A stretch of 64,000 nucleotides of DNA from Salipiger pallidus. GTDB lineage: Bacteria > Pseudomonadota > Alphaproteobacteria > Rhodobacterales > Rhodobacteraceae. A program made the position numbers and the translations under genes. Positions 1 through 64,000 of the stretch are shown here, in pieces (within the stretch, counting starts at the first letter, position 1; every line of letters starts with the position of its first letter). The notes under the pieces are model-generated. The model saw only the letters and a program-made list of their open reading frames with translations, made no database searches and had not been told where the DNA came from. Location: contig NZ_BMJV01000012.1 of the NCBI RefSeq assembly GCF_014643635.1, positions 1-64,000 of the forward strand. Direction: 5' to 3'.

Positions 1-20
1 ACAATGCTAACCTTCTCCAT
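1..20 (-). CDS. Start of a CDS running off the window
   Basis: A minus-strand ATG at 20 reads MEKVSI and leaves the window. It is kept because a strong Shine-Dalgarno stretch (GAGGAGGAAG, read on the minus strand) lies 6 bases upstream of it. Only six codons are visible, so no product can be named. It lies downstream of, and points the same way as, the plasmid genes at 153-5139 and may be in their operon. Confidence 0.5.
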
Positions 21-152
21 GGACGCTTCCTCCTCGTAGCGAATTTCGACACCGCTACCTTGGCACAGCGATGCCGTGAGGGGGCGTCCACACCATCAAG
101 AGGGCCGCCGGCCCGGCAGGGTATTGGCGATGCATGTTTGAGAAAGGGCGCG

Positions 153-746
153 TTACGCCGCCCTCCGGTCATCGATTTCCATCAGCGCATCGAGCGGCAC
201 GCGGTAGGGCTGCATGGCGTCAAAATCCTCGCAATTGCCACAGTTCTGCACGATCGCAAAGGTGTCGCAGGCATCCTTGAGGATGACCCTGAAGGTGCCA
301 CCGAGGCCCGAGGGCACTTCGTAGGTCCCGCCGATGAGATAGTCCGAGGCCCGGCGCACGAAGACGCGGATGCTGTGGCCATCGGTGGCGAGCCGGATGG
401 CCCCTCGCCCCCGGTCGATGAGCACCTGCACGTCATCCAGGATGTCGGTGTAAAACTGGCCGGTCAGATCGCGAAACGCCATGCGGCGCTGCGCCATCCA
501 GTCGGTGTCCCGAAACGGGTTCATGCCGTCGGCGAAGGCGAAGGAGGGATCGGCCTGCTCGGTGGTAACGATACGGGTGGTCGTGCCATCGATGCCGTTT
601 GAGCGCAGATGCACACCATTGCCGACGATGAGGATCAGGGCCGGCCTGTCCACGGGCCCGTTCCAGTTGGGCAGGAAGGTCTTGCAGGCACGCGCATGTG
701 CGATTTGCGCCGCAACAGCGGAGGCAGAGAACTTGAGAATAGCCAT
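153..746 (-). CDS. DUF3085-like plasmid protein
   Basis: A 197-residue soluble protein of unknown function. The start at 746 (MAILKFSAS) is preferred over the longer frame, whose first 50 residues are Arg-rich and overlap the ParB-like gene. The segment around residues 35-50 (LILIVGNGVHLRSNG) followed by FADGMNPF and a W-x5-RRMAF stretch resembles the DUF3085 family found next to ArdC-type genes on alphaproteobacterial plasmids. No catalytic motif is evident. It follows the ParB-like gene at a gap of about 75 bp, probably in the same transcript. The family match is from memory. Confidence 0.5.
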   Translation of the reverse strand: MAILKFSASAVAAQIAHARACKTFLPNWNGPVDRPALILIVGNGVHLRSNGIDGTTTRIVTTEQADPSFAFADGMNPFRDTDWMAQRRMAFRDLTGQFYTDILDDVQVLIDRGRGAIRLATDGHSIRVFVRRASDYLIGGTYEVPSGLGGTFRVILKDACDTFAIVQNCGNCEDFDAMQPYRVPLDALMEIDDRRAA

Positions 747-822
747 GGGGATGTCTTTCTGTTCGGTTTGGAAGGGTCGACCCGCGCGGGCGGCATGGTC
801 CACGCGCGGGTCGCGTGAGGAC

Positions 823-2805
823 TCAGGCCGCTTGCGCGATGTCGCCGTCAGGCTCCGGGGTTTCCGCCGCGGGCTCCGCCTCATCACAGGCGACACCGGC
901 TGTCTGCATCATGGGCGGGCACCAGGCGGCCACGGCAGCGCGCTGCGCGTCCGTGAGCGTGGCGAAGGGCTCGGCGAAGAGCTTGTCACAAAAGGCGACG
1001 ATCTCCTTCTTGCTCGACGAGGCCAGCGTCACCGCCTCCTGGGCGAGACCCAGATCCTCGCCGAGGATCTTCAGGAGCCAAGCCTTCTTGAAGCGGTTGA
1101 AGAGCGCCGCATTCGGCGTCCAGTGGGAGCGGATGTCGGGCATGATCTCGATCTCGAACGCATGCATCAGGCTGTCGCGCTGGCGGTCCCGCGCGAAGCA
1201 GGACTGCGTGGTGCTGGCCGTGGCATAGGCCACGAGCTTGGCCTTTTCGCCTGCCTCCAGCGCGCGAAACGCCGCGAACTGATCGGCGGGCGCGCGGGTG
1301 TCATCGAGCCAGGAGAGGTCCAGCGCCTCATGCGCCGCCGCCACCTGCTCGAGCGAGGTTGCGTCGATCTCGTCCATCTTGGCATGGCTGCGGTATTCCT
1401 TGCGGGCATCGATCTTGATCGCCTGCGTGACACTCATGCCGCTGGCCAGAACGTCGCTCACCAGCTTGAAGAGCGTCAGATCGAGCGTAGCTTCCGGATG
1501 CAGCGCCATCGCGGCCCCAAGCGCCATGGCTCGCTCGGTCTTGAGGTCCTCAGCCAGTGAGGCCGGATAGGTGATTTCGCCGGCGTCTGGGGCCTCCTCC
1601 CCGGTCGGGCTAGCCGAGGAGCCGCGCGCGCCCTCCTTTTTGACGGTGTCTTCCGGGCGGACGAGGCCAACATGGAGGGTCACCTGCCCGCCCGACCAGG
1701 ACGCGATTACCCCAGACCGCGCGAGGTCCTCGGCGCTGTAGGCCTCCTGCAGGTCGCGGGCTTCCTCTTCCAAGGCGTCCACGCGCTCGTAAAGCGCGTT
1801 GTAGGCACCGTCCTCGAGCCCCTCATCCTCCATCTCGAGCTGCAGTTTCTCAAGCTCGGCGGCGATCTCATCGATGCGTTTTTGCGCAGCCTCATCCGGT
1901 TCGATCGGGCCGGGATAGACGCGGCCGTAGTCGGCCATGGTCGCGTAATCATAGCGGACCATCGCATCGGCCCAGGCAAAGCCCAGCCTCATACGCGCCT
2001 CTTCGGCAGCGGCACCGAGCTTCTCGAGCAAGATGGTCTCGACCAGAGCGGCATCCTCGAGCACGGAATGCTCTTCCAGAAGGTCAGCGGCGACAGCGCC
2101 GCCGCGCGCCTCGTAGTCTTCGCGCACGAAAGCTCCGATATCGTCACTGACCTGCACGCCGCGGGATTTGAGCGCCTGGCGGACCGTATAGGCCTGCAGG
2201 TAGCTATCTTCCTTGGTGAGCGCCTCGAAGACTTCGCGCTGCACCTCCTGGCTCGGATGCTCCGCAAAGGCCTTCATCGTGTCGAGCGTGATGGTCTTAG
2301 CCCGGGCCGCAGCGCGAATGTCGGGGTGGATCAGACCGTAGCGCAACCGGCCTTTCACGGCCGCCACCGTGGTGCCGAAGGTCTTGGCGATCGTCTCGGG
2401 CGTCTGGCCGTCGACTTCCATCATCCGGGCGAAAGCCTCGAACTCGTCGATGGCGTTCATGGGGGCCTGGGTGATGTTCTCGGCGAGGGACAGCGCCGTC
2501 GTCACGTCGCAATCCTCGGGCACAAGGCGGCAGTCGACCTTGGTTTTCGCGGTGAACCCCTTCTCGCTCTTGTCCGCGACCAGCTCCTTCAGGGCTGCAT
2601 GGCGCCGTCCACCGGCCAGCACGGCGTATTTGCCGTCGAACTTCTGGACGAGGAGCGGCTGCAGGAGGCCCAGCACAGCGATGCTGGCCTTCAGATGCGC
2701 GATGTTCTCGGGGTCATAGGTTTCCGGCGCGTTGCTGCGCACATTGGCGGCATGCGGGACGAGATCGCCGATAGCGACGGTGAGGGGGGCAAAACTTGTG
2801 GTCAT
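823..2805 (-). CDS. Long ParB/RepB/Spo0J-family protein
   Basis: A 660-residue protein. Residues 5-110 form a ParB N-terminal domain: a LVPHAANVR start, then LGLLQPLLV, the GGRRHAALKEL box, and a LAENITQAPM/EFEAFARM stretch that is the usual lead into the helix-turn-helix (residues 120-175, with TIAKTFGTTVAAVKGRL). The remaining ~450 residues are acidic and coiled-coil prone, much longer than chromosomal ParB (about 300). Proteins of this size are common on large Rhodobacteraceae plasmids beside ArdC genes, where they are not the replicon's own ParB. True partitioning here is more likely done by repAB at 20-22 kb, so this may be an accessory DNA-binding protein. Several structured repeats precede the start (2836-2923). 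Confidence 0.85.
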   Translation of the reverse strand: MTTSFAPLTVAIGDLVPHAANVRSNAPETYDPENIAHLKASIAVLGLLQPLLVQKFDGKYAVLAGGRRHAALKELVADKSEKGFTAKTKVDCRLVPEDCDVTTALSLAENITQAPMNAIDEFEAFARMMEVDGQTPETIAKTFGTTVAAVKGRLRYGLIHPDIRAAARAKTITLDTMKAFAEHPSQEVQREVFEALTKEDSYLQAYTVRQALKSRGVQVSDDIGAFVREDYEARGGAVAADLLEEHSVLEDAALVETILLEKLGAAAEEARMRLGFAWADAMVRYDYATMADYGRVYPGPIEPDEAAQKRIDEIAAELEKLQLEMEDEGLEDGAYNALYERVDALEEEARDLQEAYSAEDLARSGVIASWSGGQVTLHVGLVRPEDTVKKEGARGSSASPTGEEAPDAGEITYPASLAEDLKTERAMALGAAMALHPEATLDLTLFKLVSDVLASGMSVTQAIKIDARKEYRSHAKMDEIDATSLEQVAAAHEALDLSWLDDTRAPADQFAAFRALEAGEKAKLVAYATASTTQSCFARDRQRDSLMHAFEIEIMPDIRSHWTPNAALFNRFKKAWLLKILGEDLGLAQEAVTLASSSKKEIVAFCDKLFAEPFATLTDAQRAAVAAWCPPMMQTAGVACDEAEPAAETPEPDGDIAQAA

Positions 2806-2835
2806 GGGATATCCTTCCAGATGGGTTAGGTGTGG

Positions 2836-2877
2836 CCCGCGCCTCTACGCGCGGGACCAATCCCCGGCTTCGGGGAT
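2836..2877. repeat. Two short hairpins ahead of the ParB-like gene
   Basis: CCCGCG (2836-2841) pairs with CGCGGG (2850-2855), and ATCCCCG (2860-2866) pairs with CGGGGAT (2871-2877). Both lie in the 5' leader of the ParB-like gene, just upstream of its start at 2805. They may affect translation or be part of the terminator array that closes the upstream operon. Confidence 0.45.
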
Positions 2878-2884
2878 CACCACG

Positions 2885-2923
2885 AAAAAAGGCCCGCTTT
2901 GCCTTTTTTGGGGGCAGCGGGCC
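2885..2923 (-). terminator. Hairpin terminator after the ArdC/DUF3768 genes
   Basis: AAAAAAGGC (2885-2893) pairs with GCCTTTTTT (2901-2909). Read on the minus strand the stem ends in a T run, as in a rho-independent terminator. An overlapping alternative pairing joins GGCCCGCT (2891-2898) to AGCGGGCC (2916-2923). It lies 42 bp past the DUF3768 stop and would separate that operon from the ParB-like gene. Confidence 0.6.
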
Positions 2924-2964
2924 TTAGTCGTCTGAGATGTCACGGGGAGGCGTCCCCTGCCCTT

Positions 2965-3354
2965 CTACCAGTCGCGCGCCAGCATGACGGTCAGTACGCG
3001 CATTGTGGTCACGGGATTGCCCGGGGTCTCGGCCCCGTAGCGGAAATCCGAATCCGCTTCATAGAGATCGATTTTCCAGAACACGGTCTCGCCCCGGATC
3101 TCGACCGCTCCGAAATCATGCCATCCCTCGGGATCATTGTCCTGCTCAAAGGTGGTAAACTCACCGGTGGCTTTCACCGCCTCGGCCATAAAGCCGTCAC
3201 CGGCCTCCATGAGCGAGCGGGTGACATGCATCCGGCCTTGGATGGGCTGCGCGGGCGGCACTCCAAGGCACGCGAGCTTGCGGAACGCGTCGTTCTGCGC
3301 GGCGATCACACTCGGATCCGGGCATTCTGTCTGGGGCTGTGCAGTGATGGTCAT
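2965..3354 (-). CDS. DUF3768 protein
   Basis: A 129-residue protein. The arrangement IAAQNDAFRK near residue 17, FTTFEQDNDPEGWHDFGAVE (about 66-85), FWKIDLYE (about 91-98) and the C-terminal TTMRVLTVMLARDW matches the plasmid family DUF3768. Its function is unknown; members cluster with ArdC and ParB-like genes on alphaproteobacterial plasmids, as here. A good ribosome site (AAAGGAGA) precedes the ATG at 3354. It lies about 90 bp after the small gene at 3442, probably in the same operon. Confidence 0.8.
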   Translation of the reverse strand: MTITAQPQTECPDPSVIAAQNDAFRKLACLGVPPAQPIQGRMHVTRSLMEAGDGFMAEAVKATGEFTTFEQDNDPEGWHDFGAVEIRGETVFWKIDLYEADSDFRYGAETPGNPVTTMRVLTVMLARDW

Positions 3355-3441
3355 AGGGCTCTCCTTTGAGAAGTTGAAACACCCTTCCCAAAGCCTGCTT
3401 TTTCTTTTCTGCTTGGCGGAAGGACCGAAGCAGAAGGTGCC

Positions 3442-3651
3442 CTACCCGAACAGCCCCTTGGGTCTGTAATTCGGGTTAGGGATGGTTTCGATCCAGCCGC
3501 CTTGGTGCTTGATGCTCTCGAGCGCTGCCGAGAGCGGATAAGCACCCTCGGACGGGCTCCACCAATAGGCACCGCGCTTGAAGGTGATGATCTTGCGGCG
3601 GCCGTCTTCAAAGCAGGCCACCCGCAGCGCCTTGGGTTCCTTGCGTGACAT
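3442..3651 (-). CDS. Small plasmid protein, unknown
   Basis: A 69-residue basic protein (MSRKEPKALR, then a Trp/Tyr-rich RGAYWWSPSEGAYPLSAAL segment). A ribosome site (CGGAG) lies 6 bases before the ATG. It sits 23 bp after the ArdC-like gene in the same orientation, so co-transcription is likely. I do not recognise a domain. Confidence 0.55.
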   Translation of the reverse strand: MSRKEPKALRVACFEDGRRKIITFKRGAYWWSPSEGAYPLSAALESIKHQGGWIETIPNPNYRPKGLFG

Positions 3652-3674
3652 GCGAGTCTCCGTTCTCCGTGTGG

Positions 3675-4613
3675 TCAGGCGGCCTCGGCACTGCGCCCTG
3701 CCCTGCCCACCTCCGATCTGGCGATCAGATAGTCGCAGGCGCGCTGCGCATCGGCGGCATGGCGGAAGATCGCACCCTTGTCCGACCGAAGAACGCGCAA
3801 CCAGTTGTGGAGGTAGGCGGCATTCATCTCGAGCGTATGCGCCGTGAAGCCGAGCGTCTGACCCAGGAACACCGAGGTCAGTTCCGCGACGATCTCCTCG
3901 CGCGCATAGGACGTGTTGCCAAACTTCGAGAACCCGAAATCACGGTTCAGTCGATGTGGGGCTTTCGTGGCATGGGCCAGCTCATGGGCCCAGACCCCGT
4001 AGAAATTGCGCGGGTCCTGGAACCGCGTGATGGATGGCATATAGACCTTGTCCACGGGGGGCAAATAGTACGCCTCCGTGCCCGTGAAGACGGTTGTGAT
4101 GTCGATGGCATCGAAAAACGCCTGCATGTGCGGGATCGGCTCGGACGGCGGATGCTCGGGTACGGGCTCCGGGTCAGGGTAGAAACTGTCGGGCAGGCCA
4201 TCGATCTGGCAGGCATTGAACACGCGATAGGATTTCTGGAAGCGGAAGATGCGGGCTTCCTCGGAGCGATCATCGCCATCGCTGCGGTCGTCCTCGCCGC
4301 CCGCGTCTTTCCGGCTTTGGCCGTAATAGACGACGACAGAGGATTTCTCGCCCTTGCGGACCTTTGCGTCCAACGCATTGGCCTGAGGCAGAGTCATCCA
4401 GAAGGGAGAGCTGTGGCCCGCCATCACGGTCCGCATCGTCAGCAGGAAGTTGTTCACCCCCTGGTAGGGTTCGCCGCCCACGCGCAGGGGGCGTGAGCTG
4501 CCGCCTGCGGTCCAGGGCTTGCGCCACGGCAGGACGCCGCGCTCGATGATGCGGATGATTTCGTTTGTGATGACCTCGGAGGCATCGAATTTGGGCGTGC
4601 GGGATCGGGCCAT
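3675..4613 (-). CDS. ardC: ArdC-like antirestriction/zincin protein
   Basis: A 312-residue protein with the two-part ArdC architecture. The N-terminal half (residues 10-135) carries the ssDNA-binding domain pattern: ITNEIIRIIERGVLPWRKPW, YQGVNNFLL, FWMTLPQA, KGEKSSVVVYYG. The C-terminal half holds a zinc-metallopeptidase helix with HELAH at residues 210-214 and downstream YAREEIVAELTSVFL, which supplies a Glu ligand candidate. ArdC proteins of conjugative plasmids protect incoming single-stranded DNA from host nucleases. An AAAGGA ribosome site precedes the ATG. No conjugation genes are visible in the window, so the transfer context is not shown. Confidence 0.85.
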   Translation of the reverse strand: MARSRTPKFDASEVITNEIIRIIERGVLPWRKPWTAGGSSRPLRVGGEPYQGVNNFLLTMRTVMAGHSSPFWMTLPQANALDAKVRKGEKSSVVVYYGQSRKDAGGEDDRSDGDDRSEEARIFRFQKSYRVFNACQIDGLPDSFYPDPEPVPEHPPSEPIPHMQAFFDAIDITTVFTGTEAYYLPPVDKVYMPSITRFQDPRNFYGVWAHELAHATKAPHRLNRDFGFSKFGNTSYAREEIVAELTSVFLGQTLGFTAHTLEMNAAYLHNWLRVLRSDKGAIFRHAADAQRACDYLIARSEVGRAGRSAEAA

Positions 4614-4653
4614 GGCTGGCGTCCTTTCGAGTTTTGGTGAGAGGGAGTGGTGA

Positions 4654-5139
4654 CTAGGTTGACCGACAGAGCCGCGGATCGTTGGTGATGCTCGCGCCGA
4701 GCTGTTCGGCCATGTCGATGTAGGTGGTCAGCGACACGGACCTGCCGGGACCCGAAGGTTCAGAGTCGTCCGATCCGTCCCGCGCCACCCGCGGCAGGTT
4801 CGCGAAGGCGATGACATCGGTGACGGGTCGGATATCGATGAACGGGGTCCCTTGTGCGACCGCGAGGGCGGCCAAGGGAAAGCGCTTGATCGGCGCGAAG
4901 GTCGACACGGTGGTCCAACCGAGATGGAGGAATGTCCCGCCCTCCCCGCAGATCACATGCGCGTTAGGCAACAGCGCCGCCTGCTTCAGATAACCGAGAT
5001 CACGTAGGACGGTCTCGCGCTCGCGCCGTTGTGCCTGCCCCGTCTGGCCGGTTCGGCGTAGTTCCTTGTGTCGCCACCACGAGGCAGCGGTCGCGCGCAA
5101 TACGCGCAAGACACCTGTTTGCATGAGAATGCCCTTCAT
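4654..5139 (-). CDS. Hypothetical protein
   Basis: A 161-residue protein with a basic N-terminal helix (residues 9-45, Trp/Arg-rich) and a mixed alpha/beta body (LPNAHVICGEGGTFLHLGWTTVSTF). No recognised domain. Either ATG 5139 or the next one at 5124 could be the start; neither has a strong ribosome site. Same orientation as ardC, 40 bp upstream of it, so probably its operon leader gene. Confidence 0.45.
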   Translation of the reverse strand: MKGILMQTGVLRVLRATAASWWRHKELRRTGQTGQAQRRERETVLRDLGYLKQAALLPNAHVICGEGGTFLHLGWTTVSTFAPIKRFPLAALAVAQGTPFIDIRPVTDVIAFANLPRVARDGSDDSEPSGPGRSVSLTTYIDMAEQLGASITNDPRLCRST

Positions 5140-5476
5140 CCGGAACGGCAGACCGGAATCCGGCCCGGACCCATCTGAGGGACCTCAAAGGCCCTCATCC
5201 GTCAGTCACAAAACCCGAAGAACACTTTCACTCTTTAGGGATCTGATGCCGAGGAGCGTTAAATGCAAAGCTCATGAGAACGTAGGATCCTCCACTTTCC
5301 GGCATCAGACCCCAATGAGGAACAGGATCAGGCCCGGACACCCTCTTTCGGGCATCCTCAGGCCTGACCTCCCCCGGCCCTCCTCTTCCTCTCAAACCCC
5401 ATGATTTCCGCAGGTGGCTTGATTTTGTTCCTGTTATGTTCTATGTTGAAAGCCACGCTAAGAAGGGAGATCCCCG
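5140..5476. other. Intergenic region with inverted repeat
   Basis: A 337-bp stretch without a convincing gene, between the leftward plasmid genes and the rightward gene at 5477. It holds a perfect 10-bp inverted repeat, TCTGATGCCG at 5242-5251 and CGGCATCAGA at 5300-5309, and repeated TCAGGCC words around 5325-5370, including the palindrome TCAGGCCTGA. Divergent promoters are expected here. Confidence 0.5.
5419..5447 (+). promoter_or_regulatory. Sigma-70-like promoter for the 5477 gene
   Basis: A -35 candidate TTGATT (5419-5424) is followed by a 17-bp spacer and a -10 candidate TATGTT (5442-5447), about 30 bp before the ATG at 5477. A ribosome site (AAGGGAG) lies at about 5463-5469. Confidence 0.45.
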
Positions 5477-5770
5477 ATGGAAAGCACCACTTACGCCCTG
5501 CCCGCGACGCCAAAGCAGATCGCCTATGCGCGCGCACTGGCCCTTCGCAACCAGACGCTTCTGCCGTGTGAGGTTCAGCAAGATCGGCGCTCCTTGAGCG
5601 CCTGGATCGACGCACAGGCCAAGCTGAAGCCGGGCACGCAGGACAGCCGCCCGACATCAAAGCAGGTCGCCTTTGCCGAGCGCCTCGCCCGCATCAAGCG
5701 CCGCGCCGTGCCGGACGAATGCTTCCGCGACAAGGAGCTGATGTCGAAGTGGATCGATGGGAACAAGTGA
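5477..5770 (+). CDS. Small protein with two internal repeats
   Basis: A 97-residue basic protein made of two copies of one unit: TPKQIAYARALA...CEVQQDRRSLSAWIDAQ (about residues 11-48) and TSKQVAFAERLA...CFRDKELMSKWIDGN (about 61-96). The shared core is x-KQ-x-A-x-A-x-x-LA ... Cys ... L-S-x-WID. I do not recognise a named family; the repeat suggests a small helical DNA- or protein-binding module. It has a plausible promoter and ribosome site. Confidence 0.6.
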   Translation: MESTTYALPATPKQIAYARALALRNQTLLPCEVQQDRRSLSAWIDAQAKLKPGTQDSRPTSKQVAFAERLARIKRRAVPDECFRDKELMSKWIDGNK

Positions 5771-5798
5771 AGCTGGGTAGACCCCGCGCTGATCGAGA

Positions 5799-5960
5799 TT
5801 ACTTCGGCCGATCGACAACGGATGCCCCGCCCGACTTGGCAAGCGCGATCAGGCTGGACTGGATTTTGGATGTGAAGACGGAACTGAACGTGCCGATGGG
5901 CGTGCGGTCCTCCCAGACAAAGGACCGCTCCAGAACATCGGTGTTGATCTCGTCCAGCAT
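5799..5960 (-). CDS. Small ORF, possible gene remnant
   Basis: A 53-codon minus-strand frame (MLDEINTDVLERSF...ASVVDRPK). Its composition looks protein-like, unlike the other frames of this gap, but no ribosome site is evident. It could be the 3' end of a lost gene or a small protein. Not recognised. Confidence 0.3.
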   Translation of the reverse strand: MLDEINTDVLERSFVWEDRTPIGTFSSVFTSKIQSSLIALAKSGGASVVDRPK

Positions 5961-5981
5961 GACCCATTTGCGGACATGGGT

Positions 5982-6089
5982 TTATGACCCCACGCGCTGC
6001 GACTCGATCTGTGGCACCTCGATGATCAGCACGATGTTGACGAGCGTTGCCGCAACAAGCAGCCGGAGCGGGGTTCTGGTACACCCCAT
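5982..6089 (-). CDS. Possible 35-residue single-pass membrane peptide
   Basis: This frame starts 6 bp after the VIT-family stop codon, with a TAGGAG ribosome site spaced 4 bases from its ATG. It encodes MGCTRTPLRL, one hydrophobic helix (LLVAATLVNIVLIIEV) and a short polar tail. The tight coupling to the VIT gene suggests it is translated, but it may be a truncated remnant because the DNA beyond it looks decayed. Confidence 0.35.
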   Translation of the reverse strand: MGCTRTPLRLLVAATLVNIVLIIEVPQIESQRVGS

Positions 6090-6095
6090 TAACTC

Positions 6096-6797
6096 CTAGC
6101 CTACGGCGACCCCGAACAGCGCACCGACCCCGGCTGTCGCCGCCATTGCAAGCGCTCCCCATAGCGTGACCCGCGTGGCCCCACGGACGACGCCTGCGCC
6201 GCCGGCCGAAGCGCCCAATCCGCCAAGAACCGCAAGGCCAAGGATCGTCGATCCCGCCACCAGGGGAGCGATCTGCGCCTCCGAGACCAGCAGCACGACG
6301 ATCAGGGGCAGCACCGCCCCAACGGCGAAGGTCAGTGCGGACACCAGAGCCGCCTGGACAGGGCGGGCGGTAACGGTTTCCGAAATGCCGAGCTCGTCGC
6401 GCGCATGCGATCCGAGCGCGTCACGTTCAGTCAGTTGCACGGCAACCTTTTCCGCCAGGTCGCGGTCCAGCCCCCTTTCAACATAAATCCGGGTTAGTTC
6501 CTCGAGCTCGGCCTCGGGCGTTTCCTCGAGTTCACGGCTCTCTCGGGCGAGGTCCGCCTGTTCGGCGTCAGTTTGCGAGCTGACCGAGACATACTCCCCC
6601 GCCGCCATCGACATCGCGCCAGCCATAAGCCCGGCCAGCCCGGCGATCATGACCTCGGGCTTGCCGGACCCGGCTGCGGCGACGCCGACGACGAGGCTCG
6701 CGGTCGAGACAAGACCATCGTTGGCGCCGAGAACGGCGGCCCGCAGCCAGCCGATGCGATGCACCATATGGATTTCAGAATGTGATAGACGGCTCAT
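6096..6797 (-). CDS. VIT1/CCC1-family iron/manganese transporter
   Basis: A 233-residue membrane protein. Residues 14-70 hold the family signature (WLRAAVLGANDGLVSTASLVVGVAAA, then LMAGAMSMAAGEYVSVSSQTD), a hydrophilic cytosolic helix pair follows (about 75-135, Glu-rich, matching the metal-binding domain of plant VIT1), and three further membrane segments end the protein. Known VIT/CCC1 members move Fe2+ or Mn2+ out of the cytosol. Its ATG overlaps the stop of the upstream P-type ATPase (ATGA), so the two are translationally coupled and probably act on the same metal. Confidence 0.85.
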   Translation of the reverse strand: MSRLSHSEIHMVHRIGWLRAAVLGANDGLVSTASLVVGVAAAGSGKPEVMIAGLAGLMAGAMSMAAGEYVSVSSQTDAEQADLARESRELEETPEAELEELTRIYVERGLDRDLAEKVAVQLTERDALGSHARDELGISETVTARPVQAALVSALTFAVGAVLPLIVVLLVSEAQIAPLVAGSTILGLAVLGGLGASAGGAGVVRGATRVTLWGALAMAATAGVGALFGVAVG

Positions 6798-8710
6798 GGC
6801 GTGGCTCCTTGAACGATGTCAGCTTGCTCTGAAATGATCGCCTGGGGTTTGCCCGTAGCTGGCTCCTGTGGCGCGATGCGCAGCGCGCGCAGGGCGTTCA
6901 GGATCACGGCAACGTCGATCACTTCTTGCAGGAGCGCGCCCTGAACCGGCGTGAGGTAGCCGAAAGCGGCCGCGATCATGCCCATGACAGACAGGCCGAT
7001 CCCGGCGACAACGCTTTCGACCGCGATCCGGCGTGAAGCCCGCGCGATCTCGATGCCGGGCCCCAGCCGGTCGATCCGGTCGACGAGCAGCACCACGTCG
7101 GCGGCCTCGGCCGAGGCCGCGGCGCCCCGTGCCCCCATTGCCACGCCTACATCGGCTGCGGCCAGGGCGGGCGCGTCGTTGACACCATCACCCACCATCA
7201 TCACCGGCCCGTGTTTACGCTCAGAGAGCACCAGCAACACCTTTTGATCCGGCGTCAGACCGGCCCGCAGCCCGTCGAGGCCCAGCCCTTCCGTCACACG
7301 CTCGGCCACGTCCGCGCGGTCGCCGGTGGCCAGCAGGATACGCGAGATCCCTTGGCGGCGCAGACCGTCCAGCATGGCACCCGCTCCCTCGCGCAGCGGG
7401 TCGGACATGACGAGGTGCCCGGCCATGTGACCGTCAACTGCCACTGCGACAAGGACCGATCCGGCGCCCTTGGCGGGGTGATCGCCCACCATCCGCCCGA
7501 CCCGGGACGCCACGAAGCCGTCGCCCCCGACGATCACCTCGCGGTCCTCCACACGACCCAAGACCCCTTCGCCCGGGATCTCAGCCACTTCTGTCGGAAC
7601 GGGCAGTGTGAAGCCCTGTGCCTTGGCGGCGGTGACGATCGCTTGCGCGACAGGGTGCTTGGAGGCCTGATCGAGCGCGGCCGCGAGGCGCAGGATGTCG
7701 TCCTCGTTCATGCCATCGTGGCTGTCGATCGAGATGATCTGCGGACGGCCATCTGTCAGCGTCCCCGTCTTGTCGAGGATCAGCGTACGGATGCGCGCCA
7801 TTGTCTCGAGCGGCCCTGCGCCCTTGATCAAAACGCCAAAATGCGCCGCACGCGAGAGACCCGCGACCAGCGCAACCGGCACGGCAAGGATCAGCGGACA
7901 GGGCGTGGCGACCACCAGCACGGCGACCGCGCGGATCGGATCGCCTGTGAACCACCAGGCCGCGAAGGCGATACTGACGGTGACGACCAGAAAGCCCAGC
8001 GACCAGCGGTCGGCCAGCCGGGACATCGGCGCTTTGGACGCCTGCGCTTCCTCGACCAGGCGAACGATCCCGGCATAGGTGCTGTCCTTGGCCTCGCGCG
8101 TCGCCGTCAGGTCGAAGGCCTCGCCCGCGTTGGTCGATCCGCTCATGGCGTCGGCCCCGCGCGCCAGCCGGACTGGGAGGGATTCGCCGGTCAGCGCCGC
8201 GGTGTCGAGGAAGGCGGTGTCGGACGTAACCGAACCGTCCACGGGAACGACATCGCCCTGCCGGATCAGCAGGCGATCGCCCGGTGCGATCTCCTCGAGA
8301 GGCACATCCTCAAGACCGCCGTTCCGGTGCCGCGTCGCGGTCCGGGGTACGCGAGATAGAAGATCCTTCATCGAACGACGTGCACGGCCCTCAGCGAAGG
8401 CTTCGAGGAAAGTGCCTCCAGAATACATGACTGCGACGACAGCCGCAGCCAAGGTCTCGCCGAAGACAAGCGCCGCCGACATCGACAGCGCGGCAACGAT
8501 ATCGAGGCCCACCTCGCCGCGCCCAATGCTGCGGACGATTTCGACCACAAGCGCTGCCAGCGCGGGAACAACTCCTGCAATCCAGATCAGGTTCGCAACC
8601 TCTGGTTGGCCCGCAAGGTAGAATGCGAGTCCCACGATCAGCCCGGTTGCGGCCATCAGCAGGAGTGCGGTCTTGAAGCGATCGGTACGGGTCTGTTCCA
8701 TGCGGCTCAT
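6794..8710 (-). CDS. Heavy-metal P-type ATPase, P1B-5-like
   Basis: A 638-residue P1B ATPase with no N-terminal metal-binding domain. Visible motifs: TGES in the actuator domain, the membrane metal site ATPCPLILA, the phosphorylation motif DKTGTLTDG, an HPVAQAI nucleotide-binding motif, [10 protein letters not shown], and in the last membrane helix LLQEVIDVAVILNALRAL. The pair TPCP plus QE-x-x-D is the signature I know from P1B-5 ATPases such as rhizobial Nia, linked to Ni2+/Fe2+ export; Cu pumps have CPC and Zn pumps lack the QE-x-x-D. No hemerythrin tail is present. It overlaps both neighbours (ATGA junctions with apbE and the VIT gene), so it belongs to the flavin cluster operon. The substrate is inferred. 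Confidence 0.85.
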   Translation of the reverse strand: MSRMEQTRTDRFKTALLLMAATGLIVGLAFYLAGQPEVANLIWIAGVVPALAALVVEIVRSIGRGEVGLDIVAALSMSAALVFGETLAAAVVAVMYSGGTFLEAFAEGRARRSMKDLLSRVPRTATRHRNGGLEDVPLEEIAPGDRLLIRQGDVVPVDGSVTSDTAFLDTAALTGESLPVRLARGADAMSGSTNAGEAFDLTATREAKDSTYAGIVRLVEEAQASKAPMSRLADRWSLGFLVVTVSIAFAAWWFTGDPIRAVAVLVVATPCPLILAVPVALVAGLSRAAHFGVLIKGAGPLETMARIRTLILDKTGTLTDGRPQIISIDSHDGMNEDDILRLAAALDQASKHPVAQAIVTAAKAQGFTLPVPTEVAEIPGEGVLGRVEDREVIVGGDGFVASRVGRMVGDHPAKGAGSVLVAVAVDGHMAGHLVMSDPLREGAGAMLDGLRRQGISRILLATGDRADVAERVTEGLGLDGLRAGLTPDQKVLLVLSERKHGPVMMVGDGVNDAPALAAADVGVAMGARGAAASAEAADVVLLVDRIDRLGPGIEIARASRRIAVESVVAGIGLSVMGMIAAAFGYLTPVQGALLQEVIDVAVILNALRALRIAPQEPATGKPQAIISEQADIVQGATP

Positions 8711-9687
8711 CTTCCCCCGGCTGAGGCGATTGCCGCTGGTTCTTCGGAAAAAAGACGCCCGACTCCCACGCCCATTGCATTCCCTTCATCATCGCGCAGA
8801 AGAAACAGGGCGTCGAGTCCACGTTGTCTTGCGAGGTCCGCACCCCTCTCCGCACCGAGCACCATCAGCGCCGTCGCCCAGGCGTCGGCCTCGGCACAGG
8901 TGCGGGCCACGACGGTGACGGAGGCCGGCGAGGCGATCAGCGGCGCGCCACGTCTCGGATCCATGGTATGCGACAGGCGGCGCCCATGCACCTCGACCCA
9001 ATGGCGGTAGTCACCGGAGGTCGCGACGGCGGCGTCCTGCAGCGCCAGAACCGAATGCGGCGTCCGGCGATCAGGGTCCGGCGCTTCTACCGCGATGATC
9101 CATGCCTCGCCATCGGGGCGCAGGCCCATGGCACGCATCTCACCGTCGATGCCGACAAGGGCGTCGGCAATCCCATGATCGCGCAAGGTCTCGGCGAGCC
9201 GGTCGACACCGTGGCCCTTGGCGATGCCGTTCAGGTCCAGCGCGACGGGCGCGGTCTTGCGCAACTGCATCCCCTCGATCTCCAGCACCTCCTGAGCCGG
9301 GCGGCGGGGGGCGTCCATCGCGGCGCGGATACCCTCGGGCGCGGCGGCCCCGGGCCCGAAACCCCAGGCCGTCACCGCATCGCCCATGCCGATATCGAAG
9401 GCCCCGCCCGAGGCACGCCCGATCTCGAGCCCGAGGCGCAGGACCGCCCGCAGTTGCTCCGGCACCACCACCCAATCGCCCACCGGCGCCGCATTGATCC
9501 GCATGAGCGCGCTCTCCGCGTTCCACATCGACATCTGCGTGTCCACCTCGTCGACAGCCGCCTGAAGGGCGGCACGAATTGCATCCGTGTCGCGGACCCG
9601 ATCCGCGAAGAACAGCGCCGACCAGCGCGTGCCCATGGCGGGGCCGTTCAGGGCGATGCGCGCGCGCTCAGTAGACATCTTCGACAT
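8707..9687 (-). CDS. apbE: ApbE, FAD:protein FMN transferase
   Basis: A 326-residue ApbE protein. It shows MGTRWSALFF at the N-terminus, DLNGIAKGHGVDRL (about 170-183), DYRHWVEVHGRRLSHTMDPRRGAPL (about 231-255) and the C-terminal CAEADAWATALMVLG helix. ApbE transfers FMN from FAD to a Thr or Ser of exported redox proteins in the periplasm. No clear signal peptide or lipobox is seen at this start; ATG 9678 is an alternative. It overlaps the reductase gene by 20 bp and the ATPase by 4 bp. The likely substrate is the neighbouring DUF2271 protein, which carries a flavinylation-type motif. Confidence 0.9.
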   Translation of the reverse strand: MSKMSTERARIALNGPAMGTRWSALFFADRVRDTDAIRAALQAAVDEVDTQMSMWNAESALMRINAAPVGDWVVVPEQLRAVLRLGLEIGRASGGAFDIGMGDAVTAWGFGPGAAAPEGIRAAMDAPRRPAQEVLEIEGMQLRKTAPVALDLNGIAKGHGVDRLAETLRDHGIADALVGIDGEMRAMGLRPDGEAWIIAVEAPDPDRRTPHSVLALQDAAVATSGDYRHWVEVHGRRLSHTMDPRRGAPLIASPASVTVVARTCAEADAWATALMVLGAERGADLARQRGLDALFLLRDDEGNAMGVGVGRLFSEEPAAIASAGGR

Positions 9688-11875
9688 ACCGCCCCTCTGC
9701 CTTTAGGACTGCGGGCGTAAGCCCGGCAGGTGCGAGTATCTCGGCCAACGCATCGCTCACGCCCGTGGCCATGTCGCGCCCGCCGCAGACCATCACACGC
9801 GCCCCGTCGCAGATAAGCCGGGCCACCTGCGCCGCGTCGGCGCGCAAGGCGTCCTGCACATAACTGCGCCGCGCGCCGCGCGAGACGGCGGTGACAAGCC
9901 GGGTCAACCGCCCCTCAGCCTGCCAGCCGGGCATCTCTTCGCCATAGAAGAAATCGCTGTCCGCATGCCGCATCCCGAAAAACAGGTGCACGGGCCTGTG
10001 CCGCGCATTGCCGCGGATGAAGCCCGCCAGCGGCCCGATGCCGGTGCCCGCCCCGATCAGGATCAGCGGGGTGCGACCGCGGTCGGCGTGAAAGCCGGGA
10101 TTGCGGCGCAGGAAGGCCGTGACCCTAGCGCCCGGCTCCAAGGCGGTCAGCTGGCCCGAGGCCAGCCCGCCCGGATGCTTGCGCACAACGATCTCCACGA
10201 AGCCGTCGCGGCGACCCGAGGCCAGCGAGTAGAGACGTGGCACGGCGCTGCCCTGCGGCAGGACACCGATCAGGTCGCCCGCCTGAAACCGTGCGAAACC
10301 CGCCCCGGTCAGCCGCTGCCACAGCGTCGCGCGCGGCAAGGCGAAGCGCAGGATCGCGGCCCCCGCCTGCATCTCGGCCCCGTAGTTGCGCCGCGAGACG
10401 AGGGTCAATGTTTCGGTGCGCGGCGAGACGGGCTGGTGAGAAAGCTCGAGAGAGATGCTAAGCGCCTCGCCAAGAGCGCGGCCCCAGCGCGCGAAATCCT
10501 GCGGGGACTGGCGGTCGATTGCGTCAAGCGGCAGAAGCTCCGGCCAGTCCTTCGCTTGCGCTGCTGCCGCAACGTCCTTGGCAAAGGCGCAATAGGCCGG
10601 AAAACTCCGATCTCCGAAACCAAGCACAGCCATGGGAATATCCGGCGCTCCGTCGAGGGCGTTCAACCGGTCGAGGAAGCCCTTCGCCGAGGCCGGCGCA
10701 GCCCCGTCGCCATAGGTCGCGGCGAGCACGATGATGCGCTCGGCTCGGGCGTAGCGCTCTGGCGCGAAGCCCGACATCGGGCCAACATGGACGCCCTGCC
10801 CCGCTGCCGTCAGCGAGGCATGCAGGGTCGCGGCGAAGCCCCAGGTGCTGCCACCCTCGCTGCCGACAAGAAGGATCGTCTCGGCACGGCCCGCGGGCTG
10901 GTTGCCGCGGATGCGCGGCCGCCCGCGCCGCCCGGCAAACCAGATCAGGACGCCGGTCACGCCCATCGCCGGCACTCCGAGCGCCATCATCCCGAGCACA
11001 AGGCCGAGCGTCGCGGCCCCCTGCCCCGTGTGCAGCATGTAAATGGTTTCCGAGACGCGCTCCCACCCGGTCAGGTCGGCCCATGCCACGAGCGCGCCGG
11101 TTCCCTGGTCAAGATAGCCGGTGCCCCGGTCGGTCTTCAGTGTGAACACGTCCGTCGCATCGCCGGGATAGGGAAAGCTCAGTTCGCGCAGCTCGGCGAC
11201 GGGCGTCTGCAGCAGCGTGGCCATCTGATCGAGAGCGAACCCAATCTCTCCGCTCACTTCGGTGGGATCAGTCGGCAGGACGCCACCGTCCGGCAAAAGA
11301 TCGAAGGTGGAGGCTGTCATCCAGAGGGCGGTGGTGGAGGACAGAACGAGGCCGATGACGGCGATCCGGGCGATCTCGACATGCAGCCTGCCCGCGAACG
11401 GACCGCGCAAGGACGCGAACCAGTGCCGCCATCCGCCCGCCCGTCGCGCGACCAGCATAGCACCCGAGAGCGAGAGGACCAGCATCGCCGCGGCCCCGGC
11501 GGCCATGGCGATGCGCCCGCCATCCCCGAGGAAGAGCGAGCGATGAAAGTTGGTGAGCCAGCGAAGGGCCTGGTTCGGGTCGGCCGAGGCAACGCCCGCG
11601 CCCGTCGCCGGGTCGATCACGGCAGCACCCGGCGCGCCCTGATCGAACCAATAGGCGGTGATCCGACCGGAGGGCGACCGCCGGATCTGCTCGACGCCCG
11701 GATAGACGGCCTGGATGCGGTCCGCGAGGGTGGCGACTGTCTGACCAGTCTCCACCTGCGGCGCGGTGATGCGCTCGACTGCCGGAAAGACCGAGAGCGC
11801 AGCGCCGCTCAGGCTCAGGATCGTGACGAGCGCGAGTGCCAGTAGACCCGGCCAGCGATGGAGTGTACGGATCAT
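9668..11875 (-). CDS. PepSY-TM / flavodoxin / FAD reductase fusion
   Basis: A 735-residue fusion. Residues 1-375 form a PepSY-associated membrane domain with an N-terminal anchor (GLLALALVTILSLSGAALSVF), a periplasmic PepSY part, and helices carrying likely haem-ligand histidines (WLTNFHRSLFLGD, YMLHTGQGA). Residues 380-520 are a flavodoxin domain (ILLVGSEGGSTWGFA, LAATYGDGAAPASAK). Residues 530-735 are a ferredoxin-NADP reductase-like module (RLYSLAS for FAD, GAGTGIGPLAGFI and VMVCGG for NAD(P)H, C-terminal RYVEDVY). It should carry electrons from cytoplasmic NADPH across the membrane. The ATG at 11875 is chosen because AGGGGCAGGG precedes it and the longer frame overlaps the DUF2271 gene. 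Confidence 0.85.
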   Translation of the reverse strand: MIRTLHRWPGLLALALVTILSLSGAALSVFPAVERITAPQVETGQTVATLADRIQAVYPGVEQIRRSPSGRITAYWFDQGAPGAAVIDPATGAGVASADPNQALRWLTNFHRSLFLGDGGRIAMAAGAAAMLVLSLSGAMLVARRAGGWRHWFASLRGPFAGRLHVEIARIAVIGLVLSSTTALWMTASTFDLLPDGGVLPTDPTEVSGEIGFALDQMATLLQTPVAELRELSFPYPGDATDVFTLKTDRGTGYLDQGTGALVAWADLTGWERVSETIYMLHTGQGAATLGLVLGMMALGVPAMGVTGVLIWFAGRRGRPRIRGNQPAGRAETILLVGSEGGSTWGFAATLHASLTAAGQGVHVGPMSGFAPERYARAERIIVLAATYGDGAAPASAKGFLDRLNALDGAPDIPMAVLGFGDRSFPAYCAFAKDVAAAAQAKDWPELLPLDAIDRQSPQDFARWGRALGEALSISLELSHQPVSPRTETLTLVSRRNYGAEMQAGAAILRFALPRATLWQRLTGAGFARFQAGDLIGVLPQGSAVPRLYSLASGRRDGFVEIVVRKHPGGLASGQLTALEPGARVTAFLRRNPGFHADRGRTPLILIGAGTGIGPLAGFIRGNARHRPVHLFFGMRHADSDFFYGEEMPGWQAEGRLTRLVTAVSRGARRSYVQDALRADAAQVARLICDGARVMVCGGRDMATGVSDALAEILAPAGLTPAVLKAEGRYVEDVY

Positions 11876-11886
11876 GGCCCTGCCCC

Positions 11887-12357
11887 TCACATGTCGTAGG
11901 AGAAGTTGGCGATGTAGCGCCGGCCGGTCACCGGCGTACCCGCGCCCGCCGTCGTCAGCGGCACGGCCACCTCGTTCGGGCTGTCGCGCATATCCTCGAC
12001 CGCCGCGTCTATGTGAAGCGTGTAGCCCGCATCGAACAGCGCATCGGCCAGATCGAGCGTGATCTCGAGACTGCGGCCCGCGCCGACGCTGGCGCCGGTG
12101 ATACCGTTTACCTGCGCGGTATCGCCGCCCGTGGCACGGTACCAATCGCTCAGATGCTCGTAGTACTTGGACTTGCCACCAGCCATCCAGAGACTGCCGA
12201 CATAGGCGCCCGAGGCGTCGGTAACGTAAAGCGCGAGGTAAGCGCCGTCGCCGCCATAGTTGTTGAGGGTGGTTGTGAGCGTCACGGGCCGTGCCATAGC
12301 GAGGCCGGGAAGCGTGAGTGCGGTGGTCAGCGCGAGCGTTGCGAGAAGTGATTTCAT
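11887..12357 (-). CDS. Secreted DUF2271 protein with flavinylation motif
   Basis: A 156-residue protein with a Sec signal peptide (residues 1-22, LATLALTTALTLPGLAMA) and the DUF2271 pattern: TLTTTLNNYGGDGAYLALYVTD, VGSLWMAGGKSKYYEHLSDWYR, and a C-terminal RRYIANFSYDM. Residues 84-90 read NGITGAS, close to the ApbE target consensus D-G-x-(S/T)-G-A-(T/S), which makes Ser90 the likely FMN acceptor. It sits directly upstream of the reductase fusion (11 bp gap) and apbE. Expected role: periplasmic flavoprotein electron carrier. The family has no settled function known to me. Confidence 0.8.
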   Translation of the reverse strand: MKSLLATLALTTALTLPGLAMARPVTLTTTLNNYGGDGAYLALYVTDASGAYVGSLWMAGGKSKYYEHLSDWYRATGGDTAQVNGITGASVGAGRSLEITLDLADALFDAGYTLHIDAAVEDMRDSPNEVAVPLTTAGAGTPVTGRRYIANFSYDM

Positions 12358-12392
12358 GGGAATGATCCTTGTTCAGGGTGCTTCGGAGCTGT

Positions 12393-12773
12393 TCAGTTCA
12401 CCTGAACCTGCGGAGGGGCGCCGTTTCCGAAGAGGCCGTTCTGCGGAGGAGCGACCGTTCCAGCGGGCGCGGGATTGCGGGCGCCACCGCGGTCGTCGTC
12501 ATCATCCTCGTAGTCCATCTCGACGATCTGCAGCGTCGCCGGATCGAGCTTCACCTCGATCTCGCGGCCATCCTGGTCTCGGCCTTGGATTTCGTAGCAG
12601 CCGTCGTCGATCTCGAAGTCGCGCACCGTCCAACCGTTCTGTTCGGCCATCTGCATGGCGGCCTCGCGCGGCTGCCACTGGTCACGGGGCGCATTGCAAT
12701 CATCGTCGTCGGCCAGCGCAGCGCCGGCGGGCAAAAGTGCGATCAGGGCAAGGGCGGTCAGAGTCTTTTTCAT
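12393..12773 (-). CDS. Small periplasmic PepSY protein
   Basis: A 126-residue protein: signal peptide MKKTLTALALIALLPAGAALA, then DDDDCNAPRDQWQPREAAMQMAEQNGW, an acidic PepSY fold with CYEIQGRDQDGREIEVKLDPATLQIVE, and a Pro/Gly-rich tail. It is a paralogue of the protein at 14298 (same DWQPR, ENGWTVR and DDGCYEI words). The start at 12773 has a GAAAGGA ribosome site. The paired 17-bp operator lies about 45-95 bp upstream, so it is probably the first gene of a transcript with DUF2271, the reductase, apbE, the ATPase and VIT. Two conserved cysteines may form a disulfide. Confidence 0.8.
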   Translation of the reverse strand: MKKTLTALALIALLPAGAALADDDDCNAPRDQWQPREAAMQMAEQNGWTVRDFEIDDGCYEIQGRDQDGREIEVKLDPATLQIVEMDYEDDDDDRGGARNPAPAGTVAPPQNGLFGNGAPPQVQVN

Positions 12774-12818
12774 GGCAAGGGGTCCTTTCGTTTGATGAGA
12801 CCAATCTGGCACCCCGAC

Positions 12819-12868
12819 CTGAGGGCATCCTGACGCCCCAGCGATTCCTGCTTCAGCTTGCCGTCAGG
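12819..12868. promoter_or_regulatory. Paired 17-bp operator upstream of the second PepSY gene
   Basis: Two copies of one motif in opposite orientation: CTGAGGGCATCCTGACG on the plus strand (12819-12835) and CTGACGGCAAGCTGAAG on the minus strand (12852-12868). Each copy is a direct repeat of CTGA half-sites 11 bp apart, as expected for an OmpR-family dimer. The centres are 33 bp apart, exactly as in the pair at 14667-14716 next to the response-regulator gene. Confidence 0.65.
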
Positions 12869-12874
12869 AAAATG

Positions 12875-12898
12875 GCCCCGCCGATGAGGGCGGGGCCA
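12875..12898 (-). terminator. GC-rich hairpin terminator after the ferric reductase
   Basis: GGCCCCGCC (12875-12883) and GGCGGGGCC (12890-12898) form a perfect 9-bp stem with a 6-base loop. Read on the minus strand it is followed by ATTTTCC, and on the plus strand by seven A/T pairs. It lies 57 bp beyond the reductase stop at 12956 and just upstream of the operator of the next gene, so it probably splits the cluster into two transcripts. Confidence 0.7.
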
Positions 12899-12955
12899 AA
12901 AAAAGATGCGAGCGCAGGCTACAGGGCTGGCATGGCTATGCGCCCTGCCCCGCGT

Positions 12956-14305
12956 TCAGGTGAATTCGAACTGCTCGAAGCGGACACGGCGAGGCGTTTG
13001 GCCTTGTGCTTTCAAGCCCTTGAGAATCCCGTCCTTCAGACCGGTTGGGCCGCAGAACCACAAATCGGCTTGCCGGATCGCGAAAGGGACCGCGCCAATC
13101 AGGCGCTCGGCCGTGAGCCTGCCATCGCGCGTCGTAACGACCACCTCGAAACTGAACCTCGGGTTGCGGGCAGCCGCAGCGCGCAGCGTCTCTACCCCAA
13201 TCGCCTCCTCTTGTGTCCGAACGCAGTGGATGAGGTGAATGTCGCGGCTATCCGCTTCGCTCAGGCTTTCGGCCCAGGCGAGGAACGGCGTGATACCGAT
13301 GCCGCCCGCCAGCCATATCTGGCGCGCACCGCCCTTGCGGAAATTGAACCGTCCATATGGCCCTTCGACCTGCACGCGCGTTCCGGTCCGCAAGATGGCG
13401 GGCAGGCTTCGTGTCCAGCCACCCAAGCCCCGGATGGAGAACGTCAGGGTGCCGTCAGGGCGCGGGGCGCTGGCGATCGTGAAGGGGTGCGGCTCGGACA
13501 GTCCTGCCTCTGGCGCGCGGAAGAAGGCGAATTGCCCCGGCCGCCACCGCATGGCCCGCCCCTCGGGGCGGAGGGTTAGCGTGGTGGTGTCCTTGGTCTG
13601 GCTGATCTCTGTGACGGTGAATTCTCTACGCCGCAGGTACGGGGCGACCAGCTCGGTGAATATCCACGCGATTACTCCCGCGATGCCAAATGTGTTTAGA
13701 AGCACCGAGAGCGATGGATCTACCTCTGTCGGCAGGTCGACGAAGAACTGGTGAAAGACCACGATTGCAAAAAGGGCCCCCATGAAACGATGGCTGAACC
13801 GCCAGATCTGATAGGGGATTTCCAGTGGGGTGAAGGGCAATCTCCGGAACCAGCTGACAGCAACCAGGGCGAGAAGCGCGTTGAAGGCAAGTTCGCCCGC
13901 CTCTTCACCAAGTTCACCAAGGGAGGTTTCACGCACCAAACGCTCGAAATCCGGCTCGATCTGCTGGTGCAGGATCATCAGGACCATTGCGGAAATACCA
14001 AGCCACTTGTGGACCCGGTACATGCGATCGAGACCGCCGAACAACGGCTCCACCAGCGGCGGCCGTGCGGCGAGGATCAGGGTCTGTGCCATCGCGACAA
14101 CTGCCGCGGCCCCGACGGCGATGCCGAGCGCGGCATCCGCACCATAAGTCGCATAGGTGTTGAAACCGAGCAAAGCCGCCAGCAGGCATGGCAACGCAAC
14201 CAGCACCGGGCCCGTCAGGGCTAGAGGAGAGTTTAGGGAAAGCCGGGAGAGTGGCGGCAGGCTCGGCACCGGGACAATACCGTCGCGACGCGCTGCATCA
14301 GTCAT
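12956..14305 (-). CDS. Ferric-reductase-like flavohaem membrane protein
   Basis: A 449-residue protein. The N-terminal half has about six membrane helices with paired histidines typical of bis-haem ferric reductase domains (VHKWLGISAMVLMILHQQIEP and FSHRFMGALFAIVVFHQFF). The C-terminal half is an FAD/NAD(P)H module: FRAPEAGLSEPHPFTIASAP binds FAD, VQVEGPYGRF, AGGIGITPFLAW binds the dinucleotide, and LWFCGPTGLKDG is the terminal loop. It resembles the NOX/FRE superfamily, moving electrons outward from NAD(P)H. The start at 14305 overlaps the stop of the small PepSY gene (ATGACTGA), giving translational coupling; an upstream ATG at 14341 is less likely. Confidence 0.85.
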   Translation of the reverse strand: MTDAARRDGIVPVPSLPPLSRLSLNSPLALTGPVLVALPCLLAALLGFNTYATYGADAALGIAVGAAAVVAMAQTLILAARPPLVEPLFGGLDRMYRVHKWLGISAMVLMILHQQIEPDFERLVRETSLGELGEEAGELAFNALLALVAVSWFRRLPFTPLEIPYQIWRFSHRFMGALFAIVVFHQFFVDLPTEVDPSLSVLLNTFGIAGVIAWIFTELVAPYLRRREFTVTEISQTKDTTTLTLRPEGRAMRWRPGQFAFFRAPEAGLSEPHPFTIASAPRPDGTLTFSIRGLGGWTRSLPAILRTGTRVQVEGPYGRFNFRKGGARQIWLAGGIGITPFLAWAESLSEADSRDIHLIHCVRTQEEAIGVETLRAAAARNPRFSFEVVVTTRDGRLTAERLIGAVPFAIRQADLWFCGPTGLKDGILKGLKAQGQTPRRVRFEQFEFT

Positions 14306-14615
14306 CGTCGCGTCTCTCGTGATCCCGCTCGCGGCGATCATCCTCGTCGTCCTCGTATTCGAACTCGATTACCTCCAGCGTGGCCGGGTGGACAGTCACC
14401 TCGATCGCACGCCCCTCGGCATCCCTCCCGTCGATCTCGTAGCAGCCGTCATCGATCTTGATCCGGCGCACCGTCCAACCATTTTCCTCGGCCAGCATGG
14501 CAACAGCATCGCGCGGCTGCCAGTCGGCCATCGGCACGAAGCAATCGTCGTCAGCCAGCGCCGCGCCGGCCGTAAAGACCGCGAGAAAGCCGATAATTGT
14601 CAATGTCTTCTTCAT
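14298..14615 (-). CDS. Small periplasmic PepSY protein, first gene of cluster
   Basis: A 105-residue protein with a signal peptide (MKKTLTIIGFLAVFTAGAALA) and a single PepSY unit (DCFVPMADWQPRDAVAMLAEENGWTV, then DDGCYEIDGRDAEGRAIEV) ending in a charged tail (DDEDDRRERDHERRDDD). It is paralogous to the protein at 12393. A TAGGAG ribosome site precedes the ATG at 14615. It shares a divergent promoter region, with a paired operator, with the two-component system; small PepSY proteins next to such systems are often their regulated outputs or sensors. Confidence 0.8.
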   Translation of the reverse strand: MKKTLTIIGFLAVFTAGAALADDDCFVPMADWQPRDAVAMLAEENGWTVRRIKIDDGCYEIDGRDAEGRAIEVTVHPATLEVIEFEYEDDEDDRRERDHERRDDD

Positions 14616-14666
14616 GGGGCACACTCCTAGTGGCTCGCCTCTTGATGCCATTCATGCGCCGCGAAG

Positions 14667-14716
14667 CTGACGGCAGCCTGAAGGGGCTCGACCCACAAGC
14701 TTCAGCTTCGTGTCAG
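14667..14716. promoter_or_regulatory. Paired 17-bp operator in the divergent promoter
   Basis: CTGACGGCAGCCTGAAG on the plus strand (14667-14683) and CTGACACGAAGCTGAAG on the minus strand (14700-14716), centres 33 bp apart. It lies between the PepSY start (14615) and the response-regulator start (14761). With the pair at 12819-12868 it defines a likely binding site for the response regulator encoded at 14761. Confidence 0.7.
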
Positions 14717-14760
14717 CCAGACGGATCATGGAGGGACATCAGGAAAGGACGGGTACGACC

Positions 14761-15420
14761 ATGCGCATATTGCTGATCGAGGACGACACGACTCTTGGCG
14801 CTGCCGTGCGCGACCAGATCGCAGCTGATGGCCAGTCAGTAGACTGGGTCACGCGGCTAGACGCGGCGGCAGACGCGATGAGCGCAACCTCTTACGACCT
14901 GCTCCTGCTCGACCTCATGCTGCCAGACGGACGTGGTATCGGGTTCCTCAAGGGCCTCAGGACGCGTGGAGACGTGACGCCGGTCATCATCCTGACGGCG
15001 CTCGACCAGGTGTCCGATAGGATCGAAGGCCTCAATGCGGGCGCTGACGACTATCTTGTGAAGCCCTTCGACCTGTCGGAACTGTCGGCACGGATCGGAT
15101 CGGTCGCGCGGCGCTACAGCGGCAACCCCAACCCGATCCTGACCCACGGACCGCTCGACATCGACCTTGCCGCGCGCAGCGTCCATCGGGATGGCAGACA
15201 TGTGCCGCTGACGGCGCGGGAATGGGCGCTCTTCGAGGCCTTCCTGGCGCGTCCCGGGCAGCTCCTGTCCAAGGCGCAGTTGGAGGAGAAGCTCTACGCT
15301 TTCGACGCCGAAGTCGAGAGCAACACCATCGAGGTGCACGTGAGCCGCCTGCGCAAGAAACTGGGGAGCGCCATCATCGAGACCGAGCGCGGCATGGGTT
15401 ACCGGCTGGGCAAGCCATGA
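14761..15420 (+). CDS. OmpR/PhoB-family response regulator
   Basis: A 219-residue regulator. The receiver domain (residues 1-115) has the acidic pair IEDD, the phospho-acceptor Asp in LLLLDLMLPDGRG, Thr in ILTALD and Lys in LVKPFDLSE. A winged helix follows (residues 125-219: PLTAREWALFEAFLARPGQLLSKAQLEEKLY, SNTIEVHVSRLRKKLG, GYRLGKP). The pattern is close to QseB/PmrA-type regulators. The start at 14761 follows AGGAAAGGAC; the longer frame begins in the promoter region. It overlaps its kinase gene (CCATGATG junction) and probably binds the CTGA-type operators. Confidence 0.92.
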   Translation: MRILLIEDDTTLGAAVRDQIAADGQSVDWVTRLDAAADAMSATSYDLLLLDLMLPDGRGIGFLKGLRTRGDVTPVIILTALDQVSDRIEGLNAGADDYLVKPFDLSELSARIGSVARRYSGNPNPILTHGPLDIDLAARSVHRDGRHVPLTAREWALFEAFLARPGQLLSKAQLEEKLYAFDAEVESNTIEVHVSRLRKKLGSAIIETERGMGYRLGKP

Positions 15421-16784
15421 TGTGGCCATCCAGCCTTCAGGTACGGCTCGGCTTGTCACTCGGCCTTGTGCTGACGATCCTCTGGCTCGCCGCCGCCACG
15501 GTTACCGCGGTGATCGTTCGGGGCGAGATGGACGAGGTCTTCGACAGCGCCCTGCGCGAAACCGCCGAGCGCATCCTTCCGCTGGCCGTGACCGACATCG
15601 TCGGCCGAGAAGATCAGGGTGTGACGCAGCGCCTCGCGCCGATCCGGGAGCATGACGAGTTCTTCACCTACATCGTACGCGATGCCGAGGGACGCATTTT
15701 GCTGCAATCCCATGCGGCGGACCCTGCCGTGTTCCCTCCATACGACGGGCCGGGATTTGGGCAGAACGCCACACATCGCCTCTACAGCGACGCGGCGCTC
15801 CAGGGGACGATCAGCATCACCGTGGCCGAACCGTTGGCGCATCGCGCATCGGTTGCTCTTGAAATCCAGATGGGCCTCGGCCTGCCGCTGCTGGTCGTGC
15901 TGCCGTTGGCGCTCGCGTCGATTATTCTCGCTGTGCGCTTTAGCCTCGCCCCTCTCCATCGGTTCCGTACGCGGCTTGAAGCGCGCGGCGTGCGCGACCT
16001 GTCAGAAGTACCCGCGGCCGACCTGCCGACCGAAATCGGACCGCTGGCCGCAACCTTGAACAGCCTTTTGGCTCGGTTGCGCGACGCGTTCGAGGCTGAG
16101 CGAAGTTTTGCAGCCAATGCGGCTCATGAACTAAGGACACCATTGGCGGGCGCTATCGCCCAGGCGCAGCGACTGCGGTCAGAGACCAAAGATCCGACCA
16201 TCGACGCCCGTGCCGCCGAGATCGAGGCAACGCTCAAGCGTCTCACTCGGCTTTCCGAGCGTCTCCTGCAGCTTGCGCGGGCGGAAGGCGGTAGACTTCG
16301 GATGGACCAGAGCGCTGATGTCAGAACCATCACTCGGGTCGTGGTGGAAGATATCGCGCGCACCACAGAGAACGGGCGCCTTACGTTGAACTTGCCGGAC
16401 ACGCCTGTCTTGTCTGATATCGACCCCGACGCATTAGGAATTCTGTGCCGGAATCTGGTGGAAAACGCCCTACGCCACGGGGCGCAGAATGCCCCAGTCG
16501 CGGTTACACTCACGAGCGAGGGGCAGTTGATCGTGGCGAACGAGGGCCCCGCGGTAGCAACCGAAACACTCGAACGCCTGACAGGGCGCTTCGAGAGGGC
16601 AGATGCAAAAACTGATGGTAGCGGGCTTGGCCTCGCTATCGTCTCAGCCATCGCAGAACGGATCGAAACCTCTCTCTTGCTCCAGTCACCACGTCCCGGT
16701 GAAACTTCTGGATTTCAGGCATCCGTCAGATTGCCAACGGATGCTCCAAATGCCCATGTGAAAGATCGGGAGCATTGGCCTTGA
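15417..16784 (+). CDS. Sensor histidine kinase (QseC/PmrB type)
   Basis: A 455-residue kinase with two membrane helices (residues 11-34, and about 145-170: LGLPLLVVLPLALASIILAV) bounding a periplasmic domain of about 110 residues (DEVFDSALRETAERILPL ... THRLYSDAALQGTISITVAEP). The H-box is FAANAAHELRTPLAG, the N-box NLVENALRHGA, and the ATP lid GSGLGLAIV. The start overlaps the regulator's TGA. Its location suggests it senses metal or redox state in the periplasm, but no ligand residues can be picked out. Confidence 0.92.
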   Translation: MMWPSSLQVRLGLSLGLVLTILWLAAATVTAVIVRGEMDEVFDSALRETAERILPLAVTDIVGREDQGVTQRLAPIREHDEFFTYIVRDAEGRILLQSHAADPAVFPPYDGPGFGQNATHRLYSDAALQGTISITVAEPLAHRASVALEIQMGLGLPLLVVLPLALASIILAVRFSLAPLHRFRTRLEARGVRDLSEVPAADLPTEIGPLAATLNSLLARLRDAFEAERSFAANAAHELRTPLAGAIAQAQRLRSETKDPTIDARAAEIEATLKRLTRLSERLLQLARAEGGRLRMDQSADVRTITRVVVEDIARTTENGRLTLNLPDTPVLSDIDPDALGILCRNLVENALRHGAQNAPVAVTLTSEGQLIVANEGPAVATETLERLTGRFERADAKTDGSGLGLAIVSAIAERIETSLLLQSPRPGETSGFQASVRLPTDAPNAHVKDREHWP

Positions 16785-16940
16785 AGTCTCACGTCGCAGC
16801 GCCCCGAGGGGTGCGGTGTCGATGATGGTTGTTGTAGACATGATTCTTCATTCTGAATGCGAGTAATCGCGCTCATCCCATTGATATTATTACACTATAG
16901 GGTGATTGGGGGCGGAATCTCCGCCCCCCGCTGGATCACG
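16785..16940. other. Convergent intergenic region with GC-rich inverted repeat
   Basis: No gene is seen between the kinase stop and the end of the leftward ParB-like locus. GGGGGCGG (16908-16915) and CCGCCCCC (16921-16928) form an 8-bp stem with a 5-base loop, a possible bidirectional terminator without a T run. Confidence 0.45.
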
Positions 16941-17099
16941 TTATTCCGAGGCCAGCATCGACGCGCCTTCAGCAGGCAGGTCATCCGTCAGAAATGCAGG
17001 AAGGTCAGCTTCACTGACGCTGTCAGCCGCTTCGGCATCCGCCCCCTGCCCTTCGGCATGGTCCTCATCGTCAAGCGCCACGAGATCGTTCCGGCGCAT
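16941..17099 (-). pseudogene. Frameshifted C-terminal part of the ParB-like protein
   Basis: A 52-codon frame (MRRNDLVALDDEDHAEGQ...LTDDLPAEGASMLASE) overlapping the last 29 bases of the gene at 17071 in another frame. It is acidic and Ala-rich like the C-termini of long plasmid ParB-like proteins, and has no ribosome site of its own. I infer it was once continuous with the upstream gene and that an indel near 17085-17100 split the frame. It could also be a coupled small ORF or a sequencing error. Confidence 0.5.
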
Positions 17100-18702
17100 G
17101 ACGCTCGTCGACCAGCTTTGCCACCACGCTGTCCTTCAGATCGCTCGCCTGCGCCGGCATGTAGATGTGACGCACTGAGGCTTCGAGACAGCTTCCCGAA
17201 GCAGAGGAAGTGCGGAAGGTGTCCGTCACAATCTTCAGCAGCAGCAGAATCAACGCCACGTCGGGCGAGCGCCCGATCGCTTCACGCAGCGCCAGCGTCC
17301 GGTGTGCCGTCAACTCGATTACGAGCCGCTCGGGCAGTGGCTTCAGCGCTCCGTCATCCTCATCCTCCGGCAGATCGCCGCCAATCGGCTGGCCTCCCGA
17401 CATGATGACGGTTCCGGCATGAGCGGCACTGTCATAGCCATCGGTGAGATCACGATCATCCCCCTGCCCCGCCACCGCAGGATCAGCACCATCCTGGACC
17501 GCTGTCACGTCAACCGGCTCATCCTCTGGACGCACATAGCCGCGATAGACGGCCAGCGCGCCGTAGCGGTCGAGCGTGACGAACGCCCCTGCCCGCCCGA
17601 TCTCCTCCGCGTCGAAGATCAACGGCCGGGTCTCGATCTTTTCCATCTCCGTTTCCAACACGCCAAGCCGCGTGTCGATCCCGTCGGGGATTTCATCCTG
17701 ACCCGCGTATTCCTCTTCCAGCGCCCGGTATTCGGCGAGCAGCTTGGCATGGTCCGCGCCTTCGTCATCCGTCATCGGTGCCGGATCACCTGACAGGGAC
17801 CGCAGGCCGTGGCTGTAGCCGTAGGGCAGGTCAAGCGCGACCTCGATCCACTTCCAGCCCTCAACGGCAACCGTCTCAGCCTTGGCGTGGAGTTTTTCCG
17901 TCACCAGCCGATCGAGCAGGGCAGGGTCCTCGAGCCAGCCACCGTCATCGCCCTGAAAGAGGTCATGCAACATCGTGCCGCCCGCCGCTTCGTAGGCCTC
18001 AACACCCACAAAGACCGCGCGCCGGTCAGACGCCCGGACCGAGGTCTCGGTCAGCATGCGCCGGATCTGGAATGGCTCCTTGTTCCAAGATGAATGGATC
18101 ACATCCCAGACCTGAACCTGACGCGCATGATCGGGGTTCACGGTGAAGGCCATGAGCTGCTCCAGCGTCATGCCATCCTCGGCATAGACCTCAAGCAGGG
18201 CAGGGGCGACGGAAGCGAGTTTCAAGCGCTGCTTCACGATCTGCGGCGTCACGAAGAAGGCGGCGGCAATCTCTGCATCGCTCTGGCCCTTGTCCCTCAG
18301 CGCCACAAACGCGCGGAATTGGTCGAGCGGGTGCAGGGCGACGCGATGCATGCTTTCTGCAAGGGAATCATCCTCGGCCAGGATGTCGGACGCAGCATCG
18401 CGCACGATGCAAGGAATGGGCGGGGTCTTTGCCAAACACTTCTGCTTCACCAGCAGGGACAATGCTTGGAACCGACGGCCACCGACCGGGATCTCGAACT
18501 TGCCGGTCTCGGTGCCGTCGTCAGCCAAGACGGGCCGCACGCTCAGGCTCTGCAACAGACCGCGGCGGGCGATGTCTTCGGCCAGTTCCTCGACAGACAC
18601 GCCAGCCTTGATGCGCCGCACGTTGGACTGGCTCAGGACCAGCTTGTCAAAAGGGATATCCCGCGAAGGGGACAGGGTGATTTTCCGGACAGCTTTCGTC
18701 AT
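17071..18702 (-). CDS. Long ParB/RepB/Spo0J-family protein, C-terminus frameshifted
   Basis: A 543-residue protein. Residues 10-120 are a ParB nuclease-like domain (LVLSQSNVRRIKAGVSVEELAEDIARRGLLQSL, GGRRFQALSLL, LAESMHRVALHPLDQFRAF), then a helix-turn-helix (AEIAAAFFVTPQIVKQRLKLA) and a long acidic C-terminal region. The start at 18702 has a GGAGAAG ribosome site; the longer frame lacks one. The frame ends abruptly in ERSRGA while another frame continues with matching composition to 16941. It follows repC and the parS palindromes and is distinct from repB. Confidence 0.8.
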   Translation of the reverse strand: MTKAVRKITLSPSRDIPFDKLVLSQSNVRRIKAGVSVEELAEDIARRGLLQSLSVRPVLADDGTETGKFEIPVGGRRFQALSLLVKQKCLAKTPPIPCIVRDAASDILAEDDSLAESMHRVALHPLDQFRAFVALRDKGQSDAEIAAAFFVTPQIVKQRLKLASVAPALLEVYAEDGMTLEQLMAFTVNPDHARQVQVWDVIHSSWNKEPFQIRRMLTETSVRASDRRAVFVGVEAYEAAGGTMLHDLFQGDDGGWLEDPALLDRLVTEKLHAKAETVAVEGWKWIEVALDLPYGYSHGLRSLSGDPAPMTDDEGADHAKLLAEYRALEEEYAGQDEIPDGIDTRLGVLETEMEKIETRPLIFDAEEIGRAGAFVTLDRYGALAVYRGYVRPEDEPVDVTAVQDGADPAVAGQGDDRDLTDGYDSAAHAGTVIMSGGQPIGGDLPEDEDDGALKPLPERLVIELTAHRTLALREAIGRSPDVALILLLLKIVTDTFRTSSASGSCLEASVRHIYMPAQASDLKDSVVAKLVDERHAPERSRGA

Positions 18703-18812
18703 CAGATCTTCTCCACGACGGGCGCCGGAAGCCACTCTCCCGATCTCATTTCCCGTCACCCTCAAACCAACACTCCTTTCCCTCTCGATGATCGTATGGT
18801 TGCCAAGAGGCG

Positions 18813-18830
18813 ACTTAACAGCTGTTAAGT
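18813..18830. repeat. Putative parS palindrome 1
   Basis: A perfect 18-bp palindrome, ACTTAACAGCTGTTAAGT, about 110 bp upstream of the ParB-like start. Its 16-bp core recurs at 18860-18875. Perfect palindromes of this size flanking repABC genes are the usual parS centromeres bound by RepB. Confidence 0.65.
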
Positions 18831-18859
18831 CATGCCAACTGAGCACCGCGGCGTTGAAA

Positions 18860-18875
18860 CTTAACAGCTGTTAAG
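18860..18875. repeat. Putative parS palindrome 2, overlapping the repC stop
   Basis: CTTAACAGCTGTTAAG, identical to the core of the copy at 18813-18830 and 45 bp from it (centre to centre 46). It overlaps the repC termination codon (18871-18873). A half-site TTAACAGCTG also occurs inside repB near 20730. Confidence 0.65.
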
Positions 18876-20094
18876 CCGCACTTCGCCGACCGATCAAAGC
18901 CATGACCATCGGACCGCAAGAGAATTCGCCCGCCGCGGCCTTGGACGTCAGCGCCCGCAAGTATCCACCCGGTGATCTGATGTCAGAGAATCGTTCCAGC
19001 ATGGCCACGACGACGATCGAGGCTTGCTCTGGTCCCATGCAGCGTTGCGCTTCTTCCCACGCGGAAACACTGATCCCCATGGCCGGCCTTACATGACAAG
19101 CCGCGTCGAAAAGTTGGTGCCAGTGTCGAATGTCGCCCTGATAGAAAGTCTTGAGCGAGGGACAGCCGGCGATTACCAGGTGGAGTGGGATTTTCGGCAC
19201 CCGCCTCGTGTCAGACTCTTCAAGGTCAGCCACGGGCTCACCCGTATCATCATCAGGCGCGCGTCCCGCCGCCCCGCCTTTTTCTAAGGCAGGTTCAAGA
19301 TCTATAGATTCTTTATTTGAATTATGATGGTGACGCTCACATTGGGCATCATTGGTGTTCATTTCTTCTGTTTCAGGACCGTCAATCACATTACGCGCCT
19401 GGTCAAGAAGGGTCTCCAGTTCAGTCCGAAATGCCGACAGATCCTCAAGCGAGAGTTTGCGGCGAAGAGCGCGGGCGGTGAGGGCTGCCTTGTCGCGGAG
19501 CTGGTCCCATAGGCCAAGCCCGGGCTGGATCTCCTCGCCGAACTCCGCCAGAGCGGCCAAGTCGCGACGCATAAGGCTCACTACCTCCCTCAGTCGCCGC
19601 ACACGGTCCTCGGCCTCACGCACAGCCTCTGCAGCCCGTGCAATTTCCTCGGCCCGGCAATAGAGCGGGGAGAGATCAAAGCCGAAGGCCACCCGATCTT
19701 CGCCACGCTTGCGCACATACCGCTTCCCATTGGGGCTATCGCGCCGCATGAGCAAGCGTGCCTCTACCAACCGGGCGAGGTGACGGCGCATCGTCGAGCA
19801 AGGCATGCCGTTCAGCCGCTCGCAGATCGCCTTGTTGGATGGGAAGACGACCATTTCGGTGTTCCCGCCAAGCGCATCGTCCGGAAAAAAGCTGAGAAGT
19901 CCCTGAAGAACGGTCAGATCGCGCTCGGAAACCCCGAAGGCGGCCTGTGCCTTGGACAGCTCACGGAGGAGCTCCCACTTGTTGACGGGCTTGCCGGGAA
20001 CAGACGCCTCAGGACGCTCGACCACGCGCAGATGGGCGTGCGAGATCGGCCGCATAAACGGCGAAATCGGTGTGTAATCCATGATGTCATTCAC
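18871..20094 (-). CDS. repC: Replication initiator RepC
   Basis: A 407-residue RepC. Residues 40-130 show the initiator's DNA-binding half (KWELLRELSKAQAAFGVSERDLTVLQGLLSFFP, MVVFPSNKAICERLNGMPCSTMRRHLARLVEARLLMRRDSPNGKRY), and residues 290-400 the second conserved half (GCPSLKTFYQGDIRHWHQLFDAA, GPEQASIVVVAML, SPGGYLRALTSKAAAGEFS). RepC starts leading-strand synthesis from an origin within its own gene in repABC plasmids. It is preceded by the antisense-RNA leader and followed by the parS palindromes. MDYTPIS at 20082 is an alternative start. Confidence 0.92.
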   Translation of the reverse strand: MNDIMDYTPISPFMRPISHAHLRVVERPEASVPGKPVNKWELLRELSKAQAAFGVSERDLTVLQGLLSFFPDDALGGNTEMVVFPSNKAICERLNGMPCSTMRRHLARLVEARLLMRRDSPNGKRYVRKRGEDRVAFGFDLSPLYCRAEEIARAAEAVREAEDRVRRLREVVSLMRRDLAALAEFGEEIQPGLGLWDQLRDKAALTARALRRKLSLEDLSAFRTELETLLDQARNVIDGPETEEMNTNDAQCERHHHNSNKESIDLEPALEKGGAAGRAPDDDTGEPVADLEESDTRRVPKIPLHLVIAGCPSLKTFYQGDIRHWHQLFDAACHVRPAMGISVSAWEEAQRCMGPEQASIVVVAMLERFSDIRSPGGYLRALTSKAAAGEFSCGPMVMALIGRRSAA

Positions 20095-20167
20095 GAAGGC
20101 AAAATTTCCCTGGCCCGCGAATCGCTTTGCGCTTGCGGGAAAGGGGCCAGATCGCTACATTCAGAGG

Positions 20168-20256
20168 TGCGAAAACTGAAGTTTTGTAGCGGGCTGGTCC
20201 CGTGCGAAACCTAAGAAAGGTCTCGTGAAGCTTGCTTCTCGGGGCCTTTTTCTTTT
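20168..20256 (+). ncRNA. repABC counter-transcribed RNA (incompatibility RNA)
   Basis: It lies in the 201-bp gap between repB and repC and runs antisense to the repC leader. Candidate promoter: TTGCGG (20133-20138), 17-bp spacer, TACATT (20156-20161). The RNA would contain the short hairpin AAAAC-TGAA-GTTTT and end in a strong terminator stem (20217-20230 with 20235-20248) followed by TTTTTCTTTT-type bases. Such RNAs repress repC translation and set copy number and incompatibility. The ends are estimated from the signals only. Confidence 0.7.
20217..20256 (+). terminator. Terminator of the antisense RNA
   Basis: A 14-bp stem, AAGGTCTCGTGAAG with CTTCTCGGGGCCTT (three positions non-Watson-Crick, two of them G-U), a 4-base loop, then a T-rich run. 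Confidence 0.7.
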
Positions 20257-20295
20257 CTGCCTGTCTCGTGCCTCCTTTTTGATTGTTGCTCTTCC

Positions 20296-21228
20296 TCAGT
20301 CTTCCGAACGCTTCCAGCGCTCGTGAAGCTCGGTGATCAGCTGCGGGGCGTTGCCCTCAAGCCAGCTGACAAAATCGCTCTCCTCGGCCTTCAACTCGAG
20401 CTTGAGTTGCTTTCCACGACGTCCGATCGTGACAGTGGCGGCACCGACCCCCGGAATCACCGTGCCGGGCCGCCCGCGAGGGCGAGACGAGGATGTGGTC
20501 TGTTCGGGCTTCCCTGCAGCAGAGAGGACGGCCAAAAATGCATGATCGGATTTCTCGTCAATACCGCCTTGGTAGGATGTCTTGGCCTCACCCGCCAAAG
20601 CTGCAAGCAGTTCGCGATCGGCATCCGTAGCCCCCAGCAACTTCTTGAGCTCTTCCCACCTGGGCCGACCAATGCCCGGAGCGGCACCGATGGCGAGGAC
20701 CAAGTCCTCCCCAACGGTGCGGACCACGCTTAACAGCTGCGACACTCCTGCCTCGGTCAGATTGAGAACCTCGGCGACACCCTTGTTAGTGCGTTCGGAT
20801 GCGCTCAGATGGTCACCGTCGAGCAAGGCTGCGGCAACAAGCGCTCGTTCGATGAAGCTTAGATCCCGCCGCTCCTGGTTCTCTAACAGCTGATCACGAA
20901 GTGCCTGATCGCCCTCCATCTCTGTGACAATGGCGCGGACCTTGATCCCAAGTTCTCTGCAAGCTTCCAGTCGACGACGGCCATAGATCAGGCTGTAGCG
21001 ATCACCATCAAGCGGCCGGACGAGGATTGGTACTCGCTGTCCGTTCTTGGAAATTGACGCCTTGAGGCCCGCAGTCTCAATCTGCAGCCTGTCATCGAGC
21101 CGACCTGTGGTTTCGATTTGGTCAGGCTCGATTTCGAAAACGCCGCCGCGCAGCCTGCGCCCTTCAAGAGCGTCGGGCGCGTTGCGCAGGGTCTGCAGTG
21201 GCAGTCCCAGTTTAGGCTTTCTTGCCAT
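20296..21228 (-). CDS. repB: Partition protein RepB (ParB family)
   Basis: A 310-residue RepB: FEIEPDQIETTGRLDDRL near the start, NGQRVPILVRPL, the GRRRLEACRELG box (about residues 78-89), LLENQERRDLSFIERALVAAALL, and a helix-turn-helix in EVLNLTEAGVSQLLSVVR. It binds parS and, with RepA, segregates the plasmid and represses the operon. It overlaps the end of repA by 17 bp. Confidence 0.92.
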   Translation of the reverse strand: MARKPKLGLPLQTLRNAPDALEGRRLRGGVFEIEPDQIETTGRLDDRLQIETAGLKASISKNGQRVPILVRPLDGDRYSLIYGRRRLEACRELGIKVRAIVTEMEGDQALRDQLLENQERRDLSFIERALVAAALLDGDHLSASERTNKGVAEVLNLTEAGVSQLLSVVRTVGEDLVLAIGAAPGIGRPRWEELKKLLGATDADRELLAALAGEAKTSYQGGIDEKSDHAFLAVLSAAGKPEQTTSSSRPRGRPGTVIPGVGAATVTIGRRGKQLKLELKAEESDFVSWLEGNAPQLITELHERWKRSED

Positions 21229-22405
21229 TGCGTCCCCACGTGTTCTGGATGATCGCCGCGATCTCGTCGTTGACGGCGTTCATGGATTCGATTGCACGAT
21301 CGAAAGTCTGACGCGTGAAGTCCTTCTTGTCGGCCTCGTAGAGCGTCTGCTTCGTCAGCCCTGCATCAGAGATCGCAGTAGACTCAACCATGTGGTTGGT
21401 CAGGACTGACCTGCCGAACAGACCCCGGATGAAAGCAATGACCTCGGTCTGCGGGGCATCACCCACCTTGTAGCGGGTCGGCAGAAAGCGCAGCCAGTCG
21501 AAGCGAAGGTTTGCGCCAGCATCCCGGATGACGCCAAGCAGATCAGCGGTCATGCGCAAAAACTGCGACATGGACATCAGATCGAGCATTTGGGGGTGAA
21601 CGGTAACAAGCACCCCTGAAGATGCTGAAAGGGCGGACATGGTTAAAAAACCAAGCTGCGGCGGACAGTCGATGACGACGACGTCATAGTCCGCTTCGAC
21701 ACTGTCGAGCGCGTCGCGCACACGGGCAAAGAATGCGCGGGCGCCGCCACGCTGAATGGCTGCCGGTGTCTCATGTTCGAATTCCATGAGCTCGAGGTTC
21801 CCGGGAATCAGGTCAAGACCACGGATGTAGGTCTTGCGGATCACGTCCGAGATCGGGACCGGTTCATCGTAGCGAACCGCATCATACAGCGTGCCACCCT
21901 CCATCAGGTCCAGCTCAGGCTGGATGCCATGCAGCGCGGAAAGGGATGCCTGGGGGTCCAGATCGATCGCAAGGACACGATATCCCTTGAGAGCCAAGCG
22001 CTGTGCAAGGTGAGCGGATGTTGTCGTTTTCCCGGACCCGCCTTTGAAGTTCACAACAGAAACAATCTGAAGCTCGTCACCGGCACGACGCCCCGGAACG
22101 TAGGTTCCAGGCTTCTTCGCGTTTGCCTCAAGAGCGTGGCGAATCTCCCAGATATCATCGAGGGTATATCGCCGGTGGCTGCCCGCAGTGGTTTCGACGT
22201 CAGCGATCTTTCCTTCTCGATGAAGCTTGCGAAGGTAGGTATGATCGACGCCAAGCAACTCGGCCGCCTCGCCGCTGGTCAGGCTGCGCATGACTTTTTT
22301 GGCGTCGGGAGGGAAGTGGGCAGCACGTTGCGCATGAAGATTGGACGCAAGAAGCTCTGCGTAGTGCCCGATGGCAATGTCCAGGTCCTGCTCAGCTTCG
22401 CTCAT
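21212..22405 (-). CDS. repA: Partition ATPase RepA (ParA family)
   Basis: A 397-residue RepA. The N-terminal 100 residues hold a MerR-like helix-turn-helix (SGEAAELLGVDHTYLRKLHREGKI ... HRRYTLDDI). The deviant Walker A box is KGGSGKTT at residues 121-128, with DLDPQASL (about 147-154) and VVIDCPPQLGFLTMSAL following. Length and layout match repABC RepA proteins. It is the first gene of the operon, with a 13-bp direct repeat just upstream of its start. Confidence 0.93.
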   Translation of the reverse strand: MSEAEQDLDIAIGHYAELLASNLHAQRAAHFPPDAKKVMRSLTSGEAAELLGVDHTYLRKLHREGKIADVETTAGSHRRYTLDDIWEIRHALEANAKKPGTYVPGRRAGDELQIVSVVNFKGGSGKTTTSAHLAQRLALKGYRVLAIDLDPQASLSALHGIQPELDLMEGGTLYDAVRYDEPVPISDVIRKTYIRGLDLIPGNLELMEFEHETPAAIQRGGARAFFARVRDALDSVEADYDVVVIDCPPQLGFLTMSALSASSGVLVTVHPQMLDLMSMSQFLRMTADLLGVIRDAGANLRFDWLRFLPTRYKVGDAPQTEVIAFIRGLFGRSVLTNHMVESTAISDAGLTKQTLYEADKKDFTRQTFDRAIESMNAVNDEIAAIIQNTWGRNGKKA

Positions 22406-22423
22406 CTCTGCCTCGATTCGTGG

Positions 22424-22455
22424 GCGCGTTTTTTATGTGATCGCGCGTTATTTAT
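22424..22455 (-). promoter_or_regulatory. Direct repeats in the repA promoter
   Basis: GCGCGTTTTTTAT (22424-22436) and GCGCGTTATTTAT (22443-22455) differ at one position and start 19 bp apart, 19 bp upstream of the repA ATG. Two turns of the helix apart, they fit an operator for RepA/RepB autorepression; the A/T-rich part may include the -10 region. Confidence 0.5.
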
Positions 22456-22571
22456 CGAGACTATTGCCCGAGCTATCAGATTCGTGCAAGCTCTTTCTAG
22501 ATTTGGTGTCAGTCGCTGCGTCATGCACAAGAGTAGCTAGGGTTTGCGGCAGGCTTGTCTTAGGAACCTTT

Positions 22572-22599
22572 CGGATATACATTACAAGACGTATATCCG
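22572..22599. promoter_or_regulatory. Inverted repeat operator of the toxin-antitoxin pair
   Basis: CGGATATAC (22572-22580) and GTATATCCG (22591-22599) form a perfect 9-bp inverted repeat with a 10-base centre, ending 14 bp before the antitoxin ATG. Autoregulation by an AbrB-fold antitoxin-toxin complex is expected at such a site. GGGAGG at 22603 is the ribosome site. Confidence 0.65.
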
Positions 22600-22613
22600 C
22601 ATGGGAGGTCACG

Positions 22614-22841
22614 ATGCAGGTCGCAAAATGGGGTAACTCGCTGGCCGTCCGTTTGCCCGCGGAGCTCGTCCGAGAGCTTGGTCTCAAGGAGGGTGATCAG
22701 ATCGACCTGGTCAAGGACGACGGTCGGGTCAGAGTCCGTCGCCTTGCTCGTGCGGATGAGGTACTTACCGGCCTGCGCCGCTTCCGGGGCAAGTTGTCCG
22801 CAGCAGAACGTCTGAGCCGCGACGACGCACATGAGCGTTGA
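22614..22841 (+). CDS. AbrB/MazE-fold antitoxin
   Basis: A 75-residue protein. Residues 1-45 are a swapped-hairpin AbrB domain (MQVAKWGNSLAVRLPAELVRELGLKEGDQIDLV), and the C-terminal third is charged and would wrap the toxin. It overlaps the toxin gene by 11 bp, the usual arrangement of VapB-like antitoxins. The start at 22614 is set by the GGGAGG ribosome site. Confidence 0.88.
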   Translation: MQVAKWGNSLAVRLPAELVRELGLKEGDQIDLVKDDGRVRVRRLARADEVLTGLRRFRGKLSAAERLSRDDAHER

Positions 22842-23226
22842 GTTCGCGGACACGAATGTCGTTCTTTACCTGCTCGACGACGGCCCAAAGGCCGATCGCG
22901 CCGAGGTCATCCTGGGGCAGGGGCCCCGGATCAGCGTTCAGGTTCTAAACGAGTCACTGGTGAACTGCCGCCGCAAAGCTGGCCTCGGTTGGGAGGAAGC
23001 AGCGGCCTTTCTCGAAGGCGTGCGCGCCTTGTGTCCCGTCGAAGATCTCACCGTGCAGACCCATGACGTCGGCCGCGCTTTGGCGGAACGCTACGGCTTC
23101 TCGATCTACGACGCGATGATCGTGGCCAGCGCTTTGGTTGCGGGGTGTACCACGCTGTGGAGCGAGGACATGCAAGATGGCCTGCTGGTGGAAGGCCAGC
23201 TTCGCATCGTCAACCCCTTTGCATGA
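22831..23226 (+). CDS. PIN-domain toxin (VapC-like)
   Basis: A 131-residue PIN nuclease: FADTNVVLYLLDDG gives the first acidic residue, VLNESLVNC the second, and YGFSIYDAMIVASALVAGCTTLWSEDMQDG the remaining acidic cluster. Known VapC toxins cleave tRNA or rRNA. With the antitoxin upstream it forms a plasmid-stabilising module next to repA. Confidence 0.88.
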   Translation: MSVEFADTNVVLYLLDDGPKADRAEVILGQGPRISVQVLNESLVNCRRKAGLGWEEAAAFLEGVRALCPVEDLTVQTHDVGRALAERYGFSIYDAMIVASALVAGCTTLWSEDMQDGLLVEGQLRIVNPFA

Positions 23227-23255
23227 GCGAACGGCTTCTGTGCCTGAAACTGACC

Positions 23256-23300
23256 ACAACCTTGTAATCCTTCCCTATAGTGGAGGATTTGCAAGGTTGT
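23256..23300. repeat. Inverted repeat between toxin and recombinase
   Basis: ACAACCTTG (23256-23264) and CAAGGTTGT (23292-23300) are perfect arms, with inner arms AATCC (23266-23270) and GGATT (23285-23289). It lies between two convergent genes. It may be a shared terminator, though it lacks a T run, or a recombination site for the serine recombinase beside it. Confidence 0.5.
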
Positions 23301-23304
23301 TAGG

Positions 23305-24192
23305 CTACTCAAGCAGCCCCAGCCTCTCCGCCCGCTCCAACAGCATCTTGACTGACGACGGCTGCCATCTCGTTCGGCCACGTGGTGTGCGTTCGCGCAT
23401 TGATTCCAGCCGTTCACAGATCGCCTGGAGCGTAATGCCGGGATCCGCGCCCTTGATGGCGGCGACGATGGCGGGCAGGCGGTCGTCGGTTTCGCGGCGG
23501 CCGGCGCGGGCCAAAACTGTCTCGGGCAGGAAGCCGTCGCGGACATAGGCCTTCACGGCGCGCAAGAGACGGCTTTGGGTCCAGCGACGCGCCTCGGGCA
23601 AGGGGCCGTTGATGATGCGCACCACGTCTTCCCAGGCCAAGTCAGGGCGCAACCGGCGCACATGGGGCACCCAATCTTGTGCCGTTTCGTTCAGACGCTC
23701 CATGTAGCCGTCCTGTCGCGCTAGCCGCACCTTGCGAAGAGCGGCAGGGTCTTTGGCCCGCAGTCCAGGGTTTCCGCCCACGCGGCCCTTTGTGCGCGCA
23801 CTGGCGAGGCCGGCCTTGGTGCGCTCCCGGATCAGGGCGCGCTCGAACTCGGCCGCAGCGCCCAAGACCTGCAGCGTGAACTTGCCCTGCGGGGATCCAG
23901 TGTCGATCGGGTCCTGGATCGAGCGAAAGAACGCACCCCTAGCCTCCAGCCGCTCGATCACTTCCAGCAGATGCGACAGAGACCGCGCAAGCCGGTCGAT
24001 CCTCACGACGACCAGCGTATCGCCACTCTGGATGCGTTCGAGCACACGCCCAAGCACCGGCCGCGCGCGATTGCCGCCTGAGGCGTGCTCTTCATAGATT
24101 TCGGCGCAACCCGCAGATTTCAGGGCCTGCGACTGGGGCAGGGGGGTTTGATCCTCTGTGGATACGCGCGCATAGCCTATCAATGGCATCAA
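23305..24192 (-). CDS. Serine recombinase (resolvase/invertase family)
   Basis: A 295-residue recombinase. The N-terminal catalytic domain (about 140 residues) has YARVSTEDQ with the nucleophile Ser11, DTLVVVRIDRLARSLSHLLEVIE, and FTLQVLGAAAEFERALIRERTKAGL. The C-terminal ~150 residues exceed the short DNA-binding tail of Hin-type invertases and contain two helix-turn-helix-like stretches (WEDVVRIINGPLPEARRWTQSRLLRAVKAYVRDG and the last 30 residues). Plasmid multimer resolution or DNA inversion are both possible. The TAAACG palindrome near 24230 may be its operator or site. Confidence 0.85.
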   Translation of the reverse strand: MMPLIGYARVSTEDQTPLPQSQALKSAGCAEIYEEHASGGNRARPVLGRVLERIQSGDTLVVVRIDRLARSLSHLLEVIERLEARGAFFRSIQDPIDTGSPQGKFTLQVLGAAAEFERALIRERTKAGLASARTKGRVGGNPGLRAKDPAALRKVRLARQDGYMERLNETAQDWVPHVRRLRPDLAWEDVVRIINGPLPEARRWTQSRLLRAVKAYVRDGFLPETVLARAGRRETDDRLPAIVAAIKGADPGITLQAICERLESMRERTPRGRTRWQPSSVKMLLERAERLGLLE

Positions 24193-24224
24193 AACAGTCT
24201 TTTTGCAGTTTCATATAGCGGCAA

Positions 24225-24238
24225 TAAACGACCGTTTA
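24225..24238. repeat. Palindrome upstream of the recombinase
   Basis: TAAACGACCGTTTA is TAAACG/CGTTTA with a 2-base centre, 33 bp before the recombinase start. A candidate operator or res half-site. Confidence 0.4.
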
Positions 24239-24387
24239 CAAACGAATGCAAGCAAGTGTTTTCTCATTGTGCCGATGCACAATCCCCTGGTTTCCTTGCA
24301 TTGATCGCGATCTGAAAGGTTCCGTCGGCAGTCGCGCGCACGTAATGTGTAAAGAGCATTGTCGACGGTCACAAAACAGCTTGGGTA

Positions 24388-24415
24388 ATGTGCAAATAAT
24401 CTGTATTTTGCACAT
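24388..24415. promoter_or_regulatory. Inverted repeat directly before the 24416 gene
   Basis: ATGTGCAAA (24388-24396) and TTTGCACAT (24407-24415) are perfect 9-bp arms around a 10-base AT-rich centre. The right arm ends at the base before the ATG, so no ribosome site fits between them. An autoregulatory operator with a leaderless or later start is likely. Confidence 0.6.
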
Positions 24416-25483
24416 ATGATGCCACAATCGACTATTATTCCTGAAGATTTCGACGAACCCCTCGACATCGGAGAGGGGGATGAGGATGCTTCGGAAGAAG
24501 TTCTCTGGTACCTGCCGGGCCCGATCGAAGAGGAACCGGATTACCGGCCTCCCGGACCTCGGGCGGGACAGCCGGAAAAGGGCCTCATTGATGACTGGGC
24601 AAGGGCCGAAGCGGATCAGGCTGCGCTTCTGGCGAGGGTGGCCGGGCGCTTGGGTGCGCTCGATGACCGATTGGCTCGCGCGCCCAAAGGCTGGCTGCAT
24701 AGGTTGGCACTGATCGAGGCGGCAGACCTGAGCTGGTTTGCAGGAGATCGCGTAGGCCCGGATCGTCTGGCGCTATGGATTTCTATGCGCCTGTCAGGCG
24801 CACAAGATGACCCAAATGCCTTGGCGCGAATTGGATGGGCCGTTCGGCGACTGACAGGCGGTCCTGACCCGATAGTCGATATCGCAGCCTTCCTCGACCG
24901 CCGCGATCCTGAAAACATCGATGAAAATGCCGAGCGCTTCGACGATCGCGCGAGCGGTTGGCTGGATTTGATGAAACAGGCCGCCGATCTTCATCCGATC
25001 ACCCGCGCCTGCATGGGGTTTCATCTCTGGAGTCTTGCGGGCCTTGGGCAGCAGGGCGATCGGGTGGAAGCAGCGGTCACGGCCGCGCGCATCGCGGCTA
25101 GCGAGGGAAACGGGGCAATTTTCGCACCGTTGGCAATGGGCGGGGCAGGGGGCCTGCGCGCGAGTGGGCCATCGGCAGAGCGCCTTAAACAATGGCTCGA
25201 GGGGATGCAGACAGCTATCCTCATGGCGATGCGGCGCCTCGACGATATTCAATCATGGTCAGCGAAGGCCAAAGCAGAGATGTCAACGCTCTCAGGCAAG
25301 ACACCGCCGGTCCTGAGCGCCCTGCTGACCGAATGGCCCCTCGTTTCCGCCCCGATGGCCGAAATGTGGATCGGTGCTAGCCGCGCCACCGCTCAACGCA
25401 ATCTCGCCTGGATGGAAGCGAAGGGTCTAATCCGTGAAGTGACGGGGCAGGGACGGTTTCGGATGTGGAGTATTGCGATTTAG
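24416..25483 (+). CDS. DUF1612/HTH-type plasmid protein
   Basis: A 355-residue protein. The N-terminal 60 residues are acidic and Pro-rich. Residues 60-125 (AALLARVAGRLGALDDRLARAPKGWLHRLALIEAADLSWFAGD) and the C-terminal winged-helix stretch (LLTEWPLVSAPMAEMWIGASRATAQRNLAWMEAKGLIREVTGQGRFRMW) resemble the rhizobial plasmid family with DUF1612 and a helix-turn-helix domain (RHE_PE00001 type). Its function is unknown; DNA-binding regulation is likely. It begins at the edge of an inverted repeat that is probably its own operator. The family assignment is from memory. Confidence 0.6.
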   Translation: MMPQSTIIPEDFDEPLDIGEGDEDASEEVLWYLPGPIEEEPDYRPPGPRAGQPEKGLIDDWARAEADQAALLARVAGRLGALDDRLARAPKGWLHRLALIEAADLSWFAGDRVGPDRLALWISMRLSGAQDDPNALARIGWAVRRLTGGPDPIVDIAAFLDRRDPENIDENAERFDDRASGWLDLMKQAADLHPITRACMGFHLWSLAGLGQQGDRVEAAVTAARIAASEGNGAIFAPLAMGGAGGLRASGPSAERLKQWLEGMQTAILMAMRRLDDIQSWSAKAKAEMSTLSGKTPPVLSALLTEWPLVSAPMAEMWIGASRATAQRNLAWMEAKGLIREVTGQGRFRMWSIAI

Positions 25484-25552
25484 GCCGACCAGCGGCCAGT
25501 CGAAATCTGTTCCAGTTTCGAGCGCTCTGACTACAGATTATCCTTTATTGCA

Positions 25553-26113
25553 TCACCCCAAAGTCAGCACCATCTCCTCCGAGAGCGACAAGTCCGGAAT
25601 ATGCAGGTTCTCAGGTGCCGGGCCTTTGCGAATGCGCCCAGCCGCGTCATAATGGGAACCGTGACAGGGGCAGAACCAACCCCCGAAATCCCCCGCCCCA
25701 TCCCCCAGAGGGACACAGCCCAGATGGGTACAGACACCGATCATGACCAGATATGCCTCGTGACCCGCAATGGCCCGGTTCTCATCGCTTGCCAGCGCAT
25801 CGTAGGGCAGATTTGGGTTGCGCGCCGAGCTGTCAGGCAGGTCAGAGACCGCCTGTGCCCGAGCCTGAGCCATTTCTGCCTCCGTTCGATGACGGATAAA
25901 GACAGGTTTTCCGCGCCAGTTGACGGTCAATTGCGTTCCGGGCGCGAGATCGGAAATATCAACAGTGATCTGTGCCAAGGCGCGGACATCGGCGGAGGGG
26001 TTCATCTGGTTCACCAGTGGCCAGAGCGCAGCCCCTGTTGCCACGACCCCTGCCCCGGCCGTTGCGTAATACAGGAAATCCCTGCGGGCGGTATTCTCTG
26101 ACGCTTCCATCAT
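25553..26113 (-). CDS. petA: Rieske iron-sulfur protein, orphan PetA-like
   Basis: A 186-residue Rieske protein with a Tat-type N-terminus ([29 protein letters not shown]) that doubles as a membrane anchor. The cluster ligands are in [10 protein letters not shown] and [23 protein letters not shown], spaced as in bc1-complex subunits. No cytochrome b or c1 gene is nearby, so this is a stand-alone copy. A CueR-type promoter element lies 16 bp upstream (26129-26150), implying copper induction. It may replace a copper-damaged chromosomal subunit. Confidence 0.88.
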
Positions 26114-26128
26114 CGGGCATGTGTCCGT

Positions 26129-26150
26129 GCCTCCCGCGCTGGAAGGTCAA
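26129..26150 (-). promoter_or_regulatory. CueR-type box upstream of the Rieske gene
   Basis: On the minus strand TTGACC (26150-26145) is followed by the dyad ACCTTCC-AGCGC-GGGAGGC, as in MerR-family copper promoters. It reads toward the Rieske gene starting at 26113. The -10 element is weak. Confidence 0.65.
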
Positions 26151-26216
26151 CACGCGAGATGTAACGTTTTGTCAGCGCACCTCTCTACGGATCATCAAAC
26201 AGGCCTTGTCGGCGCA

Positions 26217-26741
26217 TTAATGGTGCGGGCCCGCGCCTTTTGCCATCATGAGGTGGTGCTCTTGGTGATGCGCCCCGATGGTCATCAGACCAAAGAAACC
26301 AAGTCCCTGAATCTGCGCGGCATCGCCATCGACACTGAGCGCCACGCCATCTTCTAAGTCCTCTGTCACAACGTCCCAGCCGGTCTCGGCCGCGAGAAAG
26401 GGCGCATGGGCGGGCACCATGGCGCGGATGGCCTCGAGAACACGGGGGGTGCCCCGAATCTCGAACCGGGCCCCTTCCGGCCGCAGGGTGCGGGCGACCA
26501 CGGCCTCTTGGGTCAGAAGGTCCATATCGACCAGATGGCGGCGCAATCCGTCAATATCGACCCGCTCCCAATCCGTCTCGGGATCGGCCTGCAGGATCGT
26601 TACGATTTCCGCCAAGGCGGCAAAGGCCGATTGCCCGGTTTCCTGCGGTCCGCCCATGTCGTGACCAGCCGCGGAATTGGCGTGCTGCGCGGCCACGGGT
26701 GCGGCCATCACTATGGCAAGGACGAAGGGAATGAGACGCAT
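26217..26741 (-). CDS. Secreted His-rich protein, unknown
   Basis: A 174-residue protein from ATG 26741 (MRLIPFVLAIVMAAPVAAQ signal peptide), followed by a His/Gly-rich linker and an alpha/beta body (WERVDIDGLRRHLVDMDLLTQEAVV, MVPAHAPFLAAETGWDV). The C-terminus ends in GAHHQEHHLMMAKGAGPHH, a probable metal-binding tail. I do not recognise the family. It is divergent from the Crp-family gene and upstream of the Rieske gene in the same direction; a copper or other metal role is inferred from location and histidines. Confidence 0.65.
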   Translation of the reverse strand: MRLIPFVLAIVMAAPVAAQHANSAAGHDMGGPQETGQSAFAALAEIVTILQADPETDWERVDIDGLRRHLVDMDLLTQEAVVARTLRPEGARFEIRGTPRVLEAIRAMVPAHAPFLAAETGWDVVTEDLEDGVALSVDGDAAQIQGLGFFGLMTIGAHHQEHHLMMAKGAGPHH

Positions 26742-26800
26742 GGACAGGTCCTTCAATGGGGTGGTGTCATGTTTACGCTAGCAGGGGCGGATGCATCGTA

Positions 26801-26818
26801 ATATGATTTCAATCATAT
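26801..26818. promoter_or_regulatory. Palindrome overlapping the Crp-family start
   Basis: ATATGATT-TC-AATCATAT is a perfect 8+2+8 palindrome in the divergent promoter region. It includes the first two bases of the ATG at 26817. It resembles an FNR/Crp-class site (TGATT-N-AATCA) and probably serves autoregulation. Confidence 0.6.
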
Positions 26819-27383
26819 GTTGCCAAACCCCTATGATCATATCCCGAGCTCAGCCCTGCGCCCAATCTCCGGCGCGGTTGGAGATACCGTATTTCACCAA
26901 GGCGACCCCACCCACGGTCTCTATGTCGTGCAAACCGGGCGCGTGCATCTCGAGCGGGTCGATCCAGATGGCGAGCGGTTCATCATCCACCGTGCCCAAG
27001 CCGGAACAAGCTTTGCCGAAGCTTCGGTGTTTTCGGAGGTCTATCATTGCGACGCAGTCATTGTTGAGGCCGGGGCGCTGATCCGGATCGACAAGGCTTC
27101 CGTATTGGCCGCTTTTGCCGACCCGGCATTTGCCCGCGCCTATGGCCGTCAGGCGGCTCAACAGATACAGGCGCAGCGACAGATGCTGGAGATCGTCGGC
27201 ATTCGGCGCGCAGAGGACCGGGTGATGGCAGGGTTGATCGCAGGCTTGCTCGAAGGCTCCATCGTCGAGTTTGCCGCTCGGTTACAATTGAGCCATGAGG
27301 CGACCTACAGGGCGCTGCGAAAGCTTGTGCAAGACGGACGGGTCATGAACCCGTCCCGCGGGATCTATCACCTGCACCCATGA
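26817..27383 (+). CDS. Crp/Fnr-family transcription regulator
   Basis: A 188-residue regulator: a cyclic-nucleotide-type beta barrel (residues 15-105: VGDTVFHQGDPTHGLYVVQTGRVHLERVDPDGERFII, GTSFAEASVFSEVYHCDAV), a dimer helix, and a C-terminal helix-turn-helix (VEFAARLQLSHEATYRALRKLVQDGRVMNPSRGIYHL). No N-terminal Cys cluster for an FeS centre is seen. The ATG at 26817 lies inside the palindrome with no ribosome site, so the mRNA may be leaderless. Target genes probably include the divergent His-rich gene. Confidence 0.85.
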   Translation: MLPNPYDHIPSSALRPISGAVGDTVFHQGDPTHGLYVVQTGRVHLERVDPDGERFIIHRAQAGTSFAEASVFSEVYHCDAVIVEAGALIRIDKASVLAAFADPAFARAYGRQAAQQIQAQRQMLEIVGIRRAEDRVMAGLIAGLLEGSIVEFAARLQLSHEATYRALRKLVQDGRVMNPSRGIYHLHP

Positions 27384-27388
27384 CCTGA

Positions 27389-27841
27389 TCAGCTGTGGCT
27401 CGCGAAGACCGAGGTCGCGCCGTCGGAGCCAACAAGCAAGGTGTCAAAAGCGTCACCGGCCCCGGGACCGCCCATGCCGGGCGAACTCATCGGCATGCGG
27501 GGGACAGTCAAACCGCGCGCCATCGGTTGCTCTGCTAGCAGCCGCGTGATGTCCGCGGCAGGCACGTGGCCCTCGATAAAATAGTCGCCCACGACCGCCG
27601 TGTGACATCCAGCAAGTTCCGGTGCAATTTGCAGCCGATCTTTGAACGCATAAAGCGCATCCTGATCGACGTCCTGCGCCTCGACCGCGAAGCCCGCTTG
27701 CCGGACATGATCGACCCAAGCGGTGCAGCATCCGCAGGTGGGGGTTTTCAGGACTTTAATGACCGGTTCCGTGTTGGCCAGTGCTCGCAGGGGGAGTGTG
27801 GCAGCCGCTCCGGCCAGCAAGAACGTACGTCGTTTCATCAT
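27389..27841 (-). CDS. DUF411 metal-binding protein
   Basis: A 150-residue exported protein (MMKRRTFLLAGAAATLPLRALA, Tat/Sec signal). The DUF411 core follows: VIKVLKTPTCGCCTAWVDHVRQAGFAVEA (CxCC metal site), LAGCHTAVVGDYFIEGHVPAADITRLL, and GLTVPRMPMSSPGM. The family is found in copper and silver resistance loci. The C-terminus holds extra Met residues. Its start overlaps the 3' end of the upstream gene by 86 bp. Confidence 0.88.
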   Translation of the reverse strand: MMKRRTFLLAGAAATLPLRALANTEPVIKVLKTPTCGCCTAWVDHVRQAGFAVEAQDVDQDALYAFKDRLQIAPELAGCHTAVVGDYFIEGHVPAADITRLLAEQPMARGLTVPRMPMSSPGMGGPGAGDAFDTLLVGSDGATSVFASHS

Positions 27842-28748
27842 GTGTTCCTTTTTGAGTTACCCGAGACCCTAGAACTGTGTTTTCGAGAGTCCAGAGGCTG
27901 TTCCTGCTTGTCGGCGTGAGGGCGGATGTATCCAGGGCGTGTCCGCTTGCTGGCCCGCGAAGGGGCTGGATCAACATCCTGTCGACCCAGAGGTCGCGCG
28001 TCGTGCGAAACTGCTCGATACCGATCGTCATTCCCTCGTGGCCCTTCGCGGGCTGGGCTACGTAAGTACCCATGAGGCGGTCCCACCACGGCAGGTTGAA
28101 GCCGTAGTTTGAGTTGGTTTCGCGCGGATCGACAGAATGATGCACGCGGTGCATGTCGGGTGTGACGACGATCCATCTGAGCCACCGGTCGACCGGTCTC
28201 GGCAGGTTGATGTTGGCATGGTTGAAGAGGGCAGTGGCGTTGAGGATGATCTCGAACAACAAAACCGCGACGGCGGGCGGACCAAGCGCTGCCACCAGGG
28301 CGAGCTTGATCGCCATCGAGATGAGGATCTCAATCGGATGGAAGCGTAATCCAGTGGTTGCGTCGAAGTCGAGATCCGCATGGTGCATCCGGTGCAGGCG
28401 CCACAGGGCCGGGACGGCGTGGAACATGACATGTTGCAGATAGATCGCCAGATCGAGCAGCAGCATGGACAGGATCACAGCCAACCCGAAAGGAGCCTCG
28501 ATAATGTTGAACAGGCCCCAGCCCCGCTCCTCGGCCAGGACCGCCAGACCGACGGCCAGGATTGGGAAAGACAACCGGAGGATCGCCGTATCGATCACGA
28601 CAAGTGCCAGGTTGTTCGACCAACGGATGACACGCGGAATGTCACGCCGCCGACGCGGGGCGGCGAGTTCCCAAAGCGCCATGGCGGCCAGCACACTCAA
28701 AAACGCCGTCAGACGAATCTCCGGCTCTGCGGCTAGTATTATGTCCAT
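27756..28748 (-). CDS. Fatty-acid hydroxylase/sterol desaturase family protein
   Basis: A 330-residue membrane protein with the di-iron histidine motifs: HVMFH (about 107), HRMHH (about 119), HHSVD (about 207) and NATALFNHANI between them. Substrates in bacteria are mostly unknown lipids. The start is taken as ATG 28748, with GTG 28751 just before it. The last ~30 residues (TQKGTHDETTYVLAGRSG...) run out of frame through the DUF411 start, so the original stop may have been lost. It sits in the CueR-controlled operon with the CDF transporter. Confidence 0.82.
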   Translation of the reverse strand: MDIILAAEPEIRLTAFLSVLAAMALWELAAPRRRRDIPRVIRWSNNLALVVIDTAILRLSFPILAVGLAVLAEERGWGLFNIIEAPFGLAVILSMLLLDLAIYLQHVMFHAVPALWRLHRMHHADLDFDATTGLRFHPIEILISMAIKLALVAALGPPAVAVLLFEIILNATALFNHANINLPRPVDRWLRWIVVTPDMHRVHHSVDPRETNSNYGFNLPWWDRLMGTYVAQPAKGHEGMTIGIEQFRTTRDLWVDRMLIQPLRGPASGHALDTSALTPTSRNSLWTLENTVLGSRVTQKGTHDETTYVLAGRSGCHTPPASTGQHGTGH

Positions 28749-28754
28749 CACAGT

Positions 28755-29741
28755 CTACGGCCCTTCTGTGTTAGGGCTTGGGTGCGGATGCGCATCTCGC
28801 ACATCAGTCTTTTCTTGCGCAGCCTTTGCAGCCGCTATCTGGACTATATCAAGATCCCGCGCGTGGCGCTCGTCGAGACACTCTGTTTCGAGCTGCAGCG
28901 TGACCATGTGAAACCCATGCTGTTCCGTCAGCCGCCGATAGGCCCTGTTCAGCAAATCCGCGGCCTCGGCGGGTGACTGATGGCGGATATGGGCGGAAAA
29001 CGCGTGTTTGCCGCTGGTCAGCGTCCAGGCATGCACATGGTGAACATCCAGAACCCCGTCCTGCCCGTTCAGGTCCGCTGTTACAGCGTCGAGATCCGTT
29101 CCCTCGGGCGTGCCTTCCATGAGAATGTGGACCGCTTCCTTGATTACGCCCACAGAGGCCCAGAGGAGAACCACCCCGAACGCCATGCCGAGAATCGGGT
29201 CAATCGCCAGAAAGCCGGTGAACTCGATCACAAGGGCGGTGACGATGATCAGGAGGCTGCCGACAAAGGTCTGGATGATGTGCCAGAGCGCGCCACGGGC
29301 ATTCAGATCGTCCTTGCTCGATTGCCACATCAGCGCCAGAGAGACCACTTCCGTGACCAGGCCCCCGAAGGCGACCCAAAGCATGGGGCCTGTGGCCAGG
29401 TGGATCGGGTCTCCGAGCCGCATCGCGCCCATCCAGATCACCAGAAGCGCCATGCCGAGAAGAAAGCCGCCATTCACCAGCGCCCCGATGATTTCGGCGC
29501 GGTACCATCCGAAACTGCGCGTCGAATCCGCTGGACGGCGCGCAATCCGCTGCGCGGTGATGGCCACGAGAACGCCGCCAACCGCCGACAGGGTGTGAAA
29601 CGCATCCGACAGGACGGCAATCGAGCCAGTCCAGAGCCCGACGGCCAGTTCAATCACGAAGTAGACGCCGGTGAGCCAGGCCGAAATCACAAGGGCCTTG
29701 CCGGAACTCGGCATGTGCCCGGCGTGAGAATGACTGGCCAT
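28755..29741 (-). CDS. CDF cation-efflux transporter (CzcD/ZitB type)
   Basis: A 328-residue transporter with six helices. It has a His-rich N-terminus (MASHSHAGHM), the family signature SDAFHTLSAVGGVLVAI with Asp and His metal ligands in helix 2, SFGWYRAEIIGALVNGG, and the cytosolic C-terminal domain DVHHVHAWTLTSGKHAFSAHI. Known members export Zn2+, Cd2+ or Co2+ by proton antiport. A GGGGAGGAGAG ribosome site precedes the ATG at 29741. Its start is adjacent to the stop of the upstream VTT-domain gene. Confidence 0.9.
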   Translation of the reverse strand: MASHSHAGHMPSSGKALVISAWLTGVYFVIELAVGLWTGSIAVLSDAFHTLSAVGGVLVAITAQRIARRPADSTRSFGWYRAEIIGALVNGGFLLGMALLVIWMGAMRLGDPIHLATGPMLWVAFGGLVTEVVSLALMWQSSKDDLNARGALWHIIQTFVGSLLIIVTALVIEFTGFLAIDPILGMAFGVVLLWASVGVIKEAVHILMEGTPEGTDLDAVTADLNGQDGVLDVHHVHAWTLTSGKHAFSAHIRHQSPAEAADLLNRAYRRLTEQHGFHMVTLQLETECLDERHARDLDIVQIAAAKAAQEKTDVRDAHPHPSPNTEGP

Positions 29742-29742
29742 A

Positions 29743-30405
29743 TCAGCTCTCCTCCCCTTGTGTACCGGTCTTTCGCGTCGCGGCGAAGAGAACCGACAGG
29801 CCGGTAAAGCCACCGAGCGCAAGCGCGGTCCATGTGGCAGTGCGGGCATCTCCGTTCATCGCCTGGTTGCCCATGTGAGCGAGCAAAAAACTCGCTGGAA
29901 TAATCCCGGCCATCGTGGCCAGCGCGAACCTCCAAAGATGCAGCTTGCTCAGACCTGCGGCGTAACTGATCATATCGAAGGACAGAAACGGCAGCAGGCG
30001 ACTGCCGAAGACCAAGAAGGTCAGAGTGTTCTGCGATCCGAACAGGCCTGAGTTAATCTTCTGACCGAGATGACGCTCAACGAAGGGACGACCGAGACCG
30101 CGGGCCAGACCAAAAGCGGCAAGCGCACCGAGTTCCGCGCCAAGAACGACAAAGAGTGTCCCGAACGTGTGCCCATAAGCCGCTCCGGCGGCGAGTGCGA
30201 TCGGCGCCGAGGGCAGGGGGCTTGCGACGATAGCGATTGTCATAAGCGCCACGATAACAATTGGTCCGGCAAGACCTGCCGCCTCGATCCAGCGGTCAAT
30301 TTCCGCGCGATCAGGCAGGCGAATGTCAACGCCAAGGACGTCCGGGAAGGCCAATGCGACGACTCCCATCAGGAACACCGCAATAAGAAGGATGCGCATC
30401 ATCAT
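29743..30405 (-). CDS. TVP38/TMEM64 (DedA-like VTT) membrane protein
   Basis: A 220-residue protein with five or six helices and the VTT core: ASPLPSAPIALAAGAAYGHTFGTLFVVLGAELGALAAFGLARGLGRPFVERHLG and FGSRLLPFLSFDMISYAAGLSKLHLWRFALATMAGIIPASFLLAHMG. Family members move or scramble phospholipid carriers; some sit in mercury or copper operons. It starts 4 bp after the upstream gene stops, so it belongs to the operon begun at 30858. Confidence 0.85.
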   Translation of the reverse strand: MMMRILLIAVFLMGVVALAFPDVLGVDIRLPDRAEIDRWIEAAGLAGPIVIVALMTIAIVASPLPSAPIALAAGAAYGHTFGTLFVVLGAELGALAAFGLARGLGRPFVERHLGQKINSGLFGSQNTLTFLVFGSRLLPFLSFDMISYAAGLSKLHLWRFALATMAGIIPASFLLAHMGNQAMNGDARTATWTALALGGFTGLSVLFAATRKTGTQGEES

Positions 30406-30408
30406 GGA

Positions 30409-30858
30409 TCAAAACACGGCATAGAGCAGAACGAAAAACGTCGCTGCCAAAAGGTCAAAGGCCACGCAGAATGGAATATACCAGTTCGGAATCCGGGCGA
30501 GACGATAAGAATTGTGGTGTGACATGTCCCAAAGGGCGTGCAGGGCCAAGCCCAAGGGAAGGAAAGCCCAATGCCATATCAGCCCCAAAAAGGCTGCCGA
30601 GCCGAACAAAAGGGCGACGGCGAGCTCTGCCCAGAACACGCGCGCTCTGCCGTCCGCGGCGCCAAAGCCGATATAGGCACCGCCAATCAAAGCAAGCGTG
30701 ATCGAAGCAAGAGCTATCGAGCTCTTTTCATCCAAAAACAGGTGAGCCGGCATTGTGAGCAAGACAAACAACACACCAACCCATACGGGAGATTTCAAGA
30801 TATCCCCGTGTCGATGGTGCGATACGTGATCGCCTGTCTTTTCGAAAATCTGTGCCAT
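30409..30858 (-). CDS. Four-helix membrane protein, unknown
   Basis: A 149-residue protein with a His-rich N-terminus (EKTGDHVSHHRHGD) and four hydrophobic helices (WVGVLFVLLTMPAHLFL, ALASITLALIGGAYIGFG, VFWAELAVALLFGSAAFLGLIWHWAFLPLGLALHALWDMSHH, and the C-terminal helix). The HWAF...HALWDMSHH histidines are a plausible metal site. It is the first gene of the operon with VTT, CDF, hydroxylase and DUF411 genes, under a strong CueR-type promoter whose -10 ends 7 bp before the ATG, so the mRNA may be leaderless. Confidence 0.6.
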   Translation of the reverse strand: MAQIFEKTGDHVSHHRHGDILKSPVWVGVLFVLLTMPAHLFLDEKSSIALASITLALIGGAYIGFGAADGRARVFWAELAVALLFGSAAFLGLIWHWAFLPLGLALHALWDMSHHNSYRLARIPNWYIPFCVAFDLLAATFFVLLYAVF

Positions 30859-30865
30859 GGCTTTG

Positions 30866-30896
30866 TACCTAGGGATTCCAGCAACTGGAAGGTCAA
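30866..30896 (-). promoter_or_regulatory. CueR-type promoter for the CDF/DUF411 operon
   Basis: On the minus strand TTGACC (30896-30891), a 19-bp spacer with the dyad CTTCCAGTTGCTGGAATCC, and a -10 TAGGTA (30871-30866). The long spacer and near-perfect dyad are the hallmark of MerR-family copper promoters. Confidence 0.8.
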
Positions 30897-31019
30897 GGGC
30901 TATTCATCCACGCGCGCAACGCAGCGCTCACTCAACCGTTCCACGGTGAGGTCAAAGGACCGATATCAGGACGTATTTGACGCTGACGCCAAGCTCATGT
31001 CCGACGCGCGTGGCGATTT

Positions 31020-31505
31020 TCAGTCATCTTTCGCCTTCTGCCAGACTTGCTGGCAGGCTGAGTAAAGAAACGTCGCTGACCAGGTCAGCAACATGAAGCC
31101 CAAAAGCGATTGCAGCATCAGCAACAGTCGAAAGGGCCCGACCACCTCTATGGACGAATAGCCAAGGGTCGAGAACGAGATGCCCGTAACATAGAGAACA
31201 TCCTGAAACATCGGCGGGCTGTTGCTGAACGATTGCGGCAGAACGCTTGCCACCACCATCGTGTTGAACACGGCGAGCGTCACAAGTTCCAATACGTGCA
31301 GCAACAGCAACGCGGAAAACGTCAGGATGATCCGAAAGCCGGAGCCATCCGACCGCTGCGGGGAAAACTTCAGAATGCCCGACAACGCATAATGATGGAC
31401 AATTCCCATCACGATCGCCGCGCATATTCCGACAAACATAGCCATCAACTCGGTCATACACCCAAACCCGTCTTCCTGTTCAAACAGGTCAATTTGACCA
31501 TACAT
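31020..31505 (-). CDS. Ion-channel-like (two-helix pore) membrane protein
   Basis: A 161-residue protein with three or four helices. The segment YVTGISFSTLGYSSIEVVGPFRLLLMLQSLLGFMLLTWSATFLY has the pore-helix, filter-like TLGYS and final helix arrangement of small potassium-channel family proteins, though the filter is TLGYS rather than TVGYG. ATG 31457 is an alternative start. A copper link is unclear. Confidence 0.65.
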   Translation of the reverse strand: MYGQIDLFEQEDGFGCMTELMAMFVGICAAIVMGIVHHYALSGILKFSPQRSDGSGFRIILTFSALLLLHVLELVTLAVFNTMVVASVLPQSFSNSPPMFQDVLYVTGISFSTLGYSSIEVVGPFRLLLMLQSLLGFMLLTWSATFLYSACQQVWQKAKDD

Positions 31506-31545
31506 CAGGCTTTTAGCACAACGGGACCAATTGATTCTTCACTGG

Positions 31546-32034
31546 TCAGGCCAACGCGGGGGGCAACCCGTTCAGGGCGACATCCACCGGAACGGTCGGC
31601 AAGTTCGATGCGATCCAGCCAGGCCCTTCGCCTGATCCCAACATCCCTTCCGAGATATCGGCGTAGCCCGAATAACCAGCTTGTCTCAACGCTCGAAGCA
31701 GCGATGCGGAGCGTCCGCCAGTGGCGCAGATCAGTCCAACAGTGCGATCACCGCTCAGTTCCTTGGCCCTGAACAATCGGTCCGGAAAACCGGACGCGTG
31801 CATGCTTATCGGCCATACACCAGCACCTACGCCGGTTTCTTGCCACTCTTTGTGCGTTCTGACATCGATGATCCGCGCCGTATCCGATAGAAGCGCGTCA
31901 AAGGCATTCTCTGCCGACCAGACAGATCGGCTCTGCGCCAACAGCGGTGACGCCGCGACGGTCAGCACCGTCATATGAGCACCCAGAACGAAACGGCGCC
32001 GGTTCAAATCAAGAGCCATATTCGAAAACCTCAT
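31546..32034 (-). CDS. Exported rhodanese-domain protein
   Basis: A 162-residue protein from ATG 32034 (ATG 32019 is possible) with a Tat-like signal (DLNRRRFVLGAHMTVLTVAASPLLAQ). The rhodanese fold is shown by AFDALLSDTARIIDVRTHKEWQETG and the active-site loop ICATGGRSASLLRALRQAGY, with the catalytic Cys in C-A-T-G-G-R. Periplasmic rhodaneses carry sulfane sulfur. It is divergent from the response regulator at 32208. Confidence 0.82.
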   Translation of the reverse strand: MRFSNMALDLNRRRFVLGAHMTVLTVAASPLLAQSRSVWSAENAFDALLSDTARIIDVRTHKEWQETGVGAGVWPISMHASGFPDRLFRAKELSGDRTVGLICATGGRSASLLRALRQAGYSGYADISEGMLGSGEGPGWIASNLPTVPVDVALNGLPPALA

Positions 32035-32207
32035 CCTTTGATCGGTTGCGATCCCAAAGGTCACATAACATACGCGCGACGCTACCCGGGAGCACGACAC
32101 GGTGCAGGCACAGATTTGTATCCATCTGTAGCAAGGGACTGACCTGATACAAACGGCTACAATTCTGCCCATGAAACAGAATGCAACGATGATCTAGGAA
32201 GGACGCC

Positions 32208-32930
32208 ATGGGACCGCCACCTCATATCCTTATCGTGGACGACCACGCTCAGATACGCGAAAGCGTCGCGCGCTTCCTGGAGAAGAACGGAATGCGCACG
32301 ACCGTCGCCAGGGATGCCGTGGAGATGGATGCCAAGCTGGCCACCGGTCACTTCGACCTCCTCGTGCTCGATGTCATGATGCCGGGCGAGGACGGTTTGT
32401 CGGTTTGCCGCAGACTTGCGCCAGAGGGTGATCTTCCGATCATCATGCTGACGGCGCTTGGTGAGGAAACGGATCGGATCGTGGGTCTGGAAATCGGTGC
32501 GGACGATTATCTCGCCAAGCCGTTCAATCCACGAGAACTGCTCGCCCGCATCAAGTCGGTTCTTCGGAGAAGCAACCGCGACGAACCTGTGGCCGGAAGC
32601 CTCGCTGGGAGGAAAGTCTCTTTTGCGCACTGGATACTGGATACCGACCGGCAGGTGCTGATTGACGAGTCCACCACCGAGACCCCATTGACGACCTCCG
32701 AGTTCAAATTGCTGGCGGTCCTGCTGGAACGCGCGAGGATGGTGCTCAGCCGTGACCAGTTGCTTGACCTGACCGCTGGGCGGACGGCAGGCCCGATGGA
32801 TCGAACCATCGACAATCAGATCAGCCGTCTCCGCCGCAAAATCGAGCCGGATGTACTTAGGCCCAGTGTCATCAAAACGGTGCGGAACGGCGGATACTGT
32901 CTGGCTGCCGATGTCGAGGATGCGCCGTGA
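32208..32930 (+). CDS. OmpR-family response regulator
   Basis: A 240-residue regulator: the receiver domain has ILIVDDHAQIRESVARFLEKNG, Asp in LLVLDVMMPGEDG, MLTALGEETD and LAKPFNPRELLARI; the winged helix includes LTTSEFKLLAVLLERARMVLSRDQLLDL, DRTIDNQISRLRRKIE and IKTVRNGGYCLAAD. It is close to the OmpR branch that works with EnvZ-like kinases. Its stop overlaps the kinase start. It lies upstream of the SHOCT and ccm genes, which may be its targets. Confidence 0.92.
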   Translation: MGPPPHILIVDDHAQIRESVARFLEKNGMRTTVARDAVEMDAKLATGHFDLLVLDVMMPGEDGLSVCRRLAPEGDLPIIMLTALGEETDRIVGLEIGADDYLAKPFNPRELLARIKSVLRRSNRDEPVAGSLAGRKVSFAHWILDTDRQVLIDESTTETPLTTSEFKLLAVLLERARMVLSRDQLLDLTAGRTAGPMDRTIDNQISRLRRKIEPDVLRPSVIKTVRNGGYCLAADVEDAP

Positions 32931-34396
32931 TGCGCCGTGCGATGAGGTCTCTGAGCGGCCAGTTGATCCTGCTTGTGGTCGCGGCACTTGTCGTGGCCCA
33001 GGCGATCAGCCTGTTCCTGTTCGCTGACGAGCGCACCCTTGCGATTCGTGCCGCATTGGGGTTCGAGGCCGCCGGTCGCGCAGCAAATGTCGCGCGGTTG
33101 ATCGAGGAGGCCCCGCCGGAGTTGCAGGACTCGATCCTCCGCGCGGCGAATTCGCCATTGATCCGGTTTGATCTGTCGGACGTTCCGAGCGTGGAACACA
33201 CCGGTCATTCGGATGGCGGCATCGTGGAAGGACGCATACGCGCGCTTCTGGGCGATAGCTACAGCCGGGATATTCGCGTTGAACTGCACGAGGTCGAGGG
33301 CGCGTTGCGGCCCCTTCCCAATCTCTCGGACGAGATGACGGAAATGCATCTCGCGATGATGCGCGGAGAGTTGACGGCGGTTGAGATGAACCTGTCGATC
33401 GCCATCAAGGGAGCGCGTTGGCTGAATGTCGGAACGCGGTTCGAGCGTCCGCCAATCCAATGGCCTTTCTATTCGATGCTGACCTTTGGAATTTCCGCCG
33501 GACTGCTCCTGGTGGCGATCTTCTGGTTTGTCATGACGCGCCTGACGCGTCCTTTGCGGCACCTCTCCAAGGCCGCGGACCATCTTGGCCGGGGCGAGGA
33601 TGTGGGTGAATTGACCGTCGCGGGGCCGACCGAGGTCAAGGATCTGACCGTCGCCTTCAACCGCATGCAACGACGGCTGACCCGGTTTGTCAGCGATCGG
33701 ACACGGATGCTCGCAGCGCTTGGTCACGATTTGCGCTCGCCGTTGACTGCTATGCGTGTCCGCGCGGAGCTGGTTGACGAAGAAGAGACGCGGGACAGCC
33801 TCATCGCATCGGTCGAAGAGATGCAGAGCATGGTCGAAGCGACGCTCACCTTTGCACGGGGCCTTACCGGATCCGAAGGTGCCGAAGTGGTCGATCTGCG
33901 CAATTTTCTGGACAGCTTGTGCAGCGATATGGCGGCACACTGCACCTTTGCCCCGAGTGATGATGTTGCCGTGCGGCTTCGACCCAACGCGTTCCGAAGG
34001 GCGCTGAGGAACCTGCTTGAGAACGCCGTTCGCTACGGTGGTGCCGCAAAAGTCAGCTGGGCGACCCACGGTTCGAACCTCGTACTCAACATCGATGACA
34101 ATGGGCCCGGCATTCCCGTCGACCAGTTGGAAAAGGTCTTCGATCCCTTCTATCGCCTCGAGCAATCGAGGTCTCTGGAAACGGGCGGTTATGGGCTTGG
34201 GCTCTCGATCGCGAGGACAATCGTCCAATCCCATGGCGGCGATATCCAGCTGGTCAACCATAACAGCGCGGGTTTGCGCGCTGTTGTCACCATCCCACTG
34301 GATGAAAGCGAACTAATCGAAGGAGAAACAGATGAAACTGAAAACGCTCATTCCAACGTTGCTGGCCAGCTTGCCCGCCAGCATGGCGCGAGCTGA
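32927..34396 (+). CDS. EnvZ-like sensor histidine kinase
   Basis: A 489-residue kinase from GTG 32927 or ATG 32930. Helix 1 is LILLVVAALVVAQAISLFLF, then a periplasmic domain of ~150 residues, helix 2 (LTFGISAGLLLVAIFWFVM) and a HAMP domain. The H-box is LAALGHDLRSPLTAMRVRAEL, the N-box LRNLLENAVRYGG, the G-boxes NIDDNGPGIP and GGYGLGLSIARTI. The last 22 residues overlap the SHOCT gene out of frame. The periplasmic part holds several Met/His residues (SDEMTEMHLAMMRGE), which could sense metal; this is a guess. Confidence 0.9.
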   Translation: MMRRAMRSLSGQLILLVVAALVVAQAISLFLFADERTLAIRAALGFEAAGRAANVARLIEEAPPELQDSILRAANSPLIRFDLSDVPSVEHTGHSDGGIVEGRIRALLGDSYSRDIRVELHEVEGALRPLPNLSDEMTEMHLAMMRGELTAVEMNLSIAIKGARWLNVGTRFERPPIQWPFYSMLTFGISAGLLLVAIFWFVMTRLTRPLRHLSKAADHLGRGEDVGELTVAGPTEVKDLTVAFNRMQRRLTRFVSDRTRMLAALGHDLRSPLTAMRVRAELVDEEETRDSLIASVEEMQSMVEATLTFARGLTGSEGAEVVDLRNFLDSLCSDMAAHCTFAPSDDVAVRLRPNAFRRALRNLLENAVRYGGAAKVSWATHGSNLVLNIDDNGPGIPVDQLEKVFDPFYRLEQSRSLETGGYGLGLSIARTIVQSHGGDIQLVNHNSAGLRAVVTIPLDESELIEGETDETENAHSNVAGQLARQHGAS

Positions 34397-34637
34397 TGGT
34401 CCAGGCTCCTGGACAGGTCACATGTGGGGCGGAGGCTATGGCTTTATGGGCGGCTTCATGATGCTCGCCTTCTGGGGGGCGCTGATCGCATTGGTGGTGT
34501 TTCTGGTGTTCAGGCTGCGGGACAATGGCACCCGTCCCCCGGACTCGGACGCGCAGGAAGCGCTCAGGCGCCGCTTTGCAAATGGGGAAATCGACGAAGA
34601 AGAGTTCCGTCGCCGCAAAGCAACGCTCGACGAATAG
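34332..34637 (+). CDS. SHOCT-domain membrane protein
   Basis: A 101-residue protein: signal peptide (LIPTLLASLPASMARA), a Gly/Met/Trp-rich linker (WTGHMWGGGYGFMGGFMM), one helix (LAFWGALIALVVFLVF), and a C-terminal SHOCT motif (DAQEALRRRFANGEIDEEEFRRRKATL). Such small proteins are frequent in copper loci. GAAGGAGA is a strong ribosome site. It overlaps the kinase gene by 65 bp. Confidence 0.85.
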   Translation: MKLKTLIPTLLASLPASMARADGPGSWTGHMWGGGYGFMGGFMMLAFWGALIALVVFLVFRLRDNGTRPPDSDAQEALRRRFANGEIDEEEFRRRKATLDE

Positions 34638-34702
34638 ACCCCGCCGCGGACGCCAAAGCCGTCCGACGCGACGCCCACCGACGCTGAATAGGAAAGAACG
34701 CC

Positions 34703-36703
34703 ATGGTCCCGGAAATTGGTCACTTCGCACTGGCCCTCGCGCTTGCGCTTGCGCTTGTTCAAAGCGTTCTGCCGATTGCAGGTGCGTCGCGTGGAAACGC
34801 CGTCTGGATGAAATCCGCCCAGGCGACGGCAATAGGACAAGTGCTGTTTGTGGCCATAGCCTTCGCAGCGCTGATGCAGGCCTTCATCGTCAGCGACTTC
34901 ACCGTCAGGAACGTCGTCGAGAACTCCCATTCGCTCAAGCCAATGCTCTACAAGGTGGCCGGGACCTGGGGCAGCCATGAGGGTTCGCTGCTGCTCTGGA
35001 TCCTGATACTCGCGGTGTTCGGCGCGGGCGTCGCCTGGTTCGGATCGAACATCCCCGCCGAGACCAAGGCGCGCACCTTGTCGGTGCAGGCGTGGATCAG
35101 CGTCGGCTTCCTGTCCTTCCTGCTGCTGACGTCGAACCCCTTCGAGCGGGTGTTTCCGCCGCCGCTCGACGGCAATGACCTCAACCCGTTGCTTCAGGAC
35201 ATGGGTCTCGCCATGCACCCGCCGCTCTTGTATTTCGGGTATGTCGGCTTCTCCATCGTGTTTTCCTTTGCCGTTGCGGCTCTTCTGGAAGGGCGCGTCG
35301 ATCCGGCCTGGGCCAGATGGGTCCGCCCGTGGACATTGGCCGCGTGGGTCAGCCTTACGGCAGGTATCGCTCTTGGATCGTGGTGGGCCTATTATGAACT
35401 GGGCTGGGGCGGCTGGTGGTTCTGGGACCCGGTCGAGAACGTGAGCTTCATGCCCTGGCTTCTGGGCACGGCGCTGCTGCATTCCGCCATCGTCACCGAA
35501 AAGCGCGACGCGTTCAAAAGCTGGACCATCCTACTTGCCATCCTGACTTTCTCGCTTTCGCTGCTCGGGACGTTCATCGTCCGGTCAGGCCTGCTTACAT
35601 CCGTGCATGCCTTCGCCGTCGATCCAGAGCGCGGGCTTTACATTCTGGGTCTGCTGGCCGTGTCCATCGGTGGGTCGCTGGCGCTCTACGCCTGGCGGGC
35701 GCCCGAAATGGAGCCGGGTGGTCTGTTTCGCCCGATCAGCCGCGAGGCCGGGCTGCTCGTGAACAACCTCATTCTGGCCGCCGCTACGGGAACGGTCCTG
35801 TTCGGGACGCTTTATCCACTGATCCTGGAGGCTGTCACCGGGGACAAGATCTCGGTCGGTCCACCTTTCTTCAACGCGGCCTTCATTCCGATGATGCTGG
35901 CACTGGTCGTGTTCATGGGTCTTGGTCCATTCCTGTCGTGGAAGCGGGCTGATATCGCCGGTTTGCTCGATCGCATCCAATTCGTGGCCGTGCTGGCGGT
36001 CATTGCAGCCTTGGCCGCATGGTATCTTCTGAACGGTGGGCCGATCATGGCCTATCTTGCCATCCTCGGCGCAGCGTGGCTGCTTTTTGCGACCCTGCGG
36101 GAATGGGCGCTACGCATCCGTCTGTTCGAGGTTTCCCTTGCAGAGAGCGCGAGACGCGTGCGCAACCTGCCACGCGCCTCTCACGGTATGACGCTTGCCC
36201 ATGCCGGCGTCGCTGTGTTGATGATGGGGATGATCGGCTCGACCGGATGGAAGAGTGAGGAGATCGTCTTTGCCGCCCCCGGGACCGAAGTCACGATCGC
36301 CGGGTTCGACATCACCTTCGAAGGGGCCGCAAAGGTTCAAGGGCCGAACTACATCGCGGATCGCGGCACCCTTGTGGTGCGTCGGGATGGCGAATTGGTC
36401 ACGACACTTTTCCCGGAACGGCGGTATTACCCGGTCGCGGAAAGCCAGACGACGGAGTCGGCCATCCGCTCCACATTGGCGGGTGATCTCTATACGTCGA
36501 TTGCAACGCCAGCCTCCGATCAAGTGAACAACGCCGGAGCATGGACCCTTCGGATCCTCTATGAACCGCTCGTCAACCTGATCTGGATCGGCTCGATCCT
36601 GCTGGTGATCGGTGGCTGTTTGTCCTTGTCGGATCGCCGTTTGAGGGTCGGGGCGCCGCGCCGTGCCAAACAGCCAGCCACCGATGCCGTTCCTGCCGAG
36701 TAG
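34703..36703 (+). CDS. ccmF: Cytochrome c maturation protein CcmF
   Basis: A 666-residue membrane protein of the CcmF/CcsA haem-handling superfamily. Signatures: VAGTWGSHEGSLLLWILIL, LLQDMGLAMHPPLLYFGYVGFSI, the tryptophan-rich WWAYYELGWGGWWFWDPVENVSFMPWLLGTALLHS, and a C-terminal periplasmic domain (PGTEVTIAGFDITFEG). CcmF acts in the haem-to-apocytochrome ligation complex. It leads a ccmFGHI operon, but ccmA-E are not in the window, so this set must cooperate with genes elsewhere. Confidence 0.95.
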   Translation: MVPEIGHFALALALALALVQSVLPIAGASRGNAVWMKSAQATAIGQVLFVAIAFAALMQAFIVSDFTVRNVVENSHSLKPMLYKVAGTWGSHEGSLLLWILILAVFGAGVAWFGSNIPAETKARTLSVQAWISVGFLSFLLLTSNPFERVFPPPLDGNDLNPLLQDMGLAMHPPLLYFGYVGFSIVFSFAVAALLEGRVDPAWARWVRPWTLAAWVSLTAGIALGSWWAYYELGWGGWWFWDPVENVSFMPWLLGTALLHSAIVTEKRDAFKSWTILLAILTFSLSLLGTFIVRSGLLTSVHAFAVDPERGLYILGLLAVSIGGSLALYAWRAPEMEPGGLFRPISREAGLLVNNLILAAATGTVLFGTLYPLILEAVTGDKISVGPPFFNAAFIPMMLALVVFMGLGPFLSWKRADIAGLLDRIQFVAVLAVIAALAAWYLLNGGPIMAYLAILGAAWLLFATLREWALRIRLFEVSLAESARRVRNLPRASHGMTLAHAGVAVLMMGMIGSTGWKSEEIVFAAPGTEVTIAGFDITFEGAAKVQGPNYIADRGTLVVRRDGELVTTLFPERRYYPVAESQTTESAIRSTLAGDLYTSIATPASDQVNNAGAWTLRILYEPLVNLIWIGSILLVIGGCLSLSDRRLRVGAPRRAKQPATDAVPAE

Positions 36704-36711
36704 GAGAGAAG

Positions 36712-37278
36712 ATGAAACGTCTCATTGCCGGGCTGCCGTTTATTGCGGCGGTCATATTCGGTGGGTTTTTTCTCTGGGGGCTCAATCCCGACCGGGATCC
36801 CAACGAGATCCCTTCCGTCCTGATCTCGCAACCGGCCCCGGCGTTCGACCTCGATCCCGTGCCGGGGTTGGAGACACCCGGCCTGGCCCGAAGCGATCTT
36901 GTCGGCAACGAACGACCGGTCGTGGTCAATGTCTTTGCGTCCTGGTGCGTGCCCTGCCGCGCGGAACATGCCGTGTTGACAAGATTTGTCGAACGAGACG
37001 GCATGCGGTTGTTCGGAATAAACTACAAAGACAAACCTGAGGATGCCGTGAAGTGGCTCAATGACCTCGGCAATCCCTACGAGCGGATCGGGTCCGACCT
37101 GTCGGGCCGGACCGGGATCGAATGGGGCCTGTCGGGCGTGCCGGAAACCTTCATCGTCGATAGCGATGGCACCGTTTTGTTTCGCTATGTCGGGCCGGTC
37201 GTGGGTCCGGACGCCGTCGAACGGTTCACGCAAGCCCTGAAGCAGGCAGGCGCACTGCCAAATGGAGCAGGTTCATGA
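36712..37278 (+). CDS. ccmG: CcmG/DsbE thiol:disulfide oxidoreductase
   Basis: A 188-residue membrane-anchored thioredoxin: helix LIAGLPFIAAVIFGGFFLWGL, then NVFASWCVPCRAEHAVLTRF with the WCVPC active site, INYKDKPEDAVKWLNDLGNPYERIGSD and the cis-Pro region GVPETFIVDSDGTVLFRYVGPV. It reduces apocytochrome c or CcmH thiols. ATGA overlap with ccmH. Confidence 0.93.
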   Translation: MKRLIAGLPFIAAVIFGGFFLWGLNPDRDPNEIPSVLISQPAPAFDLDPVPGLETPGLARSDLVGNERPVVVNVFASWCVPCRAEHAVLTRFVERDGMRLFGINYKDKPEDAVKWLNDLGNPYERIGSDLSGRTGIEWGLSGVPETFIVDSDGTVLFRYVGPVVGPDAVERFTQALKQAGALPNGAGS

Positions 37279-37748
37279 GACAGTTGATTTTCGCGTTTTG
37301 CATCGGGCTCCTTCCCTTTGCCGCCAATGCGGTGGAACCGGACGAAATGCTGACCGACCCGGTATTGGAACAGCGTGCGCGGGAGATTTCCAAGGATCTA
37401 CGATGCGTCGTCTGTCAGAACCAGGACATCGACAGTTCGAACGCGGGTGTGGCGCGGGACTTGCGTCTGCTCGTACGCGAGCGCCTGGTCGTTGGAGACA
37501 GCGACGCGGAGGTGATCGAATACATACGGGCGCGGTACGGGGATTACGTGCTGCTGAAACCGCCTCTGGAGCCTGCGACCTACGCGCTTTGGTTCGCTCC
37601 GATCGCTTTCGTTCTGATCGGGGTTTTCGTTGGTGGCGGGCTACTGATGAGTCGGCGAAAGCAAGAGGCATTTGAAGACTTGGGCTCGGAGGATGAGAAC
37701 ACCGTGTCCGAAATTCTCAGGCAAAACGAAGCGGGGGATGCGTCATGA
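37275..37748 (+). CDS. ccmH: Cytochrome c maturation protein CcmH
   Basis: A 157-residue protein with a signal peptide, the haem-ligation thiol motif LRCVVCQNQDIDSSNAGVARDLR, and GDSDAEVIEYIRARYGDYVLLKPPLEPATYALWF before a C-terminal membrane helix. The CxxC pair handles apocytochrome thiols. It overlaps ccmG and ccmI by ATGA junctions. Confidence 0.94.
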   Translation: MRQLIFAFCIGLLPFAANAVEPDEMLTDPVLEQRAREISKDLRCVVCQNQDIDSSNAGVARDLRLLVRERLVVGDSDAEVIEYIRARYGDYVLLKPPLEPATYALWFAPIAFVLIGVFVGGGLLMSRRKQEAFEDLGSEDENTVSEILRQNEAGDAS

Positions 37749-38896
37749 TCTGGGGTATTTTCGTTCTTTTGACGCTGGTCGCAATCGGAATTGTCCTCTA
37801 CCCGCTGCTGCTGTCCAAATCGAACACTCTCACCAGAGGGGATGCGGTACCGGCGATCCTCGCCGATCAGATGCGGGAAATCCAACGAGACATGGACCGC
37901 GGTTTGATTTCTGAACAGGAAGCTCAAGCGGCCAGACTCGAGATCAAGAAACGGATCCTCGCGACGACCCGCAATTCGGAAGAAAAAGCCGGATCATCCC
38001 GTAATGGTGGCAGAGTCACTCTCGTTGTCGCGGCGGTCCTCGCGCCGGTTATTGCCGCGGGCTACTATCTGACGATGGGATCGCCGGAGGTTCCTTCAAT
38101 GGCCTTCGCTGCCCGTGCAGAGGAGCGGGCACAGACTGATGAAGTGACGGCGCTGGCAATACAACTTCGCGAAAGGCTTGTATCCGATCCGACCGGCGGC
38201 CCTAGCGAAGGGTGGATGCTGTTGGGCCAGACCTATCAGCGCATGGGCAGAGCAGCCGATGCCGTCGAAGCCTTCGAAGTCGTTGCCGAACGGGAGGATG
38301 CCACCTCCGCGACATTCTCCATGCTGGCAGAGGCTGTCGCGGTTGCCAATGACGGCGTTGTTATTCCACGGGCGAAATTGGCCATTGATCGCGCTTTGGA
38401 CCTTGACCCATCCAATCCTGCGGCAACCTACTTCGAGTCTCTGTATTACTTTCAGCAAGAAGAGACGCGTAAGGCCTACGATCTGCTTGTTTCACGACTG
38501 AATCAGGAAGAGGCTTACGTTCCCTGGATGGAGACCTATGCAGCGCAGATCAACCGGATTGCAGCGGCAGCTGACCTTCCGGTCGTCAATCTACCCAGCG
38601 GGCCGACGTCGCAACCAGGCCCGAGTGCCGCAGATGTCGCGGCGGCGTCGGAGATGAATGACGCGGATCGCGCGGAGTTCATCCGATCGATGGTCTCGCG
38701 GCTGGCCGAGCGTCTTGAGGATGAACCGGACGATCTGGATGGTTGGATGCGGCTGGCAAATGCCTATACCGTCCTTCAGGAGCCCGATCGCGCCGTTGAG
38801 GCCTACCGCAAGGCTGAAGCGCTGTTGGAGCAGCAGCCCGCCAGTGATCCTCGGCGTGCGGCGGTCCGTGCCGCGCTTGAGCGGCTCGGCGGCTGA
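37745..38896 (+). CDS. ccmI: Cytochrome c maturation protein CcmI
   Basis: A 383-residue protein: N-terminal helix (GIFVLLTLVAIGIVLYPLLL), a cytosolic loop (ILADQMREIQRDMDRGLISEQEAQAARLEIKKRIL, the CcmI hallmark), a second helix, then periplasmic TPR repeats (GWMLLGQTYQRMGRAADAVEAFE, DDLDGWMRLANAYTVLQEPDRAVEAYRKAEALL). It chaperones apocytochrome c. A small GCTCG/CGAGC hairpin (38902-38921) follows, between it and the convergent dsbD gene. Confidence 0.92.
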   Translation: MIWGIFVLLTLVAIGIVLYPLLLSKSNTLTRGDAVPAILADQMREIQRDMDRGLISEQEAQAARLEIKKRILATTRNSEEKAGSSRNGGRVTLVVAAVLAPVIAAGYYLTMGSPEVPSMAFAARAEERAQTDEVTALAIQLRERLVSDPTGGPSEGWMLLGQTYQRMGRAADAVEAFEVVAEREDATSATFSMLAEAVAVANDGVVIPRAKLAIDRALDLDPSNPAATYFESLYYFQQEETRKAYDLLVSRLNQEEAYVPWMETYAAQINRIAAAADLPVVNLPSGPTSQPGPSAADVAAASEMNDADRAEFIRSMVSRLAERLEDEPDDLDGWMRLANAYTVLQEPDRAVEAYRKAEALLEQQPASDPRRAAVRAALERLGG

Positions 38897-38924
38897 CTAC
38901 TGCTCGGTGTCCCGGTCGAGCAGG

Positions 38925-41054
38925 TCACTCCTGTCCGGCAACCTTTGCGGAAACATCCCGACCACTGGCTTGCGCCAAGGCGTTCATCACGTCCTCGGTT
39001 TTTAGCAATTCGGACAGCACAATGCCGTTCGGTGCCGATGGTCCGTAGACGGCATTGAAGGGGATGCCGTATCTGCCGAAACTCTCAAGGTAGCGGGAAA
39101 TGCGCGTGTCCGGGCGTGTCCAATCTGCCTGCATCGCCGTGACTCCAGGCGCTTCAAGCGCGCTCCGGACTGGCTCCCGATCGATGATAAGTGTCTTGTT
39201 CGCTTTGCAAGTCAGACACCAGTCAGCGGTCACATCGACAAAAACGACCTCTCCTGCGGACACGCGTTTCGCTATTTCCGAACGATCAAATGCGATCCAA
39301 GCCATTGCCAACTGCGGCGTCGAACGCGCAGGTGCTGATTGCTGCAAGAGAGGACCTGCGGCAATGGCCAGGACAAGGCTGGCTATGGCAATAGACCACC
39401 TGAATTGGGACTGCACATTCGGGAGAGATAGTATCAGAACGGCGAGACCGGACAACGCCGCGACCGCGATGACAGACGCAAGCCCGGCGACACCGTCGAG
39501 CACCCAGAACAGCCACACGGCGGTTGCAAGCAACAAAACCCCCATGACGCTTTTGATGATCAGCATCCATCGACCAGGCTTGGGCATGAATGCGACCAGA
39601 CGCGGGAACGCGGCGATGACGAGATAGGGCAGGGCGAGGCCGAGCCCGAGGCTCGTAAAGACGATGAGGATGTCCACGCCACGCCCGGCCAAAGCAAAGG
39701 CCACCGCGGTGCCGAGGAACGGTGCCGAACAAGGCGTCGCCATGACGGCACCGAACATGCCAGTGAAAAAGTCGGCGGAATACCCGTTGCGTCCTCCGGC
39801 CCCTGCAAGCCGCGTCTGCATGCCGTGTGGAAGGGCGAACTCGAACGCTCCGAACAGATTTGCCGAAAAGACGAGCAGGACAGCGATCATCGCCGCAAGA
39901 AACAGCGGGCTTTGAAACTGCAAACCCCACCCGACGCTGAGGCCTGCCGTCTGGAGCGCCCAGAGGACGAGCGCCAGACCCCACATGAACGTCATGATGC
40001 CGGCGCTGGCAGCGACGAAACCGAACCGGACACGGGTTGTGTCGTGATCGGTGTGTTTGAGCACAGACGACACCTTGATGGACAGCACCGGCAGCACGCA
40101 GGGCATCACATTCAGGATCAATCCGCCCAGCAGCGCGATCGCGGCAATCCAGATCAGTTCCATCATGTCCGGTGTCGTGGCGGCCAGTTCAAAGGGTGGT
40201 GCTATTCCTTGCGCCACGCGATCCGCGATGATCGTGAAGGCCCGGTTCTCGCCGTCGGTGACGGTAATCGACGGAGCCACTGTCACATCCGTATTCGACG
40301 AGAGGATCGGCAAGCGCGCCCAAAGCAAACGATCCTCTTCTCCCAAACGGATATCGGGTTTGCCAAGCGCAACACCCATACCCAGTTCGGGAAACACATC
40401 CGGCGACTGGAGTGGTTCATCGACGCGAAGGCTGACGATCAACTCCGTGAGGTCTTCGTCGATGAAGGCATTTGCCTCGCTGACGCCGCTCGTCTTGGCC
40501 CCTTCGGGGACGCGCTCGGAAAACGTACCGATCAGCCCAGCCGAAGTGCTGTCGATGACGTTGCCCCGTCCGAGGCGAAGTGACAGGTCAAACTCTTCCG
40601 GGACACAGACATTGGAGCACACCAGCAGTTTGACCTGCGCGGAAAGAGTCACAGGTGCGCCGGGATCTTTGAGCGTTATGCGCAGCGGAAAGACGACTTC
40701 ACCCGCATAACCAAAATTTTCGATGCCGAAGGCGGTGAAGCGCGTCGGGGCGGGCCACATGAATTCGACATCTGCGACGTTTTCGGAACCGCTCCATTCG
40801 ACCGAAGGCGGTATTCCCACCTCGCCCGCCGACCGCCAATAGGTCTTCCAGTTTTCGTTCAGTTGAAGGTGAAGCCCGGCTGACAGAGTCTGTGTGTTCT
40901 CGGGAACGCCGTCCTGTACACTAATGAGATGCGCGGTGAGTGGCGCGCTCTGGTATTCAGCAGAGGTTGCTGCCGCGACACTTCCAGAGACAACGGCCAG
41001 GAGCACGAAGGGAATAAGCAAAACCCGTCGCAGGATCAAAAGGCAATCGATCAA
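38925..41054 (-). CDS. dsbD: ScsB-type DsbD thiol:disulfide transporter
   Basis: A 709-residue protein: signal peptide, a large N-terminal periplasmic domain of the ScsB kind (HLISVQDGVPENTQTLSAGLHLQLNENWKTYWRSAGEVG, LVCSNVCVPEEFDLSLRLG with a Cys pair), eight membrane helices with the redox Cys in NVMPCVLPVLSIKV and MATPCSAPFLGTAVAFAL, and a C-terminal thioredoxin domain (VDVTADWCLTCKANKTLIID). It carries electrons from cytoplasmic thioredoxin to periplasmic partners. ScsB proteins are linked to copper tolerance, which fits the island. Confidence 0.93.
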   Translation of the reverse strand: MIDCLLILRRVLLIPFVLLAVVSGSVAAATSAEYQSAPLTAHLISVQDGVPENTQTLSAGLHLQLNENWKTYWRSAGEVGIPPSVEWSGSENVADVEFMWPAPTRFTAFGIENFGYAGEVVFPLRITLKDPGAPVTLSAQVKLLVCSNVCVPEEFDLSLRLGRGNVIDSTSAGLIGTFSERVPEGAKTSGVSEANAFIDEDLTELIVSLRVDEPLQSPDVFPELGMGVALGKPDIRLGEEDRLLWARLPILSSNTDVTVAPSITVTDGENRAFTIIADRVAQGIAPPFELAATTPDMMELIWIAAIALLGGLILNVMPCVLPVLSIKVSSVLKHTDHDTTRVRFGFVAASAGIMTFMWGLALVLWALQTAGLSVGWGLQFQSPLFLAAMIAVLLVFSANLFGAFEFALPHGMQTRLAGAGGRNGYSADFFTGMFGAVMATPCSAPFLGTAVAFALAGRGVDILIVFTSLGLGLALPYLVIAAFPRLVAFMPKPGRWMLIIKSVMGVLLLATAVWLFWVLDGVAGLASVIAVAALSGLAVLILSLPNVQSQFRWSIAIASLVLAIAAGPLLQQSAPARSTPQLAMAWIAFDRSEIAKRVSAGEVVFVDVTADWCLTCKANKTLIIDREPVRSALEAPGVTAMQADWTRPDTRISRYLESFGRYGIPFNAVYGPSAPNGIVLSELLKTEDVMNALAQASGRDVSAKVAGQE

Positions 41055-41111
41055 GATACCTGCTTCCTTCCCATATTTTCCGCAGATTTCGCCAGGACGG
41101 CGGAAATTGCG

Positions 41112-41336
41112 TCAAAGTCCACCTGTGGCAAAACCCTGACGACCGTCCGCACAGACAATTCGCGCAACGCCAGTCGCAGAAGATGAAAGGGTTCGACACC
41201 CATCCGGCAGAAGGTCTGACGCTTGCTTCGTGGACACGATAGCCTTCAGATCTAGGCAGTCTGCAAGGCTTCCCGCGCAACCTCCAAGTAATGTAACCAT
41301 CAACAGCAATACGAATACCTTTGCTTTCCCTCGCAC
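41112..41336 (-). CDS. Small lipoprotein
   Basis: A 74-residue protein starting with GTG 41336, just past the TGA of the upstream gene. The signal sequence ends in the lipobox LLGGC (Cys about residue 20). The rest is short with three further Cys (DCLDLK, DGCRTL, IVCADG). Unknown function; a plasmid-borne lgt (58084) could serve its lipidation. Confidence 0.55.
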   Translation of the reverse strand: MRGKAKVFVLLLMVTLLGGCAGSLADCLDLKAIVSTKQASDLLPDGCRTLSSSATGVARIVCADGRQGFATGGL

Positions 41337-41337
41337 A

Positions 41338-41640
41338 TCACTGCCTGTTGCGGGCGACGCTAGGAATCACGGAACTTATGGGCTCGGGCGCTTCCTCGAT
41401 AGTATCGTTTGCCTTGTCGGAATGGCACGATTTCCCCATGAATCTATGCATCACAAGATGCGCTCCAACGCACAACAGGAGCGGGGCGAAAGCCGATGCA
41501 TTGCCCCACATACCCGCAAGCGTTCCGCCAGCGAGAAAAAAACCGATCACGGGCAACAGCATCACAATGCAACACGCCATCATTCCGTAATGCATGAGCT
41601 TGTCTGTAATCGGCCTATTCTTGGGATTTTCGTCGTCCAT
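41338..41640 (-). CDS. DUF2933-like small membrane protein
   Basis: A 100-residue protein with two hydrophobic helices (YGMMACCIVMLLPVIGFFLAGG and APLLLCVGAHLVMHRFMGKSCH). The C-terminal H-x-x-M-H ... C-H pattern resembles DUF2933 proteins of copper/silver loci. A CueR-type promoter lies 29 bp upstream, so copper control is likely. It is coupled to the lipoprotein gene downstream. Confidence 0.65.
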   Translation of the reverse strand: MDDENPKNRPITDKLMHYGMMACCIVMLLPVIGFFLAGGTLAGMWGNASAFAPLLLCVGAHLVMHRFMGKSCHSDKANDTIEEAPEPISSVIPSVARNRQ

Positions 41641-41668
41641 GACACCCTCTTTGTCTCGTTCCTGGCGT

Positions 41669-41699
41669 CATTTGCGACCCTCCAGCAGGGTAAGGTCAA
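41669..41699 (-). promoter_or_regulatory. CueR-type promoter for the DUF2933-like gene
   Basis: On the minus strand TTGACC (41699-41694), a 19-bp spacer containing TTACCCTGCTGGAGGGT, and a -10 CAAATG (41674-41669). Confidence 0.65.
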
Positions 41700-41795
41700 G
41701 GATACAAATGGATACACTTCTCGCGGCCTTGTCAGGTTGCCTGATGCCGGGTCTCCCGTAAAAGACATGTACAAACCGTAGGCTAGGAGTGTGTC

Positions 41796-42356
41796 ATGAC
41801 GACATCGCGAAACAACAAGATCAATCGATGAAGCCTGTTGGGGTATGCGGCTGTCGCTTTGGTTGCACCAAGCGTGGTTCGAGCCGAAACCATTCGCCGC
41901 AACATTTCTTCTTTCCGAGTTCATGACTGGCAAGACCATTTCGACACGCTCGGCAAAGGGATCATCATCTCAGACACCGTGACGATGGCGCTACAGCACT
42001 GGACAGCGGACGGCGAGATGCGGATTTACCCGACATCCGTTCCGCTGACCGACGAACTCACCAAACGCGGTTACACTGAAGTGGTGGAAAAACGCAAAAA
42101 CCCCAGTTGGGCGCCGACGCCCTCCATGCGGGAACGCAATCCGGAATGGCCGGCACGTATCGAGGGGGGTGATCCGGACAACCCCTTGGGTACTCGCGCA
42201 CTGTACCTGTCGTGGCAGTACTACCGTATTCACGGGACACAGGACACGCGCAAGATCGGCCGCCGGTCGTCAAACGGCTGCATCGGTTTGTTCAACGAAC
42301 AGATCGAGGAAGTCTACGAGCGAGCGCCTGTCGGCACTCAAGTCAAACTCATCTGA
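41796..42356 (+). pseudogene. L,D-transpeptidase with in-frame stop in its Tat signal
   Basis: Reading from ATG 41796 (ribosome site TAGGAG) gives MTTSRNNKINR, then TGA (41829-41831), then SLLGYAAVALVAPSVVRAETI in the same frame. Restoring Arg at the TGA gives NRRSLLG, a twin-arginine signal, so a CGA-to-TGA change is likely. The body is an ErfK/YkuD-type L,D-transpeptidase (LGTRALYLSWQYYRIHGTQDTRKIGRRSSNGCIGLFNEQIEEVYERAPVGT). The conserved Arg after S-x-G-C-x is Gly here, unlike the intact paralogues at 52508 and 55146. Decay is likely; a restart at TTG 41838 would lack the RR motif. Confidence 0.75.
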
Positions 42357-42384
42357 CCCAACGGGCAAGGCGGAAGATACAGGC

Positions 42385-42843
42385 ATGGACAAATTAACTG
42401 CGCTGATTGGTGCCGTTTTTGTTATCGGCGGGGGTTTTGCCGTTTGGCAGTTCGTTGGAGCCGAAGATTTAGCGGTTGGCCACTCCATGACGCCACCTGA
42501 CACAAGCGAGATTGCCGAAGGCGATCCGATCGTCCAGGTCCAGCTGCCTGACGCACTCTCGCAGCAGGCGGCGCTTGGGAAGAACATATTCGAGGCAAAA
42601 TGTTCCGAGTGTCACGGCGAAAATGCCGCCGGTCGCAACGGTGTTGCGCCGCCTCTCGTGCACAAGATCTACGAACCGAGCCACCATTCGGACATGGCTT
42701 TTGTTCTGGCAGCTCAAAACGGCGTCCGTGCACATCACTGGAATTTCGGTAATATGCCTAAGATCGAGGGATTGACCCAAGGAGACGTCAAGATGGTGGC
42801 CGCCTATGTCCGCGAATTGCAGCGGGCCAACGGGATCAACTGA
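42385..42843 (+). CDS. Membrane-anchored monohaem cytochrome c
   Basis: A 152-residue protein with an N-terminal anchor (LTALIGAVFVIGGGFAVWQFV) and one haem site, EAKCSECHGENAAGRNGVAPPLVHKIYEP, with NFGNMPKIEGLTQGDVKMVAAYVREL giving the Met ligand. Class I small cytochrome c. It ends with TGATG coupling to the next gene. It starts a run of cytochrome genes leading to the multicopper oxidase. Confidence 0.88.
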   Translation: MDKLTALIGAVFVIGGGFAVWQFVGAEDLAVGHSMTPPDTSEIAEGDPIVQVQLPDALSQQAALGKNIFEAKCSECHGENAAGRNGVAPPLVHKIYEPSHHSDMAFVLAAQNGVRAHHWNFGNMPKIEGLTQGDVKMVAAYVRELQRANGIN

Positions 42844-43169
42844 TGCGTTGGTCGAAGACGAACCGATGGATTCTGTCGGCCGTTTTCGGCCTTTTCCTTG
42901 TAGTACTCGGGGTGCCAGAGGCGCCGGTATATCATGGTGAAACGTCGTTGGGGCAGGAATACCATGGTCACGAAGACGCAGGGCCATCGACCGAGGCCTC
43001 TGGCCACTGCCATCCAGGCCTCGATTGTTCTGTCCCGGCAGCGTTATTGCTTCAGCCGAACATGGCGTACGAGCCTTCTTTTCTGAAAGCCGTCATGCAA
43101 GACGGCGCGATCCAACGAACCGAATTGCGCCCGATCAGCGATCCTCCACCGCCCCGACGGTGGGTCTGA
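42843..43169 (+). CDS. Small exported protein, unknown
   Basis: A 108-residue protein with an N-terminal helix (ILSAVFGLFLVVLGVPEAPVY), a His-rich segment (YHGETSLGQEYHGHEDAG ... GHCHPGLDCSVPAALLLQPN) and a Pro-rich tail. It resembles small DUF2946-like periplasmic metal proteins in length and His/Cys placement, without a firm match. Translation is coupled to the upstream cytochrome (overlap TGATG). Confidence 0.55.
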   Translation: MRWSKTNRWILSAVFGLFLVVLGVPEAPVYHGETSLGQEYHGHEDAGPSTEASGHCHPGLDCSVPAALLLQPNMAYEPSFLKAVMQDGAIQRTELRPISDPPPPRRWV

Positions 43170-43212
43170 TTTCACATCGCTCGAAAAGCAGACCCAAAGA
43201 AGGATCGAAGAC

Positions 43213-43806
43213 ATGAAAAAGACGACTATCGTGGCGGCAGTGTTGATTGCAGGTACTGCGGTCACGGCATTCGCGCATAGCGGTGCCACCGGCATCGTGA
43301 AAGAGCGCATGGATGCCATGCTTGCAATGGGGAAGGCGGTCAAGACCGTGGCCCCGATGATGCGGGGCGAAACGGCCTATGACGCAGAAACAGTGCGCGA
43401 TGCCGCGCGCCTGTTCCAGCAGCACGCCGGTGAGAGCATGACAAAGCTGTTCCCAGAGGGCACAGGGGGCATGCCCTCGGAAGCCAAGGACGAGGTGTGG
43501 ACCGACTGGGAGCGCTTCGCGGCATTGGCAAGTCAGCTGGAAGAATACTCTGAGGGCCTGGAACGCGCAGCCGACAATGGATTGGGCGGCATGAGCGGCA
43601 ATACCTCCATGGATGGCGCCTCGATGATGGGCGGCGGGTCAATGATGGGAGGCGATACAACCATGATGGGCGGGAGCACGATGATGGGCCGAGGCGACAT
43701 GATGGATGCGGCCGCCATTGCCGAAATGCCCGCCGACGCAGCATTCGCGATGACGACCCAGGTCTGTTCCGCATGCCATGAACGCTTCCGGGCGGAAGAA
43801 GACTGA
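43213..43806 (+). CDS. Cytochrome c'-type protein with Met-rich insertion
   Basis: A 197-residue protein with a signal peptide (TIVAAVLIAGTAVTAFA). The four-helix c' pattern is present (GIVKERMDAMLAMGKAVKTVAPMMRG, FPEGTGGMPSEAKDEVWTDWERFAALASQLEEYSEGLERAA) with the C-terminal haem site VCSACHERFRAEED. Between helices 3 and 4, about residues 125-165 hold repeated MMGG units (about ten Met), absent from ordinary cytochrome c'. Met-rich tracts bind Cu(I), so this insert may tie copper binding to the haem domain. Confidence 0.85.
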   Translation: MKKTTIVAAVLIAGTAVTAFAHSGATGIVKERMDAMLAMGKAVKTVAPMMRGETAYDAETVRDAARLFQQHAGESMTKLFPEGTGGMPSEAKDEVWTDWERFAALASQLEEYSEGLERAADNGLGGMSGNTSMDGASMMGGGSMMGGDTTMMGGSTMMGRGDMMDAAAIAEMPADAAFAMTTQVCSACHERFRAEED

Positions 43807-43808
43807 CC

Positions 43809-44726
43809 ATGCGCCGGTTCTTGACACTCGTCAGCGGGGCCGCCGTGCTCGGCGCGGCCAGCCTCGGCGTCGTGATTGCATGGCCTGTCGGCAGTGCAGT
43901 GACTCCGATTGCAATAGAGGGCAATGTCGACCGGGGCGCATATCTGGCGCGCGCCAGTGGGTGCATTGCCTGTCATACCAATTTTGAAGCGGGCGGCGCA
44001 CCACTTGCCGGAGGGGCGCCGCTCGAAACCCCGTTCGGAACGTTCTACCCGCCCAACCTGACGACAGACCCGGAACATGGCATGGGCGAATGGACGGCAG
44101 AACAGTTCGCAAAAGCCGTGCGGCAAGGCATCGGCCCCGATGGAACGCCGTACTATCCGTCTTTCCCGTACACCTTCTATGCGGATTTTTCTGATCAGGA
44201 TATCGCTGACCTCTGGGCGGCGTTTCAAACCGTGCCGCCCGTGGACGAGCCTGCACCAGAAAATGATGTCAGCTTCCCATTCGACCAACGATGGGGGCTG
44301 AAGCTCTGGCGAGCGGCGTTCTTCTACGATCCGGATACCGAACCGATTGAAGGGCGAAGCGACGCATGGAATCGAGGACGGGAATTGGTGCGCGGTGCGG
44401 CACATTGCGGAGCCTGCCATACGCCGCGCAATCTTGCGGGAGGCCGCGATATCGGTGCTTCCTTTGCAGGCAACGCCCAGCTTCCCGGTGGCAGCAAGGC
44501 CCCCGCGATACGGCCAAAAGACCTGGTCAAAAATGACTGGACGGTTTCAAACCTCGCTTATGCGCTCCAGACCGGCATCACCCCTTCGGGCGATGCTTTC
44601 GGCGGCAGCATGGCGGAAGTGGTTCGCGAGGGAACTCGGTTTCTGACACCTGCCGATCGCGAAGCGATGGCGCTTTTCCTGCTGAACAAGGACACGGTCG
44701 AGGCGGAGAACCCCGCGTCGAACTAA
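43809..44726 (+). CDS. Dihaem cytochrome c
   Basis: A 305-residue cytochrome: signal anchor (FLTLVSGAAVLGAASLGVVIAWPVG), then two haem sites, ASGCIACHTNFEAGG and GAAHCGACHTPRNLAGG, each with a downstream Met or equivalent. It resembles the cytochrome subunits of alcohol, aldehyde and gluconate dehydrogenases, but no such dehydrogenase is adjacent. Here it is followed by a multicopper oxidase and may pass or receive electrons with it. Confidence 0.88.
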   Translation: MRRFLTLVSGAAVLGAASLGVVIAWPVGSAVTPIAIEGNVDRGAYLARASGCIACHTNFEAGGAPLAGGAPLETPFGTFYPPNLTTDPEHGMGEWTAEQFAKAVRQGIGPDGTPYYPSFPYTFYADFSDQDIADLWAAFQTVPPVDEPAPENDVSFPFDQRWGLKLWRAAFFYDPDTEPIEGRSDAWNRGRELVRGAAHCGACHTPRNLAGGRDIGASFAGNAQLPGGSKAPAIRPKDLVKNDWTVSNLAYALQTGITPSGDAFGGSMAEVVREGTRFLTPADREAMALFLLNKDTVEAENPASN

Positions 44727-44732
44727 CACCAC

Positions 44733-44753
44733 GCGGGGGCAACACGCCCCCGC
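44733..44753 (+). terminator. Hairpin between cytochrome and oxidase genes
   Basis: GCGGGGGC (44733-44740) pairs with GCCCCCGC (44746-44753), followed by TTTCTC. A weak terminator or RNA-stabilising hairpin within the cytochrome-oxidase operon. Confidence 0.6.
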
Positions 44754-44769
44754 TTTCTCGAGGATCGAA

Positions 44770-46164
44770 ATGAGACAAACACGTCGGGATTTCTTGCGCC
44801 ATGCAACACTGGCGGCCTGCGCGGCGGCCATCCCGCAGTCGGCTTTTGCCGCGACCCCGTTCGAGGACCTGATTGCCAAGGTTGCACGTCGACAGCTTCT
44901 TCCGGACACCTACCCGGAAACAGAGATCTGGGGCTATGACGGCCTCGTTCCGGCCCCGGAAATCAGGGTCACACAAGGCGATCGGGTGCGTCGCAGGTTT
45001 CGCAACGAGGTACCCGATCCCAGTTCGGTTCACTGGCACGGAATCCGGATCGACAACGCGATGGATGGCGTTTCAGGGCTGACCCAAGAGGCCGTAGCGC
45101 CGGGTGGAACCTTTGACTACGACTTCGTCGTACCGGACGCGGGCACCTATTGGTATCACGCGCATAATCGCTCATACGAGCAAGTCGCGCGTGGTCTGCG
45201 CGGTGCCTTGATCGTCGAAGAGGTCGATGGACCGGACATCGACCGCGAGGAAGTCATCGTTCTGGAGGACTGGTTGCTCGACCCTGAGAGCGGGCAGCTG
45301 TTCGACAATTTCGAACAGCCCATGATGATGAGCCACGGTGGACGTACCGGCAACTTTATCACGACCAACGGGCGCTATGACCTGACCTTGCCCGCGCAGC
45401 GCAACGAGCGCATTCGCTTGCGGATCATCAACGCAGCAAGCGCTCGAATTTTCCCGCTGAGGCTCTCTGGATTCAGTGGCTGGACGGTGGCCGTGGATGG
45501 AATGCCAACCGGCCAACCCCAGTCGGTTGACGGCGAGTTGATCCTCGGCCCGGCACAGCGCGTCGACTTAATTGTGGATGTGACCGAAGACGAAGGCGGC
45601 ACCGCCCAATTGCTTCGCATCGGCGATGATGATCAACTGACCCCGTTGGTGAGTTTTCTGGTCAACGGCACAGCCAGTTCAGTACCAAGAGGCAAGCCAC
45701 TGCCGTTGCCGCCGAACCCCGCGGCACACGCCCCGGACCTTGCCGATGCGCGTGATTTGCGACTGGTCATGTCCGGCGGGGCAATGGGGCGAATGCAGTC
45801 CGCATTGCTTGGCGGGGAACGTCTTGGATTCCGTCAGCTTGCCCAAGCGGGCAAATTCTGGGCCCTGAATGATGTCGCCGAAATGACCTACACGCCACTG
45901 GCCGATCTATCCCTGAACGAGCCGGTGCGCCTGAAGATCGAGAACCAGACCGTTTTCCCACATGCGATGCACCTGCACGGGATGCATTTCCGCGAGCTGC
46001 GCCCCGACGGCGCGTTCGGGCCGATGCGGGACACGATCCTGTTGGCCGGCAACGAGTCCCGGGAGATCGCCTTTACGGCAGACAATCCCGGCAAGTGGCT
46101 GTTCCATTGCCACATGCTCAGCCACGCCGCATCTGGCATGACAACCTGGATACGGGTCACATGA
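44770..46164 (+). CDS. Tat-exported multicopper oxidase
   Basis: A 464-residue oxidase with a Tat signal (MRQTRRDFLRHATLAACAAAIPQSAFA). All four copper-ligand motifs are present: HWHG (about residue 93), WYHAH (about 134), HAMHLHGMHF (about 397) and FHCHMLSHAASGM (about 448) with the T1 Cys and Met. The three-cupredoxin layout resembles CueO/CopA/SufI proteins. Likely oxidises Cu(I) in the periplasm. Overlaps the next cytochrome gene by ATGA. Confidence 0.92.
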   Translation: MRQTRRDFLRHATLAACAAAIPQSAFAATPFEDLIAKVARRQLLPDTYPETEIWGYDGLVPAPEIRVTQGDRVRRRFRNEVPDPSSVHWHGIRIDNAMDGVSGLTQEAVAPGGTFDYDFVVPDAGTYWYHAHNRSYEQVARGLRGALIVEEVDGPDIDREEVIVLEDWLLDPESGQLFDNFEQPMMMSHGGRTGNFITTNGRYDLTLPAQRNERIRLRIINAASARIFPLRLSGFSGWTVAVDGMPTGQPQSVDGELILGPAQRVDLIVDVTEDEGGTAQLLRIGDDDQLTPLVSFLVNGTASSVPRGKPLPLPPNPAAHAPDLADARDLRLVMSGGAMGRMQSALLGGERLGFRQLAQAGKFWALNDVAEMTYTPLADLSLNEPVRLKIENQTVFPHAMHLHGMHFRELRPDGAFGPMRDTILLAGNESREIAFTADNPGKWLFHCHMLSHAASGMTTWIRVT

Positions 46165-46643
46165 GATATCTCGTTTGGTCCCTTCCGATCACTGTCGCAG
46201 CAGCCGCCTTCACGTATTGGCTCTCGACCAGTGCATCCTCGGATGTCGGCAGCGCGTCCAGGGCGGAGAGCTACGACATCGAAGAAGGCGCGTTGCTCTA
46301 CGCAGAAAACTGTGCGTCTTGTCATGGCGCGGGTCTGGAAGGCCAGCCGGAATGGCGAACGCCCGGCGCGGATGGGCGCCTGCCAGCACCACCACATGAT
46401 GAGACGGGTCACACCTGGCATCATCCTGACAGCCTGCTCTTCGATTACACAAAACTGGGGGGTGCGGCGCTTCTGGCGCGTCAGGGCGTCGAATTCGACA
46501 GTGGCATGCCCGGTTTCGCAGACGTGCTGACCGACCAGCAAATTCACAACATCCTGGCCTTCATCCGGTCCACCTGGCCAGACCGCATCCGCGAAGTCCA
46601 GGCCGCGCGGACAGAAGCCGACGAACAACGGGGAGAGAACTAA
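46161..46643 (+). CDS. Monohaem cytochrome c, anchored
   Basis: A 160-residue protein with an N-terminal anchor (LVWSLPITVAAAAFTYWL), one haem site ENCASCHGAGLEGQPEWRTPGADGRLPAPPHDETGHTWHH and a GMPGFADVLTDQQIHNILAFIRSTW Met-ligand region. The RTPGADGRLPAPPHD..GHTWHH segment recurs in cytochromes encoded beside multicopper oxidases. Coupled to the oxidase gene, so a likely electron partner. Confidence 0.88.
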   Translation: MRYLVWSLPITVAAAAFTYWLSTSASSDVGSASRAESYDIEEGALLYAENCASCHGAGLEGQPEWRTPGADGRLPAPPHDETGHTWHHPDSLLFDYTKLGGAALLARQGVEFDSGMPGFADVLTDQQIHNILAFIRSTWPDRIREVQAARTEADEQRGEN

Positions 46644-46644
46644 A

Positions 46645-47376
46645 ATGCGTTTCAGACAAGCCTTCACGACGGTCGCGATAGCTGCCTTGCTTCCGATACC
46701 GGCACTCGCGGACGAACTGTCAGAGTCCCGGGTCAAGGAACTTGTGCTCGAGGCAATCCGCGAGAACCCGGAGATTGTCATGGAGGCCGTGGCGATCCTC
46801 GAACAAAGGCAGGCGCAAGCGCAGGAGCTCAGTCAGGCCCAAGTTCTGAATGACCAGCGCGATCTGATCGAGAACGATCCGAATGCGCCGGTTCTCGGCA
46901 ACCTGGAAGGGGACGTCACTGTTGTGGAATTTTTCGACTACAACTGTCCCTATTGTCGGCGGGTCAAACCCGAGGTGCGGGCTTTGATCGAAGACGATCC
47001 CAACATTCGCCTCGTCTATCGTGAATGGCCCATTCTCGGAGACGGATCGGTGTTTGCCGCGAAAGCGGCCTTGGCAGCGCGCAAGCAGGACAAATACGAA
47101 GAGTTTCACTGGGCAATGATGGGGCTGGAAGGCCGCGCGGAAGAGGCCTCCGTGCTGCGCGTGGCCGAGGAGATCGGCCTGGATATCGCGCAGTTGCGCA
47201 AGGACATGGAGGCCCCCGAGGTCGAAGAGCACATTGCGACCTCCATGCAACTGACCCAAGCTCTGGGCTTTAACGGCACGCCGTCTTTCGTGATCGGGGA
47301 TGCGCTGGTCCCGGGCTTCGTCGAAAAGGCGCAGCTTGCCGACTTGGTCGAGGAAGCCCGCAAAGTCGAAGACTGA
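46645..47376 (+). CDS. DsbA-family disulfide oxidoreductase
   Basis: A 243-residue protein: signal peptide, an N-terminal helical arm (LVLEAIRENPEIVMEAVAILEQRQAQAQ, the ScsC/BdbD-type oligomerisation arm), then a thioredoxin domain with the CPYC site in FFDYNCPYCRRVKPEVRAL and FNGTPSFVIGDALVPGF holding cis-Pro. ScsC-like proteins protect against copper with ScsB, encoded at 38925. It follows the cytochrome by 1 bp; a bidirectional hairpin (47389) follows. Confidence 0.9.
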   Translation: MRFRQAFTTVAIAALLPIPALADELSESRVKELVLEAIRENPEIVMEAVAILEQRQAQAQELSQAQVLNDQRDLIENDPNAPVLGNLEGDVTVVEFFDYNCPYCRRVKPEVRALIEDDPNIRLVYREWPILGDGSVFAAKAALAARKQDKYEEFHWAMMGLEGRAEEASVLRVAEEIGLDIAQLRKDMEAPEVEEHIATSMQLTQALGFNGTPSFVIGDALVPGFVEKAQLADLVEEARKVED

Positions 47377-47388
47377 AATTCTGTGCCC

Positions 47389-47408
47389 GGACCACCCTTG
47401 GGTGGTCC
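47389..47408. terminator. Bidirectional terminator hairpin
   Basis: GGACCACCC (47389-47397) and GGGTGGTCC (47400-47408) form a perfect stem, extended by TGCC/GGCA outside. It lies between the convergent dsbA-like and copZ genes. Confidence 0.7.
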
Positions 47409-47418
47409 AGGCACTGCA

Positions 47419-47628
47419 TCAAGCGGCCGCAGGTTCCACGTTGTAGCCCGCATCCCGAATGATCGCTTGGACCTGATCGGCTGGTAACACGCTGTCGACA
47501 TGCACCTGTCGGGCAGAAAGGTCACATTCTACGCCTGCATTCGGATCTGCGCTCTTCACCGCGCTTTCGATTGCTGCGGTGCAATGCCCACAGCTCATGT
47601 CCGGAACGCTGAACTTCATCGGAACCAC
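47419..47628 (-). CDS. copZ: CopZ-like copper chaperone
   Basis: A 69-residue HMA domain: MKFSVPDMSCGHCTAAIESAVKSADPNAGVECDL, with the MSCGHC metal site, and AIIRDAGYNVE at the end. Delivers Cu(I) to P1B-1 ATPases such as the one divergently encoded at 47772. ATG 47619 (MKFSV) is a possible start. A CueR-type box lies upstream. Confidence 0.9.
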   Translation of the reverse strand: MVPMKFSVPDMSCGHCTAAIESAVKSADPNAGVECDLSARQVHVDSVLPADQVQAIIRDAGYNVEPAAA

Positions 47629-47651
47629 TCCTTGATCTGATTTCTATCGGT

Positions 47652-47682
47652 GACATGGGGCTTCCCCCCGCTGGAAGGTCAA
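47652..47682 (-). promoter_or_regulatory. CueR-type promoter for copZ
   Basis: On the minus strand TTGACC (47682-47677), then TTCCAGCGGGGGGAAGC in a 19-bp spacer and a weak -10 CATGTC (47657-47652). Confidence 0.75.
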
Positions 47683-47710
47683 GTGAAGAAATTTATTTGG
47701 CGCCCTCCCA

Positions 47711-47741
47711 TTGACCCTCCAGTAACTGGAAGCCTCATATT
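47711..47741 (+). promoter_or_regulatory. CueR-type promoter for copA-cueR
   Basis: TTGACC (47711-47716), a 19-bp spacer containing CTCCAGTAACTGGAAGC, and -10 CATATT (47736-47741). The copZ promoter runs the other way from the same 85-bp region. Confidence 0.8.
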
Positions 47742-47771
47742 CCACTTCGAATGGAAAAACAGGTGACACAT

Positions 47772-50282
47772 ATGCCCGAACCCAAACAGATCAGCCTGCC
47801 GATCGAAGGCATGTCATGCGCGTCCTGCGTTGGCAGGGTCGATCGCGCATTGAATGCAATCGACGGCGTAGAGGATGTGTCGGTGAACCTTGCCTCGGAA
47901 ACTGCTCGCATGAGCGTGGACGCGCTCAAGCGCATTCCCGACATCATCGAATCCCTTCGCGAGCTGGGCTACCCCGCGCGGAAGGCCAGGGCCGAACTCA
48001 CGATTGCAGCGATGTCCTGTGCCTCTTGCGTCGGGCGGGTCGATAAGGCGCTTGCCGCGGTGCCCGGGGTGGTCGAGGTGAACGTCAACCTCGCCTCAGA
48101 GACGGCGACGGTCATTTACGTCGAAGGTCTTGTCACGACATCCGATCTGATCGAATCAAGCGGCGCGGCAGGGTATCCAGCAACCGTGGCAACGGCCCAG
48201 GCCGGTGACGACAGAGTTGCGCGCAAGGAGGAAGAGGCTCAGGCGCTTGCCAAACGGGTCACCTTTGCGGCCATCCTCGCCTTGCCGGTCTTCCTGATCG
48301 AAATGGGTGGCCACGTCATTCCGGCCGTTCATATGCTGATCGAGACCACGATTGGCCAGCAGACGAGTTGGCTTCTTCAGTTCGTGCTGACGACAATCGT
48401 TCTCTTCGGCCCGGGCCGGACGTTTTACACCAAGGGTTTCCCGGCCTTGTTCCGGGGTGCCCCCGACATGAACAGCCTCGTCGCGGTCGGCACCGGGGCG
48501 GCTTACCTTTATTCCGTGGTTGCGACATTCGTACCGTCGGTCCTGCCTGACACGCTGCGCACCGTCTATTTCGAGGCGGCAGCGGTCATCGTCGTTCTGA
48601 TCCTTCTGGGGCGGTTTCTTGAAGCGCGCGCCAAGGGGAGAACGGGCGCGGCCATCCAGAAGCTATTAGGGCTTCAGGCGCGGACTGCACGCGTGATGCG
48701 GGACGGAGAAAGCGTCGAGATCGAGATCGATGCGCTGGTTCAGGGTGACATCGTCATCGTGCGCCCTGGTGAACGCATCGCGGTCGATGGCGAGGTCATC
48801 GAGGGGACCAGCCGCGTCGACGAAAGCATGCTGACAGGCGAGCCGATCCCCGCTGAAAAAGGTGCCGGAGATACGGTGACCGGCGGGACGGTCAACGGCG
48901 CCGGAAGCCTACAGTTCCTCGCCACGCGGGTCGGCGCCGACACGACCCTGGCGCAGATTATTCGCATGGTCGAAGAGGCCCAGGGCGCCAAACTGCCGAT
49001 CCAGGGATTGGTCGACCGGATCACCTTGTGGTTCGTGCCTGCCGTGATGGCGATCGCGGCGGCGACCGTGCTGGTCTGGCTGTTTTTCGGGCCTGATCCG
49101 GCCCTGACGATGGCGCTGGTCGCCGGTGTGTCGGTGCTCATCATCGCGTGCCCCTGCGCGATGGGGCTTGCGACGCCGACCTCGATCATGGTCGGGACGG
49201 GACGTGCTGCGGAAATGGGTGTCCTGTTCCGTAAAGGTGACGCCTTGCAGCAACTTGATTCCGTTGATGTGGTCGCCCTCGACAAAACAGGCACGGTGAC
49301 CGAGGGGCGACCCGCACTGACTGACCTTGTGCTGGCGGAAGGGTTCGATCGCCCAACAACGCTCTCGAAGATCGCTGCCGTGGAGTCGCTCTCCGAGCAT
49401 CCTGTCGCGGACGCCATCGTGCGGGCCGCGCGGGCCGAGGGCGCACCTCTTGTGGCGGCCGAAGGCTTTCAATCGGTCACAGGTTACGGCGTGCGCGCCG
49501 TGGTCGAAGACGTGGAGGTGTTGGTTGGGGCCGACCGCTACATGGCGCGCGAAGGCATTGACGTCTCGGCATTGGCTCCAGAGGAAACGAAGATCGCAAG
49601 CAAGGGTCGCACGGCGCTTTACGCTGCCATAGATGGGCGTGTCGCCGCCGTGATCGGCGTGGCCGATCCGGTCAAACCGGCAAGCCGCGCAGCCATCGCA
49701 GCGCTGCACGAAAAGGGTCTTGCGGTTGCGATGATCACCGGCGACAAACGCGAAACCGTCGAAGCCATCGCCCGCGAAACCGGTATCGACCACGTCATCG
49801 CCGGCGTCCTGCCGGACGGCAAGGTTGCGGCGCTCGACAGTTTGCGCCAAGGGAACAAGCGCATCGCCTTTGTCGGCGACGGGATCAACGACGCCCCGGC
49901 GCTGGCGCATGCCGATGTGGGCATCGCCATTGGAACCGGCACCGATGTGGCCATCGAATCTGCGGATGTCGTCCTGATGTCGGGCGATTTGCGCGGCGTG
50001 GTGAACGCCTTCGAAGTATCGCGGCGGACCATGCGCAACATCCGGCAGAACCTGTTCTGGGCCTTTGCCTACAACGTGGCACTTATTCCGGTCGCTGCCG
50101 GGGTGCTTTATCCCGCCTTTGGGTTGCTCCTGTCACCAATCCTTGCGGCGGGTGCGATGGCGTTGTCCTCGGTGTTTGTCCTGACCAATGCCCTGCGGCT
50201 GCGGCGCATCGCGCCTGCGATGGACGAGCAGCGCGCAATCCCGGCAGAGCTGGCAGCCGCCACTCCTGCTCCAGCAGAATAA
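47772..50282 (+). CDS. copA: Cu(I)-exporting P1B-1 ATPase CopA
   Basis: An 836-residue copper ATPase. Two N-terminal HMA domains carry [12 protein letters not shown] and [12 protein letters not shown]. The core has [10 protein letters not shown], the membrane site [13 protein letters not shown] (CPC), [28 protein letters not shown] and the last helices with [18 protein letters not shown] and [15 protein letters not shown], whose Asn, Tyr, Met and Ser are the Cu(I) ligand set. Start 47772 has AGGTGA at 5-base spacing; ATG 47751 is only about 10 bp past the -10 box. cueR follows 12 bp downstream. Confidence 0.94.
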
Positions 50283-50294
50283 CGGAGGTTCGAC

Positions 50295-50693
50295 ATGAAC
50301 ATCGGAGACGTTGCCCGACAATCGGGTGTGCCCCCAAAAACAATCCGCTACTACGAGGACATCGGGCTGATCCGCCCGAACCGTAGCGAGAACGGCTACC
50401 GCGCGTTCACCGAGAGCCACATTCACAAGCTGGCGTTTCTGGGTCGCGCACGGGCCTTGGGGTTCACCATCGAAGATTGCAGGACGCTCCTGTCGCTCTA
50501 CGAGGATGAAAACCGCGAAAGCATGCAAGTGAAGGCGGTTGCGGAAGACCATCTGCGCCAGATCGAGGAAAAGATCGCGAAACTGCAATCCATGCGCGCG
50601 ACGCTCGCCGAACTGGTGGAAAAATGTGCCGGGGATCACCGGCCCGACTGCCCCATCATCGAGGATCTGTCGCCGGAGCGGTTGGCCAAGTGA
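50295..50693 (+). CDS. cueR: MerR-family copper regulator CueR
   Basis: A 132-residue regulator: N-terminal helix-turn-helix (MNIGDVARQSGVPPKTIRYYEDIGLI), wing (RSENGYRAF), a dimer helix (about residues 75-110) and the Cu(I)-binding loop CAGDHRPDC (Cys111 and Cys119), the CueR-type C-x7-C spacing. It twists the 19-bp-spaced promoters listed in this window. It is co-transcribed with copA. Confidence 0.92.
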   Translation: MNIGDVARQSGVPPKTIRYYEDIGLIRPNRSENGYRAFTESHIHKLAFLGRARALGFTIEDCRTLLSLYEDENRESMQVKAVAEDHLRQIEEKIAKLQSMRATLAELVEKCAGDHRPDCPIIEDLSPERLAK

Positions 50694-50714
50694 CAGGCAA
50701 GAAGGGGCTGTACC

Positions 50715-51479
50715 TCAGAACCAGATCGCGCGGACCGGCATCCAGATACCCATGAAGATCATCATCAGGTTTTCCGTCAGCGAAATGAACCCCAGCGGGA
50801 CGGAACTGTCACCGCCGACGCAGGCGCATTTCAGCTCTCTCTTGTCGATATAAACAGCCTTGAACACGCTGACAGCGCCGACCGTGCCGATAAACAGGGC
50901 GACAGGCGCCGAGAGCCACAGCAGCGCGCCGGCAGTCATCAGGACACCTGCCAACGCTTCGCCGAACGGGTAGACCTTGCCGTATCGCACCCATTTGCGC
51001 GCCAGCAGATCGTAGTTGAGGAACATCGTCGAAAACCCTTCGACATCCTGCAATTTCTGGATCGCGAGAATGGTCATGGACAGCGAAATGAACCATTCGA
51101 ACCCCCGCAAGGTAAGGACCGACCCGTACTGGTGCCAAGACAGGCCCAATGCCAACAGCGCGGCAACGGAAAAGATCGCGATGACCGGCTGGTAGGTCGT
51201 GTCGCTTTGCTCTTCCTCGGGTGGGTCAATGTCGAAAAACACCCTGAGATCGTCGTAACCGCCGATCCGTTCGTCCCCGATGAAAGTCTGCGGCGTCGTC
51301 TCGACCCCGTGCTTCTCCATGAAAGCATCGGTGTCTTCACGGGTGTCAAGCGGATGGTCTTCCACCTCGAAGCCTTGCCGCTCCAGCAGGTCTTTCGATT
51401 TCAGACCGTAGGGGCAGACATGGCCCGGCATGACCATGCGATAAAGCTGCGCGGATTTACTGTCTGTGTCGCGGGGCAT
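50715..51479 (-). CDS. Glutaredoxin-MauE fusion membrane protein
   Basis: A 254-residue fusion. Residues 1-85 form a glutaredoxin-like domain (YRMVMPGHVCPYGLKSKDLLERQGFEVEDHPL with a CPYG site, GVETTPQTFIGDERIGGYDDLRVFF). Residues 100-254 are a MauE/DoxX-like four-helix domain (ALLALGLSWHQYGSVL, GFEWFISLSMTILAIQKLQDVEGFSTMFLNYDLLARKWVRYGKVYPFGEALAGVLM, and a Cys pair in ELKCACVGGDSSVPLGFISLTEN). It likely relays thiol electrons across the membrane. Probably follows the DUF305 gene in one transcript. Confidence 0.82.
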   Translation of the reverse strand: MPRDTDSKSAQLYRMVMPGHVCPYGLKSKDLLERQGFEVEDHPLDTREDTDAFMEKHGVETTPQTFIGDERIGGYDDLRVFFDIDPPEEEQSDTTYQPVIAIFSVAALLALGLSWHQYGSVLTLRGFEWFISLSMTILAIQKLQDVEGFSTMFLNYDLLARKWVRYGKVYPFGEALAGVLMTAGALLWLSAPVALFIGTVGAVSVFKAVYIDKRELKCACVGGDSSVPLGFISLTENLMMIFMGIWMPVRAIWF

Positions 51480-51491
51480 GTCCTTTCCTCC

Positions 51492-52328
51492 TTATCCGCT
51501 GCACGTAAGTTGACCACGGAACCCGGCTTCGTAGTCGGTTCCCGCGCTGACGATCAGATCGGTCAGGTCACCGTTCGTCTCTGCGATCTCGGCCGACAGC
51601 GGGCCTTCAGAAAATGCATTTTCGCCCTGCGCATTCAGGCGCACCAGATCACCGCTGATCTTCATTGCGGCGGCAGACCCTTCGCCGGTTTCACCAGTCA
51701 CCAGTACAGCCGGACTGTCCGAGGTGTAAGCAAAGCGGCAATTTCCGCCATTCGGGAACACCGCAGCGATTTCGTCTTCCGTCAGAAACTCAGGATCGAC
51801 CTTCGACACGACCTCCGTTTGAAGCGCCTGTTGCGCATCCACAACCTGCGCCGGCGTTTCGCTTCGCGTGGCCGATGCTTCGCCGTTTGCTCCAATGTCA
51901 GCAATAAGGTAGCGCATTTCGGCGATTTCCTTGTCCTGCGCATAGATAATGTCGTCTGCGAGCCCCCGGACGCGCGGGTCGGTGATCTCGGCACGAGTCG
52001 ACGTCATGATGGCGATCGAGTGGTGCGGGATCATGGCGCGCATGTAGGACCTGTCCTGCACCGTGAATTGCCCGCGAACCAGCCAGAGGCTCGCCGCGAA
52101 AAGGACTATTGCGCCAACGAAAATCGCGATGTTGGCTTTGGTGTTCTGATACATGGACAACATGTACGCCAACATGATCACGGCCATGGTCGCCCCCATC
52201 AGGATGGCCATGTAAAGGCGTGTCTCCGAAAAGAAGATATGGCCCCAAAGATAGGTGTTCAGGTACATCAGAACGAACATGACCACGGTCGATGTTCCGA
52301 TCATCATAAAGAATCGTGAGTAGTGCAT
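51492..52328 (-). CDS. Membrane DUF305 protein
   Basis: A 278-residue protein with three N-terminal helices (MMIGTSTVVMFVLMYLNTYLWG, LYMAILMGATMAVIMLAYMLSMY, IAIFVGAIVLFAASLWLV), then a DUF305 segment (DRSYMRAMIPHHSIAIMTSTRAEITDPRVRGLADDIIYAQDKEIAEMRYLI) with the MIPHH metal motif, and a C-terminal domain of ~110 residues. Membrane DUF305 proteins are common in copper-resistance islands. A CueR-like dyad lies upstream at 52366. Confidence 0.85.
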   Translation of the reverse strand: MHYSRFFMMIGTSTVVMFVLMYLNTYLWGHIFFSETRLYMAILMGATMAVIMLAYMLSMYQNTKANIAIFVGAIVLFAASLWLVRGQFTVQDRSYMRAMIPHHSIAIMTSTRAEITDPRVRGLADDIIYAQDKEIAEMRYLIADIGANGEASATRSETPAQVVDAQQALQTEVVSKVDPEFLTEDEIAAVFPNGGNCRFAYTSDSPAVLVTGETGEGSAAAMKISGDLVRLNAQGENAFSEGPLSAEIAETNGDLTDLIVSAGTDYEAGFRGQLTCSG

Positions 52329-52365
52329 TTCCAGTCACCTCCTTGCAGTTCTCTGTAAAACAACA

Positions 52366-52390
52366 ACATTCCAGCGCTGGAGAGTTCCAA
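52366..52390 (-). promoter_or_regulatory. Probable CueR-type box for the DUF305 gene
   Basis: On the minus strand TTGGAA (52390-52385) followed by ACTCTCCAGCGCTGGAATGT, a dyad like the other boxes. The -35 is not canonical and the -10 is unclear. Confidence 0.5.
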
Positions 52391-52507
52391 AAGCACGAAT
52401 TTTCGTAGTTTCAAGGCAACAAAGGCGCGTCGTTTGCCCCGGTTCACGGCTTCTTTTCTTTGCCCCTGACGCGCACTGAATTTTCATGGGTCCGAGGAGA
52501 TCGCGCC

Positions 52508-53089
52508 ATGCAGAATTTCACGAGACGAGAATTGATTTGTGCCGGAGCGATGGGTTGCTTTCTGCCCACAACTGCCTGGGCCCACAAAGTCAAATTGCCC
52601 GAACGGTTCGAACCACAATTGGTAAACACCCGTCGTGGTGACTGGGTTAAAGGCGATGTCCACGTCGTTCCCGACGATTTTTTCCTTTATTTCATGCTCG
52701 AGGACGGGATGGCGATCCGCTACGGGGTCGGGGTAGGGCGCAAAGGTTTGTACGAACCCGGAGAGTTCACGGTAGCGCGCAAGGCCAAATGGCCATGGTG
52801 GCGGCCAACGAACGCCATGATCCGGCGCGAGCCACGCAAATACGCAAAGTACAAGGATGGACTGAAAGGCGGGCCAAACAACCCGCTCGGGGCCCGCGCG
52901 CTCTATCTCTACGATGCCGAGGGACGCGATACCTATCTTCGCATTCATGGAACGAACGCCCCGGAGACAATTGGGTCTGCCGTGTCGAATGGATGCGCGC
53001 GGTTGACGAATGAACATGTGAAGGATCTGTACGAACGCGTTGAAATCGGCGCCCGCGTCTTCCTGTATCCCAAAGTGACAACGGCGTGA
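52508..53089 (+). CDS. Tat-exported L,D-transpeptidase
   Basis: A 193-residue ErfK/YkuD-type enzyme with a Tat signal (MQNFTRRELICAGAMGCFLPTTAWA). The catalytic region is LGARALYLYDAEGRDTYLRIHGTNAPETIGSAVSNGCARLTNEHVKDLYERV, with HGT, the nucleophile Cys in SNGC, and Arg one residue later. Such enzymes make 3-3 peptidoglycan crosslinks or attach proteins to the wall. The start at 52508 has CCGAGGAGA as ribosome site. It precedes the second multicopper oxidase. Confidence 0.88.
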   Translation: MQNFTRRELICAGAMGCFLPTTAWAHKVKLPERFEPQLVNTRRGDWVKGDVHVVPDDFFLYFMLEDGMAIRYGVGVGRKGLYEPGEFTVARKAKWPWWRPTNAMIRREPRKYAKYKDGLKGGPNNPLGARALYLYDAEGRDTYLRIHGTNAPETIGSAVSNGCARLTNEHVKDLYERVEIGARVFLYPKVTTA

Positions 53090-53172
53090 GGAGTGTTCTG
53101 TCGCCTTGAAGTTCCTCTTCCGGAAATGGCACAAGTGCGGCAGTTGGCGAAAGCCAGTCTATCATTCATGAG

Positions 53173-54477
53173 GTGACGGAATTGTCTTTGAGCCGGAGGT
53201 CTTTCCTTGGCGGGATGACCGTTGCGCTGGCTGGTACCCGCTTGCCAGCAGCGACACACGAGTTGATCCTCGCGCCCCAATCGATCAAGGCGCACCTTGC
53301 TGGGTACGACGTGTCGATGTTGGGCTTCAACGGTGGTCTGCCGGGCCCAGAAGTCAGAATGCGACAAGGACAAACCGCCCGCATTACCCTCGATAACCGA
53401 TTGGAGGAGGGCGCTCTCGTTCACTGGCATGGGTTGCGGGTTCCAAATCGGATGGATGGTGTCAACGTCCTCACTCAGGATGTGGTCATTCCGGGCGACT
53501 CGTATCGTTATCAATTCGGCGTCCCGGATGCCGGCACGTATTGGTATCACTCGCATTACCTGTCTTACGATCAGGTCAGCCGCGGTCTTTTCGGCGCCTT
53601 CATCGTCGAGGAGCAAAATGCGCCGGCTGTCGACCATGACATCGTTGTTCAGTTCTTCGATGTCTTGCTGGATCAGTCCGGGCAGTACGACGAAGCGTTC
53701 AACCCGGCCCACTTCGCAACCGAGGGCCGTATCGGCAATACGGTCACGGCACTTGTTTTCAATGGAACCGGCAAGACTGTGAAACGAGGCGACCGTCTGC
53801 GACTGCGTCTCATAAATCCCTCTATCGACAGGGTGTACCGTGTCGGCCTGGATGGTTTGATAGGCAAGATCGTTGCACTGGATGGCATGCCTCTGGCGCA
53901 TCCTCGGACGCTCGAACCGATCCTTCTCGCTCCGGGGCAAAGATGCGATGTGATTGGTGATGCGACCGGGCCTATTAGATTCGACGACAGCTTTGGAGAA
54001 CAGACGTTGAGCCTTGGCGAAATCGCTGTTTCCGGTTCCCGTGAGCCCGCGAAAGCGCCCATCACCGCATTGCCCGCCAACCGAATGCCCGCCCCGAAAG
54101 ACCCCGGCCAAACCGCGGAGCTGGTGCTCCAGGGAGGTGCGGGAAGCGCGTCCCACAACGGCACAGGGACATGGGCGCTCAATGACGTATCCGGCCTGCC
54201 TCGAAGGCCTTTCCTATCCGCCGCGCAGGGGACGACCGCGCGCATTTCGATCCGCAACGAAACCGGGTTCCCACACGTCATGCATCTGCATGGCCACCAT
54301 TTCTGGGAACTCGATGCGGCGGGTGAAGCCGGTCCATACCGGGACTCGACCTATCTGGATACCGGCGAGACGCGGGATATTCTCGTCGTCCTGGACAATC
54401 CGGGATCGTGGATGCTGCATTGCCACATGTTGAGCCACCAAGCCGACGGTATGGCAACGTGGATCAGAGTCGGCTGA
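53173..54477 (+). CDS. Second Tat-exported multicopper oxidase
   Basis: A 434-residue oxidase starting at GTG 53173 or TTG 53182 (the latter has GAGGTGA upstream). Tat signal LSRRSFLGGMTVALAGTRLPAA. Copper motifs: HWHG (about 85), WYHSH (about 126), HVMHLHGHHF (about 368) and LHCHMLSHQADGM (about 418). Shorter than the first oxidase, with only about 300 residues between the first and last motif pairs, but complete in ligands. Probably part of the 52508-55811 group (transpeptidase, oxidase, DsbB, transpeptidase). Confidence 0.9.
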   Translation: MTELSLSRRSFLGGMTVALAGTRLPAATHELILAPQSIKAHLAGYDVSMLGFNGGLPGPEVRMRQGQTARITLDNRLEEGALVHWHGLRVPNRMDGVNVLTQDVVIPGDSYRYQFGVPDAGTYWYHSHYLSYDQVSRGLFGAFIVEEQNAPAVDHDIVVQFFDVLLDQSGQYDEAFNPAHFATEGRIGNTVTALVFNGTGKTVKRGDRLRLRLINPSIDRVYRVGLDGLIGKIVALDGMPLAHPRTLEPILLAPGQRCDVIGDATGPIRFDDSFGEQTLSLGEIAVSGSREPAKAPITALPANRMPAPKDPGQTAELVLQGGAGSASHNGTGTWALNDVSGLPRRPFLSAAQGTTARISIRNETGFPHVMHLHGHHFWELDAAGEAGPYRDSTYLDTGETRDILVVLDNPGSWMLHCHMLSHQADGMATWIRVG

Positions 54478-54590
54478 GGGTCGAGACGGATACATACCGT
54501 TACAAATCTCTGAATGATAACAGGCCTTTCGCCGTCTACGTAACCTGACAAGCGAGAAACAGGTCCATCGACTGCCAATGGGAGCGTTCA

Positions 54591-55103
54591 TTGACCCTGA
54601 CACCAAAATCTCTCGGCATGACTGCGGCGGCAGGATCAGCCGCCTTGCTGTTGGGGGCCTTCGTTTTCCAGGCTCTTGGGTACGCGCCGTGCGCAATGTG
54701 CATCTGGCAACGCTACCCACACGCAATCGCCATTGGAATGGGCGCTCTGTTGCTCTTTGCTCTGCCGATTTTGCCAATCCTGATAATCGGTGCCCTGTCG
54801 GTACTCAGCACATCCGCGTTGGGAGTGTTTCATACCGGTGTCGAGCGCGGCTGGTGGGAGGGACCGACTTCTTGCACGGGATCCGGCCTCGATGTTTCCC
54901 AAATGTCGGTATCGGAATTGCTGCCCTCTGCCAGTTCAAATACGTCCAATCTTGTTCTGTGCAGTGAGGTTGTCTGGGAATTTCTGACGTTGTCCATGGC
55001 CAGTTGGAACGCGATCCTAAGCGGTGTCCTTGCTTGCCTCTGGTTGGTCGCGATCGCAAGACATCAAAAGGTTCGGTGGCATGGGGTCGCGGACGTTTCT
55101 TGA
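54591..55103 (+). CDS. dsbB: DsbB disulfide bond formation protein
   Basis: A 170-residue membrane protein with four helices. The quinone-linked pair is in ALGYAPCAMCIWQRYPHAIAIGMG (Cys-x-x-Cys before Arg), and the periplasmic loop has CTGSG and a distant Cys in LVLCSEVVW. Start TTG 54591 has GGGAG at 6-base spacing; ATG 54618 is an alternative. It reoxidises DsbA-type proteins, for example the one at 46645. Confidence 0.88.
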   Translation: MTLTPKSLGMTAAAGSAALLLGAFVFQALGYAPCAMCIWQRYPHAIAIGMGALLLFALPILPILIIGALSVLSTSALGVFHTGVERGWWEGPTSCTGSGLDVSQMSVSELLPSASSNTSNLVLCSEVVWEFLTLSMASWNAILSGVLACLWLVAIARHQKVRWHGVADVS

Positions 55104-55145
55104 ATCGTCCCGCATTCATCGAAAACAAACAAAGGGCTTCGCTTC

Positions 55146-55811
55146 ATGGTTACAAGACGACACTTCCTTGCACTTTCCGGCTCGCTGTTTTCAGCGTCTC
55201 TGAGTTCGCCAGCATTCGCTAAGACCTGGCCGTCAACAGCCGAAAAAGCAGCTTGGGATGCGCAGATCACGCCCGCCAACTATGACCCGGCAACAACCAA
55301 CCCATGGGGGCTGCATCCCAGGCTGCTGCCGCAACGCGTTTTGGCGAATGACGGTTTGCGCCCGGGTGACATTCACGTCGATGCGATCGCGCGCTATCTG
55401 TACCATATCGAGGAAGGTGGCACCGCGATGCGATACGGGGTGGCGATTGCCAAGGGCGATCTCTATGAACCCGGCACCTATACGATCCGCCGAAAGGTCG
55501 AATGGCCGCACTGGACGCCAACGCAGTCAATGATCGAACGCGATCCGGAGGCTTACGAGCGGTTTGCCGACGGTATGGAGCCCGGCCCCAACAATGCCTT
55601 GGGCAGCAGGGCTTTGTATCTATTCGTCGGAGATCGGGATACGTACCTTCGAATTCACGGAACGCCGAGCCCTCGCAGCATTGGCGGCCGGGCCAGTTCG
55701 GGATGCGTGCGCATGGTGATGGCCCACATCAATGATCTCTATCCGAATGTCGCTGTCGGATCGACGGCGTTCCTTTACTCGGCCGAAGACAGCGTTACCG
55801 CTCGAAGCTAA
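55146..55811 (+). CDS. Tat-exported L,D-transpeptidase, third copy
   Basis: A 221-residue enzyme with Tat signal MVTRRHFLALSGSLFSASLSSPAFA and the catalytic stretch LGSRALYLFVGDRDTYLRIHGTPSPRSIGGRASSGCVRMVMAHINDLYPNV, with HGT and S-S-G-C-V-R intact. It has a longer N-terminal region than the copy at 52508 (PANYDPATTNPWGLHPRLLPQRV). It follows dsbB by 42 bp. Confidence 0.88.
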   Translation: MVTRRHFLALSGSLFSASLSSPAFAKTWPSTAEKAAWDAQITPANYDPATTNPWGLHPRLLPQRVLANDGLRPGDIHVDAIARYLYHIEEGGTAMRYGVAIAKGDLYEPGTYTIRRKVEWPHWTPTQSMIERDPEAYERFADGMEPGPNNALGSRALYLFVGDRDTYLRIHGTPSPRSIGGRASSGCVRMVMAHINDLYPNVAVGSTAFLYSAEDSVTARS

Positions 55812-55887
55812 CCTATTGCATCTTTGGCTCACACGCCGAGGACTGCGTCGTGCAGGGACATCTTCCAATGAATTGTTGGACGAACAC

Positions 55888-56517
55888 TCACGGCTGTGTC
55901 GCAAGTGAACTTTCGAACTGTGCGATCGCTACGGATTTGTCGTCCTCATCGTTCTCGAACAGCTTTGTGGTTCGCACGCCCGGCAACTTGCCAAAATCCG
56001 CCATCAGGCGCTTTGGAAAAAATGTGCGTCCGATGGATTCAAATCCTGGTAATTGTCTGAGTACCGCGGAGGTACTGGCACTACAAAAACCGGAAGCGGC
56101 TGGGCCGCTGGCAATTGCAAGGCGCAAAGCCTGCTCCGCGACTTCGGGAGACACATCGATCTCTTGTATGACGACATGGTAGGTCTCGCGAGCATGAGCC
56201 CGCGCATAAAAATCGGCCACTTGTGGAGTAATGCCATAAAGCACATCTCCCCGTTCCGGTACAGCGCTCAGCCGGACCGTTCCTGCCGGATCGAAGATAA
56301 CACGCTGCGACCCATTAATCATGACGCTGCTATGCGCACCCGCCCCGGACCTGTTGTTGATCATGGTGTACAACGTCAGCGCGGCCGGTCCATCGTGACG
56401 GTAGGATGCGCTACTGATGACTTCGGCTGAAGCATCCGGGCGCATGTCGTTTCCTGCACCGCACCCCGCCAAAATTACCAAGGTTAGAACTGAGAAAATG
56501 CGGTTCAAAAAGAGCAC
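55888..56517 (-). CDS. Lipoprotein, unknown
   Basis: A 209-residue protein from GTG 56517, chosen because GGAGG lies 7 bases upstream. The signal ends in the lipobox LVILAGC. The body (ALTLYTMINNRSGAGAHSSVMINGSQRVIFDPAGTVRLSAVPERGDVLYGITPQVADFYARAHARETYHVVIQEIDVSPEVAEQALRLA, SASTSAVLRQLPGFESI) looks like a secreted enzyme-like domain seen in other alphaproteobacteria, but I cannot name it. A much longer frame upstream is only the antisense of the EF-hand gene. Confidence 0.7.
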   Translation of the reverse strand: MLFLNRIFSVLTLVILAGCGAGNDMRPDASAEVISSASYRHDGPAALTLYTMINNRSGAGAHSSVMINGSQRVIFDPAGTVRLSAVPERGDVLYGITPQVADFYARAHARETYHVVIQEIDVSPEVAEQALRLAIASGPAASGFCSASTSAVLRQLPGFESIGRTFFPKRLMADFGKLPGVRTTKLFENDEDDKSVAIAQFESSLATQP

Positions 56518-56842
56518 CCTGCAGCCTCCTGCCATGGGTTGAATGATTGAATTTTCGGGATATTCAGGGCCTCTAGCAATCTCGACATCAACTCTTCCGG
56601 ATTTCACCTCTACCGAAACATGGGTTCGGTTTCGGTTGGTATACGGATCCTCGACACCTTTTTTTCTGGATATCGCATGTTTCAGATGAAGAGGAGCGTT
56701 CGCCCCGAATTGATTTGTCGCAATTTGTAACAGACCCCGCCTTTGTGACCTCGCGATACAAAACACCGGCTCGCGTGGCATTCCGCATCTGCAGGTGCCC
56801 CCCATATGCTGGGTATCGCAACACTGACACGAGGTGATCGAA
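56518..56842. other. Divergent promoter region with inverted repeat
   Basis: A 325-bp gap between the leftward lipoprotein and the rightward EF-hand gene. It holds ACCGAAAC (56612-56619) and GTTTCGGT (56629-56636), an inverted repeat with a 9-base centre, and otherwise AT-richer promoter-like DNA. No gene is supported. Confidence 0.5.
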
Positions 56843-57451
56843 ATGAAACGCAACACTTTACTCGCTGCAATGACCCTGGCTGCAACCGCCCTTGGCGGTG
56901 CCGCATTCGCGGACGCCAACCACGGGCGTGGGGGACAATTTGGCGCCCAGAGCGGACCAGGCATGATGCAGAACGGTGGTCCCGGTATGATGGGGAACAT
57001 GGGCGGAATGATGGACATGATGAAGCGCATGCACGGAAACATGATGGGCGCAGGCATGATGGGCGCAGGCATGGGCAGTGGTATGATGAGCCCAGGCATG
57101 GCTGGCGGCATGATGCAAATGTTCGACACTGATGGAGACGGCACAACGACGCCGGAAGAAATGCGCACGCAGCTGCAGGCCAAGCTTTCCGAGTTTGACA
57201 GCGACGGGGATGGAAGCCTCTCGATTACCGAGTTTGAAGCTCTCCACAGCGCGATGATCCGCGAAATGATGGTGGATCGCTTCCAACACCTCGATGCCGA
57301 TGGCGACGGCGCGGTGACGCCGGAAGAGATGGCCGCTCCTGCCGATAGGATGGAGCGGATGCAGATGATGCGGTCGAATATGGCAGATGCGCCTGCGCGG
57401 CCTGGCAACGGTCAGGGCATGGGCAACGGCTCCATGATGCAGGACAACTGA
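56843..57451 (+). CDS. Secreted EF-hand protein, Met/Gly-rich
   Basis: A 202-residue protein with a signal peptide (MKRNTLLAAMTLAATALGGAAFA). Residues 30-95 are Met/Gly-rich with many GMMG units, followed by three EF-hand loops: DTDGDGTTTPEE, DSDGDGSLSITE and DADGDGAVTPEE. Ca2+ binding by the loops is expected; the Met tract may bind Cu(I). The start at 56843 follows GAGGTGATC. A strong hairpin terminator follows. Confidence 0.85.
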   Translation: MKRNTLLAAMTLAATALGGAAFADANHGRGGQFGAQSGPGMMQNGGPGMMGNMGGMMDMMKRMHGNMMGAGMMGAGMGSGMMSPGMAGGMMQMFDTDGDGTTTPEEMRTQLQAKLSEFDSDGDGSLSITEFEALHSAMIREMMVDRFQHLDADGDGAVTPEEMAAPADRMERMQMMRSNMADAPARPGNGQGMGNGSMMQDN

Positions 57452-57457
57452 GCCAAT

Positions 57458-57482
57458 GGGTGCCGGTTTTTTTCCGGCACCC
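57458..57482 (+). terminator. Hairpin after the EF-hand gene
   Basis: GGGTGCCGG (57458-57466) and CCGGCACCC (57474-57482) with a loop of seven T, seven bases after the stop codon. Confidence 0.65.
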
Positions 57483-57591
57483 GTCCTCACAACCCCAAAA
57501 CCATTCGCGGTCGGGACATTGAACCGAACCGCGACCTGAACCGTTTAGCCTCGGTATGCCAACAAATAGAGACACGGAAAGGAAAATTCCC

Positions 57592-57978
57592 ATGGCCTAT
57601 ACCTATGATCGCGTCCTGAAAGACACCAAAATCGATGACGCAGAGATGCGTGTTCGGGATGCTTTGGCAGACAAGGGCTTCGGCGTTCTGACTGAGATTG
57701 ACGTCAAAGCGACGATGAAAAAGAAACTTGATGCGGACATGCCGCCTTACCGCATCTTGGGGGCCTGTAATCCGGGCATGGCGCACAAAGCCATCGAGAT
57801 CGAGCCTCGCATCGGTGCGATGCTTCCCTGCAATGTTATCCTGCGGCAACTGGACGGCGACACCGAGGTCAGCGCGGTCGATCCTGTCGCTTCGATGCAG
57901 GCGGTGCAGAACCAAGACCTGGACGCGGTCGCCGGCGAAGTCCGCGATCTCCTTCGGGACGCCCTCGACACCGCGTGA
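57592..57978 (+). CDS. DUF302 protein
   Basis: A 128-residue protein (start ATG 57592, ribosome site GGAAAGGA). The DUF302 pattern is VRDALADKGFGVLTEIDVKATMKKKLD, PPYRILGACNPGMAHKAIEIEPRIGAMLPCNVILRQLDGDTEVSAVDPVASMQAV. The family folds as a small alpha/beta domain of unknown function and recurs in copper and sulfur gene clusters. The Cys in ACNPGMA and LPCNV are conserved. No signal peptide, so cytoplasmic here. Confidence 0.88.
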   Translation: MAYTYDRVLKDTKIDDAEMRVRDALADKGFGVLTEIDVKATMKKKLDADMPPYRILGACNPGMAHKAIEIEPRIGAMLPCNVILRQLDGDTEVSAVDPVASMQAVQNQDLDAVAGEVRDLLRDALDTA

Positions 57979-58083
57979 TGGCGGGATGGGCGTTGGATGC
58001 CCTGTCGCAGATCGAGCGCCTTTAGCGGTGCTCGATCAATGCCATCTAATCCCCACGTAAATTCCTGATGAGGAACTCACCCA

Positions 58084-59004
58084 GTGCTGCCAGCGGGATT
58101 GCCATTTCCGGATATTGGAACCGACCTCTTCTCCTTCGACATCGGGGGGGTCACATTCGCACTCCGCTGGTACGCGCTAGCCTATATCTTCGGTATCCTG
58201 ATTGGCTGGCGCATTTGTTCGAGTGCCATAAGCCGTCCCGCGCTCTGGACGTCAGCTGGACCGCCGCTTGACCGAACGCAGATCGAAGATCTTCTGACGT
58301 GGATCATCATCGGCGTGATTGCTGGTGGTCGCCTGGGCTTTGTACTGTTCTACCAGCCCGCATATTATCTCGCCAATCCCTTGGAAATTCTGATGGTCTG
58401 GCAAGGCGGCATGTCTTTCCACGGGGGGTTCGCGGGAGTTGTCATCGCGGCCTTGCTGTTCTGCCTTAGACAGAACGCGTCATTGCTCAGCACTGGCGAC
58501 TTGCTGGCTTTGGCAACACCACCAGGCTTGTTTCTTGGAAGGCTGGCGAACTTCACCAACAATGAGTTGTGGGGGCGTCCAACGGACGTTCCCTGGGCGG
58601 TGATCTTTCCCGGCGAAGTCGCGCAGGCCTGCCCAGGGGTTAGCGGCCTCTGCGCCCGACACCCGTCCCAGCTGTACGAGGCGGTATTGGAGGGGCTCAT
58701 TCTTGGAATACTGCTCATTTATCTCGCTTGGGGCCGGGGCTGGCTGAAAATGCCCGGTGCCTTGGCTGGCGTGTTTCTGACCGGCTATGGTCTTGCCCGA
58801 AGTTTCGTCGAGATGTTCCGGCAACCGGACCAACAATTTGTGACGGCGGACAACCCGATCGGCCATGCGCTTCATTTTGGTGAGTGGGGTTTGACCATGG
58901 GCCAGTTGCTCTCCATGCCAATGGCGCTGGTCGGGCTGGCGTTGATCGTGTTCGCCCGGCGGGAACGGGGCCGGACAGCGCCACCCCGCAGAGCCGCAAT
59001 GTAA
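58084..59004 (+). CDS. lgt: Prolipoprotein diacylglyceryl transferase Lgt
   Basis: A 306-residue membrane enzyme starting at GTG 58084. Motifs: [45 protein letters not shown], the Lgt signature [25 protein letters not shown], and [17 protein letters not shown]. It attaches diacylglyceryl to lipobox cysteines. A chromosomal copy should exist, so this is a plasmid paralogue. Confidence 0.93.
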
Positions 59005-59022
59005 TCGCCGTACTGATCTCTC

Positions 59023-59053
59023 TTGACCCTCCCGCGGATGGAAGCCCTAGGCA
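59023..59053 (+). promoter_or_regulatory. CueR-type promoter for the second Cu ATPase
   Basis: TTGACC (59023-59028), a 19-bp spacer with CTCCCGCGGATGGAAGC, and -10 TAGGCA (59048-59053), 30 bp before the ATG at 59083. Confidence 0.75.
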
Positions 59054-59082
59054 AGAGAAGCATTCTCGGAAAGGACCGCAAA

Positions 59083-61428
59083 ATGAGCACTCCCGACAGT
59101 TCTGAAACCACAGCAGCTTCTTCGGTATTCGTTTGCCCCATGCACCCTGAGGTGCGGCAGGACGAGCCCGGCAATTGTCCGAAATGCGGGATGCACCTCG
59201 TGCCGGAATCGGAGCTCGAGGTCCATTCAGCACATGATCATCACGAACACCACGCGGGTGCCACGCCGGCCGATGGCCGATATGATCTGGTTCCTACAGG
59301 ACATGATGGTCCCATTTTCACCTGCCCGATGCACCCTCAGGTGCGGCAGCCTGATCCGGGCGCGTGTCCGATCTGTGGTATGGGATTGGAACTGGAATCC
59401 GGTGTGCCGGGCGATGAAGGTCCAAACCCCGAACTGGTGGATTTCACACGGCGGTTCTGGGTCGGCACAGTCCTGACGATCCCGCTCCTTGTCCTCACGA
59501 TGGGGCCATTCGTCGGTTTCCCCGCAGTCCGGACTTTTTTTGGCGAAAGCACCACACAATGGATCGAATTGATCCTGGCAACGCCAGTGGTCTTGTGGTG
59601 CGGCTGGCCGTTTCTGGAACGCGGATGGATTTCGTTCCGCACATTGAACCTCAACATGTTCTCCCTGATCGGCATGGGCGTTCTTGCCGCCTGGCTCTTC
59701 AGCGTCGTTGCCGTTCTCGCACCGGACATATTCCCTGATGGGTTCCGAGACTCCGAAGGCCATGTCGGCGTCTATTTCGAGGCGGCGGCGGTGATCGTGA
59801 CGCTGGTGCTGCTCGGCCAGGTGATGGAACTACGCGCCCGCGAGGGGACCGGCAAGGCGATCCGCGCGCTTCTCGACATGGCGGCAAAGACCGCGCGGGT
59901 CATCCGGGACGACGGATCCGAGGAGGAAATCCCGCTGGAGGACGTGCAAGTCGGGGACCGGCTGCGCGTGCGGCCCGGTGACAAGGTGCCGGTCGATGGC
60001 GTGGTTCTGGACGGCCGGTCCTCGGTCGACGAAAGCATGATCTCCGGTGAACCCGTGCCGGTCGAGAAGACCGAGGGCGACCCGCTGACCGGCGCGACGA
60101 TCAATGGCACCGGCAGTCTGGTGATGGAGGCGACGCGTGTCGGGTCCGACACGATGCTGGCTCAAATTGTCGAGATGGTGTCGAACGCGCAGCGCTCGCG
60201 CGCCCCGATCCAGAAATACGCCGACAAGGTGGCGGGATATTTCGTTCCGGCCGTCATCGGTATCGCGGTCCTGTCCTTCATCGCCTGGGCGATCTGGGGG
60301 CCCGCGCCTGCGCTTTCCTACGCATTGATTTCGGCGGTGGCGGTTCTGATCATCGCCTGTCCTTGTGCGCTTGGCCTGGCGACACCGATGTCGATCATGA
60401 CAGCGACAGGACGGGGCGCTCAGGCAGGGGTGCTGATCAAGAACGCCGAGGCGCTGGAGCGGTTCGAGAAAGTCGATACCCTGATCGTCGACAAGACCGG
60501 CACGTTGACCGAAGGCAAGCCGCGGCTTGTCGACGTACTCCCGCAACCCGGCCACGACGAAGCCGAGGTCTTGCGTCTCGCCGCATCGCTTGAGCGCGGA
60601 TCGGAGCACCCCTTGGCCGAAGCGATCGTCAGGGGTGCGGAGGAGCGAGATGTCAAAATGGACGAGGCACGGGACTTCGAGGCGGTCACTGGCAAGGGCG
60701 TCAAGGGGGTCGTTGACGGCAAAGCGGTCGCGCTCGGCAATTTGGCGATGATCCGCGAATTGGGGCTCGAGGCGGGCGCGTTGACCGCCAAGGCCAATGC
60801 CCGCCGCGACGAAGGCGAGACGGTCATGTTCGTTGTGCTGGATGGCGAGATCGCCGGTCTAGTTGCTGTCGCCGACCCAGTGAAGGAGACCACGCCAGAA
60901 GCCATCGAGGATCTGCATGAACTGGGGTTCCGCGTCATCATGGCGACCGGCGACAACGAACGCACGGCCAAGGCCATCGGCACGCGGCTCGGAATCGATG
61001 AGATCCGGGCCGACGTGCTGCCGGAGGACAAGGCGCGGATCATCCTTGAGTTGCAAGAGGCGGGCCACAAGGTCGCCATGGCCGGGGATGGCGTCAACGA
61101 CGCCCCCGCGCTCGCGCAGGCCGATGTCGGCATCGCCATGGGCACCGGCGCCGATGTGGCCATCGAAAGCGCGGGCGTCACGCTGGTCAAGGGCAACCTT
61201 GATGGTATCGTGCGTGCGCGGCGGCTCGCCCGGGCCACGATGCGCAACATCCGCCAGAACCTGTTCTTCGCGCTGATCTACAACGCCTCCGGCGTGCCGG
61301 TCGCGGCGGGAGTTCTGTTTCCCTTCTTTGGCATCCTCATCAGTCCGATGTTTGCTGCCTTCGCCATGAGCGCGTCGTCAATCTCGGTGGTGCTCAATTC
61401 GCTGCGCCTTCGCGGCGTTCGTATCTAG
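59083..61428 (+). CDS. Cu-type P1B ATPase with two Cys-His metal domains
   Basis: A 781-residue ATPase. Instead of HMA domains the N-terminus has two heavy-metal-binding modules, [24 protein letters not shown] and [27 protein letters not shown], separated by a His-rich linker ([12 protein letters not shown]). The core has [51 protein letters not shown] and a last helix pair with [18 protein letters not shown] and [15 protein letters not shown]. Likely Cu(I) or Ag(I) export. It uses its own CueR-type promoter and has an AAAGGA ribosome site. The longer frame from TTG 59023 is the promoter itself. Confidence 0.92.
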
Positions 61429-61476
61429 AAGCGCGCAACAGCGTTCGGATGAACCAAAATTAAAAGGGGGCCATTT

Positions 61477-62814
61477 ATGCAGAGCGAAAAAGAAACGTAC
61501 CGCGAAAATTCCATCAGTCTGGGCGGAGCCGTTGCGATGGGGACAGGCGTGATGATCGGCGCTGGAATCTTTGCGTTGACGGGGCAAATCGCGCAGCTCG
61601 CCGGCCCGCTTTTCCCGCTTGCATTCATCGCCGGCGCGGTCGTCACAAGCTTCAGCGCCTACAGCTACATCAGGATGTCGAACAAATGGCCGTCCTCGGG
61701 TGGCATCGCCATGATCCTGCAGAAATGCTATGGCCCCGGAGCCATCGCGGGCGGGGCCGCACTGCTGATGGCGCTCAGCATGGTGATCGCGGAAAGCCTC
61801 GTCGCGCGAACCTTCGCCACCTATGTCCTGCGCCCTTTCGATATCGAAGGTGGCCCATTGGTCCCCGCTCTGGCTGTGGCCGTGATCGTTTTCGCCTTTT
61901 TGGTGAACATGGCCGGAAACCGCTCGGTCGGGCTGTTCTCGTTGATCATGGCCGCGATCAAGATCGGAGGCATAGCTCTGTTTGGCATCGCGGCCCTGTG
62001 GTCCAGTGGTTTTGCGTTCGCCGCGGCGTCCGAGACCTCACAATCCTACGGGCTCACGGGGTTCATCGCCTCTACGGCGCTGGCCATCCTTGCGTTCAAG
62101 GGATTCACCACGATCACCAACAGCGGAGCCGAGATCACTGAACCAAATCGCAATGTTGGCCGAGCGATCATGTTCTCTATCGGAATCTGCGTCGTCGTCT
62201 ACCTGTTGGTCGCCTACGGGGTCGGTTCGAGTCTCACGATCGAGGAGATCATCTCAGCGCGTGACTATTCGCTGGCACAAGCGGCGCAGCCCGCCCTTGG
62301 ACAAACCGGCTTCATACTCACGGTGATCCTGGCCGCTGTCGCAACGGCGTCCGGCGTTCTGGCCAGCGTCTTCGCGGTGTCGCGTATGCTGGCGATGCTG
62401 ACCGACATGGAAATGATCCCGCACAGCCACTTCGGTATGCCAGGTCCCATCCAACGCCACACCCTGGTCTATACTGTCGTCATCGCCGCGACGTTGGCCG
62501 TGCTCTTTGATTTAGGCCGGATCGCATCCCTCGGTGCTTTCTTTTACCTCGTCATGGACATGATCATACATTGGGGCGTGTTCCGCTATCGTCGAGCAGA
62601 CGTCGGCGCCTTCGGTATCGTGCTTTTGACTGCCCTGGCGCTCGATGCGATAGTACTGGCAGCTTTCACCGTGATGAAGCTTCAAAGCGACCCGATGATC
62701 GTTCTCTACGCCGCTGTCGGGATGATCGCTGTGTTCGCCTTCGAGCGCGTTTACTTGTCGCAATGGGTGGCACCGCAAGTCGCCCCCGCCCCCGCCCACG
62801 CCCACGGTGATTAG
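61477..62814 (+). CDS. APC-family amino-acid permease
   Basis: A 445-residue transporter with about twelve helices. Helix 1 has the family motif (GGAVAMGTGVMIGAGIFALTGQIAQLAGPLFPLAF) and ITNSGAEITEPNRNVGRAIMFSIG precedes helix 7. The C-terminal tail is His-rich (PAPAHAHGD). The substrate cannot be told from sequence. It has an AAAAGGGGG ribosome site and follows the second copper ATPase by 48 bp, possibly in its transcript. Confidence 0.85.
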   Translation: MQSEKETYRENSISLGGAVAMGTGVMIGAGIFALTGQIAQLAGPLFPLAFIAGAVVTSFSAYSYIRMSNKWPSSGGIAMILQKCYGPGAIAGGAALLMALSMVIAESLVARTFATYVLRPFDIEGGPLVPALAVAVIVFAFLVNMAGNRSVGLFSLIMAAIKIGGIALFGIAALWSSGFAFAAASETSQSYGLTGFIASTALAILAFKGFTTITNSGAEITEPNRNVGRAIMFSIGICVVVYLLVAYGVGSSLTIEEIISARDYSLAQAAQPALGQTGFILTVILAAVATASGVLASVFAVSRMLAMLTDMEMIPHSHFGMPGPIQRHTLVYTVVIAATLAVLFDLGRIASLGAFFYLVMDMIIHWGVFRYRRADVGAFGIVLLTALALDAIVLAAFTVMKLQSDPMIVLYAAVGMIAVFAFERVYLSQWVAPQVAPAPAHAHGD

Positions 62815-62821
62815 CCTGCCA

Positions 62822-63466
62822 TCACCTGGCCTGAAGAGATGCGATGCCTTGTGCGCCGATCGTGATCAGCCCGACCGACAAGGCAAACGCAGCCAGGGCA
62901 AGCAGCATCACGCCCGTGTTCATGGGCAAGCGACGTACAACCGGTCCAAGAAATTCCGACCGCCCGAAAGCCGAGACGTAGAGCGGCAACGCGCTTATCA
63001 TAGTCGCATAGAGGTAAACGCCGGAGATGTTCTCGAAAAACGCCGAACGCGCAAGAGTCGGGGATACAACCGCCAAAGCGGTTGAACGATTGCCGCCGAA
63101 TGACCCGAACCAGTCGGCAGATAGAACGTATATCAGCACGTGGAGACCTGGAAAGAGAAGGGCTCTGAGCAAGACATCGACCAGCACGAAAAACGCCGTG
63201 TCTCTTGAGCCCGCCTTTGGTTGCTTTGTCATAGCGAAAAGGAAAAAACTGACATAGTTGACGGCAAAAACCACGGGCAAACCGTTGGTCGCAACCTGCC
63301 TTAGTAAGCGCATGAGTGCCGGTCCGCCGGCAGCAAGAGCCGGAGCAAAGCCCGGAGCCAGTAAGACGTAGAACAACAGGACCGGCAGTAATGCAGCGAA
63401 GCTGAACAGCAGGACATTTCTAACAAACTGAGCCGCGGGCATACTGATAGAGAAAAATCTATCCAT
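62822..63466 (-). CDS. Five-helix membrane protein, unknown
   Basis: A 214-residue protein (start ATG 63466) with helices FVRNVLLFSFAALLPVLLFYVLLAPGF, VFAVNYVSFFLFAM, AFFVLVDVLLRALLFPGLHVLIYVLSA, VYLYATMISALPLYVSAFG and MLLALAAFALSVGLITIG. No known motif. Its stop codon and that of the convergent permease both lie in a small GGTGAT/ATCACC hairpin (62806-62826). Confidence 0.6.
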   Translation of the reverse strand: MDRFFSISMPAAQFVRNVLLFSFAALLPVLLFYVLLAPGFAPALAAGGPALMRLLRQVATNGLPVVFAVNYVSFFLFAMTKQPKAGSRDTAFFVLVDVLLRALLFPGLHVLIYVLSADWFGSFGGNRSTALAVVSPTLARSAFFENISGVYLYATMISALPLYVSAFGRSEFLGPVVRRLPMNTGVMLLALAAFALSVGLITIGAQGIASLQAR

Positions 63467-63508
63467 TGAAATAGCCTGCCATGTGGGCACCACTAGGTCG
63501 ATGATACG

Positions 63509-63692
63509 GGGCGTTGTTGCACAAGTCTGACGCCTCAGGATTCCCTTCGCGAACCCATGCTGTTAGCCGCATTCCATGAGCAACCCATCTCCCGCCCGCT
63601 ATCGTACGACCAACTGGTCCAGCTACAACGCATCGCTGCGCAAGCGGGGGTCCCTGCTGATCTGGGTCGACGAAGACATCACTTGGCGCGCG
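63509..63692 (+). mobile_element. IS5-family element remnant (5' end)
   Basis: The left end GGGCGTTGTTGCACAA at about 63509 is like the terminal repeat of IS5-family elements. From ATG 63576 a transposase N-terminus reads MSNPSPARYRTTNWSSYNASLRKRGSLLIWVDEDITWRAP, typical of this family in Rhodobacteraceae. Homology stops near 63692 and the frame ends at TAG 63711, inside ccdA. About 40 codons of the ~270-300 codon transposase remain and no right end is present, so the element is deleted. Confidence 0.75.
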
Positions 63693-64000
63693 CCCTCACC
63701 GCCGCCCTCCTAGCCGGCACGATATCATTTCTGTCCCCCTGCGTGCTACCTCTTGTGCCAGGTTATGTCTCCTACGTAACCGGGCGCACAGCCGCTGAGG
63801 GCGGGGTGGTCGGCGCTTCGCCGTCGCGCGCGGTCTGGCTGAGCCTGTGTTTTGTCCTCGGCTTCTCCACCATCTTCATGGGACTTGGCGCATCCGCGAC
63901 TGCAATGGGTCAGGCCCTGCTTCGGTGGCGGTATGAACTCAACCTCGTTGGGGGCGGCATCATCATTTTCTTCGGGCTCTTCATGATAGGAGCCGCGCGT
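63683..64000 (+). CDS. ccdA: CcdA-like thiol-redox protein, 5' truncated and cut by the window
   Basis: From TTG 63683 a frame runs to the window end: LARALTAALLAGTISFLSPCVLPLVPGYVSYVTGRTA, then further helices (LSLCFVLGFSTIFMGLGASA, LNLVGGGIIIFFGLFMIG). The FLSPCVLPLVPGYVSY motif with its redox Cys identifies the CcdA/DsbD membrane family, used in cytochrome c maturation. The usual first 10 or so codons are replaced by the IS fragment, so the native start is lost; translation might begin at TTG 63683 or by coupling to the transposase fragment. Confidence 0.8.
   Translation, partial: MARALTAALLAGTISFLSPCVLPLVPGYVSYVTGRTAAEGGVVGASPSRAVWLSLCFVLGFSTIFMGLGASATAMGQALLRWRYELNLVGGGIIIFFGLFMIGAAR

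Follow-up and report, generated by a model that had tools for sequence, protein, structure and literature searches.

A plasmid-borne PepSY/DUF2271 flavinylation cluster with a divergent two-component system: a possible metal-stress reductase of the periplasm

The window analysed here, a stretch of 64,000 nucleotides of Salipiger pallidus (contig NZ_BMJV01000012.1), contains at positions 6096-16784 the following genes and candidate regulatory elements:

6096..6797, minus strand: VIT family transporter (PF01988, VIT1; Pfam E 4.9e-66, with a match to 6iu3)
6794..8710, minus strand: P1B-type metal ATPase (NCBIfam TIGR01525 and TIGR01512 above cut-off; TPCP before the phosphorylation site, QExxD near the C-terminus)
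8707..9687, minus strand: ApbE flavin transferase without a recognisable signal peptide (Pfam E 6.3e-77)
9668..11875, minus strand: fusion of PepSY_TM, flavodoxin and NADPH reductase (NAD-binding) domains, 735 aa (Pfam; PepSY_TM E 4.5e-31)
11887..12357, minus strand: DUF2271 protein with a Sec-like leader and the acceptor motif NGITGAS (Pfam E 7.6e-35)
12393..12773, minus strand: PepSY-B, a small PepSY_2 protein with a leader-like start, two cysteines and an acidic stretch (Pfam E 1.3e-32; sequence)
12852..12868, plus strand: candidate response-regulator box 5' of PepSY-B, TTCAGCTTGCCGTCAGG (pattern search)
12956..14341, minus strand: ferric-reductase/NOX-like flavocytochrome (Ferric_reduct/FAD_binding_8/NAD_binding; Pfam E 3.3e-14)
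14298..14615, minus strand: PepSY-A, a small PepSY_2 protein with a leader-like start, two cysteines and an acidic tail (Pfam E 4.6e-27)
14666..14682, minus strand: candidate response-regulator box, TTCAGGCTGCCGTCAGC (pattern search)
14701..14717, plus strand: candidate response-regulator box, TTCAGCTTCGTGTCAGC (pattern search)
14761..15420, plus strand: response regulator, PmrA/QseB models nearest (Pfam; NCBIfam PmrA and QseB, both below cut-off)
15417..16784, plus strand: histidine kinase, QseC/PmrB models nearest (Pfam; NCBIfam QseC below cut-off)

All ten genes listed in the initial annotation are real and lie where it placed them, as judged by open frames and Pfam. The eight operon genes, from VIT to PepSY-A, are on the minus strand and the two-component pair is divergent from them. 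The description of the genes as mostly overlapping start-to-stop holds for four of the seven operon junctions (PepSY-A/reductase, 8-44 nt depending on the start codon; fusion/ApbE, 20 nt; ApbE/ATPase, 4 nt; ATPase/VIT, 4 nt) and fails for the other three, which are gaps of 182 nt (reductase to PepSY-B), 35 nt and 11 nt; the 182-nt gap holds a candidate regulator box of its own. The co-occurrence of these genes elsewhere, proposed earlier as a check, is borne out: the gene set recurs across genomes as one unit, in other genera, families and classes, and thus the arrangement is far beyond chance. Among 77 loci compared for gene order, the fusion is found in 77, ApbE in 73, the regulator in 70, PepSY_2 in 69 and the kinase in 68, while the 80 loci from named genomes (the best 80 of 506, sharing genomes with the order set) have the fusion and PepSY_2 in 80 each, the regulator in 78, and the kinase and ApbE in 76 each.

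The cytosolic half of the fusion resembles CysJ and P450 reductase (CysJ 6efv, E 3.3e-26), combining a flavodoxin with FAD/NADPH domains as in diflavin reductases, with the FAD_binding_6 match falling just below the cut-off. Its histidines H6, H111, H165 and H282 are invariant in 81 sequences. A predicted structure (pLDDT 73.8, pTM 0.49) used as a Foldseek query has P450 reductases and CysJ among the 50 matches listed; FoxB is not among these 50, so that the identity of the PepSY_TM half rests on Pfam and the histidines. The earlier assignment as an NADPH diflavin-reductase/PepSY_TM protein thus stands, with four invariant histidines. FoxB, FsrB and CrpH, metal reductases described in PMC13038864, are comparable in their PepSY_TM core and in conserved histidines thought to hold two haems; as far as the portion of that source consulted goes, the present protein differs in the fusion of PepSY_TM to a P450-reductase/CysJ-like diflavin module and in its linkage to a DUF2271 partner.

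A second flavocytochrome is encoded at 12956..14341. Residues 76-460 of its product match PDB chain 8qt6 (E 7.4e-41), which we take to be SpNOX, and it shows two bis-histidine pairs together with FAD and NADPH domains, as in the NOX/FRE flavocytochromes, where the members of the pairs have 13 and 12 residues between them. The pairs H111/H125 and H184/H197 are invariant in 10 sequences, as are H285 (HPFT) and C430 (CGP). It is set apart from 8qt6 by its place in a flavinylation operon, and it might yield superoxide or reduce metal. This slot of the operon is occupied by the NOX-like reductase, by a cytochrome b561 unrelated to it, or by nothing; the two never occur together (0 of 91). The slot is empty of either cytochrome in 42 loci: in 25 the space is under 1.2 kb and a membrane frame is absent, 14 lack the regulator upstream, 2 hold a frame with at least three membrane segments and 1 has room but no such frame.

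The motif [ST]GAS is kept in all 95 DUF2271 homologues, 88 of which have a Sec-like leader, and the DUF2271 protein is the only operon product with [ST]GA[ST], PepSY-B having none. Its predicted structure (mean pLDDT 59.5) is too weak to support a fold search; the leader and the conserved motif agree with its earlier description as a periplasmic protein. ApbE presents a different picture. In sequence, 14 residues precede GPAMGT in the cluster ApbE, a leader-like hydrophobic core is found in 0 of 163 cluster ApbE proteins from two overlapping sets, and 149 of the 163 have fewer than 20 possible residues before the mature start; for ApbE as for DUF2271, leaders were called by hydrophobicity. The mark of extracytosolic ApbE, a signal peptide or lipobox, is absent from the cluster ApbE, while the one further ApbE of this genome starts with a leader of twin-arginine-like type. 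The ordinary periplasmic action of ApbE assumed in the initial annotation hence does not follow for an enzyme with no recognisable signal peptide.

A leaderless ApbE beside a DUF2271 protein with both a Sec-like leader and the motif suggests that the flavin is attached in the cytosol before DUF2271 is exported. Specifically, ApbE may put FMN on the precursor of DUF2271 at the site of FAD synthesis, the cytosol, with Sec then carrying the flavin-bearing chain to the periplasm, a route we hold to be rather less likely than not. If true, neither FAD export nor a periplasmic ApbE would be needed, and it would explain why ApbE is leaderless in all the examples examined beside a sole visible substrate with a leader. 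A precedent for an ApbE without a signal peptide is the cytosolic Klebsiella enzyme acting on a soluble fumarate reductase; in the portion consulted of the review that describes it (PMC12052999) the substrate is itself cytosolic, whereas the only motif-bearing product of the present cluster has a Sec-like leader.

Few loci lack the divergent QseB/PmrA-like two-component system. The region between regulator and operon contains a repeat with an 11-bp period in 72 of 75 sequences, against 0.26 expected by shuffling and 0-6 of 75 with control spacers, and the repeat is found in 77 of the 78 named loci with a regulator. Likewise, TCAG-N7-TCAG occurs 5' of PepSY-B in 44 of 55 sequences (0.47 shuffled; other spacers 1-6); this count was 57 of 75 at first, before the 20 stretches overlapping the other intergenic region were left out, and both counts include the window. 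A stricter box pattern has 8 sites genome-wide, 3 of them in the cluster, against 4 for a reversed control pattern, and a pattern search found none elsewhere within the window. The five other genomic sites are comparable in number to the reversed control, and no wider regulon is claimed. The small PepSY_2 proteins show two well-conserved cysteines.

At the distal end of the operon, the VIT protein covers PF01988 in full (profile positions 1-213 of 214) and matches VIT1 chain 6iu3 over residues 17-225 (E 2.5e-18). The ATPase is assigned a putative P1B-5-like class on its TPCP motif, a TPC motif in the membrane being a mark of P1B-5 enzymes, to which Nia of S. meliloti belongs; an S. meliloti sequence taken for comparison has a CPC motif. 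Across 38 tabulated frames, the window included, the motif is TPCP in 26, SPCA in 6, CPCA in 3 and none found in 3. P-type ATPases of this class are presumably exporters. Downstream P1B and VIT genes are present in 19 and 17 of 59 full-span loci (missing in 40 and 42), and are missing in 26 and 24 of 60 named loci; the two are thus accessory and outside the definition of the core. What survives of the earlier account of the exporters is two transporters of families with known exporters, and what does not is a core-defining role. Of the 77 order loci, 27 have VIT within the sequence retrieved, as against about 1% estimated from 0-5 VIT matches per genome. Independent pairs for P1B and VIT show a trend only (mean 4.2 same way, 0.0 opposite, median p 0.125). 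A link between the NOX-like gene and P1B, seen in raw counts (all 12 full-span loci carrying the NOX-like gene had downstream P1B, as did 7 of the 47 lacking it), was dropped: the independent-pairs test on the fusion-protein tree gave it no support (6 pairs on supported branches; mean 1.2 same way, 1.1 opposite, median p 1).

The module adjoins repABC, and two relatives checked were typed as conjugative plasmids; the cluster is carried on a transferable plasmid of marine bacteria. A phage origin was rejected, as 0 of 61 pattern matches in viral contigs encode a relative. The window plasmid carries further metal genes, the neighbouring island being largely of copper type, and also DsbD- and ScsC-like thiol redox genes and Ccm genes. 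Given the copper-type island and the lack of a stricter box elsewhere on the window, the metal may be another than the iron or manganese proposed below, and the cluster may answer to a signal different from the island's.

The initial annotation knew of no characterised pathway with this whole set, and so passed over Meheust et al. 2021 (eLife, PMC8238504). In the portion consulted, these authors report flavinylation clusters of a PepSY-like kind in which DUF2271, ApbE, NAD-binding domains, PF01794 proteins (genes in 108 clusters) and VIT1 (in 167) occur, and show another DUF2271 protein to be flavinylated by ApbE. The marks of a PepSY-like system are found here too: PepSY_TM (PF03929) in an ApbE/DUF2271 cluster, [S/T]GA[S/T] and at least one signal peptide, that of DUF2271 by hydrophobicity. 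Common to both are the PepSY_TM protein, in some with an NAD-binding domain, the DUF2271 [S/T]GA[S/T], ApbE and, in some, VIT1 or PF01794. Relative to the main text of that paper, the present cluster is distinguished by its divergent two-component system with boxes, the flavodoxin in the fusion, the P-type ATPase and the leaderless ApbE, and, unlike the PepSY-like clusters described in it, the operon has neither DUF4198 nor a TonB receptor. The word 'ATPase' is absent from that main text, though its supplementary tables may list such loci; a literature search of main texts found no paper naming the present cluster. Thus, the core is of a known kind, a PepSY/DUF2271 flavinylation cluster, and its dedicated switch and apparently cytosolic ApbE are unusual.

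These observations lead to a tentative proposal, with a probability of roughly 0.42: the cluster is a PepSY/DUF2271 flavinylation system in a mobile form under two-component control, serving as a reductase of the periplasm during metal stress and accompanied in some loci by exporters of the Fe(II)/Mn(II) type. The kinase would be activated by a signal in the envelope, probably a metal ion, and the regulator, binding predicted from the observed boxes, would turn the operon on at two places through the 11-bp-period repeats. NADPH would reduce the FAD and FMN of the fusion, and electrons would cross the membrane over two bis-histidine haems, predicted from the observed histidines, to an FMN on the [ST]GAS of DUF2271, whose attachment is extrapolated from the other DUF2271 protein; with ApbE leaderless, the flavin would probably be attached in the cytosol and then exported. 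Electrons may also enter at a second point, through the NOX-like protein or, in loci that have it instead, cytochrome b561. In loci that have them, the ATPase and VIT would move Fe(II), Mn(II) or a similar ion outwards, and the reductase would help that metal out of the cell by keeping it reduced and soluble in the periplasm. P-type ATPases that export iron are known, as are MbfA exporters with a VIT domain (PMC7762939, in the portion consulted), and a putative ferrous transporter paired with a membrane cytochrome is seen in ferrosome FezB/FezC (PMC11334425, consulted in part), a likeness of idea rather than a homology comparison, nothing in the present cluster pointing to an organelle. The electron path is better supported than the metal-specific export step. 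Gene content, motifs, linkage, boxes, the exclusive slot, VIT enrichment, the known iron exporters and the plasmid metal genes favour the metal-stress reading, against which stand the frequent lack of P1B and VIT, the NOX-like/P1B link that vanishes on the tree and the copper type of the island.

The many loci with a core and no exporters would suit a periplasmic redox-repair or antioxidant line, giving electrons to oxidised proteins, thiols, peroxide or oxyanions such as chromate under metal or oxidant stress, with the transporters hitch-hiking. The thiol redox and Ccm genes of the plasmid point the same way, as does MsrQ, a relative of ferric-reductase-type membrane proteins that feeds a periplasmic methionine sulfoxide reductase (PMC8238504, in the portion consulted); yet no candidate repair enzyme, by position and rank, appears among the families beside at least 8 of the 95 loci, and we regard this reading as doubtful. 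Assimilation, with flavinylated DUF2271 reducing periplasmic Fe(III) and VIT or another transporter importing Fe(II), is the published view of PepSY-like clusters (iron reduction and assimilation; Meheust et al. 2021, PMC8238504), and has precedents in V. cholerae VciB and Caulobacter CCNA_03155-03159. Caulobacter mutants in a canonical cluster lose fitness in EDTA (both from PMC12004947; these sources consulted in part), which counts against the metal-stress reading. However, Pfam finds no TonB receptor or DUF4198 among the ten products and open-frame clustering finds neither family conserved beside the 95 DUF2271 loci, the dedicated two-component system with conserved boxes contrasts with the Fur control reported for canonical clusters, and VIT shares its operon with a P-type ATPase of a class we take to be exporting, making assimilation an unlikely account. 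A redox-sensing device, in which the PepSY_2 cysteines and electron line set the kinase input and bulk metal reduction is secondary, would fit the tight linkage of PepSY_2, kinase and regulator to the reductase core, but an NADPH reductase of 735 residues is an expensive part for a sensor and the idea is highly improbable.

A reporter built on the conserved boxes could reveal the signal, and thereby the substrate, of a widespread reductase family. The leaderless ApbE makes a general question testable, namely whether an envelope protein is flavinylated before or after export. On plasmids that pass from one genus to another, the cluster couples electron transfer through a covalent flavin with a two-component switch.

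All ten genes that the initial annotation had assigned to the cluster were recovered, by open frames and Pfam, where it had placed them. Eight form a minus-strand operon running from 14615 to 6096, in the order PepSY_2 (A), ferric-reductase/NOX-like flavocytochrome, PepSY_2 (B), DUF2271, the PepSY_TM-flavodoxin-NADPH reductase fusion, ApbE, P-type ATPase and VIT, with overlaps at four of the seven junctions; the longest gap, 182 nt, lies 5' of PepSY-B and contains a candidate regulator box. The principal features are:

14298-14615, minus strand, PepSY-A
12393-12773, minus strand, PepSY-B
9668-11875, minus strand, fusion protein
6794-8710, minus strand, P-type metal ATPase (P1B)
14761-15420, divergent from the operon, response regulator
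15417-16784, divergent from the operon, kinase

The cluster is a real, conserved and mobile module, the general kind of which is already known, while the form found here is new. DUF2271 is present in 73/390 genomes of Rhodobacterales and 70/398 of Pseudomonadota. Surroundings were fetched for 79 loci of the order, 21 from the phylum list and 12 on plasmids; in a tblastn search, 77 of the 79 order loci gave a match to DUF2271 of the window, and the remaining two were excluded.

Loci with each gene among 77 order loci; 59 order loci fetched at full cluster extent; 80 named loci
Fusion: 77; 59; 80
ApbE: 73; 58; 76
Regulator: 70; 53; 78
PepSY_2: 69; 52; 80
Kinase: 68; 52; 76
P1B (downstream in the order loci): 26; 19; 44
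VIT (downstream in the order loci): 22; 17; 47
NOX-like: 16; 12; 30

Being the best 80 of 506 relatives, the named loci are biased to close relatives; they share genomes with the order set, which makes the two interdependent, and the counts of each include near-identical loci. Open-frame clustering of 95 loci recovered, in at least eight of them, the cluster's own families, a cytochrome b561, an ABC-transporter ATPase cluster of 12 loci and four clusters with 10-11 loci each (including RepC- and ParB-like proteins adjoining the gene cluster), with no further family reaching eight. The core genes extend beyond the order to Cupriavidus metallidurans CH34, to plasmids of Rhizobium, Shinella and Cupriavidus pinatubonensis, and to a Methylocella plasmid with the two-component pair reversed. 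A Klebsiella oxytoca IncHI1B/IncP plasmid (L035, 7964-15481) carries a two-component/reductase/PepSY_2/DUF2271/fusion/VIT set without ApbE in the cluster; phosphonate/phosphite-use genes lie nearby. Such genes also accompany the set on a Janthinobacterium plasmid (L042, 6346-9818), where the set adjoins a CzcA-type efflux system and the fusion is annotated as just a short PepSY_TM gene. DUF2271 is present as tandem complete copies in locus L143 (G219:C56) and as two partial stretches, perhaps a broken gene, in L152 (G214:C33). Nine DUF2271 loci outside the clade (L166-L174; 156-184 bits) had no regulator match by tblastn, and the kinase matches, seen in two of them, were weak.

The window comes from a plasmid: it carries repC, repB and repA at 18871-22405, and the cluster is flanked by genes of ParB and ArdC type. 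When 11.5 kb around the cluster was searched against a plasmid collection, 121 records matched and 47 carried at least 80% of the length in one place; among the Pseudosulfitobacter records, many are isolates that hardly differ. The best among the matches listed (Paracoccus, Salipiger, Pseudosulfitobacter) are 98.7-98.9% identical across the whole 11.5 kb. The cluster also adjoins repABC in Paracoccus aerodenitrificans (98.9%) and Celeribacter ethanolicus (83.6%), on plasmids both typed as conjugative. Farther down the window lie copper-type and general metal-resistance genes plus Ccm/Dsb genes, including a metal/redox island at 28755-61428:

28755-29849, CDF exporter
34703-36703, CcmF
37745-38896, CcmH-like TPR protein
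38925-41054, DsbD-like protein
43809-44726, cytochrome c
44770-46164 and 53173-54477, two multicopper oxidases
46645-47376, ScsC/DsbA-like protein
47751-50282 and 59023-61428, two P-type ATPases besides the cluster's own
51492-52328, DUF305

Between the regulator and PepSY-A a TCAG-N7-TCAG repeat of 11-bp period, a layout we take to be the direct repeat of an OmpR-family regulator, is found in 72 of 75 sequences (the window plus 74 loci whose regulator could be recognised, after ten near-identical ones had been set aside), against 0.26 expected from mononucleotide shuffling; six alternative spacers there give 0-6 of 75. It recurs upstream of the PepSY-B unit in 44/55 sequences in which that stretch does not overlap the former region (shuffled 0.47). 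Of the 78 named loci having the regulator, themselves drawn from the best 80 of 506 relatives, 77 contain the repeat. Genome-wide, a stricter box form has eight sites, three of them in the cluster, and a reversed control pattern four. We infer that the regulator binds these candidate boxes, and the cluster seems to have its own dedicated two-component control.

On its cytosolic side the fusion resembles CysJ and P450 reductase, both by sequence and by model. The membrane half belongs to PepSY_TM; its residues H6, H111, H165 and H282 do not vary among 81 sequences, which fits the two-haem PepSY_TM enzymes described in PMC13038864. Residues 76-460 of the NOX-like protein match PDB 8qt6, and both histidine pairs of this protein are invariant (10 sequences). 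Among the operon products [ST]GA[ST] was found in DUF2271 only, where it is kept in 95/95 homologues with serine always last, and N replaces D three places ahead of T/S in 54/95 (both counts including near-identical loci); flavinylation at this motif was shown in another DUF2271 protein (Meheust et al., PMC8238504). In 91 rows, the slot following PepSY-A is taken by the NOX-like gene 20 times, by cytochrome b561 30 times (PF01292 confirmed in two representatives) and never by both; 25 of the 42 loci that lack the two offer too little room. The alternation of two unrelated transmembrane cytochromes in one slot suggests that they do the same job, namely a second electron entry. On the fusion-protein tree, the minimum changes are 9 for NOX-like, 20 for the cytochrome, 18 for P1B and 17 for VIT.

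We favor a reductase that acts under metal stress, with exporters as an optional addition, and that holds exported metal in its reduced state in the periplasm. This reading draws on the absence of TonB and DUF4198 genes among the conserved neighbours, the apparent two-component control, the known iron-exporting P-type ATPases and VIT-domain proteins (PMC7762939), and the occurrence of VIT near DUF2271 in 27/77 order loci, far above the ~1% that we estimate by chance. Many loci have the core but no exporters, and the range of substrates may therefore go beyond exported metal; this also speaks for a periplasmic redox-repair role, which comes close behind the metal-stress reductase. Canonical iron-assimilation PepSY clusters differ from this one in having the TonB/DUF4198 genes. 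The ATPases near the cluster that are not of TPCP type often show SPCA, presumably the motif class of P1B-4 exporters (6/38 tabulated frames: L037, L040, L083, L084, L115, L118).

ApbE is expected in the periplasm. The window's copy has just 14 residues ahead of the conserved mature start; in 149 of 163 cluster ApbEs (87 + 76, overlapping sets) fewer than 20 residues are possible there, and a leader-like hydrophobic core was found in 0/163. With leaders of both proteins judged by hydrophobicity only, 88/95 DUF2271 homologues have a Sec-like one; a twin-arginine motif is present in 0/95. The genome's only other ApbE match has a twin-arginine-like leader and an FMN_bind gene ~3 kb away. Seven of L166-L174 have an ApbE match, of which three, those of L167, L169 and L173, also look leaderless. 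Three readings remain: flavin could be attached to DUF2271 in the cytosol and the protein exported afterwards, it could be attached by the genome's other ApbE, or the cluster ApbE could serve an unseen cytosolic substrate. The chief interest of the module lies in its leaderless ApbE and its dedicated two-component switch with boxes.
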